DNA from: a virus | Virus record (IMG/VR): IMGVR_UViG_3300032163_000043 | Location: 1 to 40,109 of that record | Strand: one strand, 5' to 3' | Length of the DNA stretch: 40,109 nucleotides | Shown here: positions 1-40,109 of the stretch, piece after piece | Layout: every line of letters begins with the position of its first letter | How positions within the stretch are numbered: the stretch's first letter is position 1 | The notes under the pieces: generated by a model | Seen by the model: the letters and a program-made list of their open reading frames with translations, nothing else | The model's database searches: none | What the model was told of the DNA's origin: nothing | Program-made: the position numbers and the translations under genes

Positions 1-131
1 TCCCGGAGATGGTGTTCCAGGATGCGGACGTCTGTTTCGGCCGCGAGCAGACTCAGTTGGGCGTCCTTCCACAACTCGGCCAACCCGTCCCGGTCTTTCG
101 TCACCCGCGCGAGTGCGTCCTGGCTAGGCAT
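1..131 (-). CDS. Small helical protein, C-terminus cut by window edge
   Basis: Leftward reading frame starting at ATG 131 and open to the left edge, so only the first 43 residues are visible. It begins MPSQDALARVTKDRDGL and is rich in Leu, Glu and Ala with a heptad-like pattern, which suggests a helical or coiled-coil protein. The start overlaps the last 8 nt of the upstream leftward gene (stop at 124-126), the same coupled arrangement used through the rest of the window. It is the fifth gene of the leftward operon. I do not recognise a family and no function can be assigned. Confidence 0.6.
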   Translation of the reverse strand, partial: MPSQDALARVTKDRDGLAELWKDAQLSLLAAETDVRILEHHLR

Positions 132-312
132 GTGTAGCGTAGTGCTGGGCCGCCCACAGCCGCTCGAAGCGGTGCCCGTCGCTCTTGCCGCCGATGATCT
201 CCCAAAGCCACAGGTTTGGCCTGTAGACGATCTCGACGCCTGTGACGTGCTGGTAGTGCTTCCGGCCGACTCGTTGCCAGAGGCCGTCTGTCTGGGGCTT
301 CATCCTCTGCAT
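124..312 (-). CDS. Hypothetical 62-aa basic protein of the leftward operon
   Basis: Starts at ATG 312 behind an AGGAAGGA Shine-Dalgarno. A second in-frame ATG follows after four codons, so the start could be slightly later. The protein is rich in Trp, Tyr and His (GLWQRVGRKHYQHV, YRPNLWLWEI) and ends HYATHA. It has no recognised motif, signal peptide or membrane segment. It is fourth in the leftward operon and is preceded by a 75-nt gap holding two hairpins. The good ribosome site and fit in the operon support it as a real gene; its function is unknown. Confidence 0.6.
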   Translation of the reverse strand: MQRMKPQTDGLWQRVGRKHYQHVTGVEIVYRPNLWLWEIIGGKSDGHRFERLWAAQHYATHA

Positions 313-334
313 GGTGCTGTTCCTTCCTGTCTAG

Positions 335-377
335 GCGACGGATCGTCGCTCACGGCCGCGTCTCGGAAGGCGCGACC
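335..377 (-). promoter_or_regulatory. Hairpin pair in gap between leftward genes (gap 1)
   Basis: In the leftward transcript this gap folds into two stem-loops. One is a 7-bp stem, arms 371-377 and 354-360, with one G-U pair. The other is a perfect 6-bp stem, GCGACG/CGTCGC at 335-340 and 344-349, with a 3-nt loop. Neither is followed by a U-run, so intrinsic termination is unlikely. They sit just upstream of the ribosome site of the gene ending at 124 and may mark RNA processing or tune translation. Confidence 0.5.
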
Positions 378-387
378 GTCAGGGACG

Positions 388-582
388 CTAGGCGGGCGTG
401 TAGCCCGTGATCTTCAGCGGGTGTTGTGGCGTCCATGTCCCGTCCACGATCAGCGCGCGCAGGACCTCGTTCGCTTCGCGCTCGACGTAAGAGCGTGGGG
501 TAGCTCGGCTGACTGGCACCCGCACGGGGAACTCGTCCCCGTCCCGATCGGTGTACGTCACGATGATGCTCGGTGCTGGCAT
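388..582 (-). CDS. Hypothetical 64-aa protein of the leftward operon
   Basis: Starts at ATG 582 with a very strong GAGAGGAGGAAGG ribosome site directly upstream. The N-terminus (PAPSIIVTYTDRDGDEFPVRV) looks like two beta strands. It is followed by a helix (REANEVLRALIVDG) and a short WTPQHPLKITGY tail. This could be a small alpha/beta fold, but no family is recognised. It is third in the leftward operon, with hairpin pairs in the gaps on both sides. Confidence 0.7.
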   Translation of the reverse strand: MPAPSIIVTYTDRDGDEFPVRVPVSRATPRSYVEREANEVLRALIVDGTWTPQHPLKITGYTPA

Positions 583-600
583 CCTTCCTCCTCTCGTTCG

Positions 601-641
601 GCGACTGCCTCGTCGCTCACACCCCGGCCCGTGAAGGCCGG
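601..641 (-). promoter_or_regulatory. Hairpin pair in gap between leftward genes (gap 2)
   Basis: Two stem-loops lie in the leftward transcript. One is CCGGCC/GGCCGG (624-629 and 636-641, 6-nt loop). The other is GCGAC/GTCGC (601-605 and 612-616, 6-nt loop). The second shares the context GTGAGCGACGA with the equivalent hairpin at 335-349. No U-run follows. The layout matches the other two gaps of the operon. Confidence 0.5.
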
Positions 642-654
642 AGCGTCAACGGCG

Positions 655-927
655 CTAGACGTAGCCAGCACGCTGCAAACATTCCGAGATCCATGCGTCC
701 AGCTCGTCGGCCGGGACCAACCGGGTTGTCTCGTTGATGTTGATGGGCTGCCCGCTCTTGTCGAACACGACCTCTCCGTTGTCGAGATCCGCCAGCACGG
801 AAGGCTTTCCCTGCCAGTCGCCTCGGCGCGCCCAGTCGCGCAGTTTGGCACCGTCGGCCGAAATGATCGTCTGGCCTCCGTTGCGGATGACAGTCCCGAA
901 CGTGGTTTCCGTGGTGGTGGCCTTCAT
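655..927 (-). CDS. Hypothetical 90-aa protein of the leftward operon
   Basis: Starts at ATG 927 behind an AAGGAGGCAGGGAA ribosome site. The sequence alternates short strands and helices (GTVIRNGGQTIISADGAKL, GEVVFDKSGQPININ) and ends with DELDAWISECLQRAGYV. No membrane segment or catalytic motif is seen. It is second in the leftward operon, preceded by an 84-nt gap with two hairpins and a copy of the 10-mer GTCGAGTCCA. Function is unknown. Confidence 0.7.
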   Translation of the reverse strand: MKATTTETTFGTVIRNGGQTIISADGAKLRDWARRGDWQGKPSVLADLDNGEVVFDKSGQPININETTRLVPADELDAWISECLQRAGYV

Positions 928-959
928 TTCCCTGCCTCCTTCTCTTGTGGACTCGACCG

Positions 960-994
960 ACGCCTCGCGGCGTTTCGGCTCCCGTCACGGAGCC
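960..994 (-). promoter_or_regulatory. Hairpin pair in gap between leftward genes (gap 3)
   Basis: Two stem-loops lie in the leftward transcript. One is GGCTCC/GGAGCC (977-982 and 989-994, 6-nt loop). The other is ACGCC/GGCGT (960-964 and 969-973), closed by a GCGA tetraloop of the stable GNRA class. They lie immediately upstream of a GTCGAGTCCA repeat and the strong ribosome site of the gene starting at 927. Confidence 0.5.
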
Positions 995-1011
995 ATCATC
1001 AGGGCCGGGGG

Positions 1012-1206
1012 CTAGGCGATGCCGATGCAAGTTCGCATGTCGCAGCCGCAGAAGAGCACGCGCCCGTCCGTGAGGTGCCCGTGGTCGTGGCCGTTGATCC
1101 ACTTCTGCGCCTCATAGTCGTAGTGGCTGCCACGCGAGAAGATCTCGCGCTCGGCTTGGCCGACTGGCGTGCAGATCGTCTCCTTGCGTGCGCTGAATGT
1201 CTGCAT
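1012..1206 (-). CDS. Hypothetical 64-aa Cys/His protein, first gene of the leftward operon
   Basis: Starts at ATG 1206 with a GAGAGGAAG ribosome site, about 28 nt downstream of the transcription start expected from the promoter at 1241-1269. The C-terminal half carries HDHGHLTDGRVLFCGCDMRTC, a cluster of His and Cys that could bind a metal. As the promoter-proximal gene it should be the most expressed of this small operon. Small leftward genes next to the replication block often act early on the host, but nothing here proves that. Confidence 0.7.
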   Translation of the reverse strand: MQTFSARKETICTPVGQAEREIFSRGSHYDYEAQKWINGHDHGHLTDGRVLFCGCDMRTCIGIA

Positions 1207-1240
1207 GGCTTCCTCTCAGCTAGTGGACTCGACTCCCACA

Positions 1241-1269
1241 CTTGTACCACCGTCACCCCCGGCTGTCAA
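1241..1269 (-). promoter_or_regulatory. Near-consensus sigma70-type promoter of the leftward operon
   Basis: On the minus strand there is a perfect -35 TTGACA (1264-1269), a 17-nt spacer, and TACAAG as the -10 (1241-1246). The expected start is near 1234, giving a leader of about 28 nt before ATG 1206. This is the best match to a vegetative promoter in the window, so the leftward operon is probably transcribed strongly by host RNA polymerase soon after entry or in a lysogen. Confidence 0.8.
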
Positions 1270-1368
1270 GCAGGATCAGTGGAAACCCGCAGGCTAGGCA
1301 GACGGTCGGCGAGGCGATACGATGGGCGGGACGGCCGGCTGGAGCGTATGGACTCGACATCTCTGCGC

Positions 1369-1413
1369 GCTCGCCGGCCGTCTCTGCGCTACGATCTTCC
1401 CCGGCCGGCGGGC
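1369..1413. promoter_or_regulatory. Long GC-rich inverted repeat in the divergent control region
   Basis: Arms 1369-1380 and 1402-1413 match at 11 of 12 positions (GCTCGCCGGCCG against CGGCCGGCGGGC) around a 21-nt centre. The centre contains TACGAT (1390-1395), a possible rightward -10 hexamer. Further GGCCGG-type palindromes lie nearby. The roughly 300 bases between 1207 and 1514 hold no convincing gene; a regulator-binding region between divergent operons is the most economical reading. Confidence 0.4.
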
Positions 1414-1424
1414 TCCTCCGGGTT

Positions 1425-1495
1425 GGTTGCGAAGCCACCTGAAGCCCCGCCGGCCATCTCCCTCCTTGGCTACAATCGGTGTCGGCTTCGCAACC
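1425..1495 (+). promoter_or_regulatory. Candidate early rightward promoter flanked by a 12-bp perfect inverted repeat
   Basis: GGTTGCGAAGCC (1425-1436) and GGCTTCGCAACC (1484-1495) are exact reverse complements, 47 nt apart. They flank TACAAT (1471-1476), a good -10; no clear -35 is visible. Transcription would begin near 1483, inside the second arm. The arms are themselves partly palindromic (TTGCGAA/TTCGCAA core), as operators often are. The second arm also lies in a TGTCGG/CCGACA hairpin (1480-1499) just before the AGGAGG ribosome site of the gene at 1515. This suggests repression by a protein bound at both arms. Confidence 0.45.
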
Positions 1496-1514
1496 GACAA
1501 CCTAGGAGGACACC

Positions 1515-2159
1515 GTGAGACCGAGCGTCCGCTTCGACGTCTTCAAGCGTGACAGCTTCACCTGCTCCTACTGCGGGCGCATCCCGCCGACCGTCACGCT
1601 GGAGGTCGATCATCTCATCCCGTGCGCTGAGGGCGGCACCGATGACCCTGAGAACCTCGTCACCGCCTGCTGGGACTGCAACCGTGGCAAGGGTGCCACA
1701 CCGCTCGACAGAGAACCGTCTGCTATCCCCGACCTGAAGGAACGAACCGAGCTTGTGCGTGAGCGTGAGGCGCAGTTGCGCGCCTACCATGAGGCGAAGC
1801 GTGAGGAGGCCGAGCGGCGCGACGCGCAGGTCTCCGTTGTCTGGAATCACTGGTTCAAGGTCTGGGACGCTGAGACGCTCGCGCGCTACTACACACCGTG
1901 GGAATCGACGCTCAGGAAGTACGTTGACCTGATCGGCCCGGACGAGGTGATGCACGCGATGGACATCACCAGGCAAAAGTTCAGCTACGTGTCTACCAAC
2001 GCGGTGAGGTATTTCGTCGGTGTGCTCAAAGGCCGTCTCGCAGCAGCCGAGGGACGGGAGAAGCAATGCACGATCTGCGGCGACTGGCTGCGCCTCGAGC
2101 CCGGACAGGACATCACGGGGAACTACCATCACACCGCCTGCGAGTTGGCCGATGGCTAG
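1515..2159 (+). CDS. HNH endonuclease, first rightward early gene
   Basis: 214-aa protein starting at GTG 1515 behind CTAGGAGGACACC. The N-terminal 60 residues form a classic HNH nuclease: zinc cysteines C17-x2-C20 and C52-x2-C55, catalytic VDHLIP with H33, and N47. A long charged helix follows (about residues 75-110), then a helical domain, and a C-terminal ICGDWL...HH..C cluster that may bind a second zinc. HNH proteins cut or nick DNA with one metal ion. Its place directly before, and overlapping, the replication initiator suggests a role in phage DNA replication or recombination rather than simple homing, but homing cannot be excluded. Confidence 0.85.
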   Translation: MRPSVRFDVFKRDSFTCSYCGRIPPTVTLEVDHLIPCAEGGTDDPENLVTACWDCNRGKGATPLDREPSAIPDLKERTELVREREAQLRAYHEAKREEAERRDAQVSVVWNHWFKVWDAETLARYYTPWESTLRKYVDLIGPDEVMHAMDITRQKFSYVSTNAVRYFVGVLKGRLAAAEGREKQCTICGDWLRLEPGQDITGNYHHTACELADG

Positions 2160-2886
2160 GCAGCGGTTCATCTGGCCGACGATCTGGGACGACCCCGACC
2201 TCGGCAAGCTCGACGCTGAAGCACGCCTCCTCTACATTGGCTGCTTCAGCCTCGCCGACGACGACGGAAGGATCATCGGCGACCCCGTCTACCTGAAGAC
2301 CCAGGTGTTCCGGTACAGCTCGATCACGACTGCCCGCGTCACCGCTATGCGCGACCAGGTCGCAGCCGCCTGCCGCAGCTTCTGTGTCTACCGCGTGCAA
2401 GGTGTGGACTACATCGTGTTCAGGAACTGGTCAGAATTTCAGAAGCCAAAGTACCCCAAACCGTCCAAACTGCCGCCACCACCACGCACACGAAAAGGCC
2501 GCAACGCAGCACCGCAGAGCCAAAAGCCTTCCGGGAACGATTCCGGGAAGCCTTCCGAAACGATTCCGGGAACGATTCCCCCGCCATTCCCCCAAGATTC
2601 CGTCACAGGGTTGGGTAGGGAAGTACTAAGTACTAAGGCTCATACGTCTAAGGCAGACGTACGAGCAGCCAATGAACTAGACCCCGAGAAGAGCCTCGAA
2701 CTGAGCCGCATCATCGGCGAGCTACAAGGCGTCAACGGCACGACCTGGACGACGCTAGAGCCACTGGCGCAACGAGTACCGCTCGCCGTGCTCGCAGACC
2801 TTCGGACGCGCTGCGCCGGCAAGGGGACAGGCTGGATCGTACGAGCTCTGCGAGACGAGATCCGAACGAGAGGAGCCGCAGCATGA
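2152..2886 (+). CDS. Winged-helix replication initiator / replisome organizer
   Basis: 244 aa from ATG 2152, overlapping the HNH gene by 8 nt. Residues 1-95 (RFIWPTIWDDPDLGKL, LLYIGCFSLADDDGRI, VFRNWSEFQKPKYPKP) resemble the N-terminal winged-helix DNA-binding domain of phage replisome organizers. A Pro/Ser/Lys-rich linker (about 98-165) follows, then a helical C-terminal domain (ELSRIIGELQG, GWIVRALRDEIRTRG) of the kind that recruits a helicase or its loader. The linker DNA contains repeats typical of an origin, as in lambda O. No helicase is in the window, so it would act with host proteins or genes outside. The in-frame extension upstream to 2020 lies inside the HNH gene and is not used. 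Confidence 0.75.
   Translation: MARQRFIWPTIWDDPDLGKLDAEARLLYIGCFSLADDDGRIIGDPVYLKTQVFRYSSITTARVTAMRDQVAAACRSFCVYRVQGVDYIVFRNWSEFQKPKYPKPSKLPPPPRTRKGRNAAPQSQKPSGNDSGKPSETIPGTIPPPFPQDSVTGLGREVLSTKAHTSKADVRAANELDPEKSLELSRIIGELQGVNGTTWTTLEPLAQRVPLAVLADLRTRCAGKGTGWIVRALRDEIRTRGAAA
2528..2661. other. Candidate replication origin inside the initiator gene
   Basis: Iteron-like copies of AACGATTCC with a purine-rich left flank lie at 2534-2544, 2557-2567 and 2569-2579, with a weaker AAGATTCC at 2594-2601. Two are the interrupted palindrome GGAA-CGA-TTCC, and the first sits inside a larger dyad at 2528-2550. They are followed by an A/T-rich direct repeat, AAGTACTAAGTACTAAGG (2621-2638), and a perfect 7-bp hairpin TACGTCT/AGACGTA (2643-2661). 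Iterons plus an A/T-rich stretch inside the linker of an initiator gene is the lambda-type origin layout. Confidence 0.55.
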
Positions 2887-3065
2887 GACACCACATGACG
2901 ATCGTGGCTGTTTGCCCAGAACGCACCTCACGAGGCCCAGACCAGACCGTCATCCTCCACCGCTGCGACTGCGGTTGTGGACGACTCAAGACAACGACCA
3001 TCGACGGCATCTGGACGAAGGAGCAGCTATCTCCCATCGCGTCGCAAGGAGGGCGCTCGACTTGA
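2883..3065 (+). CDS. Hypothetical 60-aa Cys-rich protein
   Basis: Starts at ATG 2883, overlapping the initiator stop as ATGA, with GAGAGGAG upstream. It carries HRCDCGCGRLKTTTIDG, a CxCxC cluster that could hold a metal but lacks a complete zinc-finger pattern. The translational coupling suggests co-expression with the initiator. Function is unknown. Confidence 0.6.
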   Translation: MRHHMTIVAVCPERTSRGPDQTVILHRCDCGCGRLKTTTIDGIWTKEQLSPIASQGGRST

Positions 3066-3315
3066 CCGGCGCAACGCCAAACGCGCGAGAGGCTCAGACG
3101 ATGACAGCTATGCCAGTTATCGTCTCAGACGATGGGTCAGACCACCCGCCGAGACGCCTGCGAATGCCCGGAATCAGCCCGAATCCGTGTCACAATCCGC
3201 CTGAATCATGGGTTTCAACGCATAAGAGAGCGACGAAGCGCATGGTTGAGCCATACGCACATGCTGGCAACGCCGGTTGCCGTCATGACTACAGTCGAAG
3301 AGGAGGGACGGGACG
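3066..3315 (+). other. 250-nt gap with direct repeat and hairpin, no convincing gene
   Basis: No frame here has both a good ribosome site and coding character. An ORF from ATG 3102 (MTAMPVIVSDDGSDHPPRR) runs out of frame through the next gene and is doubtful. The stretch contains a direct repeat of CTCAGACGATG 31 bp apart (second copy ending at 3135) and a 6-bp hairpin GGCAAC/GTTGCC with a 4-nt loop (3266-3281) upstream of the next gene. Confidence 0.35.
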
Positions 3316-3492
3316 ATGGGCAAGGAGGAGCGGCTTGAGGCGCATCGCGCCTACCAGGAGACTCTGGCCGCGTTGTGGCGCGCCTACTCCGAGGAGAGAG
3401 CCGAGGCGGATCGTGTCTACTTCGCCGCCAAGGATGGGGCGAGACGGGTCTACCGAGAGATGAAGGCCAGAGAGAAGGCGGCAAGGCTATGA
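3316..3492 (+). CDS. Hypothetical 58-aa helical charged protein
   Basis: ATG 3316 follows a GAGGAGGGACGG ribosome site. The protein (MGKEERLEAHRAYQETLAAL) is almost entirely charged helix rich in Arg, Glu and Ala, probably a coiled coil. Its stop overlaps the start of the next gene as ATGA. No family is recognised. Coding character (regular G/C third positions) and coupling support it. Confidence 0.65.
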   Translation: MGKEERLEAHRAYQETLAALWRAYSEERAEADRVYFAAKDGARRVYREMKAREKAARL

Positions 3493-3611
3493 GCGAGGCG
3501 GTGAGCGCGCTACTGCTGATCATCGGACACGTCGCCCTCGTCGCTGCGATCTTCGGGTACGGGACGCTCATCGGCGCCCACCTCGTGCGGACAGGGCAGT
3601 GGCCGCGATGA
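3489..3611 (+). CDS. 40-aa single-pass membrane protein
   Basis: ATG 3489 overlaps the previous stop by 4 nt. One hydrophobic segment (SALLLIIGHVALVAAIFGYG) spans about residues 6-31, followed by a short polar tail with Arg. Very small phage membrane proteins can be holin-like, inhibit superinfection or modify host transport; nothing here decides between them. The first four codons (MSEA) and their DNA are shared with two following genes. Confidence 0.6.
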   Translation: MSEAVSALLLIIGHVALVAAIFGYGTLIGAHLVRTGQWPR

Positions 3612-3883
3612 GCGAGGCGAGGGCATGGCTGCTGCACTACGCCTGGCCTACGTGCTCGGCTCCTGCTGCCGGGCCGCGACGCCGGGCAGCACACGAGCTG
3701 GGCGCGGAGGCGGCGAGGCGGGGGGTGGGCGGGGAGGAAAAAGTCGCCGATGGAACGGGACTCGGATGCTGGCTAGGAGGCCACGCTGCTCGCAAGTTTC
3801 CACCGCAAGGGGGGCCTTCGACCATTTCGCGGGACTCCGGTGCGGATCCGGTGCTGGGTTTTCTGACAACGAGAGGAGCGTGA
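3608..3883 (+). CDS. Hypothetical 91-aa protein, weakly supported
   Basis: Starts at ATG 3608, overlapping the preceding stop as ATGA, with the same ATGAGCGAGGCG start as the gene at 3489. The sequence is low complexity in places (AAGPRRRAAHELGAEAARRG) and lacks a recognisable domain. Another frame (3625-3891) is also open. The coupling and third-position G/C favour the frame given, but confidence is modest. Confidence 0.4.
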   Translation: MSEARAWLLHYAWPTCSAPAAGPRRRAAHELGAEAARRGVGGEEKVADGTGLGCWLGGHAARKFPPQGGPSTISRDSGADPVLGFLTTRGA

Positions 3884-3887
3884 GGTT

Positions 3888-4151
3888 GTGAGCGAGGCGA
3901 GACCTTCAGACGAGGATTCCTACCTGGCGGAGCGCCAGAAGCGAGTCGTGCAGCTTGTCGTACGTGCCAAGGGCCGCGGCATCGTTGATTTGATATTCGA
4001 GCAAGGCGGGGTGGCCTTCGCCGGGACGTCCTTGTCGTATCCGCAGCAGGGGACGATGGTCGGCGAGCCTCCGCGCGATGTCCAGAACGCCGAGCGGCTA
4101 CGTGCTGCGGCAGTCGAGTTCAACCGTGTCCTCGACGAGCTGTGCTCATGA
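3888..4151 (+). CDS. Hypothetical 87-aa protein
   Basis: GTG 3888 follows a GAGAGGAG ribosome site and again begins MSEAR. The middle (RKRVVQLVVRAKGRGIVDLI approximately, then GGVAFAGTSLSYPQQG) looks like an alpha/beta fold. The C-terminus is helical (ERLRAAAVEFNRVLDEL). No known motif. It is coupled to the next gene by ATGA. Confidence 0.6.
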   Translation: MSEARPSDEDSYLAERQKRVVQLVVRAKGRGIVDLIFEQGGVAFAGTSLSYPQQGTMVGEPPRDVQNAERLRAAAVEFNRVLDELCS

Positions 4152-4423
4152 GCCAGCGGCCGATTCGCGTCACCAACTTCAGCCGCCGCGTCCGGTTAGC
4201 TGGGGAACTCATTGGCGGCTTCAACATTCCACTCCATTGTGAGGGCGAACGTCAGGCAAAGCTCCCCGAGGTCGTCATTGAACTGCTCCGTGCTGCTGCG
4301 ACCAAGTGGCATGTCGAGCGCTCCGTGCTACTGCGCCACCTGATCGCCGCACTCGATAGCGAACTGGATGATGCGCTGGCGCAGGAGGCGCTCGTGGAAC
4401 GATGGAACAAGGGATCTGCGTGA
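4148..4423 (+). CDS. Hypothetical 91-aa protein
   Basis: ATG 4148 overlaps the previous stop (TGA 4149-4151); an ATG two codons earlier is possible but lacks this coupling. The N-terminus is basic and strand-like (PIRVTNFSRRVRLAGEL). The C-terminal half is helical (VVIELLRAAATKWHVERS, LLRHLIAALDSELDDAL). It might be a small nucleic-acid-binding protein, but no family is recognised. Confidence 0.6.
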   Translation: MSQRPIRVTNFSRRVRLAGELIGGFNIPLHCEGERQAKLPEVVIELLRAAATKWHVERSVLLRHLIAALDSELDDALAQEALVERWNKGSA

Positions 4424-5313
4424 CCGCTCTCTCCTCTCGCCGCGCCTCGATCGCTCTGCTCGCGGGGAGCCTGCTGGATTTGTCGGTGGTCACTTCGACG
4501 TGGCGACGGAATCCACTCTCCTCGGAGACAGGACCTCGTGCGCTAGCGCCGTTCCGGGAGCATCGCTGCGAGGCGTGCAAAGGGTCGGGGAAAGGGCGGG
4601 ATCGCTTCCGCCGTGAGGTTGTCTGCGCCGCCTGCGATGGGGCCGGGCGTCTGGCCTTCGACGCCTACACCGGCGAGCGGGTCGGGACGGCGGAGACGCC
4701 GACGGTGCTGCGGTTCCGCTCGGCGCTCTGCGACCGCTGCGGCGGTACGGGCGTCTGGAAGGGCGCGCGCTGCGAGACGTGCGAGGGTGACGGTCGGCGG
4801 GAGTGGTCGCCGTTCGAGCTGCATCTGCCGGGGGAGGACGAGCGGGTCGGAGCCGACGAGGGCGGACTACTGGCGCGGCCACGGCATCTGGCGGTGCTCT
4901 ATGCGGCCGGCTCGTACGCGGAGCTGGAGCGGGGGCTGACGGAGCTGCGTGCGGAGGCCCCGTCACGCCATCGGTTGTGGTGGTGGCGGTACGGGCGCGG
5001 TGACGAGTTGCCGCTTGCCGGGTGGGAGCGCTTCGAGCTTGAGCTGGCCTGGGTCTCCATCGAGCAGCGGATGCCGGCACGGGTCAGGGTGCCGCCGGCG
5101 ATCAGGGAGGGGCAGCGGCACTACGAGGCGTGGCTTGCGACCCGCAAGAACGGTTCAACCGATGCGAAGGCGGTCCAGGTTCGCGACGACCGGATGCTCA
5201 GGATGCGGGAGGCGGGCACGTCGCTAGAAGAGCTGGCCGCGGCGTTCAAGCTGACCCGGAGCGCCGTCTACGACGCGCTCGACCGGGCACGGCGGCGGGG
5301 CGAGGCGGCGTGA
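4420..5313 (+). CDS. DnaJ-type zinc-domain protein with C-terminal HTH, possible late regulator
   Basis: 297 aa from GTG 4420, which overlaps the previous stop as GTGA; ATG 4402 is an alternative. Residues 50-125 contain four CxxCxGxG repeats (CEACKGSG, CAACDGAG, CDRCGGTG, CETCEGDG), the complete cysteine-rich two-zinc domain of DnaJ chaperones, but there is no J domain. The C-terminus (MREAGTSLEELAAAFKL, TRSAVYDALDRARRR) is a helix-turn-helix. A zinc-repeat plus HTH protein as the last early gene, just before the packaging genes, recalls phage late-gene regulators such as Q antiterminators, some of which carry DnaJ-like zinc repeats. That role is inferred from position and architecture only. 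Confidence 0.7.
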   Translation: MTALSSRRASIALLAGSLLDLSVVTSTWRRNPLSSETGPRALAPFREHRCEACKGSGKGRDRFRREVVCAACDGAGRLAFDAYTGERVGTAETPTVLRFRSALCDRCGGTGVWKGARCETCEGDGRREWSPFELHLPGEDERVGADEGGLLARPRHLAVLYAAGSYAELERGLTELRAEAPSRHRLWWWRYGRGDELPLAGWERFELELAWVSIEQRMPARVRVPPAIREGQRHYEAWLATRKNGSTDAKAVQVRDDRMLRMREAGTSLEELAAAFKLTRSAVYDALDRARRRGEAA

Positions 5314-5350
5314 GTCCTACTTGCACATCGGGCATCGTGGAAGGGTCGGC

Positions 5351-5380
5351 TTGCACTCTGACCGGAGGCGGTGCTACGCT
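5351..5380 (+). promoter_or_regulatory. Candidate late promoter
   Basis: TTGCAC (5351-5356), an 18-nt spacer and TACGCT (5375-5380) lie in the 185-nt gap after the last early gene. The match is moderate, and the hairpin at 5451-5467 lies downstream of it. If the zinc/HTH protein acts as an antiterminator, promoter followed by terminator is the expected order. The assignment is tentative. Confidence 0.35.
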
Positions 5381-5450
5381 CCGCTCGGCAGATCCGAAAG
5401 GGTCTTGTCCACTTGTAGCGCCCCCTCTCATAGAACGAGTGCGCCCTGAG

Positions 5451-5479
5451 ACCGGCCATGCGCCGGTTTCCGTTTCTTC
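5451..5479 (+). terminator. Weak rho-independent terminator before the late genes
   Basis: A perfect 6-bp stem ACCGGC/GCCGGT (5451-5456 and 5462-5467) with a 5-nt loop is followed by a pyrimidine tract TTCCGTTTCTTC. The tract is interrupted, so efficiency is probably partial. Confidence 0.45.
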
Positions 5480-5498
5480 GGGACCACGGGAGGCCATT

Positions 5499-5696
5499 TT
5501 GCCGGGACGTCCCACGAGCGTTGAGTCCGACCTGCGCGCCGTAGCCTTCGTCGAGCACGTCGCCGCCGGCGCGGGCTTGCGGGAGGCCGCGGTCAAGGCC
5601 AAGGTGAAGCCCGCCCGCGCGCTCGATCTCGCCGACGCCCCCGACTTCTGGGCTCGCGTGTGGGCGCTACGACCGCAGAACCGGACGGCAGCGTGA
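5499..5696 (+). CDS. 65-aa helix-turn-helix-like protein at start of late operon
   Basis: Starts at TTG 5499 with GGGAGG five bases upstream. The body (AFVEHVAAGAGLREAAVKAK then VKPARALDLADAPDFWARV) has the shape of the HTH segment of small terminases and related phage DNA-binding proteins: a helix, a glycine turn, AGLREAA and a second helix. At 65 aa it is too short for a full terminase small subunit. It may assist packaging or regulate the late operon. Confidence 0.6.
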   Translation: MPGRPTSVESDLRAVAFVEHVAAGAGLREAAVKAKVKPARALDLADAPDFWARVWALRPQNRTAA

Positions 5697-5699
5697 CCC

Positions 5700-5885
5700 A
5701 TGTCCTCCGCGCTTGCCCCTTCCCGCCGACGCTGCGTTCCGGTCAGGCTCGCCGATGTGCCTTTGGAGAAGCGCCGTCACGCGGCCCGCGTGGCGATCAA
5801 GTGGGAAGACGACCCGCTGGAGCGCTGGCGGATCATCATGCTCGCCGAGCAGCCAGGGGAGCTTGTCGCCTGGGTCGCACCCTGA
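5700..5885 (+). CDS. Hypothetical 61-aa protein
   Basis: ATG 5700 lies four bases after the previous stop. No strong ribosome site is visible, so translation is probably coupled. The protein has an Arg-rich N-terminus followed by HAARVAIKWEDDPLERWRII and MLAEQPGELVAWVAP. No family is recognised. It sits just before the terminase small subunit. Confidence 0.5.
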   Translation: MSSALAPSRRRCVPVRLADVPLEKRRHAARVAIKWEDDPLERWRIIMLAEQPGELVAWVAP

Positions 5886-5889
5886 CCTG

Positions 5890-6576
5890 ATGGCGAGAGC
5901 AGTGGCAGTCAGAACGGTGAAGCCGAGCCGGGTGCGGATCAACCCTGCCATGATCGCCATCGTCGCCGACGCGGTTGGCAAAGGACTGAACCCTACGAAA
6001 GCGGCCGCGCTCGTCGATGTTCCGCCCCGGACGATGCGGCGTTGGGTCACCGAAGGACAAGATCAGATCGATGCTTACGCCGCCGCGATCGAAGACGCCG
6101 ACGACAGCTTCGAGCTGGGCACACAGGGCCAACTCGTGCTGACGCTGTTGAAGGCGAACGCTGAACGCGCGCTCCGCTGGCTGAAAGCACTTGAAGGGAA
6201 CGAGAGCGCCGACAGCGAGGACGCCGGTGGCGGCGGCACGCGCGTCGGCCTGGGCGGACGCTCAGGCTCCGGCGCGAAGGACTGGCAGCGGTTCGCGTGG
6301 CTGCTCGAACGGACGATGCCGGACGACTACGCGCTCCGTGACGGTTTCCGACGCGCAGAGATCGGGGCCGGTGACAGCAGCAAGGTCGCCTCGGAGGTGT
6401 CGCTGAATGCGGTCTCGCTCATCCTCGTTCAAGCCGGAGTCGCCCTCGGCCATCCCGTCGTGGATCAACTCGACGCAGGGGACGCTCGACCTCGGCGAGC
6501 TTTACCCGCCCCTGCGCCAGTACTGGCCGCACCTGCCGACGGCGAGCCCGCAGCAGGCAGCATTCCTAGTCCTTGA
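5890..6576 (+). CDS. terS: Terminase small subunit (module 1)
   Basis: 228 aa from ATG 5890. Residues 17-55 form an HTH (AIVADAVGKGLNPTKAAALV then VPPRTMRRWVTEG) typical of small terminase subunits that bind the packaging site. A helical oligomerisation region and a Gly/Ser-rich linker follow. The C-terminal 60 residues are Ala/Pro-rich. The family recognises phage DNA and recruits the large subunit to start packaging. Its 3' end overlaps the large-subunit gene by 170 nt in another frame, which is unusually long. An upstream in-frame ATG at 5713 would overlap the 61-aa gene and is less likely. Confidence 0.75.
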   Translation: MARAVAVRTVKPSRVRINPAMIAIVADAVGKGLNPTKAAALVDVPPRTMRRWVTEGQDQIDAYAAAIEDADDSFELGTQGQLVLTLLKANAERALRWLKALEGNESADSEDAGGGGTRVGLGGRSGSGAKDWQRFAWLLERTMPDDYALRDGFRRAEIGAGDSSKVASEVSLNAVSLILVQAGVALGHPVVDQLDAGDARPRRALPAPAPVLAAPADGEPAAGSIPSP

Positions 6577-7990
6577 CTGCCTCGAAGCTCTGTACGGTGG
6601 CAGCGCCGGGGGCGGCAAGTCCGATGCGCTCCTAGCCGGCGCCCTCCAGTACGTTGACCATCCGAAGTACGCGGCGCTGATCCTGCGGCGCACGTTCGCG
6701 GAGCTCGCGCTGCCCGAGGCGATCATGGCGACGAGTAAGGAGTGGTTGGCGCGCAGCGACGCGAAATGGAACGAGCAGGAGAAAACGTGGCGGTTCCCTT
6801 CCGGGGCGACGCTCACGTTCGGCTACCTGGAAAAGTCCGATGACGTGTACCGCTATCAGGGATCCGCATATCAGTACGTCGGCTACGACGAGCTGACCCA
6901 GTTCGAGGAGTTCGTCTACACCTACCTGTTCAGCCGTGTCCGCCGCACGAAAGACCATGATGTGCCGATCAGGATCAGGTCGGCGTCGAACCCCGGTGGC
7001 CGCGGGCACGCCTGGGTGCTGAAACGATTCCCGATCCTCGCGGGCAGCACACCCGCCGACCGGGAAGGCCGGATCTACATTCCGGCAAAGGCGTACGACA
7101 ACCCAGGACTCAACGTAGTCGAGTACGAACAGACCCTCTCGCATTTGGACGAGACGCTGCGGAAGCAGTTGATGGACGGCGACTGGGGCGCGTTCGAGGG
7201 CGCCGCCTTCCAACGCTTCGACGAAGCCACCCATTGTGTTCCCGCGTTCGCGGAGCTGCCCCCCTGGGATCGCTTCGAGTTCATGGACTTCGGCTTGAAC
7301 AATCCGACCGCCTGGTACCTCTGCCTGGCCGACTACGACGGCAACCTGATCGTTGCCGACAGCTTCTACAAGGCCGGGCTGCCGTCGGAAACAGCCCCGA
7401 TCATCCTCCGCTGCCGCAAGCCTGTCAGCGAGGGCGGGCGCGGCTGGGAACCACGCGACCGTGACGGCTGGGGCAACCGGAACGTCTGCTACGCCGACCC
7501 GGCGATCCAGCATCGCACCGGCGGACTGACACGCTGGGGTGAGCCTGCGACGATCGAGACCGAGTTCCTCGACCACGGCATCGACCTGATCCTCGGCAAC
7601 AACCATCCGCGCACCGGCTACGCCCGTGTGCGCGAACTGATCGAACCGGACGGAGCCCGGAAGTTCCCGCTCTGGCATCCGAAAGCCGGACAGTACGGAT
7701 CCCCCCGCCTGTTCGTCGTCAAGGAAACCTGCCCTGAGCTGGTCGAGCAGTTGAAGGCTGCGCCATTGCAGCCGATCGACAAACGCCACGCCGGCGAGAT
7801 GATCGATCCCAAATGGGAAGGAAGCCACGGGCATTCCTGCGCCGCGCTCAGGTATGGGGTTTTGAGTCGTGCCGCCCCTTCCGTCGAGCCGGAGCCCGAA
7901 GACGAGGATCCCCGGCGCGCGTTCCTGAAAGCGGCCACGAAGCGGGAGCAGCGGCAGCTCGGCCAGCAGAGAACCCTGATCGACGTGTAA
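6407..7990 (+). CDS. terL: Terminase large subunit (module 1)
   Basis: 527 aa from ATG 6407, preceded by CGGAGG nine bases upstream. The ATPase domain has Walker A GGSAGGGKS (residues 64-72), Walker B VGYDE (D161, E162) and the coupling motif SASNPGG (about 192-198). The C-terminal RNase H-like nuclease shows MDFG (D294) and YADP (D364). This is the packaging motor: it cuts concatemers and pumps DNA through the portal. No other in-frame ATG, GTG or TTG precedes the Walker motif, so the long overlap with terS appears genuine unless the sequence contains an error. The closest match by motif is the GGGKS-type family of many actinophages and podoviruses. Confidence 0.93.
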   Translation: MRSRSSSFKPESPSAIPSWINSTQGTLDLGELYPPLRQYWPHLPTASPQQAAFLVLDCLEALYGGSAGGGKSDALLAGALQYVDHPKYAALILRRTFAELALPEAIMATSKEWLARSDAKWNEQEKTWRFPSGATLTFGYLEKSDDVYRYQGSAYQYVGYDELTQFEEFVYTYLFSRVRRTKDHDVPIRIRSASNPGGRGHAWVLKRFPILAGSTPADREGRIYIPAKAYDNPGLNVVEYEQTLSHLDETLRKQLMDGDWGAFEGAAFQRFDEATHCVPAFAELPPWDRFEFMDFGLNNPTAWYLCLADYDGNLIVADSFYKAGLPSETAPIILRCRKPVSEGGRGWEPRDRDGWGNRNVCYADPAIQHRTGGLTRWGEPATIETEFLDHGIDLILGNNHPRTGYARVRELIEPDGARKFPLWHPKAGQYGSPRLFVVKETCPELVEQLKAAPLQPIDKRHAGEMIDPKWEGSHGHSCAALRYGVLSRAAPSVEPEPEDEDPRRAFLKAATKREQRQLGQQRTLIDV

Positions 7991-7995
7991 CCCGC

Positions 7996-8067
7996 AGCGG
8001 CGTGGAGGAGCAGGACCTCGCGGGCACACATGAGCCCGAGACGCGGGTGCGAATCCCGCCGCCGCCA
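7996..8067 (+). tRNA. Degenerate tRNA or tRNA-like element with CAT-like loop
   Basis: A cloverleaf fits the gap after terL. Acceptor stem: 6 of 7 pairs (7996-8002 with 8060-8066). T8 present. D stem GAGG/CCTC with loop AGCAGGA keeping A14, G15, G18, G19 and A21. Anticodon stem of 5 pairs (8021-8025 with 8034-8038). Variable loop of 4 nt. T stem GCGGG/CCCGC with loop TGCGAAT. Deviations are an 8-nt anticodon loop (ACACATGA), no T33, G at position 55, an A-C mismatch at the first pair, and no encoded CCA. CAT would read Met. It is either a decayed tRNA or an unusual functional one. Confidence 0.4.
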
Positions 8068-8098
8068 CTTTTGAGGGCAACCGATGGAGGGAACAGAT

Positions 8099-8263
8099 AT
8101 GGAGAAGATCGCCGTGCAGGCCACCGCGAGAGTGCTGGTCCTGATCGAGGAGAACTCCGTTGTCGATGGAGAGTGGCCGGACTACGCGGACGTGATCGTG
8201 TTCAAGACCGGTGCGTCACGACCTGTCGTGCAGTTGGTTCCGCTTGTCCCGGTTGGAGACTGA
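8099..8263 (+). CDS. Hypothetical 54-aa protein
   Basis: ATG 8099 follows GGAGGGAACAGAT; an in-frame ATG at 8084 is possible but has a poorer ribosome site. The sequence (MEKIAVQATARVLVLIEENS, then WPDYADVIVFKTGA) is strand-rich. It follows the terminase and precedes a Cys-containing protein. Function is unknown. Confidence 0.55.
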   Translation: MEKIAVQATARVLVLIEENSVVDGEWPDYADVIVFKTGASRPVVQLVPLVPVGD

Positions 8264-8264
8264 C

Positions 8265-8720
8265 GTGGAAATGCAAATCACCCAGACCGCCCGGCATCTA
8301 CCTGCGGCGTGCGCGGTCTGCATGGGCCACATGGGGCCGTTCGCCGACACACAGGTAGACCTCGGCGCCGTCGAGGATCAGAACGGTTTCGGCTGGCTGT
8401 ACGTGTGCAAGAAATGCGTGGGCACGATGGCCGCCCTGTTCGGCTTCGAGACTCCCGAGCAGGTCGCTGCGCGGTCGGAGTTGATGGCGTCCGCGGACGC
8501 CCGGATCACCGAGCTGGAGGCGCAGTTGGAGGCGGAGCGGGAAAACAAGGTCGTGAAGCTTAGCGAGCTTGAGGACATGGGAGTCGTGCTCGTCGCGCCG
8601 CCTGCCTTCGATCTACCCGCACCCGAGCCCGAACCCGAACCCGCCAAGGCCGAAAAGTCCGTCCGCCATGTCTACAGCGGTTGGGAGCCTCCGACACTAT
8701 CCGACGACGAGGCCGTCTGA
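8265..8720 (+). CDS. 151-aa protein with CxxC pairs and coiled coil
   Basis: GTG 8265 sits six bases after GGAG and is preferred over ATG 8271. Two cysteine pairs (CAVC and CKKC) about 30 residues apart suggest a zinc ribbon. A coiled coil (ITELEAQLEAERENKV) and an acidic Pro/Glu repeat (PEPEPEPAKAE) follow. The end overlaps the next start as TGATG. It may be a virion or assembly factor given its place between terminase and portal, but no family is recognised. Confidence 0.65.
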   Translation: MEMQITQTARHLPAACAVCMGHMGPFADTQVDLGAVEDQNGFGWLYVCKKCVGTMAALFGFETPEQVAARSELMASADARITELEAQLEAERENKVVKLSELEDMGVVLVAPPAFDLPAPEPEPEPAKAEKSVRHVYSGWEPPTLSDDEAV

Positions 8721-8962
8721 TGCCCGCCGAAAGATGTTTTTGCAAGCGCAAGCGTGCCGAGGGCGACCGTTGGCTCACCTTCACGCTCGCCGTGGACTGG
8801 GGCGCCGACGATCTGCGCGACGCCTGGAACGGCGAGTACGCGCTCTGCTCGTTCAAGTGCCTCGCCCAGTGGGCCTCCGAGAAGGCAGCGCAGCATGACG
8901 GGCGTCTGCTCGTGGAGGGCACAGACGAGGTATCGACCATTCCGATCAAGGAGACCCCCTGA
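8720..8962 (+). CDS. Hypothetical 80-aa Cys-containing protein
   Basis: ATG 8720 overlaps the previous stop by 1 nt (TGATG). The N-terminal CFCKRKRAEGDRW and central YALCSFKCLAQWA give two cysteine pairs that could bind zinc. The N-terminal part is basic. Small zinc proteins of this kind are common between terminase and portal in actinophages. Function is unknown. Confidence 0.6.
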   Translation: MPAERCFCKRKRAEGDRWLTFTLAVDWGADDLRDAWNGEYALCSFKCLAQWASEKAAQHDGRLLVEGTDEVSTIPIKETP

Positions 8963-9372
8963 TGTTCCTTCACGTCACACACGCCAACGGGCAGACCTCG
9001 GAGATCGCGGTCAGCACCGCGCACACGCTCAACGTCCGTGACGACACCGGCGCGGTCGTAGCATCCGTCTCGTTCGCTGGGGTCACGGACTTCAGCATCG
9101 CGTACACCAGCCTCTACGCCGACGAGGTTCCAGCGGAGGCAGAGCCGGTGGAGGAGGAAGTCTCGGAGGCAGTCGAAGCTGAGGCCGAACCCGCCGCCGA
9201 CCCGAACGAAGCTGAGGCCGAACCCGCCGCCGACCCGAACGAAGCTGAGGCCGATGCTGCCGAGGAGGAGGAAGCCACCGCGGAGGTTGAGCCTGAGCCT
9301 GACGTCGAGCCTGACGCACCGGCCGAGACCGAGACGGTCGTGAAGCCGCGCAGGTCTTTCGGGAAGAAGTAG
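8962..9372 (+). CDS. 136-aa protein with strand-rich head and acidic repeat tail
   Basis: ATG 8962, coupled by TGATG. Residues 1-55 form a small beta domain (MFLHVTHANGQTSEIAV, HTLNVRDDTGAVVASVSFAG). Residues 56-130 are almost only Glu, Ala, Pro and Asp, including an exact 11-residue repeat EAEAEPAADPN. The protein ends with a basic RRSFGKK. The acidic tail could bind basic proteins or metal, or act as a spacer. Function is unknown. Confidence 0.6.
   Translation: MFLHVTHANGQTSEIAVSTAHTLNVRDDTGAVVASVSFAGVTDFSIAYTSLYADEVPAEAEPVEEEVSEAVEAEAEPAADPNEAEAEPAADPNEAEADAAEEEEATAEVEPEPDVEPDAPAETETVVKPRRSFGKK
9175..9240 (+). repeat. Two tandem 33-bp units in the acidic tail
   Basis: 9175-9207 and 9208-9240 are identical 33-bp units encoding EAEAEPAADPN. 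Identity at every third position points to recent slippage or unequal crossing-over. Confidence 0.85.
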
Positions 9373-9374
9373 TC

Positions 9375-9527
9375 ATGCCCTACGGCATCGCCAAGGAACT
9401 CGGCGGCGATACGGCCTCCAATGACGCGAAGCTGGAAGCCTGCATCGCGAAAGTCATGGCGAAGGGCGCGAGCAAGATTTCGGCGATCAAGATCTGCAAG
9501 GCCTCGATGCGAGGGAAGTCCCGGTGA
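9375..9527 (+). CDS. Hypothetical 50-aa basic protein
   Basis: ATG 9375, three bases after the previous stop, ending at TGA 9525-9527, which overlaps the next start as GTGA. The sequence (MPYGIAKELGGDTASNDAKL, ACIAKVMAKGASKI, AIKICKASMRGKSR) is a basic helical peptide. Related small basic proteins next to portal genes occur in actinophages, but no role is known to me. Confidence 0.6.
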   Translation: MPYGIAKELGGDTASNDAKLEACIAKVMAKGASKISAIKICKASMRGKSR

Positions 9528-9793
9528 TCTACGTCACCGTCATCGCGCTCGCGGTTGTCGCGGTCACCGTCCTCGCAGCGTTCGCCGCCTTGCGTTGGCA
9601 GGCCCGGCAGCACACCCGCGAGCAGCAGGCGTGGGCGGCGGAGCGGGCGAGCATGATCGCGACGATGGCCCATCTGGCAGACAGGCCGTTGCCGGAGCGC
9701 GGCTGGAACCGTGAGCCGGAACCCGCCGCCGATCTCGCCGACTTGCTACGCGAGCGGCCGTTCGCCGATCCCGAATCGCTCCTGATTCCCTGA
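9524..9793 (+). CDS. 89-aa N-terminally anchored membrane protein
   Basis: GTG 9524 overlaps the previous stop by 4 nt. A hydrophobic segment (VTVIALAVVAVTVLAAFAAL) covers about residues 4-24. A charged helix and a Pro-rich tail (RPLPERGWNREPEP) follow. The topology is probably N-out with a cytoplasmic tail. Function is unknown; it lies directly before the portal gene. Confidence 0.65.
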   Translation: MIYVTVIALAVVAVTVLAAFAALRWQARQHTREQQAWAAERASMIATMAHLADRPLPERGWNREPEPAADLADLLRERPFADPESLLIP

Positions 9794-9812
9794 GAGCTAA
9801 GGAGGAGCACCG

Positions 9813-11810
9813 ATGTCCGCTCTAGCTCTTGATGAACCACAGACCGCCTCCGAGCCGATCCTCTCCGACCGTGACGCGAAGGTACGGAAGACGTGGATGG
9901 AACGGATTCAGGAGGCGAAGAAGTCCCGCTTCCCGTTCGAGGCTCCCTGGCAGCAGAACCTCGCCTTCGTCGCCGGCAACCCGCACCTGAAGTACGACCG
10001 CAGCGAACGGAAGCTGTTCCTGCCGGATCTGGCAGCCGGTGAGGAGCGCACGAGCGCCGACAAGATCATGCAGTACCGCAACACCGCCCTCGGTGAGCTG
10101 ACCGGCGACGACGACCGGCCCGAGTTGCAGTTCGCGCAGGATGATCTCCCCTCGGAGGAGTACGCGAAGACCGCGAACTTCGCCGTCGAGTACGGCTGGG
10201 AGTGCGAGTGGTTCGCCGACCAGCGGCTCGAGGATCTGAAGCGGACGATCATTGATCTCGGCACAGGCGCGATCCGTGTGCGCTTCGACCCGACCGTCGG
10301 CCCGGTCAAGGTCGGGGTTCCGCACCGAGACGGAAAGCCGATCTTCGATATGGAGGAGGCCCGCGCCTACGTCGCCGAGCAGCAGGCCCAAGGCTTGCAG
10401 GCCGAGTTCCGTGACATCCATGAGGGCCGCACCGTCTGGGACGTCCTCACCCCACTGCATCTGCTTGTGCCCCCGGCGATCCCCAACGAGGAGAAGTTCC
10501 CCTGGGAGATCGTCGTCTGGCCGGAGCAGATCGAGAAGCTGAAAGAGGAGTACGGGGCGAAAGCCGCAGGGCTCGTCGAGGACACCGACATCGCCAGCGT
10601 GTTCGCACTCGGCGCAACCGACAGCACGGCGGGCACGGACATCGACGCCGAGCAGGGAAAGCTGAAAGACCATGTGTGGGCGTACTCCTGCTACGAGCGG
10701 CCGTGCCGTAAGTACCCGAAAGGCCGTGTCGTCGTCTTGGCCTCCAACAGCTTCCGGGTGCTCTCAGTCCGTGACGAGCTCCCGTACAAGGGGCCGGACG
10801 AAACCTACCGTTCCGGGATCACCTACTTCCACTGGTGGAGGATCACCGGCCGCTTCTGGGCGAAAGCGCTCCTGGACGGGCTGAAGGATCCGCAACGCTC
10901 GATCAACCGCCGGGTCACACAGAAGAACGAGATCATCGACCGCGGGATGCCGTTCGTGATCGAGGAGGAAGGGTCGATCAACCCGCGGCAGGGGAAGCCG
11001 TTGGAGCGGGTGACGGTGAAGAAGGGATCCGCAAAGCCCGAGTTCCACGAGGGAATCGGCTCCGGCGAATACATGTACCGGGACATCGACTCGCTCAAGC
11101 AGGACATGGAGGAGGCGGCCGGCATCCGGGCCGTCTCAATGGGAGACAACCCGGCGAGCGTCACGAACTACTCCCAGCTTCTGCTGTTGCGCCAGAACGA
11201 TCAGATCAAGCTGAAGCCGACGATCCGTGGGATCCGCGGCGGCGTCAAGCAGATCGTCGAGAACTGCGTCTACGACATCGGCCTCTACTGGGGCTCCGAG
11301 AAGATGCTGCGCCTTGCGGGCGACGACGGGCTCGCGCGCACCGCGCTCTTCAACGCAACCCAGCTTCCCGCCTTCTACCTCGTCAAGACCGCCAAGGGCG
11401 ATCCCAAGCCACACGATCAGGTGGGGAATCTCCGCATGGTCGAGGACATCGCCCGCCACTCGATCGACAGCGGGCAGCCGTTGCCGACCTCCTGGTACGC
11501 GGACTCGTTGAAGGCCGGAGTGCCGCTGCCGATCCCGGAGGCACCCCAGAACGATCAACAGGAAAAGGCTTTGAGAGAAAATCACATGATGATCGAAGGT
11601 GCCGAGCCCGAAGTCTCATACTACGACAATGCGCTGGTCCAAATCCCAGAGCATCGCTCATTGCAGGACCAGGCGGTAATCGTTGGGGATACAGAACTCA
11701 TTGATCGTGTTGAGCGCCATGTCCAGGCGCACCTGGCTTCGGAGATGGCGAAGGCCCAGGCACCGGCTGAGGATGGGCAGGGTCTGCCTGCACCTCCGAG
11801 CGTGCCGTGA
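9813..11810 (+). CDS. Portal protein
   Basis: 665 aa from ATG 9813 behind AAGGAGGAGCACCG. Size, position after the terminase and sequence character (FPFEAPWQQNLAFVAGNPH, LRWWRIT-like aromatic core, AAGIRAVSMGDNPASVTNYS, long Gln/Glu-rich C-terminus) fit the portal of podovirus-like phages, the dodecameric ring through which DNA is packaged and ejected. From about 11560 to 11800 the DNA becomes visibly richer in A/T-ending codons than the rest of the gene, so the C-terminal barrel region may have been exchanged. Confidence 0.85.
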   Translation: MSALALDEPQTASEPILSDRDAKVRKTWMERIQEAKKSRFPFEAPWQQNLAFVAGNPHLKYDRSERKLFLPDLAAGEERTSADKIMQYRNTALGELTGDDDRPELQFAQDDLPSEEYAKTANFAVEYGWECEWFADQRLEDLKRTIIDLGTGAIRVRFDPTVGPVKVGVPHRDGKPIFDMEEARAYVAEQQAQGLQAEFRDIHEGRTVWDVLTPLHLLVPPAIPNEEKFPWEIVVWPEQIEKLKEEYGAKAAGLVEDTDIASVFALGATDSTAGTDIDAEQGKLKDHVWAYSCYERPCRKYPKGRVVVLASNSFRVLSVRDELPYKGPDETYRSGITYFHWWRITGRFWAKALLDGLKDPQRSINRRVTQKNEIIDRGMPFVIEEEGSINPRQGKPLERVTVKKGSAKPEFHEGIGSGEYMYRDIDSLKQDMEEAAGIRAVSMGDNPASVTNYSQLLLLRQNDQIKLKPTIRGIRGGVKQIVENCVYDIGLYWGSEKMLRLAGDDGLARTALFNATQLPAFYLVKTAKGDPKPHDQVGNLRMVEDIARHSIDSGQPLPTSWYADSLKAGVPLPIPEAPQNDQQEKALRENHMMIEGAEPEVSYYDNALVQIPEHRSLQDQAVIVGDTELIDRVERHVQAHLASEMAKAQAPAEDGQGLPAPPSVP

Positions 11811-11825
11811 CTGACGAGGCCCGCC

Positions 11826-11963
11826 GTGACGCTCGCGGTCGGCGGTATCAGCACAACGGTTGCCGGTCGCCTCTCCACCGGCTCCTACGGCGTCCTCGGA
11901 CGATTCCAAACCAAACGCCACAGGGGAATCAAATTCCCGTACACCCAAATTGGGAAGCGATAA
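11826..11963 (+). CDS. Hypothetical 45-aa protein after the portal
   Basis: GTG 11826 with GAGG six bases upstream. The product (MTLAVGGISTTVAGRLSTGS, YGVLGRFQTKRHRGIKF, PYTQIGKR) is strand-like and basic at the C-terminus. The stop TAA is immediately followed by the ribosome site of the next gene. A longer overlapping frame (11807-12049) runs into the next gene and looks less protein-like. Short proteins here can be virion components; this one is unrecognised. Confidence 0.5.
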   Translation: MTLAVGGISTTVAGRLSTGSYGVLGRFQTKRHRGIKFPYTQIGKR

Positions 11964-11972
11964 GGAGCACCT

Positions 11973-12317
11973 ATGAGCCTCGCGAAACGCCCACGCCTCG
12001 GTCAGGCGCAGTCGATCGTCCCCGACGCCGAAACAGTCCTCGGCGATGACCCGGACGTGTCGATCCCTACCACAGCCGGGGGCACCGCGTTGCCGAACGT
12101 CCCGGAAGGCTGCCGTCACGCCTACTTCACCGTTGAGACATGGCCGGTGCGCCTCCGTCCGGTCACGGCCTCCGGTGGCGGTGACCCCTCTTCCACCAAT
12201 GGGGTGCTGTTGAACACCGGGGAGGGCTTCGACCTGACCGCCGACCCGACGCTGTTCAAGCTGATCGGTGTTGGGGGCACCGCGAAGCTGAACGTCTTGT
12301 ATCTCGGGGAGAACTGA
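11973..12317 (+). CDS. Probable head-associated 114-aa protein
   Basis: ATG 11973 follows TAAGGAGCACCT. The product is strand-rich (RHAYFTVETWPVRLRPVTAS, GGTAKLNVLYLGEN) and resembles small beta-sandwich decoration or connector proteins of virions in length and composition. Its last codons overlap the start region of the next, unusual gene. Confidence 0.55.
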   Translation: MSLAKRPRLGQAQSIVPDAETVLGDDPDVSIPTTAGGTALPNVPEGCRHAYFTVETWPVRLRPVTASGGGDPSSTNGVLLNTGEGFDLTADPTLFKLIGVGGTAKLNVLYLGEN

Positions 12318-13115
12318 AGCGGAAGGACTTCCTGCGCCCGGTCGCTGTCAGCGAGCTTGGCTTCGACGTTGCCACGCAGGCAGAGCTGGACGCGGCGGTA
12401 GGCCTGCCGCGCGCCCTGACGGGTGCCGTCTCTGCCACGCGCTACGTCGGCGGTGTCGCTTCGGTCGCCCCGACGACGGGCACGTTCGCCGCCGGGGACT
12501 TCGTTGTCGCTCTGAACGGCACGGTCTTCGTTTGTGTGACGGCCGGGTCGCCGGGGACCTGGACGAACGCCTCTGCGTCACCTCAGCAGCTCGCGCAGAC
12601 TGCGGCGGGAGTGAAAAGCGAGAACTTCTCACCGCTCATGATCTCCTCCGCCAACTCCTCCAACTCACAGCAGGTGACTGGGGCATTGCTTGGCCTACGC
12701 GCTGGCGATGTGATCACGGGTATTCTGCTCCGCCTCGCCGTCGCAGCGGCCGGAACGTCACCCACGACCGCTCGCTTCGGACTCGCCGATTCGGCAGGCA
12801 AGATCCTTGTTCTCAGCGGCAACCTCAAGACTGCTGCGGAGTGGCCGATCGGCGCTGCGCTTCGCCTTCACCGCCCCCTACACCGTCCTCGCAGACGGCG
12901 GCTACATCCCATGTGTCGTCGTGGACGGCTCGTGGGGAACAACACAGCCCACTCTCGGTCGCATCAGCCACGGTTCAGCCGTTCCCATGACCGCCTTCGG
13001 TGCAAACGCCCCTCCGAACTTCCTGTGGAACACTCAGGCGGATCTTCCGGCAATCGGCTCCTCGCTGACCCTAACTTCCCAGGGTTCCGTGACCAACTAC
13101 ATGGCGGTCTACTAA
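12314..13115 (+). CDS. Virion (fibre-like) protein gene with +1 frameshift and no standard start
   Basis: Coding sequence is evident from CTG 12314 (KRKDFLRPVAVSELGFDVAT, then GDFVVALNGTVFVCVTAGSP) to about 12855 (NLKTAAEWPIGAA). It then continues in the next frame (LRFAFTAPYTVLADGGYIPC, ending VTNYMAVY) to TAA 13113-13115. The two parts join as one protein of about 266 aa only if one base is skipped near 12845-12870. No ATG, GTG or TTG exists in frame before 12536, about 74 codons into the coding region, so the start may be CTG overlapping the previous stop (CTGA). The domain order recalls phage tail or head fibre proteins. It could be a true frameshift, a decaying gene or a sequencing error. 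Confidence 0.55.
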
Positions 13116-13393
13116 TGCCCGCCCAAACCTCACTCGTTGACGTTGACCGTGGCGACTACACAGAACACGTCTACAGCTTCGACAACGCGACGACCCGCAG
13201 CATCTTCGAGGCGAAAGCAGGCGTGCAGTCGCGGGACGCCGACGCGCTCAAAGGCAAGCTGATAGCCGCGCTCGCGCTCCTGGAAGCGGCCGACACGAAC
13301 TGGGCGGGGCTCTCCGCGTCGGCCAAGGACAATGCGCCGCGGCTCGTCGTGAAGGTCTGCGCCGGACTGGCCCGGCACGCGCTCAACTCCTGA
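13115..13393 (+). CDS. Hypothetical 92-aa protein of the head region
   Basis: ATG 13115 overlaps the previous TAA by 1 nt (TAATG). Residues 40-90 are helical (DALKGKLIAALALLEAADT, APRLVVKVCAGLARHAL). The N-terminus contains VDVDRGDYTEHVYSFDNAT. No family is recognised. It follows the frameshifted fibre-like gene and is read in the same frame as that gene's first part. Confidence 0.6.
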   Translation: MPAQTSLVDVDRGDYTEHVYSFDNATTRSIFEAKAGVQSRDADALKGKLIAALALLEAADTNWAGLSASAKDNAPRLVVKVCAGLARHALNS

Positions 13394-13444
13394 GCGCCAC
13401 CCTCGTCTACTTGGCGCTCGTCGCCTAACCCGAAAGGACACCCG

Positions 13445-13783
13445 ATGGCCTGGACTTCAATCACGAACCCGCTCGACCCGCCCGGCCCGATCCCGTACGG
13501 GGATCGCTACATGACGCTCCGCGAGGTCGTCCCTGACAGCTCCTGGCTTGCCGCCGGTGAAGCACTCACCTACGGGCAGCTTGGCTTCTCGAAAGCCCCG
13601 GACTGGGTTGAGGTACAGCCGACCGGAGGCTACGTCGCCGAGTACGACATCGCGAACGAAGTGCTGCTCGTCTACTGGGTCGATACGTCCGTTGACGGGG
13701 TCGCGCTGGCCGCCGTCGTGGACGGCACGAACCTGTCCGGGCGCACGTTCGTCGTCAAGGCGTACGGCAAGTACGCCGCGTAA
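13445..13783 (+). CDS. Probable virion decoration or fibre-associated protein, 112 aa
   Basis: ATG 13445 behind GAAAGGACACCCG. The sequence is beta-rich with many aromatic residues (PPGPIPYGDRYMTLREV, PDWVEVQPTGGYVAEYD, NEVLLVYWVDTSVDG, RTFVVKAYGKYAA). It lies within the head genes ahead of the scaffold, where decoration or head-fibre genes are commonly found. Function is inferred only. Confidence 0.55.
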   Translation: MAWTSITNPLDPPGPIPYGDRYMTLREVVPDSSWLAAGEALTYGQLGFSKAPDWVEVQPTGGYVAEYDIANEVLLVYWVDTSVDGVALAAVVDGTNLSGRTFVVKAYGKYAA

Positions 13784-13816
13784 CTTCCCTCCTGATCTGA
13801 AAGGAAACCCTTCGCT

Positions 13817-14791
13817 ATGAGAGTCAAGACTTCAATCACCCAGGCGGAGGATCGCCTTTCCCTGCGGCTGATCGGCGCCGGGGGAATCAACGTCAGTGTC
13901 GCAGACGACGGCATGGAGGCGGAGGCGACGATCCGGCTCGCGCAGAAGTCGGGGGTCAGCTACTTCGTGAACGCCACGAGCGGCCTGGACACGAACGACG
14001 GTCGCACCTGGGACACAGCGTTCCTGACGATGACCGCTGCGTTCGCCGCGATCGACTCCGGCGACACCATCTACTTCAACGGGAAGATCAAGGAGCAGCT
14101 CACGACTCCGGTGCAGGTGTTCGACGTGACCGTGGTCGGCGCGTCGAACCGTCCCCGTCATGCCGACCCAACCCCTGACGGCGGCCAGTCCGGCGCAACC
14201 TGGACGACGCGCGCTACTCCAGCCACGACTACCCCGCTTGTCAAGGTGCTGCAACAGGGATGGCGGTTTGAGAACATCCTGTTCGCGGGTCCCTCGGCCT
14301 CGTCGTGCGTGCTCGGCTTCCGGGACGGCGGTGCCGGAGACGCTGAGCGTGACGCCTCCCATCTGGAGCTGGTCGGCTGCCGGTTCGCTTCCGGCCAGGA
14401 CGGCTTCGAGTCGTCCGGCGGCTGCTACAACGTCGGCATCTACGGCTGCTCGTTCCATGACCTGACCGGCTATCCGATCAACCACACGGCCGGGGCGGGC
14501 ATCGCCGCCTCCTACCGCTGGCAGATCAAGGGCAACCGTTTCCAGGGGAACGCGAAATGGATCGACACGTTCAACGGGAACTCGTGGGAGATCACCGACA
14601 ACGTGGTCGTCAAGACCACGACGCCCGGCCTCGACACGAGCGGCGGCACCGGCGGCAACGCGATCCTCCGCAACGTGTTCGACATCGCCGCCGCCGACTT
14701 CGACCCTGTCGGCGGTTTCACCGGCCACGCGACCGACGTCTGGTCGAACTACCTGACCAACGCGATCGAGACCGGACTCCCGGCGAACTAA
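13817..14791 (+). CDS. Right-handed beta-helix (pectate-lyase-like) virion protein
   Basis: 324 aa from ATG 13817 with AAAGGAAACCC upstream. After a short N-terminal domain, the motif VSYFVNATSGLDTNDGRTWD starts a parallel beta-helix: repeated short strands with Gly, Asn and Asp turns (FENILFAG, LELVGCRFASG, NVGIYGCSFHD, WQIKGNRFQG, WEITDNVVV, NAILRNVFD). Such folds form trimeric tailspikes or capsid fibres that bind or cut polysaccharide. Its place in the head cluster, before the scaffold, favours a head fibre or capsid-attached depolymerase. No catalytic residues can be assigned by eye. Confidence 0.7.
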   Translation: MRVKTSITQAEDRLSLRLIGAGGINVSVADDGMEAEATIRLAQKSGVSYFVNATSGLDTNDGRTWDTAFLTMTAAFAAIDSGDTIYFNGKIKEQLTTPVQVFDVTVVGASNRPRHADPTPDGGQSGATWTTRATPATTTPLVKVLQQGWRFENILFAGPSASSCVLGFRDGGAGDAERDASHLELVGCRFASGQDGFESSGGCYNVGIYGCSFHDLTGYPINHTAGAGIAASYRWQIKGNRFQGNAKWIDTFNGNSWEITDNVVVKTTTPGLDTSGGTGGNAILRNVFDIAAADFDPVGGFTGHATDVWSNYLTNAIETGLPAN

Positions 14792-14809
14792 ACCACTAGG
14801 AGGGCAACG

Positions 14810-15616
14810 ATGAACAGTCTGAACATCATTGAGTTCGAGGCGACCGGCGACGGCGGCGCCGACACCTCGGGCGACTACGACGCTGTAGTCGCCGAAGCCG
14901 GAGCCGAGGGCGGGGCCGTCTCCTCGCCCGCTGCGACGGAACCCGCCGAGGAGACCGGCGCGGCGGCAGCGGAGGCGCCCTCCTCCGTGGAGGAGGCGAC
15001 CCCGCCCTGGGCTCCCGATCAGGAAACCTGGGAGGACATGCAGGCGCTCACCGGCGCGCTTGCGCAGGTTCTCAGCCAGCCCGGCCAGGAAGCCGCGGCG
15101 GAACCGACGTTCGAGTTCGACCCGCTCGACCCGAACGCCGGGGAGACGCTTCAGAGCTACGTTGACCAGCGCGTCGAGCAGCTCGTCTCCGCACGTCTCG
15201 CCGACATCACCCCGGTCGTCGAGAAAGCAAGGTTCGCTGAGGCCAACGAGATCAAGGACGGGCTGCTCGACACGTACGCCGGGCAGATCGACGGGTTCGA
15301 GAAAGACAACCCGGTCTTCCGCAGCGGTGCCGAGTACGCGGCCTCGGCGATGCTCGACCAGGTGAAAGCCGAACTGGGCCTCGACCCGAGCCAACCTTCA
15401 CGTAGGGCAGCGGAGGTCGCGTTGAAACGCGGTGCCGAATGGTTCGCCGGGATCGCGAAAGCACAGCGGAAGGCCGGGGTGGAAGCCTATATCGCCGAGG
15501 CTAAGACGATCGCCGAAGCCCCTGGCAGTCTCGGAGTGACCGGCGGCGGCATCGAGGGCATCGAGCCGACCGACGATTACGACGAAGTGCTCAACCGCAT
15601 GCTCGCCCGCTCCTAA
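14810..15616 (+). CDS. Scaffolding protein
   Basis: 268 aa from ATG 14810 behind AGGAGGGCAACG. The first 75 residues are acidic and disordered (Ala/Glu/Pro/Gly). The middle and C-terminus are helical and charged (AGETLQSYVDQRVEQLV, AEWFAGIAKAQRKAGVE). Composition and position directly before the major coat gene are those of internal scaffolds that guide procapsid assembly and then exit. A hairpin terminator separates it from the coat gene. Confidence 0.75.
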   Translation: MNSLNIIEFEATGDGGADTSGDYDAVVAEAGAEGGAVSSPAATEPAEETGAAAAEAPSSVEEATPPWAPDQETWEDMQALTGALAQVLSQPGQEAAAEPTFEFDPLDPNAGETLQSYVDQRVEQLVSARLADITPVVEKARFAEANEIKDGLLDTYAGQIDGFEKDNPVFRSGAEYAASAMLDQVKAELGLDPSQPSRRAAEVALKRGAEWFAGIAKAQRKAGVEAYIAEAKTIAEAPGSLGVTGGGIEGIEPTDDYDEVLNRMLARS

Positions 15617-15650
15617 CCAGAGCATCCAACCTCTACCCCTCGGCAAATCG

Positions 15651-15678
15651 GGCCGTCCCACCGGGCGGCCTTTCTGTT
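15651..15678 (+). terminator. Hairpin terminator or processing site before the coat gene
   Basis: An 8-bp stem, GGCCGTCC (15651-15658) with GGGCGGCC (15663-15670), has one G-U pair, a 4-nt loop and a following TTTCTGTT. It lies 38 bases before the coat start with no obvious promoter after it, so partial termination or 3'-end protection of the scaffold message is more likely than full termination. Confidence 0.6.
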
Positions 15679-15708
15679 GACCCCGATCACAGTAGGAGGT
15701 ATGGCCCG

Positions 15709-16962
15709 ATGGCCGATGTCACCACCACTAACTACGCGGACGCTCTCTACAACTTCCGCGTCGCCATGCAGAAGAACTACCGCAAACGGCATGTGCTGAT
15801 CTCACAGCTCAAGCGGGTCGCCCCACAGGAGGTCTTCTCCGGCGGCGACGAGGCACGCATCCCGATCATCCTGAACAGCCTCCAGGGTGGCGGCAACCCC
15901 GGCGAGTCCGGGACGATCAACGTGCCGCACAGCTTCAACCTGGACAAGGCAACCTTCACGCTCGAGAACGTCGTGATGCCGATCGGGATCACGCTGAACG
16001 CGGAGGAGAACTCGAACGTCAACTCGGCCGCGCCCGCTCTGCGGACACTGGTTGAGGAGTGCGAGAACGCGTTGTCCGAGATCGTCAACGATCAGTTCAA
16101 CTGCCCCGGCGCGTTGCTCGCGTCGGTGTCGGCGAACACCACGTCGCCGAGCCTGACCGTCTACACGAACGCGGCGCTGACGAACTACGACCGGCTCCGT
16201 GCCGGCCGAGTCGTGGACATCCTCACCCGCTCGTCGGGTGCGAACCCCGGCAACGGGCTTCGCCGCAAGATCGACAGTGTGGACGAGGCGACCGGGATCA
16301 TCACGTTCGCGACCGCAGCCCAGGCATCCGACGGTGACTCCGGCAACATCACGTTCTCGAACACCGCTGGCCTCTACCTGCCCGGCACCTGGGGCAACGC
16401 GCTCCAGTCGCTCCATGACATCGCGTCCACGTCAGGCACGTTCGAGGGGATCGTCCGCTCCAGCGTGCAGGGCTGGCAGGCGATCGACGGCCGCAACGGC
16501 GACACCGACACGAAGATGCTGTCGGATGTGCTGATGGACTCGGCTGTCCGCCGTGGCCGCCGCACCGGCGGCTTCGCCTGGGAGTTCGCGATGGGCGAGC
16601 CTTCCGTCATCGACGGCTACAAGCAGTCGAAGTATGCGCAGACCCGCGTCAACCCGCAGATGAAGACGCTGTCCGGCGGGTTTGCCGGTATCGAGTACGT
16701 CCATGCGGGAGGCACGATCGCGATGATCGCGGAGGATCGCTTCGAGCGCGGCAAGCTCGTGTTGGTGCCGACCGAAGACATCGCCGTCTACCACGGCCCC
16801 GGCAACCCGTCCGGTCCCGAGTGGATCAAGGACACCGGCGGCCAGTGGCAGCGGTTCGCCCGGACGCTGACGAAGGAAGCGTGGTGGAGGGACAACCTTC
16901 AGCTCGCCGCGAAGCGCTGCAACCGCGTCGTCTTCCTCGACGACCTCGACGAAGCCGCGTGA
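15709..16962 (+). CDS. Major capsid protein
   Basis: 417 aa from ATG 15709 behind AGTAGGAGGTATGGCCCG. Position after the scaffold, length, and sequence (ADVTTTNYADALYNFRVAMQ start; IPIILNSLQGGGNPGESG; FTLENVVMPIGITLNAEENS; a C-terminal NLQLAAKRCNRVVFLDDL) fit an HK97-fold coat, probably of the group found in short-tailed actinophages. An inserted beta domain around residues 135-230 may form a surface feature. Hairpins flank the gene on both sides. Confidence 0.85.
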   Translation: MADVTTTNYADALYNFRVAMQKNYRKRHVLISQLKRVAPQEVFSGGDEARIPIILNSLQGGGNPGESGTINVPHSFNLDKATFTLENVVMPIGITLNAEENSNVNSAAPALRTLVEECENALSEIVNDQFNCPGALLASVSANTTSPSLTVYTNAALTNYDRLRAGRVVDILTRSSGANPGNGLRRKIDSVDEATGIITFATAAQASDGDSGNITFSNTAGLYLPGTWGNALQSLHDIASTSGTFEGIVRSSVQGWQAIDGRNGDTDTKMLSDVLMDSAVRRGRRTGGFAWEFAMGEPSVIDGYKQSKYAQTRVNPQMKTLSGGFAGIEYVHAGGTIAMIAEDRFERGKLVLVPTEDIAVYHGPGNPSGPEWIKDTGGQWQRFARTLTKEAWWRDNLQLAAKRCNRVVFLDDLDEAA

Positions 16963-16963
16963 T

Positions 16964-17025
16964 CTAGACCCGCATCCTAGGGCGGCCGGCAGCGTCCGGC
17001 CGCCCCTTCCTCAAGGGGGGTCTAG
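16964..17025 (+). terminator. Strong nested hairpin after the coat gene
   Basis: A perfect 10-bp stem, GGGCGGCCGG (16980-16989) with CCGGCCGCCC (16996-17005), has a 6-nt loop and is followed by CTTCCTC. It sits inside an outer 8-bp inverted repeat CTAGACCC (16964-16971) and GGGTCTAG (17018-17025). The outer arm covers part of the AAGGGGGG ribosome site of the next gene, so the structure may both terminate and limit translation downstream. Confidence 0.7.
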
Positions 17026-17026
17026 G

Positions 17027-17494
17027 TTGGGCTACGTCGTCTCAAAGCACGGTGGGAACCTGCTCGTCGCGGCTGAGGCCGTTGACGAGCGCTCGATTTC
17101 GCACGCGCTCAGCCGCATCCCGAACCCTCACGGCAGGTTGTTCCTCGACGTGGACGTGAACGAGCAGTACCGCTGCGTCGAATACAAGGTGCGGTTGCGG
17201 CTCTCGACGGGTGAGGCTCCGTTCGTGACCGCCTGGCGTGACGAGCAGGGCAGGCCGTTGCCGCTTTCCTCAGCCCTGACCGAGCATGTGAAGATGCTGA
17301 TCGAGACGGACACGCTTCGGCAGGCGACAGAGCACAACCGACGCTTCCGCGAGTCCTCAGTCAAGGACATGGGCGATGAGGTGGAGGAGATCGCCCGCGA
17401 CATGCTCCCGTACATTCAGGGGCGCAAAAGCTCGCCGTTGCACCGCAGCGTCAGCTTGCGAATGGCGCGCTCGCGCACGGGCAGGGGCCGGTAA
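17027..17494 (+). CDS. Hypothetical 155-aa head-completion candidate
   Basis: Starts at TTG 17027, one base after the outer repeat of the coat hairpin, with AAGGGGGG as ribosome site. The N-terminal half is strand-rich (GYVVSKHGGNLLVAAEAV, GRLFLDVDVNEQYRCVEYK). The C-terminal half is a charged helix ending in a basic tail (RMARSRTGRGR). It lies between coat and adaptor and could be a capsid cement or DNA-binding head protein. No family is recognised. Confidence 0.55.
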   Translation: MGYVVSKHGGNLLVAAEAVDERSISHALSRIPNPHGRLFLDVDVNEQYRCVEYKVRLRLSTGEAPFVTAWRDEQGRPLPLSSALTEHVKMLIETDTLRQATEHNRRFRESSVKDMGDEVEEIARDMLPYIQGRKSSPLHRSVSLRMARSRTGRGR

Positions 17495-18111
17495 TGAGCA
17501 CCTTCCTCGAGCTTCAAGATGCGGTGATGCTGAACCTGCTCGACGAGTCGGATCGAGCGAACGCCAAGACGTACATCAACCACCGCTACGGCTGGATCCT
17601 CGCGTTGGAGGAATGGTCGTTCCTGAACGACACCGCCAACGTCACCGTCACCGCCGGCTCCCAGACGGTGACGGGGCTGCCGTCGGACTTCGGCATCCCG
17701 ATCGGCTTGTGGGACTCCGACGGGAACCCGCTCAAGGCGTACTCGGACTGGCGCGCGTTCCTTTCCCGCTACAACGCGAACCTGGGTGACTCGGGCACAT
17801 CGGAGGCGTACACGGTGATCGGCTCCTCCATGCTTGTCGGCCCGACCCCGGACACGACCGCCACGGACTTTCTGCTCGCCTACGAGCTGGAGGGGGCGGC
17901 GATGGCCGCCGACAACGAGGTGCCGATCATCCCGTCGCTCTTCCATGTCGCGTTGATCCACGGTGGCCGGGCGGAAGCGATGAAGATGGCGCACAACCAG
18001 ACCTGGCAGGCCGTGGAGCAGGACTTCCTCGCCTCGATCGACGCAATGCGCCGCCGTTATCTCGCCGGCGTGCGCTCCACCGGGGAGCAGATCCCGGCGT
18101 ACCGGCCCTGA
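17494..18111 (+). CDS. Head-to-tail adaptor protein
   Basis: 205 aa from ATG 17494, overlapping the previous TAA by 1 nt. It opens with a helix (TFLELQDAVMLNLLDES), then INHRYGWILALEEWSFLNDT and a beta segment (VTVTAGSQTVTGLPSDF), and a C-terminal helix (QDFLASIDAMRRRYLAGV). This architecture is typical of the adaptor ring below the portal in podovirus-like phages (P22 gp4 or T7 gp11 type). Placement before the large beta-propeller-like nozzle supports it. Confidence 0.7.
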   Translation: MSTFLELQDAVMLNLLDESDRANAKTYINHRYGWILALEEWSFLNDTANVTVTAGSQTVTGLPSDFGIPIGLWDSDGNPLKAYSDWRAFLSRYNANLGDSGTSEAYTVIGSSMLVGPTPDTTATDFLLAYELEGAAMAADNEVPIIPSLFHVALIHGGRAEAMKMAHNQTWQAVEQDFLASIDAMRRRYLAGVRSTGEQIPAYRP

Positions 18112-18113
18112 CG

Positions 18114-19649
18114 ATGGCTGTCTCGGCAGGCCCACGCCCGCAGATCCTCCGCATCCGTGACGCCTCCGGCGGGCTCAACCTTCGAGATGCGCAGGTGTCA
18201 CTGGCACCGAACGAGTCTCCCGACACCTGGAACTGCACGATGGACGAACGGGGAGCGGTCGGCAAGAGGCTCGGCTACGAGAAACAGAACCCCGACCCGT
18301 ACGGTGGCGGCTTCGTCAAGAACGAGTTCTACTGGGAGTCCGGGCAGGTGCTCATCACCCAGGCCGGAGCGAAGCTCTACAAGAGCAACTCGACAACGGA
18401 GTTCAAGACGTTCACGACGTCGGCCCGTTGCGGCTTCGCCGACTTCCTCGTCAGCGGCCCCGCGAACCGCCTCTACTTCATTCACCCGATCGACGGGCTC
18501 TTCCACTACGACGGGACGACTGTCACAGCGGTCGGCGACCCGGACGCGCCCAAGGGCGACGTGCTGCTCGCCTGGCAGAACAAGCTGTTCGCCGCCGGCA
18601 ACCCCGGCACAGGCGCAGGGCCACGGGTCAGTTGGAGCGCGCTTGCGGACGGCACGACCTGGGGGGCGTCCGACTACAACGACCTGCGCGAGAAAGACGG
18701 CGAGAAGGTCGTCTGCCTGGCCGGATCGAGCGGCGTTGACGTCCAGGGCCGGCAGGGGATGATCGCCTGCAAGCTCGAATCTGCCTACCGGATCATCGAC
18801 TCGGCAACGGGCGAGTACGTGACGCTCGACACGGCGGTCGGCGCGGCCTCCGCGCTGGCGGCGGTCAACGCGAACGGCCGCACCTACGTGATCTCGCAGG
18901 CGGGGATCTTCTCAACGGACGGTCTCTCCCCGATGCGGGAAGAATCGGAACGGCTGCGCCCGCTGTTCACACCCGGCAGGCTGAACTTCGCGCAGCTCGC
19001 GTTGTTCGCCGCCGGAACCGTCAACGGCCGCTGCTACTTCTCCGTTCCGCAGGCCGCGGCGACAGAGAACGACCTCGCGTTCGAGCTGCACCCGAAACAG
19101 AAATGGATCGTGCCGCGCTCCGACGCCATGTCGTGTTACGCAACCTACGGGAAGAACGACGAATACCTCGTCGGCGGCTCCCCAGCGGTGACCGGGCAGG
19201 TGTACCGGCTGTTGAAGACCGGCGGCGATGATACCGCTGCAATCGCTTCGCGTTGGCAGTCGCGCTGGTTCGAGCCTGCCGACGGCCTGCTCGCGTCCCT
19301 GCTCGAAATGCAGATCCTCGGCCGCACCGAAGGGCAGGCTGACCTCACGATCCGTAAGGACTACGACGCCAGCGGCGGCGAGTCCCGCACACTCGACATC
19401 GGCGCGTCCCTGGGCGAGTGGGACACAGGGCTGCTGTGGGACGACGGGCACCTGTGGGGGCCAGCCAAGATCCAGGAGTACCAGAAGGTCTACTCATTGG
19501 GCACTTGCCGGGCGTTCTCGCTGATCGTTGAGGAAACCTCCGCTCTGGTTGGAACGGGCACTCAGTACCTGCAACAAGGCACCGCGCCAGAGGTTGGGGC
19601 CTGGGCGATATACGGATGGGATCTCAAGTACACCACGCTCGGCGGATAA
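18114..19649 (+). CDS. Tail nozzle / hub protein with beta-propeller repeats
   Basis: 511 aa from ATG 18114. The sequence is made of repeated strand blocks (NRLYFIHPIDGLFHYDGTTV, DVLLAWQNKLFAAGNPG, GRTYVISQAGIFSTDGLSP, GRCYFSVPQAAATEN) typical of a beta-propeller. Early RIRDASGGLNLRDAQVSLAP resembles the N-terminus of P22 gp10-like nozzle proteins, which close the portal channel and carry fibres. There are no long-tail genes nearby, consistent with a short tail. Confidence 0.7.
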   Translation: MAVSAGPRPQILRIRDASGGLNLRDAQVSLAPNESPDTWNCTMDERGAVGKRLGYEKQNPDPYGGGFVKNEFYWESGQVLITQAGAKLYKSNSTTEFKTFTTSARCGFADFLVSGPANRLYFIHPIDGLFHYDGTTVTAVGDPDAPKGDVLLAWQNKLFAAGNPGTGAGPRVSWSALADGTTWGASDYNDLREKDGEKVVCLAGSSGVDVQGRQGMIACKLESAYRIIDSATGEYVTLDTAVGAASALAAVNANGRTYVISQAGIFSTDGLSPMREESERLRPLFTPGRLNFAQLALFAAGTVNGRCYFSVPQAAATENDLAFELHPKQKWIVPRSDAMSCYATYGKNDEYLVGGSPAVTGQVYRLLKTGGDDTAAIASRWQSRWFEPADGLLASLLEMQILGRTEGQADLTIRKDYDASGGESRTLDIGASLGEWDTGLLWDDGHLWGPAKIQEYQKVYSLGTCRAFSLIVEETSALVGTGTQYLQQGTAPEVGAWAIYGWDLKYTTLGG

Positions 19650-19659
19650 GGAGACCACT

Positions 19660-20400
19660 TTGCCTACGATCGCACTGACCCCAATTCCTGCGGGTGAGAT
19701 GAAGCGTGCGCCGCTGAACGTCTGGGCCGTGGACATCCAGACGGCCGTGAACGGCCTGGACGGAACTAACTTCCTGGCCGGTACGTTGGCCGCCGACCAC
19801 ATCTTCCGCGCCCGCGTTTCGGGGGACTCGAACCCGCGCGTTGCGATCCAGTCCGACGGGAAGTTCGTCTGGGGGTCGGGTGCGGGCGTGGGCGACACCA
19901 ACCTCTACCGCTCCGCAGCCGACACGCTGAAGACGGACGATGCGTTCAAGTCTGCGCTTGCGATCATGGCCCGAGACGGAGTGGCCGCCGAGCAGGTCAA
20001 TATGGGGAACATGGGGCCGAGTGGTGAGGCAGGATTTACCTTCGGAACGGCTGCTGACACCAACCTCTACCGCTCCGCCGCCAACGTGCTGAAGACGGAC
20101 GACTACTTCTCGTCCGAGCTAGGCATTCAGATTCTGAATGACGCGGGAACAGGGGTAAGCGGTATTCGTTTCGGGGCGTCTGCCGACACCAACCTCTACC
20201 GCTCCGCTGCCGACACGCTGAAGACGGACGACGGGATAATCGGTGCGGGAGGACTTGCGACGCTGACAAAGGCCGGTGTCCCGTCAGACGCCGACGTGGT
20301 AGCGGGGATGCAAGTCAGTGGCGCGATGATCCTCGACACCACGAACAGCCGCATCTACTTCAGGGTTGGCTCCACCTGGAAATACGCGGCACTCACATGA
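19660..20400 (+). CDS. Tail fibre-like protein with three internal repeats
   Basis: 246 aa from TTG 19660 behind GGATAAGGAGACCAC. The N-terminus (LTPIPAGEMKRAPLNVWAV, DIQTAVNGLDGTNFLAGTL) is a common virion-attachment start of phage fibres. Three copies of DTNLYRSAADTLKTDD alternate with variable segments, and the C-terminus (LDTTNSRIYFRVGSTWKYA) resembles a fibre tip. It likely forms a trimeric fibre or short spike attached to the nozzle. The segment between repeats 1 and 3 is less G/C-ending than its surroundings. Confidence 0.7.
   Translation: MPTIALTPIPAGEMKRAPLNVWAVDIQTAVNGLDGTNFLAGTLAADHIFRARVSGDSNPRVAIQSDGKFVWGSGAGVGDTNLYRSAADTLKTDDAFKSALAIMARDGVAAEQVNMGNMGPSGEAGFTFGTAADTNLYRSAANVLKTDDYFSSELGIQILNDAGTGVSGIRFGASADTNLYRSAADTLKTDDGIIGAGGLATLTKAGVPSDADVVAGMQVSGAMILDTTNSRIYFRVGSTWKYAALT
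19894..20231 (+). repeat. Three 47-bp dispersed repeats within the fibre gene
   Basis: Near-identical 47-bp units lie at 19894-19940, 20056-20102 and 20185-20231, coding DTNLYRSAADTLKTDD with only a few substitutions. The spacing differs (162 and 129 bp) and the intervening segments are unrelated, so the repeats mark exchangeable blocks. Confidence 0.85.
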
Positions 20401-20591
20401 TCGTCCGGCCCTACAAGTACCTCGTCGTCGCCGTCCTTCAGGAACTCGACGACGACGGTCACGTGATCGGTGAGCGGGCGACCGAGCAGAACGTCATCTA
20501 CGGATCGGATGCGCTCGCAACATGGGCGGAAGACTTCGACACGTCGCTTGCCGCGATGCAGACAGCCGAACAGCAGGAGGAGGTGGGCTAA
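20397..20591 (+). CDS. Hypothetical 64-aa acidic protein
   Basis: ATG 20397 overlaps the fibre stop as ATGA. It has an N-terminal strand pair (RPYKYLVVAVLQELDDDGHV) and a helical acidic C-terminus (AEDFDTSLAAMQTAEQQEEV). It might be a fibre chaperone given its coupling to the fibre gene, but this is guesswork. Confidence 0.6.
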   Translation: MIVRPYKYLVVAVLQELDDDGHVIGERATEQNVIYGSDALATWAEDFDTSLAAMQTAEQQEEVG

Positions 20592-21869
20592 ATGAAGATC
20601 GAGACCTACGGGTTCAGCCCGATCACCCGGAACCTGGCCGCGCCGAAGAAGCCGCGCGTCATCTCCTACCTGTCGCATGGCGCGACCGCGCCGAGGCCGA
20701 CCCCGTACGCGCGCACCACCCCCGGCTACGGCGGCCCCTGGAACCCGGACGACACGCCGAGGGCTTCCCCCATCGCGCCCCCGGTGGCCGCGCCTGAACT
20801 GGCACCGTCCCCCGCCCCTACTCCCGCTCCGGCCCCGGCACCGGCCCCGCCGTCGTCCGCAGCTCCTGTCCGTGACCCGAACGTCAACTATGAGTCCGAC
20901 CCGATCTTGCAGAAGGTGCGGCTGATGGCGCAGGGGATCCGTGACACCGCGCGCGCGTCGGCGCGCACGCGCAAGGTGGGACTGGCAACGCAGCTCGGGG
21001 ATACCGGCTTCGCCAGCGAGCTGGGCCTCTCGGCTGCCGAGCAGGCCGCCGCCGCAGCGAACCCCCTGTCGGACTTCGCGCAGCTCGGACAGGCAGAGCA
21101 GAAGTCCACCACGGCGCTCGAGGACGCGCTGAACAAGAGCAACCTCTATTTCTCCGGCCACCGTGGCACGCAGCTCGGCGAGCTCGCGCAGAACTTCCTC
21201 GGCCAGCGGGCGGGCGCGCTCGGGCAGGCACGGCAGGGGTACGCGGGCATCAACGCCGATCTGCTCGGCGCGCAGAGTTCGGCGGATCAGCAGGAGATGG
21301 ACGCGGAGGCCGCAGCGTACGGCAGGGCGCTCGACGCTTCACGGCTCGCTGCTCCTCCTGCCGTCACGCCGCCGGACGGCACTCCACCGCCGGACGGCAC
21401 TCCACCGCCGGACGGCACTCCACCGCCGGACGGCACGCCACCGCCGGACGGCACTCCACCGCCGGACGGCACTCCACCGCTCCTCCCGCCTGTTCTGCCC
21501 CTGCCGGGCAACTACGGTGCGACGCCTGTACCAGGGCGGCCGGGAGGCGTGCAGTCAGCGCCCGACCCGCTCGACGCGATCCTCGGAGTTGGGGGTGGCG
21601 GAGGGGGAGGTGGAGGCGGTGCAGATCTCGGGCCTGCCTCGGCTATCCGCGGCTACGGAGGCGCCACGGATCCGAACGAGCCGTTGTACGGCTCGGCCCT
21701 CAACAACCCAGGTGCCCGCCTGAACCCGCTGATCGCGGAGCTGCTCGGCCTCACCGTGGGAGGCGTGGCACCTGCACCGGGTGCTCCGGCTGCACCCGGC
21801 CCCGACCCGCTGATCCGTGAACTGCTTCGCGCCCGCAGTCGTGACCAGCGGCTAGGGCTCCTGGGCTAG
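20592..21869 (+). CDS. Pro-rich internal virion / tail-associated protein, 425 aa
   Basis: ATG 20592 follows AGGAGGAGGTGGGCTAA. Residues 60-95 are an Ala/Pro linker. The middle is helical (ILQKVRLMAQGIRDTARASA, SELGLSAAEQAAAAANPL). Residues 260-300 carry six PPPDGT repeats and about residues 333-344 a poly-Gly run. The C-terminus repeats PDPLIRELL-like motifs (ARLNPLIAELLGLTVG, GPDPLIRELLRARS). Low complexity and helix content fit the first of three ejection or internal core proteins. The stop shares the palindrome CTAG with the convergent leftward gene's stop. Confidence 0.55.
   Translation: MKIETYGFSPITRNLAAPKKPRVISYLSHGATAPRPTPYARTTPGYGGPWNPDDTPRASPIAPPVAAPELAPSPAPTPAPAPAPAPPSSAAPVRDPNVNYESDPILQKVRLMAQGIRDTARASARTRKVGLATQLGDTGFASELGLSAAEQAAAAANPLSDFAQLGQAEQKSTTALEDALNKSNLYFSGHRGTQLGELAQNFLGQRAGALGQARQGYAGINADLLGAQSSADQQEMDAEAAAYGRALDASRLAAPPAVTPPDGTPPPDGTPPPDGTPPPDGTPPPDGTPPPDGTPPLLPPVLPLPGNYGATPVPGRPGGVQSAPDPLDAILGVGGGGGGGGGGADLGPASAIRGYGGATDPNEPLYGSALNNPGARLNPLIAELLGLTVGGVAPAPGAPAAPGPDPLIRELLRARSRDQRLGLLG
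21369..21476 (+). repeat. Six tandem 18-bp units
   Basis: Six copies of CCGCCGGACGGCACTCCA run from 21369 to 21476; the fourth has one change. They encode Pro-Pro-Pro-Asp-Gly-Thr units. Each contains the short dyad CCG...CGG. This is a coding minisatellite, not a CRISPR array. Confidence 0.9.
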
Positions 21870-22372
21870 CAGGCGGCGTCGGCGCGCACGTAGGCGACGA
21901 CCTGCCTGAGCGTCGCCGCGCGCTTCACCCCGAAGAGGGCTCGCGCCCACTTGGCAGCCTCACGGACGGAGCCGCACTCGGCCGCGTCCTCGTCGTCGAT
22001 GCCGCGCAGATGGATGCTCTCGTGGATCAACGTGTGCAGGCCGTCGGTGAAGTCCCGTAGCGGCACCGGCTTTCCCCGAACCCATCGCTCGAGCGGCTGA
22101 CACTCCCAGGGCGCGAGGTACATCTCCCCGCGGTCGAAGTACGCGCGACCGCGAGTGCCGGCGTAGCCTCCGCCGCCGATCGCGAAGTCCGCCCACAAGC
22201 CCGAGTCCGCCGTGCAGAACACGCGCACCGGCTTGCCCACGATTGCCGAGGCGCGCGGGGAGAGACGGACGCTCTCACGGAAGCCGGGTAGAGGATCAGC
22301 CGATGCGGTGGGCGCGAGTAGCGCCACAGTAAGCGCCAGAAGAACGGCCACGGTTGTTGGACGAAAGGGCAA
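21866..22372 (-). CDS. Secreted HExxH metalloprotease-like protein, moron candidate
   Basis: Leftward 168-aa gene starting at TTG 22372 with AGGACAGAAG upstream. The N-terminus (RPTTVAVLLALTVALLAPTA) is a signal peptide with likely cleavage after ASA, near residue 25. The mature part has four cysteines (53, 91, 133, 168), suited to disulfides. It also has HESIHLRGIDD (117-127), matching HExxHxxGxxD, the zinc site of snapalysin-type metzincins, followed by DEDAAEC. The family usually hydrolyses peptide bonds outside the cell. Opposite strand and own signal peptide inside a virion operon mark it as cargo. Catalytic activity is not proven. Confidence 0.65.
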   Translation of the reverse strand: MPFRPTTVAVLLALTVALLAPTASADPLPGFRESVRLSPRASAIVGKPVRVFCTADSGLWADFAIGGGGYAGTRGRAYFDRGEMYLAPWECQPLERWVRGKPVPLRDFTDGLHTLIHESIHLRGIDDEDAAECGSVREAAKWARALFGVKRAATLRQVVAYVRADAAC

Positions 22373-22381
22373 GCTTCTGTC

Positions 22382-22588
22382 CTACCAGGGAAGGAAGCCG
22401 GGACAGCGCGGGGCAACCTGATAGATGCCTCCGCCGCCGCGTCTGAGGCTCTGGCTGGACTCTCTAGGTGCGGAGACGTAAGGCCCTTGCACGCACGTAC
22501 GCTCGTCGTACTTGTCGATTGCCGTCATGGCGACTACGAGCACCATGAGCAGCGCGGCCAGCACGAGCACGAGCGTCGCTTTCTTCAA
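22382..22588 (-). CDS. 68-aa membrane or secreted peptide, partner of the HExxH gene
   Basis: Starts at TTG 22588 and ends nine bases before the HExxH gene start, so the two form a leftward mini-operon. The N-terminus (KKATLVLVLAALLMVLVVAM) is a strong membrane anchor or uncleaved signal. The remainder (DKYDERTCVQGPYVSAP, RRGGGGIYQVAPRCPGF) has two cysteines. No good ribosome site is visible and only 12 bp separate it from the rightward gene at 22601, so any promoter must lie inside that gene. Confidence 0.5.
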   Translation of the reverse strand: MKKATLVLVLAALLMVLVVAMTAIDKYDERTCVQGPYVSAPRESSQSLRRGGGGIYQVAPRCPGFLPW

Positions 22589-22600
22589 GACAGGAGAAGC

Positions 22601-24037
22601 ATGACACAGAATCTGCTCACCCGCGAGCAGTGGGCGCAGAACCCAGCCTCACGGAAGCCCGGCGCGACATACGAGGGAATGGTCTCGTGGGTCACGAAGA
22701 CGCGCGCCAGGCGCGCCGCCGCACGCCTCGCCGCCGCCCCGGACGCGCTCGCCCCGACCCCCGAGAGCGCGATCACCGCTGTCCCCGCCGCCTACCAGCC
22801 CACCCCCCCCGCCGCTGTCCCCGCCGCCTACCAGCCCACCCCCGACAACGTCCTCGGCGAGCAGGTCTCCCAGAACGTGCATTCGCAACTTGACCCGCTG
22901 ATCGCGGAGATCATGCGTAGCACCGCGCAGCAGGCAGGGCAGATCGGCGGGCTAACCGACACGTACGCTGCCCGGCTCGCCCCGTTCGAGGGTGCCGCGA
23001 AGGAAAGGTACGCGACCGCCGCCGCCGGTAGCGCAGGGGTCGCACAGTCGCTCGCCGACCGGATGAGCGGTGCGGGTACCGACGCGGGAGCAGGCTTGCG
23101 CGCGAAGCTGGAAGCGATCAACGCGCCCGGCGCGCTCGTCGAGAACATCGCCGGTGGTGCCGCCGACTTCGGCCGCAACGCAGGCAACGCCGGCTACTCC
23201 ACCGACGCCTCCGCGTTGCAGGAGCTGATCGCCGCCGGCGCGACCGCGCAGAACTACGCCGGAGCGTTGCCGGGCCTCGCACGGCTCGAGGGGCAGCAGC
23301 AGGTCGGCAGGGCGCAGGGTGAGGGGCAACGCCAGATCGGTGAGGTTCGCTCCAGGATCCCCGGTATGACGGCTGATCTTCTCGCGGGCGCGCGCGCGAC
23401 TGAGCTTCAGAAGGCCGGGTTGGCCGCTGACTTCGTTTCGGGGAACCGAGACACTGAGCTGAAGAAGGCAGAGTTGGCCGCCGGTCTGACCGAGAGCGCA
23501 CGCAATCGCGAGGTCACTAAGGCGACCGTCAGGACGTCGCGGGAGATCGGATTGCAGAAGTCGGAAGCGGACAGGCTGAAGGCGGAGGCTGACGCTAAGG
23601 CGGCCGCCGACAAGTCCGCGCAGTCATGGCAGAAGATCCAGCAGACCGGAGACAGGCTGAAGCTCCAGGCGAGCAACGCCTCCTTCAACCAGGGGATCGC
23701 GGCGGCCAGGGTCAACCTGTCGCAGAAGCAGTACGGGCTGGCGCTGCAGCGGGAGGCGCGGTTGGCGAAGGGGAAGGGCAAGGGCGGGTTCACCGCCGCG
23801 CAGCTCGTCGATATGCAGGCAACGGCATACGACACCGCACTCTCCGCCTTCCAGGGCTCCTACCGGGACAAGAACGGCAATCAGGTGACGATCGACCGGA
23901 AGAGCGCGACCGAGGTCCTCAATGATCTGCTCGGTCACGGGACTCCGTTGAGCATCGCGCTCAAGGCGGTGAAGCGGCTCGGCAGCCGCCCGGACGCTCC
24001 GCCCGACTGGCAGGTCGCTACCGGCTGGATCAAGTAG
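22601..24037 (+). CDS. Helical internal virion protein, 478 aa
   Basis: ATG 22601 behind CAGGAGAAGC. Residues 60-90 repeat AAYQPTP with Pro/Ala linkers. The centre is a long Ala/Gln/Lys-rich helical region (RATELQKAGLAADFVSG, RDTELKKAELAAGLTES, LKAEADAKAAADKSAQS). The C-terminus has a small folded domain (SFQGSYRDKNGNQVTID-like, then VLNDLLGHGTPLSIALK). It resembles helical ejection proteins of short-tailed phages and sits directly before the largest one. Assignment rests on composition and order. Confidence 0.6.
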   Translation: MTQNLLTREQWAQNPASRKPGATYEGMVSWVTKTRARRAAARLAAAPDALAPTPESAITAVPAAYQPTPPAAVPAAYQPTPDNVLGEQVSQNVHSQLDPLIAEIMRSTAQQAGQIGGLTDTYAARLAPFEGAAKERYATAAAGSAGVAQSLADRMSGAGTDAGAGLRAKLEAINAPGALVENIAGGAADFGRNAGNAGYSTDASALQELIAAGATAQNYAGALPGLARLEGQQQVGRAQGEGQRQIGEVRSRIPGMTADLLAGARATELQKAGLAADFVSGNRDTELKKAELAAGLTESARNREVTKATVRTSREIGLQKSEADRLKAEADAKAAADKSAQSWQKIQQTGDRLKLQASNASFNQGIAAARVNLSQKQYGLALQREARLAKGKGKGGFTAAQLVDMQATAYDTALSAFQGSYRDKNGNQVTIDRKSATEVLNDLLGHGTPLSIALKAVKRLGSRPDAPPDWQVATGWIK

Positions 24038-27000
24038 ATGCCGGAGACCGTCCTCAGCCGCGCCGGGCGGGTGCTGCGACTCGCGCAGCAGAGGCCGTCC
24101 AAGTCGATCTACAGCAGGGACAGGCGCTCCCCGGATGTGCAAGACCGCGCGGCAGCGATCACGGCGACGAAGGCGAGGAGCGCCGCAGAACTGAAGCAGC
24201 TCGGCTTCCTCGGCGCGAGCAAGGCCGACAGGGAACGGCAGGCACGCGACCTTGCCAAGAGGATTCAGAAGGCGAACCCCGTACAGGCGAAGCCGGTCAG
24301 TCAGAAGGAAGCGTTCTACATGGCGGCGGCGAAGCCACAGACGATCGCCGGCTATGACCCGCTGAACATCCCCGGCGTCCGCTACGCGGCCGGGCAGACG
24401 CGCGAGGTTGCTGACGCGCTCACGCAATCGATCCCCGGCACGTTCGGCCTCGCCCGCGACCTGCTCGCAGATGTCCACTCCGGGAAGGTGTCACCGCTCG
24501 GCCTGCCCTCGCCGGGGTCGAAGACCGAGCGCAACCTGAAGGAGATGACGCGCTCCAACCTCGCTCTCCTCAAGGAGCCCTGGAAGCATCCGGCGTTGAT
24601 CGCGCTCATGTTCGGACGCCCGCTTACGGCCAGCGCGGCAACGGTGGCGTCCCGCGGGCTTGCGGCCGCCCGCGCCGCCGAAGCGGGCACTCCCGCGCTC
24701 CGTGCCTTGCTGACCAAGCCGAAGCCGGGGGAGGCTTTCGGAGAGCCGCGCACCTTCCGCTCCGGCGGCATCGAGACGCCGGGCAACTACTCGAAGGCCG
24801 CCGACATGGAAGCGTTCCAGCGCGCGGTGGACATCGTTCGCAAGCGGCATCCGAAGCTCGGCCTCTCCTCCGGGCCTGTTGTGACGCGCAACCTGCCCGC
24901 CCGTGTCGGCTGGGAACTCTCGCAGAACCGGAAGATCACGGATGCTGTCTCGTCCGCGGAGGCGCTCGGACTCGCTGCCAAGACGAAGCTCTCGAAGTTC
25001 CCGCGCAAGCGGCACGGGCAGCAGGTCGCACAGACCGCCGCTCGCGTCGAGTTCGAGGGTGCGACCGTGGCGGAACGGATCGCGTTGCATGAGCAGGTGA
25101 TGGCGACCGCCAAGTCCCCGGTGAAGCGCGCACGGCTAGCCCGCAAGATCGGCCTCTTGCAGCAGGCGCAGAAGCTCCTGGAGGCGACGCCCGGCGGGCC
25201 GCAGGTGAAGCTCTCGAACGCCGCCCTGCGCGAGTTGATGGCGAAGGCGGAGAAGGTCGCGGCCACGCGCACGGAGTCCCTGCTCGCGCGTGGGGCGATC
25301 AGCCCGGAGCAGGCAGCCTCCCGCGTGCAGGGGCCGGGGCGGATCGTGAAGGGCGCACGCTTCCTGTATCCGAAGGACGCAAAAGCCCGGCTACGTGAGA
25401 TCGACTCACAGATCAACGCTCTCGGGAAGTCTCGGATGACGGGCGTTCAACGTTTGAGCGACGTCCGAACTGGAACGCGCAGCACTCGCGCAGCGGAGCG
25501 CGGACTGTCCAAGGCCAACATCAAGGCCAAGCGTCTACTCATCGCGCCTGCCACAGCGGCTACAGCGCGTGAGGCGGCGACGGCGAACCGGGCTGCCGCC
25601 AAGGCGAGCGCTCTGCGCGCGAAGACCGCGGCGCTGGCGCAGCGCGGTGAGAAGCTGAAGCCGCTCTACGAGCGCGAGCAGCGGCTCGCCCAGATCGCCT
25701 ACGAGGGTTTCCAGGCCGGCCAGGTCGGGGAGGGTGTGCTCGCACGCTCGCAGGCACGCTTCGGCCGGATTCGCAAGGAATACGAGAAGACGGCGAGCGC
25801 ACTAATCGCGCACCGTGACGCGCAACTTCAGGGCTTGCAGGCGCTTGAGCAGCAGATCGCAAGTGAGGCGAAGATCGCAGCGGACAAGGCCGGCAACCGG
25901 GCGCAGGCTGCCGCGATCAGAGTCGCAGCCGAACAGCGGCTCAGGGAGACGGTACGGGAGCAGCAGCAGATCCTCCTCGATCAGAAGAAGGCGCTCGAGT
26001 CTCTCAGCGAGAGCGAGAATCTCGTGCGTGAGCTGCGCGGGCGCGTTGCAGCGTCGTCCGGCAGGCTTGTCGGTGCCGAGGGATACTCCGCGGGCAAGGT
26101 TCGCGTCCCCTACACGGCCCGGTATGAGCGCACACCGCTCGGCCGCATGTCGCTCGGCGCCGGAAAGGTGATCGGCCAGCCGCGCGAACTCGGCACCGTC
26201 ACGCACGCCTTCAAGGGCGAACGTCTCCTCAGCGGCAACTTCCGCGACGACGCGCTCCGCCTGATCGCCGAGGACGCGCTTGCCGAAACCCGGCAGACCG
26301 GCAAGCTCGCGTTCCGCGACCAACTCCTGAAGGCCGCAACGGCGGAGCGGCTGAACGAGCATCAGATCGCAATGCGCGTCGGCAAGCTCAAGGATCCTGC
26401 GGCCACACAGAAGATGCGAGACCTGCTCGCCCGGCCCGAGGACGTGCTCCCGTCGCCGCGAATGCGGGCCGCCACCGAGGGAGACCCGTTCAAGCAGGTG
26501 CGAGAGCTGATCTTCCCGACCGAACTGCACGGTATCCCGGTCGCTGAGATCCCCGCCGGCAGTTCGATCCCCGGTATCAAGTGGGTCGATGAGCGATACC
26601 TGGAGGGAGCGAACCTGCCGCCGATCGCTACCGGCGCGGCGGGTAGGCCCGGCCTGAAGCAGCTCGCCTGGACCGGGCACTCGATCAACAACGCGACCCG
26701 CCTCTCCTACTTCTACTTGGCGCTGAAGTACGGCACGCCGAACATCCTCGGGCAGATCTCCCTCAACTTCATCCAGGCCGGGGCGAAGGTGCCGCTCGCC
26801 TGGAAGCGTGCCGCCACGATCCACCGTGACTTCGGCGCCCGCGACGTCGGGGTTGTCCGTGAAGCGATGGGAACCGGCATCGGTCGCTCACTGCTCGGCT
26901 CGCAACGGGGCGCGCTCGGCTTCACGTCCTCGAAGCTCGCTGCCGCTTGGTCGGTCATCCTCGACGTTCCCTTCCGTGACACCGCCTGGGTCGCGGAGGC

Positions 27001-27859
27001 GTACCGGGCCGGGCACAAGACCGTTGAGCAGCAGAAGGCGCTGATCGACGCGGCGGTCTCCGGCGATGCCTCCCAGCTCGCGGACTTCATCCGCATCACA
27101 CGCCGCGCCCGCAATGAGATCCTCGACTACGAACGGCTAGGGCACGCCGAGCAGGCACTCAAGCAGCTCTTCTTCATCTACCCGTTCACGAAGGCGTCCA
27201 CGGTCTACGTCGGGCACTTCCTGGCCGAGCACCCGTACAAGGCATCGGTCGCGGCTACGACGGCGGAGAAGGGGAGCTCCGACCAGCAGAAGATCATCGG
27301 AGACGTGCCCGGCTTCCAGCGGGGCAACATCTGGTTCAAGGACGCGAAGGGAAACGTACGCACGTCGAACCCTGCCGCCTTCAGCCCGATCGGCCCCGGA
27401 GTGGACGTCTTGCGCTCGGCCGCCTCGCTCGTCGCGGGCGGCGGCAACGTGAACGATCTGCCCGCGCAATACATCCATCCGATGTTCCGGGCCGCACTCA
27501 ACGCAGCCTTCGGTGCCGATCCGACCACCGGCCGCAAGCTCGACCAGAGCCGGTCGGCCTTCGCCAACTTCCTCGACGAGATGATCCGCAACACGCCCCA
27601 GTTCGCGCTGGCGCAGGGACTCTCCGGCGCGAAGCAGGGGCGTACCGATGTCATCTTCCCGACCTCGCCCCGAGAGGCGATCAAGCAGTACGCGATCGGC
27701 GGGATTGTGCCGCGCAAGGTGAACCCCGGCGCTGTTCATGCCCGAGCGGCACGGGAGGCACCGCCGCTCCCGAAGTCCGGTGTGCGCGGGGGAGCGTCGG
27801 GGTCGAAGTCGATCTACGCGGGGCAGGGCAGCGGGTCGAAGTCGATCTACGCCAAGTGA
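24038..27859 (+). CDS. Large internal virion (ejection) protein, 1273 aa
   Basis: Starts at ATG 24038 directly after the previous stop. This is the largest protein in the window. It is mostly Ala/Lys/Arg/Glu helix with long coiled-coil stretches (residues about 430-760). A more folded C-terminal region follows (NIWFKDAKGNVRTSNPAAFS), with a hydrophobic patch (WSVILDVPFRDTAWVAEAYR, LFFIYPFTKASTVYVG). A peptidoglycan-cutting domain is not evident. The short motif SKSIY occurs near the N-terminus and twice at the extreme C-terminus. Size and position match internal core proteins ejected to form a DNA channel. Confidence 0.65.
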   Translation: MPETVLSRAGRVLRLAQQRPSKSIYSRDRRSPDVQDRAAAITATKARSAAELKQLGFLGASKADRERQARDLAKRIQKANPVQAKPVSQKEAFYMAAAKPQTIAGYDPLNIPGVRYAAGQTREVADALTQSIPGTFGLARDLLADVHSGKVSPLGLPSPGSKTERNLKEMTRSNLALLKEPWKHPALIALMFGRPLTASAATVASRGLAAARAAEAGTPALRALLTKPKPGEAFGEPRTFRSGGIETPGNYSKAADMEAFQRAVDIVRKRHPKLGLSSGPVVTRNLPARVGWELSQNRKITDAVSSAEALGLAAKTKLSKFPRKRHGQQVAQTAARVEFEGATVAERIALHEQVMATAKSPVKRARLARKIGLLQQAQKLLEATPGGPQVKLSNAALRELMAKAEKVAATRTESLLARGAISPEQAASRVQGPGRIVKGARFLYPKDAKARLREIDSQINALGKSRMTGVQRLSDVRTGTRSTRAAERGLSKANIKAKRLLIAPATAATAREAATANRAAAKASALRAKTAALAQRGEKLKPLYEREQRLAQIAYEGFQAGQVGEGVLARSQARFGRIRKEYEKTASALIAHRDAQLQGLQALEQQIASEAKIAADKAGNRAQAAAIRVAAEQRLRETVREQQQILLDQKKALESLSESENLVRELRGRVAASSGRLVGAEGYSAGKVRVPYTARYERTPLGRMSLGAGKVIGQPRELGTVTHAFKGERLLSGNFRDDALRLIAEDALAETRQTGKLAFRDQLLKAATAERLNEHQIAMRVGKLKDPAATQKMRDLLARPEDVLPSPRMRAATEGDPFKQVRELIFPTELHGIPVAEIPAGSSIPGIKWVDERYLEGANLPPIATGAAGRPGLKQLAWTGHSINNATRLSYFYLALKYGTPNILGQISLNFIQAGAKVPLAWKRAATIHRDFGARDVGVVREAMGTGIGRSLLGSQRGALGFTSSKLAAAWSVILDVPFRDTAWVAEAYRAGHKTVEQQKALIDAAVSGDASQLADFIRITRRARNEILDYERLGHAEQALKQLFFIYPFTKASTVYVGHFLAEHPYKASVAATTAEKGSSDQQKIIGDVPGFQRGNIWFKDAKGNVRTSNPAAFSPIGPGVDVLRSAASLVAGGGNVNDLPAQYIHPMFRAALNAAFGADPTTGRKLDQSRSAFANFLDEMIRNTPQFALAQGLSGAKQGRTDVIFPTSPREAIKQYAIGGIVPRKVNPGAVHARAAREAPPLPKSGVRGGASGSKSIYAGQGSGSKSIYAK

Positions 27860-27869
27860 GGGAGGCCCG

Positions 27870-28448
27870 ATGCCTGACACACAGGGACTCAGCCCGGCCT
27901 TCGCCGCTGCCCTGAACAAGCTTGTGGCCGCAAGTGGCGGCAGGGTGTGGATCAACAGCGGCTACCGCTCCCCCGAACGGCAGGCCCAGCTTTTCGCGGC
28001 GGCCGTGCAGAAGTACGGGTCTGAGGCTGCGGCGCGCAAGTGGGTCGCCCCGCCAGGACGGTCCCGGCACAACATGGGGCAGGCCGCCGACCTCGGCGGA
28101 GACATGAACCTCGCCGCCAGCCTCGCCCCGCAGTTCGGACTGTACCGGCCTATGAGCTGGGAGGACTGGCACTTCGAGCCGGTCGGGAGCCGTTCGGGAA
28201 CCCCTACGGATTCGGCGGCGCCCTCGTCGTTCGCCAGCCAGTTCGCAACGCCCACAAGTTCAGCGCAGCCTTCACCGCTCACCCGTGAGTTCGCCGCACC
28301 CGCACCGCAGCAGACTCCCGCCCAGCCGATGCCTGACGGCCGCGCTGAGTTCGCCTCCGGCCTGGTCGGCGCTATCCACGGCGGCAAGATCGACCCGCGC
28401 GAGCTTCTTCAGCTTGTGCTCGCGCGCCGCGCAGCGATGCAGCAATGA
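27870..28448 (+). CDS. M15 (VanY/D-Ala-D-Ala carboxypeptidase-like) peptidase
   Basis: 192 aa from ATG 27870 behind GAGGGAGGCCCG. Residues 1-105 hold the zinc peptidase: INSGYRS (R33), SRHNMGQAADLGGD with ligands H67 and D74, and SWEDWHFEP with H101 as third ligand and E98 as catalytic acid. The family cuts peptide cross-links of peptidoglycan. A Ser/Pro/Ala linker and a helical tail follow (DPRELLQLVLARRAAM). Its place after the internal proteins suggests a virion-borne enzyme for entry, though an endolysin role is possible. Confidence 0.85.
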   Translation: MPDTQGLSPAFAAALNKLVAASGGRVWINSGYRSPERQAQLFAAAVQKYGSEAAARKWVAPPGRSRHNMGQAADLGGDMNLAASLAPQFGLYRPMSWEDWHFEPVGSRSGTPTDSAAPSSFASQFATPTSSAQPSPLTREFAAPAPQQTPAQPMPDGRAEFASGLVGAIHGGKIDPRELLQLVLARRAAMQQ

Positions 28449-28490
28449 CCACCACCCGGCCTCCTGCGGTGGCCTAGAGAGGAGATCGCG

Positions 28491-28883
28491 ATGCCGTCCT
28501 CTGTCCGTGATCTGATCCTCCAGTTCGCGCAGCAGTCTCACGATGCCCCTCGTGAATATCCGAACGCGGGCCTGCTTCAGTCGGGGAACATCGACCTTGC
28601 CCATCGGCCTGTCCATAGGAATCCAGACGGGAACATCAGCACCGAGCGTTCGTTCTCGGTCGGAACCGACAAGGGCGAGCTATTGCTTCCGCTCATCGTC
28701 GGAGGCCGCGTCGTGTCGAGGGCAGAGGCACTCGCCCACTACCGCAAGACGGGTGAGCATCTGGGCATCTTCGACTCACCCGAGGCCGCCAACAGGTACG
28801 CCACCATTCTTCACTTTCAGCAGTGGAACCGCTATCTCGATCCGCAGCGCGCCGCGCGGGCCTTCCTAGAGAGGAGACCATGA
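28491..28883 (+). CDS. 130-aa phage protein with GNIDL...RKTGEHLGIF motif
   Basis: ATG 28491 behind GAGAGGAGATCGCG. The sequence NIDLAHRPVHRNPDGNIST, GELLLPLIVGGRVVS and LAHYRKTGEHLGIFDSPEAA matches a module I recall from many tail, internal-virion and lysis-region proteins of short-tailed phages, where it is often a domain of a larger protein. Here it stands alone between two peptidoglycan-cutting enzymes. Its biochemical role is not established. Confidence 0.65.
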   Translation: MPSSVRDLILQFAQQSHDAPREYPNAGLLQSGNIDLAHRPVHRNPDGNISTERSFSVGTDKGELLLPLIVGGRVVSRAEALAHYRKTGEHLGIFDSPEAANRYATILHFQQWNRYLDPQRAARAFLERRP

Positions 28884-29377
28884 TGCCGAAGTCAGCCCGT
28901 CTACGGGCGCTCGACTATGCCGCAAGCTATGTCGGCGTGAAGGAGAGCCCGCCCGGCTCGAACCGTGGCCCGCAGATAGACAAGTGGAACAAGGTGGCCG
29001 GGGTGCCGGTCGGCTCGCCATGGTGCATGGGCTTCCTCCGTGCGATGTTCAAGCTTGCGGGGGTGCAGCTCGGCGGCGGCGCGTCCGTCGGCTTCTTCGA
29101 GGAGTGGGCCGTCCAGCACGGCGAGCTCGTCGTCAGGCGTCCGTTCAAGGGTGACGTCGTCTGCTACCGCTTCGACTCCGACGACTGGCCCGACCACGTC
29201 GGCCTGGTAGAAAAAGTCCTGGCGCTGCGATGGAAGGGACAAGCATTCGTCGGCTGGGTTTCCGTAATCGAGGGAAATACTTCTCCGGGTGTCCGAGGAA
29301 GTCAGGCCAACGGAGGAGGCGTTTACCGTCGGCGGAGATGGATAGGGCGCGCTAAGTTCGTCCGCATTCCCGGTTAG
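28880..29377 (+). CDS. CHAP-domain endolysin
   Basis: 165 aa from ATG 28880 (a second ATG follows immediately), overlapping the previous stop. The CHAP fold shows GSPWCMGF with nucleophile C49, DHVGLVE with H106, and SVIEGNTS with E131/N133. CHAP enzymes act as peptidoglycan amidases or endopeptidases. There is no separate wall-binding domain and no signal peptide, so release would depend on the nearby holin candidates. The last third of the gene, from about 29208, uses noticeably more A/T-ending codons than the first part. Confidence 0.85.
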   Translation: MMPKSARLRALDYAASYVGVKESPPGSNRGPQIDKWNKVAGVPVGSPWCMGFLRAMFKLAGVQLGGGASVGFFEEWAVQHGELVVRRPFKGDVVCYRFDSDDWPDHVGLVEKVLALRWKGQAFVGWVSVIEGNTSPGVRGSQANGGGVYRRRRWIGRAKFVRIPG

Positions 29378-29391
29378 GGTTGGAGGTAGCC

Positions 29392-29988
29392 ATGCACACC
29401 ATGCAACGTGACATGAAGGCTGCTTATAACCGCGCCTATCACGCGGCGAACCGAGAGGCGATCCTTGCTCGTAAGCGCGCCTACCGCGCCGTCCATCGCG
29501 AGGAAATAGCTGCTTACGACCGCGTGCATAACGAGACGCACCGGGCAGAGAACGCCGCCTACATGCGCGCTTACCGCAAGAAGAACCCTGGAAAAGAGGC
29601 GGCTGCACAACGCGCCTGGCGCGAGTCGAATCCAGAAAAGATCGCCGCCTACAACGAGACCCACCGTGATGAGCTTGCTGCTCGCCAACGCGCGTATCAT
29701 GCAGCGAACCGTGAACGATATGTAGAGCACTGCGCTCTCCGCCGCGCCCGCAAAGCCGGCGCTCCTCGCGTCGAGAAGATCGACCGCAGCTACATCTACG
29801 AGCGCGATGGCGGCATCTGTCACATCTGCCGCAAGAAAGCCCCCAGACGCGGCTTCCACCTTGATCATCTCGTGCCGCTCTCCAAGGGCGGGGCGCACAC
29901 CCACGACAATCTGGCCGTAGCCCATGCGAACTGCAATCTGCGGCGCCATGACGGCCTTCTACCCGCGCAGCTTAGGTTGGTCGGATGA
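29392..29988 (+). CDS. HNH homing-type endonuclease with N-terminal repeats
   Basis: 198 aa from ATG 29392 behind TTGGAGGTAGCC. Residues 5-110 consist of about six degenerate 15-17-residue repeats with the pattern AYxRAYxxxNRE (AYNRAYHAANREAILAR, AYMRAYRKKNPGKEA, ARQRAYHAANRERY), a basic helical array likely to bind DNA. The C-terminal HNH has C143-x2-C146, LDHL with D158/H159, HDN with N173, H178 and C181. It sits between endolysin and holin candidates and is less G/C-ending than its neighbours, as expected of a mobile homing gene. Confidence 0.85.
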   Translation: MHTMQRDMKAAYNRAYHAANREAILARKRAYRAVHREEIAAYDRVHNETHRAENAAYMRAYRKKNPGKEAAAQRAWRESNPEKIAAYNETHRDELAARQRAYHAANRERYVEHCALRRARKAGAPRVEKIDRSYIYERDGGICHICRKKAPRRGFHLDHLVPLSKGGAHTHDNLAVAHANCNLRRHDGLLPAQLRLVG

Positions 29989-30182
29989 CAAACGGCTCGC
30001 ACATCACCCGCCCCGAGCTGGCCGCCGAGCTGCGTTCGGTGCGCTACGAGATGCGGCTGCTGATCGTCGGCTTGGTCGTCGTGCTCAAGCTCAACCTGCC
30101 CGACACGATCACCGTCCCCGCTGTGTCCGCGCTCGCGGTGAAAACGCTGTGGGCAGTAATCAGTTCCCGTCACATCGGCTAG
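29985..30182 (+). CDS. 65-aa membrane protein, possible holin or antiholin
   Basis: ATG 29985 overlaps the HNH stop as ATGA. After a polar N-terminus (TNGSHITRPELAAELRSV) come one strong hydrophobic segment (EMRLLIVGLVVVLKLNL) and one weaker segment (AVSALAVKTLWAVISS). Small membrane proteins directly after endolysin genes commonly act in lysis timing. It may pair with the next gene as holin and antiholin. Confidence 0.6.
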   Translation: MTNGSHITRPELAAELRSVRYEMRLLIVGLVVVLKLNLPDTITVPAVSALAVKTLWAVISSRHIG

Positions 30183-30191
30183 GAGAACCCC

Positions 30192-30383
30192 ATGAAGAGC
30201 AAGTACGCGCAGCTCCTCGAACGCAGTCTTTGGACATTCGTCCAAGCCGCCGCCGCCTCGATCATCGTCAGCCAGGGCTTCGGCGCCGATGTCTGGAAGG
30301 TCGCGGCTGTCGCGGGCGGGCTTGCCGTCGTGAAGTGCATCGTCGCGTTCCAGGTCGGCGACAAGAACAGCGCCGCGCTGTAG
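30192..30383 (+). CDS. 63-aa holin candidate (r1t-like character)
   Basis: ATG 30192 behind CTAGGAGAACCCC. The sequence LLERSLWTFVQAAAASIIVS followed by VWKVAAVAGGLAVVKCIVAF resembles the small two-segment holins of Gram-positive phages (LERTFWTFLQ-type start). Such holins accumulate in the membrane and release the endolysin at a set time. The C-terminus is short and charged. Confidence 0.7.
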   Translation: MKSKYAQLLERSLWTFVQAAAASIIVSQGFGADVWKVAAVAGGLAVVKCIVAFQVGDKNSAAL

Positions 30384-30434
30384 GTGTGTGACCGAGCGCG
30401 GGCGGTTCCCGCGAAACACAAAGGAGGAGAAGAG

Positions 30435-30707
30435 ATGGGCACTTTCGCCGCAAAGGTTGTGGCAGTCGGAGGGCATGGCTGCGAGCGTGAGAAGGGCGAC
30501 GGCGCGAATGTCGTCGGCTGCGAACGCTCCGGCTGCCCTGACTGCATCACCCGCGAGTACGTCCGCCGCCTGAAGCGATCCGGCGCTTCGGTGGAACTCG
30601 CCGAGCTGATCCATTGGCCGCCCGATGTGGGCGCGCTCAAGGGCCAGCCGTTCGAGGGGCAGGTCAAGGACGATCTACTCACGGGTCTGCGAACCGGATC
30701 GTTCTAG
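30435..30707 (+). CDS. Hypothetical 90-aa Cys-rich protein, last gene of the late unit
   Basis: ATG 30435 behind AAAGGAGGAGAAGAG, a very strong ribosome site; a hairpin (CGCGGG/CCCGCG, 30397-30413) lies just upstream. The protein has CERE, VGCERSGCPDCITREYVRRL and a basic helix, giving a possible zinc site with C-x4-C-x2-C spacing. It ends 30 bases before the main late terminator. Function is unknown. Confidence 0.65.
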   Translation: MGTFAAKVVAVGGHGCEREKGDGANVVGCERSGCPDCITREYVRRLKRSGASVELAELIHWPPDVGALKGQPFEGQVKDDLLTGLRTGSF

Positions 30708-30737
30708 TCAGCATCGCCGCGACCCTGCGACCCCGAC

Positions 30738-30784
30738 GCTCCCGTCCCTATCTCTTCGGAGTGGGGGCGGGAGCTTTCTTCGTT
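30738..30784 (+). terminator. Strong terminator of the late transcription unit
   Basis: The stem has GCTCCCGTCCC (from 30738) pairing with GGGGCGGGAGC (ending 30774), with one G-U pair. A CTC-TTCG-GAG inner hairpin with a stable UUCG loop lies inside, and TTTCTTCGTT follows. A second small hairpin, GCGGG/CCCGC (30785-30797), comes directly after. This is the best intrinsic terminator in the window and divides late genes from the next unit. Confidence 0.85.
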
Positions 30785-30805
30785 GCGGGTTTCCCGCAGT
30801 CTTCC

Positions 30806-30842
30806 TTGACCGATCGCCGGGACATGTGGTACATAATCGGTC
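30806..30842 (+). promoter_or_regulatory. Promoter with overlapping operator for the RHH-led unit
   Basis: TTGACC (30806-30811), an 18-nt spacer and TACATA (30830-30835, read on as TACATAAT) form a good promoter. The expected start is at or next to ATG 30843, so the message is probably leaderless. A 7-bp inverted repeat GACCGAT (30808-30814) and ATCGGTC (30836-30842) covers the promoter, with an inner ATGT-GGT-ACAT dyad (30824-30834). These are natural operator candidates for the ribbon-helix-helix product of the first gene. Confidence 0.7.
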
Positions 30843-31004
30843 ATGGCGCTGACTGTGAACGTGAAGCTCCGTATCGCCCCCGAGATGCGAGATGCCGTTG
30901 AGAAGGTCGCGCGGGAGCAGGAGCGTTCCTCCTCGCAGATCATCCGCCGTGCGATCCGGGAGTATCTGAAGCAGCAGAACGACGGCGAGGAGAAGGTCGC
31001 GTGA
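30843..31004 (+). CDS. Ribbon-helix-helix (Arc/CopG-type) DNA-binding regulator
   Basis: 53 aa from ATG 30843, with no ribosome site and a promoter ending seven bases upstream. TVNVKLRIAPEMRDAVEKVA gives the DNA-contacting strand and first helix; SSSQIIRRAIREYLKQQ gives the second helix. RHH dimers insert paired strands into the major groove at short repeats. With the dyads over its own promoter it is very likely autoregulatory and may time the whole 30.8-38.9 kb unit. It overlaps the next gene as GTGA. Confidence 0.85.
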   Translation: MALTVNVKLRIAPEMRDAVEKVAREQERSSSQIIRRAIREYLKQQNDGEEKVA

Positions 31005-31078
31005 TCGTCGCCTCTGTCTTCTTCGGCGGGTTCCTCCTCCTCTGCGCCGTGTGCGCGTGGGCGCGGGGCCGGCCGTGA
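31001..31078 (+). CDS. 25-aa single-pass membrane peptide
   Basis: GTG 31001 overlaps the RHH stop, and its own stop overlaps the next start (GTG 31075), so it is held in the coupled chain. The product (IVASVFFGGFLLLCAVCAWA plus RGRP) is one hydrophobic helix with a basic end. It could act as a tiny membrane effector, or mainly serve to pass ribosomes on. Confidence 0.5.
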   Translation: MIVASVFFGGFLLLCAVCAWARGRP

Positions 31079-31479
31079 ATCGCGCCGACTTGTTGCTCTC
31101 CTGCCTGCGTGACGGCACGCCGTGGACGCGCTACGACATCTACGAGCACGTCGGGGAGTTCTTCCTCACGAATAACGCCGCTGCCGAACTACGGGAGCGC
31201 GGATTTGACGTGCAGCACATGCGGCAAGGGCGACTGGACGTGTATCAGTTGGTGAATGGGTCGTTGGGTGAGCGGGAGCAGGGATCATCGGGTAGCGCGT
31301 CCGAGCCCGTAAGCCCCCGGCGAGGGGTTGTCGATAATCGCGCCCTTGTCTCCCGCTCTCCGAGCGACTCGCTCACCATCTCGGAGCCGGAACCACAGCC
31401 GCGAGACGTCGGCTCGGCCGCGCACTCTGGCCCGCGTCCGTCCGGCTCCGAACAACTCTCGCTCGTGGAGGCCGCGTGA
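31075..31479 (+). CDS. 134-aa winged-helix protein with disordered tail
   Basis: GTG 31075, coupled by GTGA. Residues 1-62 (NRADLLLSCLRDGTPWTRYD, IYEHVGEFFLTNNAAAELRE, FDVQHMRQGRLDVYQL) form a winged-helix domain of the type seen in many phage proteins, with the last strand pair as the wing. Residues 63-134 are Ser/Pro-rich and probably disordered, ending EQLSLVEAA. It is likely a DNA-binding accessory or regulatory protein. Confidence 0.65.
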   Translation: MNRADLLLSCLRDGTPWTRYDIYEHVGEFFLTNNAAAELRERGFDVQHMRQGRLDVYQLVNGSLGEREQGSSGSASEPVSPRRGVVDNRALVSRSPSDSLTISEPEPQPRDVGSAAHSGPRPSGSEQLSLVEAA

Positions 31480-31691
31480 GCACCGTCGAACCTCTGCGTG
31501 GCCCACACGGCCAGTACGCGGCCTCGACGCCCCGGAAGCTCCGGGAGGACTGCTCCCCCTACTGGTGGGTGGATCGTCTCGGCTGGGAAGCCGCTGTCGA
31601 GCTGGCGCGGGAGTTCGCCGCCGACACGGGCGACTTCGTTCCTACCGGCCCCGAAGCGTGCGCGCCTAGGGGCCAGGAGGTGACCGCGTGA
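31476..31691 (+). CDS. Hypothetical 71-aa protein
   Basis: GTG 31476 overlaps the previous stop. The sequence has LRGPHGQYAASTPRKLREDC, then SPYWWVDRLGWEAAVELARE, with three Trp residues and a helical centre. No known motif. It is coupled to the next gene by GTGA. Confidence 0.55.
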   Translation: MSTVEPLRGPHGQYAASTPRKLREDCSPYWWVDRLGWEAAVELAREFAADTGDFVPTGPEACAPRGQEVTA

Positions 31692-31861
31692 CCAAACCAC
31701 TTGATCCTGAGATCAAGGCGATGGGGGCGATGTTGCGCGCGCTTCAACCACTCGATGCGGAACAGCAGAAACGCTCGTGCGAGTGGATCGTCGCGAAGCT
31801 ATCCGGTAACTCGTCCGTGTTCCTGCCGGCGTTTATCAAGCGGCCGAAAGATGACGCCTGA
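31688..31861 (+). CDS. Hypothetical 57-aa helical protein
   Basis: GTG 31688 behind CAGGAGGTGACCGC. The helix-rich sequence (DPEIKAMGAMLRALQPLDAE, QQKRSCEWIVAKLSG) recalls small phage proteins that pair with nucleases, but no family is certain. Its stop directly abuts the next start. Confidence 0.55.
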   Translation: MTKPLDPEIKAMGAMLRALQPLDAEQQKRSCEWIVAKLSGNSSVFLPAFIKRPKDDA

Positions 31862-32032
31862 ATGGTGAGCATGGCCGATCCCGTGAAGCCCCGCACGTTC
31901 ACGCGCCGCTACGAGTGCGCTGTCTGCGGCAGGAATCTGACCGCCGACCCGAACGTCTCATATCGCAGCCGGAAGACGGGCCGGCGGTTCTGCTCGCCAG
32001 CGATCGGGCATCTGAAACGGAGGAAGGTATGA
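31862..32032 (+). CDS. 56-aa zinc-ribbon-like basic protein
   Basis: ATG 31862 follows the previous stop with no gap; an in-frame ATG three codons later is possible. RRYECAVCGRNLTADPNVSY has one CxxC pair, with a later FCSPAIGHLKRRKV that could supply the remaining ligands. The protein is strongly basic. Probably a small nucleic-acid-binding protein. Confidence 0.5.
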   Translation: MVSMADPVKPRTFTRRYECAVCGRNLTADPNVSYRSRKTGRRFCSPAIGHLKRRKV

Positions 32033-32415
32033 GCACGATGACGCCTGAGCGGCAGGCATGGCTTGACGGACTGCGCGCGATGGCCGACTGGTTCGAGCAG
32101 AACCCCGAGCGCATGTCTGATCTAGCGCTTGGCGGAGGCGGGATCATCGTGAACCTCTACCCTGGCGGCAAGAAAGAACTGGCGCAGCTCGCGCGAAAAC
32201 TCGGCCGAGTCGAGAAGATGCAATCCGGCAACCTGTTCTACGTCTCGCGCAAGTTCGGGCCACACTCGATCGATGGGGTCACGATGCGCGATCAGGTCTG
32301 CCGCCGGATCGTCACGGGCACGAGAGAGATCCCCGAGGAGATCATCCCCGCGCACGACGAAGACATCGTGGAGTGGGTCTGTGATGAGCCTCTGCTCGCG
32401 GCGGTGAAGTCGTGA
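32029..32415 (+). CDS. Hypothetical 128-aa protein
   Basis: ATG 32029 behind ACGGAGGAAGGT, overlapping the previous stop as ATGA. The N-terminus is helical (TPERQAWLDGLRAMADWFEQ). A strand-rich middle follows (GGGGIIVNLYPGGKKELAQL, GNLFYVSRKFGPHSIDGV), then an acidic end (AHDEDIVEWVCDEPLL). Proteins of this look are common as hypothetical genes in actinophages; the function is unknown. Confidence 0.65.
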   Translation: MSTMTPERQAWLDGLRAMADWFEQNPERMSDLALGGGGIIVNLYPGGKKELAQLARKLGRVEKMQSGNLFYVSRKFGPHSIDGVTMRDQVCRRIVTGTREIPEEIIPAHDEDIVEWVCDEPLLAAVKS

Positions 32416-32660
32416 GCACCTGGGACGACGAAGCTGGGTATGACCGAAGTGACCCAAAGCATCCCTCGTGGCATGACCGGATGACTGACGTTTGGGATCT
32501 CCGCAACCGCGAAGCCCTGCTCTCGCATGATCGCGTGGCCGAGCAGGGGCCGGAGGAGGAGACGCGCTTCCCCTGCGACCTCGGCTGCGGCAAGGACTTC
32601 GCCTCCTCGTTGGAGATGGAAGTCCACCTGATTTGCGACCACGAAGGGGAGGCGGCGTGA
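32412..32660 (+). CDS. 82-aa C2H2 zinc-finger-like protein
   Basis: GTG 32412, coupled by GTGA. Residues 53-78 contain FPCDLGCGKDFASSLEMEVH followed by LICDH: Cys-x3-Cys, a hydrophobic core and His-x4-His, close to a classical C2H2 finger. The N-terminal part is charged with Trp residues. Small C2H2 proteins are seen next to phage recombination nucleases. A DNA-binding role is likely but not shown. Confidence 0.65.
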   Translation: MSTWDDEAGYDRSDPKHPSWHDRMTDVWDLRNREALLSHDRVAEQGPEEETRFPCDLGCGKDFASSLEMEVHLICDHEGEAA

Positions 32661-33463
32661 CCGCCCCACGTAACACGTCGAGCAGGGGCAGCAAGCGTCT
32701 CTACTCGTGGCGCGACGAGGCGTACTGGTCCGTGACGACGATCATCGGGGGCGGGGTGCCGAAGCCCGCGCTGCTCCCGTGGGGGATCAAGATGGTCGCG
32801 GAGGCCGCCGTCGAGATGGCGGACACGCTGCCGGCTATGGTCGCCGCTGATCGTGAGGGCGCGATCAGGTTCCTGAAAGGGTCGCCCTACGCGAAGCGCG
32901 ACAAGGCCGCCGATCTCGGCACGCTCGTTCACGAGGCCGCAGAAGCTCATGCGCTCGGCAGGCCGATGCCCCCGGTAACCGCGGATGTGCGCCCGTACCT
33001 CGACTCGTTCGAGCGGTTCCTCGCGGACTTCACCCCGGAGATCATCGCCACTGAGGCGAGCGTCTACAACCGCAGTGAGCACTACGCGGGCACGTTGGAC
33101 ATGATCGCCCGGCTGATGTTGCCGCAATCGGAGTGTCTTGTGCCGAAGACTTACATCCTCGATGCGAAGTCGGGCAAGGACGTCTACCCGGAGGTCGGCT
33201 TGCAGCTCGCCGCCTACCGGAACGCCGAGTTCATCGGTTTGCCGGACGGCTCCGAGGGGCCGATGCCCGCCGTGGACGGCGCGCTCGCCCTGCATCTGAC
33301 CGTGAACGGCTACCGGCTGATTGAGGTGCGCTGCGATTACGAGGTTTACCGGTCCTTTTTGTACGCCAGAGAAGTGTTCCGCTGGCAGGAGACCACGTCC
33401 AAGACCGTGCTCGGCGCTGAATACGGGGCGCTCGTGGAACAGAAACAGGAGGCGCTGCTGTGA
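32657..33463 (+). CDS. Cas4/RecB-family PD-(D/E)XK exonuclease
   Basis: 268 aa from GTG 32657, coupled by GTGA. Motifs in order: LGTLVHEAAEAHAL (H92), YAGTLDMI (D148), YILDAKSGK with the metal-binding D169 and K171, and QLAAYR (Q183/Y187), the complete RecB/Cas4 nuclease signature. No cysteine cluster for an iron-sulfur centre is evident. Phage proteins of this type process DNA ends for replication or recombination. It is coupled to the Cys-rich gp3-like protein, suggesting they act together. Confidence 0.88.
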   Translation: MTAPRNTSSRGSKRLYSWRDEAYWSVTTIIGGGVPKPALLPWGIKMVAEAAVEMADTLPAMVAADREGAIRFLKGSPYAKRDKAADLGTLVHEAAEAHALGRPMPPVTADVRPYLDSFERFLADFTPEIIATEASVYNRSEHYAGTLDMIARLMLPQSECLVPKTYILDAKSGKDVYPEVGLQLAAYRNAEFIGLPDGSEGPMPAVDGALALHLTVNGYRLIEVRCDYEVYRSFLYAREVFRWQETTSKTVLGAEYGALVEQKQEALL

Positions 33464-34674
33464 GCCCCGTCCTCGAGATCCAAAAGCGCATGATGCTACT
33501 CGGCCGCGTGCGCCTCGGGCAGAAGGGGCCGAAGGGGGAGCCTCAGAAGCTCGACCGCTTTCGCTTCACGTCGCCGTCCCGCGCGCTGCTCGAAGCGATA
33601 GCAGCCGCGCACGGTGGCGAAGTGACCGACTGGCAGGGCGCACCGGACGAGGGGTACTTCCAGGTGACGACGGACGCGACGCGACTCGACATCATCCTGC
33701 CCCCGGTGTTCTCGGATGTGGACGGCTCGCCGACGATGCCGTATTCGCAGTGGTTCGAGATGTGGTCGGCCGGGGGCTGTCTGCGTCGCTGCGACGGGGA
33801 GACGGAGGCGCTCAGCGGCAAGCCGTGCATGTGCGATCCGATCAAGCGGAAGGCGGGCGCGGCCTCCGAGTGCAAGCTGACGACGCGCGTCTCGTTCATG
33901 CTCCCGGACTTGCCCGGCCTCGGAGTGTGGAGGCTGGACTCGCACGGCTGGAACGCCGCCGTCGAGCTTCCGGGCACGCTCGACGTGCTCGCCCGCGCCG
34001 CGCACGAGCAGAAGTTCATTCCCGCCGTCCTCTCGATCCAGCATCGCACGAGCAAGTCCGAGGGGCAGACGCGCCGTTACATCGTCCCGGTGATCGAGTT
34101 GCCGGACGTGACGCTGCGGCAGCTTGCCTCCGGCGATGTGCCGCTGGCGCTGAACGCCCCGGTGTCGCGCCCATTGGAGCGTCCGGCACTCCCGTCGGGT
34201 GAGGCCGTGCTGCCCGCCGACGCTTCGTTCGATACCGGGCCGCGCGCGGAGTTCGGCGAGCCGCCCGCGCTCCCCGAAGTCTCGGCGCCCGCCCTCTCCG
34301 ACGCTGCTCCTTCCGGCGACTCGGATCGAGAGCCGGACGCGGCTGTCACCGCACCGGCAGCGGGCGCCGAGACCCCCTCCATCACCGCCGCGCAGGCGAA
34401 GAAGCTGAACGTCCTGATCGGCAAGCTCCGCGACGACCAAAAGCTCATCTCAACCGAGCAGCTCTACGGGAAGTGTCGGCGCGAAGGCACCGTCGGCGAG
34501 GACGGCCTGTTGCACTTCGGCCCGCTGCGCGACTCGCTCTCGAAGGACGAGGCGAGCGTGCTGATCGACTCGCTGGAGAAGTTCGAGGCTAACCTCGTCG
34601 GCGAGCAGGGGGCGTGGTTCGTGCAGAAGGCGCGAGAGGCGCAGGACAGGAAGGCACGGGCGGGCAAGCTGTGA
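33460..34674 (+). CDS. 404-aa gp3-like Cys-rich recombination-associated protein
   Basis: GTG 33460, coupled by GTGA to the exonuclease. Residues 1-245 contain EIQKRMMLLGRVRLGQKG, FEMWSAGGCLRRCDG, GKPCMCDP, ECKLTTRVSFMLPDLPGLGV and GVWRLDSHGWNAAVELPG, a pattern I associate with the phiC31 gp3-like family, some members of which are recombination directionality factors. Residues 250-330 are a disordered Ala/Pro/Glu linker. The C-terminus (ITAAQAKKLNVLIGKLRDDQ, SKDEASVLIDSLEKFEAN) is a small helical domain. With no integrase in view, a role with the exonuclease in recombination is equally plausible. Assignment is from memory without alignment. Confidence 0.5.
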   Translation: MSPVLEIQKRMMLLGRVRLGQKGPKGEPQKLDRFRFTSPSRALLEAIAAAHGGEVTDWQGAPDEGYFQVTTDATRLDIILPPVFSDVDGSPTMPYSQWFEMWSAGGCLRRCDGETEALSGKPCMCDPIKRKAGAASECKLTTRVSFMLPDLPGLGVWRLDSHGWNAAVELPGTLDVLARAAHEQKFIPAVLSIQHRTSKSEGQTRRYIVPVIELPDVTLRQLASGDVPLALNAPVSRPLERPALPSGEAVLPADASFDTGPRAEFGEPPALPEVSAPALSDAAPSGDSDREPDAAVTAPAAGAETPSITAAQAKKLNVLIGKLRDDQKLISTEQLYGKCRREGTVGEDGLLHFGPLRDSLSKDEASVLIDSLEKFEANLVGEQGAWFVQKAREAQDRKARAGKL

Positions 34675-34710
34675 GGCTCACCGCAATCATCGCCCTCGCC
34701 GGCCTATTCG

Positions 34711-34932
34711 GTGTTGGCATCGTCCTCGCGCGACTGGATCGCGGAGCCGATCACATTGAAGCGTGGGCTGACCGGAGCGAAGCCGGATCGCGTCTGTCGC
34801 TGGCTGTTCGAGGTCATGGGCATGGAGTCCGCCGACGAGCTGCACGACTTGTACCCCGGCACGGGCGCGGTGACGGTGGCATGGGAGCGGTGGCGGTCGC
34901 AAGGATCGCTACTCGCGGAGGCATCCTCGTGA
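34711..34932 (+). CDS. Hypothetical 73-aa protein with DELHDLYPGTGAV motif
   Basis: Starts at GTG 34711 (TTG follows). PITLKRGLTGAKPDRVCRW and LFEVMGMESADELHDLYPGT match a block I recall from larger actinophage proteins (LFPGSGAV-type), so this may be a shortened version of a longer family. No clear ribosome site is seen. Another frame from GTG 34671 is also open, with a hydrophobic start, and a frameshift joining the two cannot be excluded. The stop overlaps the next gene as GTGA. Confidence 0.5.
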   Translation: MLASSSRDWIAEPITLKRGLTGAKPDRVCRWLFEVMGMESADELHDLYPGTGAVTVAWERWRSQGSLLAEASS

Positions 34933-35087
34933 GCGAAGCATCCGCCCGTTTAGAGCGCAAGGCTGACGAGATCCGTGCCATAGCGCAAGAACACGGCGCC
35001 GACCGTGACTACGACCTCGTTGAGCTGATCCTCCGTCTCGTCGCCCGCGCACTCGACGACATCGCAGAAGAACGGGAGGCCGCATGA
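34929..35087 (+). CDS. 52-aa helical protein ending EEREAA
   Basis: GTG 34929 overlaps the preceding stop. The product is a charged helix (ARLERKADEIRAIAQEHGAD, LVELILRLVARALDDIAEER). Its last codons (GAACGGGAGGCCGCATGA) include the ribosome site and start of the following gene and are repeated exactly at the end of that gene. Function is unknown. Confidence 0.6.
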   Translation: MSEASARLERKADEIRAIAQEHGADRDYDLVELILRLVARALDDIAEEREAA

Positions 35088-35338
35088 CTGACAACTACGT
35101 TCTCGATTGCTCGTTCGATACCGGCGATGGCATGTGGTGCTTCTGCCCCATCGAAATGGACGCTGACGGGAATGTCACGAGCATCATCACCGGACTGAAC
35201 TTCCTTTCCGATTCTCCACCCAAGGGCGGGCACTTCGTAGGAGTTGTCCACCAGGACGGTCAGGAAGCCTGCGATGAGTGGTGCGAGAAGAACAGGGCTG
35301 TCGTTGATCGTCTCTTGGCGGAACGGGAGGCCGCATGA
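35084..35338 (+). CDS. Hypothetical 84-aa protein ending LLAEREAA
   Basis: ATG 35084, coupled by ATGA. A strand-rich N-terminus (DNYVLDCSFDTGDGMWCFC) contains three Cys. A helical end follows (EACDEWCEKNRAVVDRLLAE). The terminal EREAA codons and overlapping ATG repeat those of the preceding gene. The C-terminal LLAERE is also shared with the next five genes in part, so these proteins look mosaic. Confidence 0.6.
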   Translation: MTDNYVLDCSFDTGDGMWCFCPIEMDADGNVTSIITGLNFLSDSPPKGGHFVGVVHQDGQEACDEWCEKNRAVVDRLLAEREAA

Positions 35339-35844
35339 CCACGCCGACCCATTGCGGCCATCCCGAGTCCGGCTTCGTGACCTCTGGAGAGGGCACGTCG
35401 TACTGCCCGGCGTGCGCGGACGAGTACGAGACGCGGCTGACCCCCGGTTTCGACGCTGGCATCGAGGTTGGCGGGACGACGCACCGGAAGCCTGACCTCA
35501 CCCCCGAGCGGATCGCGGAGCTGTCGATGTGCATGGACGCCGCTCCTGACCGCGCGTTCTGGCACGAGTACCACGACCTTGCCTTCGCCCTCCTCGCGGA
35601 GCGGGAGAGGCAGGGGGAGACTTTCAAGCGGCAGCTTCGCTTGGGAACCGAAGACGTGCGCCGCGAGCGCGATGCGTTGCGGGCCGAGAACGAACGGCTG
35701 CTGGCGGCGCTGGCGGGTGCCTACCGAGAGAGCGATCAGGCTGGGCGCGCAGCCATCGGCCGTCTGTGTGACGTGCATATTGATCGCTCCGGGGCGTTGC
35801 TGGGGCAGGTTCGCGCCCTTGCGGAAGGAGACACCGATGCCTGA
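35335..35844 (+). CDS. 169-aa mosaic protein with zinc-like N-terminus and DLTPER block
   Basis: ATG 35335, coupled by ATGA. Residues 1-33 have CGHPESGFVTSGEGTSYCPA with a third Cys, a likely zinc ribbon. Residues 54-63 are PDLTPERIAE, the same block that starts three downstream genes, encoded by the same DNA but here internal. A coiled coil (LLAERERQGETFKRQ, RRERDALRAENERLL) follows. The protein ends AEGDTDA in a junction cassette. It appears to be a fusion of modules found separately downstream. Confidence 0.6.
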   Translation: MTTPTHCGHPESGFVTSGEGTSYCPACADEYETRLTPGFDAGIEVGGTTHRKPDLTPERIAELSMCMDAAPDRAFWHEYHDLAFALLAERERQGETFKRQLRLGTEDVRRERDALRAENERLLAALAGAYRESDQAGRAAIGRLCDVHIDRSGALLGQVRALAEGDTDA

Positions 35845-36040
35845 GCCCACTGACACCCGCATCCGCCGCGACAACACGCGAGACGCCCTTGCGTTAGCCC
35901 GCGCCTACAAAGACGAGGACAGTGAGCGTGGGTTCCTCGCGCGACAGGTCGTCCGTCTTGTCGAGGAGGCCGAGTGTGTCTGCGGCGAGATCAACGCGCG
36001 CCATTGCCCCGTGCATCAGGAAGGAGCCCCCGATGCCTGA
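35837..36040 (+). CDS. 67-aa protein between junction cassettes (EGAPDA end)
   Basis: ATG 35837 lies inside a junction cassette; GGAAGGAG is the ribosome site and the preceding stop overlaps by 8 nt. The body (RIRRDNTRDALALARAYKDE, GFLARQVVRLVEEAECVCGE) is helical and charged with three Cys. It ends in the next cassette with QEGAPDA. Function is unknown. Confidence 0.6.
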   Translation: MPEPTDTRIRRDNTRDALALARAYKDEDSERGFLARQVVRLVEEAECVCGEINARHCPVHQEGAPDA

Positions 36041-36275
36041 CCTCACCCCCGAGCGTGTCGCGGAACTTCAATGGCGCATTGGTCGTGGCATCGCTCCTGC
36101 ATCCCCCGACGCCCTGGCGGCGCTCAACCTCTTGCTCCCCGCCCTCCTCGCGGAGCGGGAGAGGCTGCGGGGAATCTTGCGCGACGTGCTCGCGGATTCT
36201 GGAAGCGGAGGACTGTCGGTACACGTCATCTGGGCCATCGAGGCCGCTCTCACGGAGGAGGACACCGATGCCTGA
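36033..36275 (+). CDS. 80-aa MPDLTPER-family protein, copy 1
   Basis: ATG 36033 in a junction cassette. The first 45 residues (MPDLTPERVAELQWRIGR, then GIAPASPDALAALNLLLP, ALLAERERL) are nearly identical in DNA and protein to the gene at 36864. The rest (RGILRDVLADSGSGGLS, VIWAIEAALTEEDTDA) differs. The conserved part is helical, and the shared LLAERERL suggests a coiled-coil interaction segment. Function is unknown. Confidence 0.65.
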   Translation: MPDLTPERVAELQWRIGRGIAPASPDALAALNLLLPALLAERERLRGILRDVLADSGSGGLSVHVIWAIEAALTEEDTDA

Positions 36276-36723
36276 CCTCACCCCCGACCGGATCGGGGAG
36301 GCAAAGGCGCTGTCCTTCGATGCTCGGAGGCACGGCTACTTCGAGACGGCCGACACCATCGACGCCCTCCTCGCGGAGCGGGAGACGCTGCGGGAGGCGC
36401 TGCGGCTTCGGATGATCGAAGCGGGGCGTCACACGACAGAAGACCGTGACACCTACGCCGATGGGTTCTTCAACGGTCTGGCTGCCGCCCTCGATGAGTT
36501 CGACCGAACCCCCGCTCTCGCTGCCCCCACGGAAGGAGACACCTTCGAGAGTCACCCCGGCGTTGACCAATGCACCGCACAGCGCGTACATCCGCTCTCG
36601 TCTGACTACAAGGTGCGGTGCCAACTCGCCGCCGGGCACGCGGCGGATCACGTCAACGACGGCTGCAATTGGACGGACGCTTCGGCCTACGCGCTCCCCC
36701 CGGAAGGAGACACCGATGCCTGA
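36268..36723 (+). CDS. 151-aa MPDLTP-family fusion with an internal junction relic
   Basis: ATG 36268 in a junction cassette. Residues 1-90 (MPDLTPDRIGEAKALSFD, IDALLAERETLREALRLR, YADGFFNGLAAALDEFD) form one module ending APTEGDT, encoded by DNA that matches a junction cassette except that the start codon is lost. Residues 93-151 (GVDQCTAQRVHPLSS, VRCQLAAGHAADHVNDGC) form a Cys/His module that may bind zinc. It looks like two former genes fused at the relic. It ends PEGDTDA in an intact cassette. Confidence 0.65.
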   Translation: MPDLTPDRIGEAKALSFDARRHGYFETADTIDALLAERETLREALRLRMIEAGRHTTEDRDTYADGFFNGLAAALDEFDRTPALAAPTEGDTFESHPGVDQCTAQRVHPLSSDYKVRCQLAAGHAADHVNDGCNWTDASAYALPPEGDTDA

Positions 36724-36871
36724 CAGATGGAGGGCTATCGCGTTTCGCTATGCCGCCGCGTTTGGCGTGTACGCCGTCGTCCCTCGCTCATGGGGTTTGG
36801 CTGCCAACGTAGGGCTTCCGCTGCTGGCCTTTCTCGTTCTGATCCTTGCGGAAGGAGCCCCCGATGCCTGA
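36716..36871 (+). CDS. 51-aa membrane protein between junction cassettes
   Basis: ATG 36716 in a junction cassette. After MPDRWRAIAFRYA come hydrophobic stretches (AFGVYAVVPRSWGLAANVGL, LLAFLVLILAEG), consistent with two membrane passes. The C-terminal AEGAPDA is the junction-coded tail, which here directly follows a transmembrane segment. Function is unknown. Confidence 0.6.
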   Translation: MPDRWRAIAFRYAAAFGVYAVVPRSWGLAANVGLPLLAFLVLILAEGAPDA

Positions 36872-37274
36872 CCTCACCCCCGAGCGTGTCGCCGAGCTTG
36901 AGCGGCGCATTGGTCGTGGCATCGCTCCTGCATCCCCCGACGCCCTGGCGGCGCTCAACCTCTTGCTCCCCGCCCTCCTCGCGGAGCGGGAGAGGCTGAT
37001 TCGGGAACGCGACGAAGCCGAAGAGTGTGTTACGCAAGCGCACAAAGACAGCAACGGTCTGCGTCGCCAACGAGACGCCGCCCGCACTGCGCCATCTCCG
37101 GGTTTCTTGGACGACGTGCGTGTGCTCATCACCGACTACTACTCGGGGCTGCCCGAGCACCGTGAGCCGGCTATGGCGGCTGCCGCCCGTTTGGACGAGA
37201 TCCTGAACGACGAGCACGGCAACCCTCGCGCCGCCGCTCTCGCTGCCCCCACGAAGGGAGACACCGATGAGTGA
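36864..37274 (+). CDS. 136-aa MPDLTPER-family protein, copy 2
   Basis: ATG 36864 in a junction cassette. Residues 1-45 duplicate the gene at 36033 (five base changes, clustered in codons 9-13). A coiled-coil extension (RERDEAEECVTQAHKDS) and a second helical block follow (FLDDVRVLITDYYSGLPE, MAAAARLDEILNDEHG). It ends LAAPTKGDTDE in a variant junction where the next gene starts with ATGAGTGA. Function is unknown. Confidence 0.65.
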   Translation: MPDLTPERVAELERRIGRGIAPASPDALAALNLLLPALLAERERLIRERDEAEECVTQAHKDSNGLRRQRDAARTAPSPGFLDDVRVLITDYYSGLPEHREPAMAAAARLDEILNDEHGNPRAAALAAPTKGDTDE

Positions 37275-37545
37275 GCCAACGATCAGCCTGCGGGACTTGC
37301 TGAAGAGGCCCGTCACGAGGCGGCGGAGTCTCTACTTCGTTGAACTCGACCCCGCCGAAGTCGCCGCGCTGGTTGAGGCGGTCGAGGCGCAGCTTGAGTA
37401 CGGCGAGGGCGGGCACTCCTGGCGCTGTGAGTACCGCACCGCCGAGAAGGGCTGGAAGGAAGGCGACCCGCCGATCATCGAGTGCAGGTGCGGACTTGAC
37501 CGCCTGTACGCCGCCCTCGCGCGCTTCACGGAGGAGGGGACGTGA
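37267..37545 (+). CDS. Hypothetical 92-aa protein
   Basis: ATG 37267 in the last, variant junction (GAAGGGAGACACCGATGAG). Residues 20-45 (RRSLYFVELDPAEVAALVEA) form a strand and helix. The C-terminal half has HSWRCEYRTAEKGWKEG and IECRCGLDRLYAALARF with three Cys. This may be a small zinc-stabilised fold. Coupled to the next gene by GTGA. Confidence 0.6.
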   Translation: MSEPTISLRDLLKRPVTRRRSLYFVELDPAEVAALVEAVEAQLEYGEGGHSWRCEYRTAEKGWKEGDPPIIECRCGLDRLYAALARFTEEGT

Positions 37546-37742
37546 GCGGCAAGCGACACCGGCACGAGTTCACCGCGCTCTGGTGGCACTTCGGGCCGTA
37601 CGGCCTGCAGGACATTCACGTTCACGGCTGCCTCGATGAGGAGTGCGATCGGGTGCTGATCGGGTCAGGGCGCTCGTGCGACGGCGCTCCTGCTTCGCAT
37701 CATCGCGAGACGCTATCTGCGCCCGCGGAGGCGTGCTCCTGA
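37542..37742 (+). CDS. 66-aa His/Cys-rich protein
   Basis: GTG 37542 overlaps the previous stop. The sequence is rich in His and Cys (GKRHRHEFTALWWHFGP, QDIHVHGCLDEECDRVL, CDGAPASHHRETL), pointing to a metal site. The stop overlaps the next start as TGATG. Function is unknown. Confidence 0.55.
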   Translation: MSGKRHRHEFTALWWHFGPYGLQDIHVHGCLDEECDRVLIGSGRSCDGAPASHHRETLSAPAEACS

Positions 37743-37828
37743 TGGCCGTCTGCCCGTGGTGTCTGATCCGTGGCCGTGTTGTCAGGGAGTGCCTGCTATG
37801 CAAGGGCTCGGGGCGAGCCTCCTCCTGA
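37742..37828 (+). CDS. 28-aa double CxxC peptide
   Basis: ATG 37742 overlaps the previous stop by 1 nt (TGATG). The product MAVCPWCLIRGRVV, then RECLLCKGSGRASS, has CxxC and CxxCxGxG, a minimal half of a DnaJ-type zinc domain. Its end repeats the DNA CTCCTGATGGCCGTCTGC that also began it, giving the next gene the same start. Probably a zinc-binding peptide. Confidence 0.55.
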   Translation: MAVCPWCLIRGRVVRECLLCKGSGRASS

Positions 37829-37971
37829 TGGCCGTCTGCGCGAAGTGCGGGCACGACGTGCGCCTCCACATGCCCGGATCGGTGTGCGGGCGGATGCATT
37901 GCTACTGCCGTGAGTTCGTCCCCACGCCCAGCCCCGCGCCTGCCCCCACGACGAAAGGAAGCGATGCGTGA
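37828..37971 (+). CDS. 47-aa Cys-rich peptide with MAVC start
   Basis: ATG 37828, same TGATGGCCGTCTGC start as the preceding gene. MAVCAKCGHDVRLHMPG and VCGRMHCYCREFVP provide five Cys and several His, consistent with one zinc site. A Pro/Ala tail follows. The stop overlaps the next gene by 8 nt, behind an AAAGGAAG ribosome site. Confidence 0.55.
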   Translation: MAVCAKCGHDVRLHMPGSVCGRMHCYCREFVPTPSPAPAPTTKGSDA

Positions 37972-38245
37972 CAGAGCCGAGACGGTCGAGGAGGTCGAAC
38001 GGATCATGCGGGCCGCGCTCCCGACCCCGTACGACGAGTTCTTCCCCGCCCACAGCCTCAACGTGGACGGTGTCCGGGACGTCGCGCTCAACTTCGCCGG
38101 CGCGAGCGCGCAGGGACGCTACCCCGACCTCTCCGCGCGCCGGCAGCGGGTGATCGTGCAGCACGTCGCGCAGGTGTTCCTCGCCGCGTTCGAGCTCGGC
38201 ATCCGCGTCCACGAAGAGACCGTCGAGGAAGGGACCCTGCCGTGA
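37964..38245 (+). CDS. Hypothetical 93-aa protein, start of the very G/C-ending segment
   Basis: ATG 37964 behind GAAAGGAAGCG. It is helical and acidic (ETVEEVERIMRAALPTPYDE, RRQRVIVQHVAQVFLAAFEL, ending HEETVEEGTLP). From this gene rightward almost every codon ends in G or C, unlike the preceding genes. No family is recognised. Coupled to the next gene by GTGA. Confidence 0.65.
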   Translation: MRDRAETVEEVERIMRAALPTPYDEFFPAHSLNVDGVRDVALNFAGASAQGRYPDLSARRQRVIVQHVAQVFLAAFELGIRVHEETVEEGTLP

Positions 38246-38742
38246 AGGACACACCGCTCGTCGGCGCCGTCGACCTGTCCGGTCTGAAGGAAGGCCTCGG
38301 CCCACGGGAGGCCGCCGCGTTCCGAGACGAGCTGATGATGATGGCGCAGACCCGTGAGCTCGCGCTCCGCGACCGTGTCACAATCAGCGCTGAGAACGAA
38401 GGGCTCACCCGCGCTCTCGCCGCGCTCGTCTACCGGTACGGCACCGACGATGGGGCGGGGAAGTGCTACCTGACGATCGACCATGACGAGTTCCACGACG
38501 CGATGAGCCGGGTCGCCGCCTTCTCGCTCGACCCGGGCTCCCAGCATCTGCATCTGGTCGTCACGCTCCGCTTCGACGGGGAGTGGACGGTGTCCGTGGA
38601 CGAGCCGTGCGAGGACGACCTGGACACGCTCGAGCGGTTCGAGGCGCCGCCGGATGTCGTCACGAGCCCGGGCGGGTGGCGGATCCTCGTGCCGACCGCG
38701 CTCGGCTGGCGCGTCGCCACCTGGGCACCCGGGGAGGCGTGA
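38242..38742 (+). CDS. Hypothetical 166-aa protein
   Basis: GTG 38242, coupled. The N-terminal half is helical (GPREAAAFRDELMMMAQTRE, NEGLTRALAALVYRYG). The C-terminal half is strand-rich (SQHLHLVVTLRFDGEWTVSV, GGWRILVPTALGWRVATW). No catalytic motif is seen. The stop overlaps the next start as TGATG. Confidence 0.65.
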   Translation: MKDTPLVGAVDLSGLKEGLGPREAAAFRDELMMMAQTRELALRDRVTISAENEGLTRALAALVYRYGTDDGAGKCYLTIDHDEFHDAMSRVAAFSLDPGSQHLHLVVTLRFDGEWTVSVDEPCEDDLDTLERFEAPPDVVTSPGGWRILVPTALGWRVATWAPGEA

Positions 38743-38936
38743 TGGAGAACCGCACGGTACGGGTGGACTTCCGGGCGACACCGACGCAGAAGGCCCGCTG
38801 GCGGCAGGCGGCGACCGCGCTCGGGCTGAAGGAACTGGCGGACTTCTACCGGGACGCGATCGACGGCTTGGCCGACGTCGTTCTCGCCCCGCCCGTGTCC
38901 GACCGTCCCTCAAAGGTGCTATCGTCCGAAGAGTGA
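38742..38936 (+). CDS. 64-aa ribbon-helix-helix-like protein
   Basis: ATG 38742 behind GGGGAGGCGTG, overlapping the previous stop by 1 nt. RTVRVDFRATPTQKARWRQA and ALGLKELADFYRDAIDGLA give a strand and two helices with the pattern RVxxTxxQKARWxxAA, as in RHH regulators and plasmid mobilisation accessory proteins. As the last gene before a terminator and the second terminase, it may regulate that module. Confidence 0.65.
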   Translation: MENRTVRVDFRATPTQKARWRQAATALGLKELADFYRDAIDGLADVVLAPPVSDRPSKVLSSEE

Positions 38937-38999
38937 GGTGTCCGCCGCCTGACGGCGACCTCCGCGGTCTGCGCTGAGCCGTCCCTGTGGCGGCTCTTC
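38935..38999 (+). terminator. Two-hairpin terminator before the second terminase
   Basis: First hairpin: GAGGT (38935-38939) with ACCTC (38958-38962), enclosing CGCCG/CGGCG. Second: GAGCCG (38976-38981) with CGGCTC (38991-38996), a 9-nt loop and TTCG after it. The U-tract is poor, so termination may need both structures or be partial. Confidence 0.5.
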
Positions 39000-39002
39000 G
39001 CA

Positions 39003-39031
39003 TTGTGGCCGTCCGTCTGAGCGTCTACCCT
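39003..39031 (+). promoter_or_regulatory. Candidate promoter of the second terminase module
   Basis: TTGTGG (39003-39008), a 17-nt spacer and TACCCT (39026-39031). The start would fall at about 39038, next to ATG 39039, again giving a leaderless message; no ribosome site precedes the gene. The match is moderate. Confidence 0.4.
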
Positions 39032-39038
39032 TCCGGTG

Positions 39039-39461
39039 ATGGGCGAGAAGACCGACAACGTCGTGCCGATCGGGAACGGCCTGGTCGGCAAGAACGGCAA
39101 GCCGTTGCACGGTGCGGCCGGCCGGAAGCTCACCCCTGAGCAGATCGAGCAGCTGCAGGCGGCACGGCGGGCGAAGGCCGAGGAGACCGGGGACCATCAC
39201 GCCGGCTTCGGAGGTCGTCGCCGCCGCCCGCGCATCTCCGATGTGACCGAAGACGCGCTCAAGAAGCTCGAGCCGCGCGCGCTGCAGGTGATCGAGGAGA
39301 TGCTCTACGACGAGGACGTGAAGATCCGCCGTGACGGCGCGTTCCGGCTGCTCGCGTACACGAAGGGGCAGCCGACGCAGCGGGTCGAGACCGACCATGT
39401 CGAGCGGATCGAGTACGTGCTCGCCGAGCACGAGCCCGCCCCGGTCGCCTCCGGTGAGTAG
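39039..39461 (+). CDS. terS: Terminase small subunit (module 2)
   Basis: 140 aa from ATG 39039 (GTG 39036 is directly before it). The N-terminus is basic and Gly-rich (KNGKPLHGAAGRKLTPEQIE), followed by a charged helix. The C-terminal half (DALKKLEPRALQVIEEMLYD, VKIRRDGAFRLLAYTKGQPT, QRVETDHVERIEYV) has the repeated-helix pattern ending GxPTQRVE seen in small terminases. It shows no similarity to the small subunit at 5890. The end overlaps the large-subunit start by 8 nt, which supports the pairing. Confidence 0.75.
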   Translation: MGEKTDNVVPIGNGLVGKNGKPLHGAAGRKLTPEQIEQLQAARRAKAEETGDHHAGFGGRRRRPRISDVTEDALKKLEPRALQVIEEMLYDEDVKIRRDGAFRLLAYTKGQPTQRVETDHVERIEYVLAEHEPAPVASGE

Positions 39462-40109
39462 CACCGTCTCCGACAAGAAGACCCTCCGTGTCGTTGACAC
39501 ATGGACGCGGGCGGGGATCACCCCGAACCCGAAGCAGCGGGAGTTCGCGGAGGTCTGCGAGGAGGCCGGGGCGGAGGAGGTCATGTTCAGCGGCTCGATC
39601 CGTGCGGGCAAGTCGCAGGCGGCCGCGAAGAAGCAGGTGCGCTGGGCGTGGGAGTACCCGGGCACCACCCACCTTGTCGTCCGGCGCACGTACCCGCAGC
39701 TGCGCGACTCGACCTGGCCGCTGTTCAAGAGCGGCGACGGTGGGATGCCCGCCGCGATCCCCGACGAGCTGATCGCGCAGACGAAGATCGGGGACTGGGA
39801 GATCCACCTGAAGAACCGGTCGAAGCTGATCTTCCGTTCCGCCGACGACCCGCAGGAGGCGATGAAGAACGTCCGCAACGTCACCCTCGCGAGCATCTTC
39901 GTCGACCAGATCGAGGAGTTCGACCGGGACGCCGACCCGGAGCTGTACGAAACATGGCTGTCGCGGCTGTCGGATCCGCGCGGGCCGCGGAAGCTGATCG
40001 CGGTCGCGAACCCCGGCCCGACAACGCACTTCGCGTACAAGCGCTTCCATCCCGACAGTGACGAGCGGGAGCCGCAGACCCGGTTCATCAACGTCACGAT
40101 CTACGACAA
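39454..40109 (+). CDS. terL: Terminase large subunit (module 2), cut by right edge
   Basis: GTG 39454, overlapping the small subunit stop; open to the right edge with 218 codons visible. The ATPase shows Walker A GSIRAGKS (47-54), an arginine-rich strand VVRRTYPQLRDS, Walker B IFVDQIEEF (D151), and a coupling motif VANPGP (184-189). The nuclease half would lie beyond the window. The Walker A sequence and surroundings differ from the large subunit at 6407, so this is a second, unrelated packaging ATPase, not a duplicate. Confidence 0.88.
   Translation, partial: MSSTVSDKKTLRVVDTWTRAGITPNPKQREFAEVCEEAGAEEVMFSGSIRAGKSQAAAKKQVRWAWEYPGTTHLVVRRTYPQLRDSTWPLFKSGDGGMPAAIPDELIAQTKIGDWEIHLKNRSKLIFRSADDPQEAMKNVRNVTLASIFVDQIEEFDRDADPELYETWLSRLSDPRGPRKLIAVANPGPTTHFAYKRFHPDSDEREPQTRFINVTIYD

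Follow-up and report, generated by a model that had tools for sequence, protein, structure and literature searches.

Two terminase pairs in one virus record: most probably an assembly chimera of two single-motor phages

How does a single viral contig come to carry two sets of genes for DNA packaging? The window analysed here, which spans a whole virus record, linear and 40,109 bp long, encodes one complete terminase pair and, 33 kb further on, the beginning of another. Two annotated large-terminase genes per genome have been described before, namely as tandem homologous genes in the Xanthomonas jumbo phages XaC1/XbC2 (PMC11273794) and as one terminase split into two coding sequences in phiPDS1 (PMC10773633). 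The window shares this count with them, but its genes belong to two distant packaging modules, whereas those of XaC1/XbC2 are adjacent homologues and those of phiPDS1 the parts of a split terminase. As we argue in the following, the record is very probably a chimeric metagenome contig, in which one phage (phage A, the bulk of the window) runs into another (phage B) via a block of genes common to both; it would then be an ordinary assembly chimera and not a two-motor virus. The features of the window are:

1..1206, minus strand: small genes of phage A with A-like codon usage, two of which weakly resemble minus-strand early genes of phage B
1515-2159, plus strand: HNH endonuclease, phage A (Pfam HNH, E 4e-13)
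2152-2886, plus strand: replication-initiation-like protein, phage A (PHROG 1408, E 5e-20)
5713-6576, plus strand: reading frame of the small terminase subunit TerS1, phage A (PHROG 4102, terminase small subunit, E 1.9e-8)
6407-7990, plus strand: large terminase subunit TerL1, phage A, complete, 527 aa (Pfam Terminase_6N, E 2.5e-10; PHROG 979, E 1.3e-50)
9813-11810, plus strand: portal protein, phage A, P22-like, a weak match (PHROG 156, E 1.1e-8)
15709..30383, plus strand: head, tail and lysis genes, phage A (blastp against phage B, PHROG, Pfam)
30192-30383, plus strand: r1t-like holin, phage A, within the late-gene region
32657..34674, plus strand: early genes for an exonuclease (PHROG 298, E 2.5e-39) and a Gp3-like recombination directionality factor (PF18897, E 2.8e-40), with A-like codon usage
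35586..37942, plus strand: block of small, repeat-bounded genes common to phage B, with A-like codon usage in both contigs
37943..40109, plus strand: phage B segment, about 99.5% identical to positions 32893-35059 of the reverse complement of the phage B contig (G005), with B-like codon usage
39039-39461, plus strand: putative small terminase subunit TerS2, phage B type, 140 aa
39454-40109, plus strand: large terminase subunit TerL2, phage B type, 218 codons, open at the contig end (Pfam Terminase_3, E 3.3e-10; PHROG 2, E 1.8e-14)

Both terminase pairs correspond to genuine reading frames, according to the list of open reading frames and to profile searches against Pfam and PHROG. The original prediction of a second pair in this window is borne out by these family matches and by the differing Walker A motifs, GGSAGGGKS in TerL1 and GSIRAGKS in TerL2, which belong to an N-terminal ATPase domain present in both proteins. 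TerL2 likely starts at the GTG at 39454; the start of TerS1 is uncertain, its PHROG 4102 domain match covering approximately 5965-6342. TerS2 matched no family in the profile searches and is probably the small subunit, a name given for its position and its overlap with the start of TerL2. The two pairs had also been described as unrelated. For the small subunits this holds, in that a blastp comparison of the window with phage B found no similarity between TerS1 and TerS2. The large subunits, by contrast, align with 22.8% identity over 509 aa (blastp, E 3e-14) when the complete TerL2 is taken from phage B, and with about 23% identity they are distant homologues. The record does not, moreover, contain two complete terminases in one genome: TerL2 stops after 218 codons, and a C-terminal RNase H-like nuclease domain, which would lie beyond the end of the window, is missing from the record. 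The copy of TerL2 in phage B matches PHROG 5653 (E 2.2e-9), and its match to Terminase_6C is sub-threshold (E 0.008).

Used as a query against viral contigs, TerL2 gave one near-identical match, in the 43,487-bp contig IMGVR_UViG_3300036760_000354, which we refer to as phage B. There, TerL2 is complete with 493 aa and 99% identical to that of the window, and TerS2 is identical. On the 3' side of TerL2 follow a portal gene, whose product is 31% identical to that of the window, and then fibre-like genes; the other end of the contig carries a gene in the position of the capsid gene, further head and tail genes and endolysin homologues, in the same order as in the window. Phage B also encodes RecT, a helicase loader and a DprA-like protein. 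When searched with TerL1, its contig returned TerL2 as the sole match. Phage B thus has the appearance of an almost complete, permuted genome that encodes one motor, and it differs from the window in having a single terminase and in carrying its early genes on the opposite strand. The idea that the owner of TerL2 might be a satellite is ruled out by the self-sufficiency of phage B, which brings along a portal, tail genes and a capsid-position gene as well as an endolysin homologue, RecT and a helicase loader. A complete second phage genome beginning at 37.9-39.1 kb had been named as an outcome that would refute the original suggestion. In effect, this is what the near-complete phage B provides, since it has a portal, a capsid-position gene and tail genes of its own. 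The window itself contains no second portal or capsid gene.

Phage A, in turn, reads as an actinobacteriophage-like tailed phage with its own TerS1, TerL1 and portal. Its head and tail genes are syntenic with those of phage B as far as 29.4 kb, and the genes that the two phages have in common show 22-46% amino acid identity, with the exception of a fibre-like stretch at 12.4-14.8 kb (72-86%). At the left end, the weak blastp pairs are W_558_923_- with G5r 26606-26818 and W_1012_1215_- with G5r 28785-29345 of phage B; for the early genes of the right arm (30.8-35.6 kb), phage B has no counterpart. Promoter and terminator scans gave results at chance level. Independent support comes from IMGVR_UViG_3300036766_000552 (L002), a 7-kb contig from a different metagenome (3300036766), which matches positions 6,554-12,370 of the window, TerL1 and portal included, with about one mismatch and has a portal that is 100% identical at the amino acid level. 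Because this match is nearly perfect, phage A with TerL1 and portal can be regarded as a real phage. L002 diverges from the window only in the fibre-like segment at 12.5-13.4 kb (about 72%).

More distant relatives of this packaging module are L003 and L004, where a terminase of the TerL1 type, 51-52% identical to TerL1, is followed by an A-type portal. In a comparison of TerL proteins, TerL1 also has homologues in the HMO-2011-type podoviruses Pelagibacter HTVC104P and Roseobacter CRP-345 and in Arthrobacter DrYang, with 31-36% identity over about 85% of its length. An alignment search with the portal recovered L002 and phage B as its sole relatives among viral contigs, which are too few for counting terminases per genome.

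Several further observations concern the gene content of phage A. The fibre-like segment at 12400-13450 shows about 69-73% identity among the window, L002 and phage B, while its flanks in L002 are identical to those of the window, which marks it, on the sequences compared, as a variable cassette within the phage A population. Just 5' of TerS1, the product of the gene at 4402-5313 combines CxxCxGxG zinc motifs of the DnaJ type with a helix-turn-helix at its C-terminus and is possibly a late regulator. At 24038-28448, the gene for a 1273-aa virion-type protein precedes a distinct peptidase/endolysin-like gene; the counterpart of the peptidase part in phage B is the C-terminal end of a single 1561-aa protein. 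Lastly, the Gp3-like recombination directionality factor (33460-34674) adjoins the exonuclease gene and is related to proteins of Streptomyces phages. The window showed no serine integrase, and no relatives of the directionality factor-like and replication proteins were found among viral contigs.

Against this background, the right end of the window stands apart. From 37,939 to 40,109 it is 99.4-99.5% identical to phage B at the nucleotide level, with 11 substitutions in the 2.14 kb from 37,943. This identity of about 99.5% over the final 2.2 kb is out of line with the rest of the comparison between the two phages, because their structural genes, the fibre-like stretch aside, share only 22-46%. 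Codon usage, expressed as a log-odds score trained on the late genes of phage A against those of phage B, switches from A-like to B-like at 37.94 kb, while the GC content of the window alone leaves no mark at the join. A-like scores were obtained throughout for the stretches at 1-5.9, 28.4-30.8, 30.8-35.3 and 35.3-37.9 kb, whereas the score at 37.9-40.1 kb (+0.053) exceeds that of every same-length stretch tested from the A core (maximum +0.018) and falls in the middle of the range for phage B; as the stretches share sequence with one another and cannot count as independent, we take this as a strong hint, short of a formal test.

Between the two parts lies the shared block. Parts of the region 35,587-37,966 are 98.6-99.8% identical to phage B and include exact stretches of 446 bp and of 1,082 bp (36,885-37,966). 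The left edge of the block is a 26-bp repeat at 35,586, and across it the reading frame is unbroken and the same small-gene family is found on either side. Gene content differs between the two versions: an 831-bp unit between 95-bp repeats is present in the window and missing from phage B, and the window lacks an 85-aa gene of phage B, the gap coinciding exactly with a 24-bp repeat. The exact stretches (about 1.6 kb) are free of mismatches, as compared with 0.5% in the right flank, which suggests a separate and recent history for the block. That the block is A-like in codon usage in phage B too suggests real exchange between such phages. The tiny-gene array as a whole (35335-37970, and 30885-32900 in the reverse complement of the phage B contig) encodes proteins with a common start, MPDLTPERVAEL, a middle ALLAERER and an end GDTDA, and has repeated ribosome-binding-site and boundary boxes, exactly at which the gene content of the two phages differs; it looks like a case of distantly related phages exchanging cassettes at boundary repeats. 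DNA-pattern searches with the block, its left part and the flank for a third contig carrying the block or the A-side flank returned phage B or nothing.

These findings suggest how the record may have arisen. Phages A and B would co-occur in related samples and carry the small-gene block in almost identical form. An exact stretch of 1,082 bp is longer than short reads and the k-mers of assemblers, so that an assembler would be able to cross from A to B, most likely by entering the block from A and leaving it into B. The product would be one contig with the complete motor of A and the beginning of that of B, each phage having one motor, with phage A extending from 1 to about 35.6-37.9 kb and phage B covering 37.94-40.11 kb and possibly the preceding block too. 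Shared near-identical regions are known to cause chimeric viral contigs, which made up less than 5% of contigs of at least 10 kb in a simulated benchmark (PMC5610896). In those chimeras, too, two genomes were joined at a long, highly similar stretch, with the difference that they were measured in simulated data, while the present case is inferred from the comparison of contigs. Both parts of the window also recur separately in other contigs: 37.94-40.11 kb lies in phage B, which has no TerL1, and 6.55-12.37 kb lies in L002, which at 7 kb is too short to show that TerL2 is absent from phage A.

The window is the one place where the block is seen beside phage A sequence; we infer that the block belongs to the genome of phage A beyond this record and that the join is an assembly error and not real DNA. 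The join most likely lies within the block (35586..37942). If the block belonged to phage B only, the join would fall at the 26-bp repeat at 35,586, which is shorter than usual k-mers, and real recombination or an amplification chimera would be favoured. There may be a further join near 30.7 kb, as the early genes from 30.8 kb onwards are those without a phage B counterpart. In all these placements, TerL2 comes from a packaging module of the phage B type.

An assembly artefact is not the only way to arrive at such a record. The frame kept across 35,586 within one small-gene family, the boundary repeats, which suggest natural cassette exchange, and the loss of the 85-aa gene exactly at a repeat, which looks like natural variation, would all suit a real recombinant, that is, a phage A lineage that has taken up B's small-gene block together with TerS2 and all or part of TerL2, so that one genome would have a working packaging module and a second, perhaps broken one. 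We nevertheless consider it unlikely, given that TerL2 ends with the contig and nothing is seen beyond, that viral-contig and DNA-pattern searches found the combination of phage A with TerL2 in no other contig, that codon usage changes at 37.94 kb and that the final 2.2 kb almost equal the sequence of phage B, which occurs as a phage of its own. Its stricter form, a real phage A recombinant that gained TerS2 and TerL2 by exchange at the shared block and now has two distantly related packaging modules, is decidedly improbable.

We give still less credence to the idea that A and B sit in a bacterial chromosome as tandem prophages or as a cointegrate. The recombination directionality factor does suggest a temperate phage, but the window contains no tRNA, and neither an integrase nor a bacterial gene was seen among the genes examined; this earlier proposal therefore finds no host DNA to lean on. 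The order of A late genes, small early genes and B TerS/TerL also shows no evident left end or attachment region of B, and searches of a collection of genomes from 84,980 species found no relative of the portal and a single MAG contig (L019) with a relative of TerL1 and no further gene in common. Slimmest of all are the chances of a satellite or a larger phage with two true packaging motors, options that had been singled out earlier as potentially new. It is the two terminase pairs on a single contig that speak for it, yet phage A is itself equipped with a complete set, the window lacks a second portal or capsid gene, and phage B is self-sufficient, so that neither a two-motor phage nor a fusion of helper and satellite finds support. 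What remains of the options raised originally is the chimeric contig, which agrees with TerL2 being the sole terminase of phage B and with the near-identity of the last 2.2 kb to that phage.

If a genome with two motors did exist, one would have to ask how the one portal of a procapsid chooses between them. The chimeric reading instead disposes of a misleading candidate for a two-motor phage, and it suggests that the presence of two terminases in the same viral contig is a useful flag for chimeric records in public virus collections.
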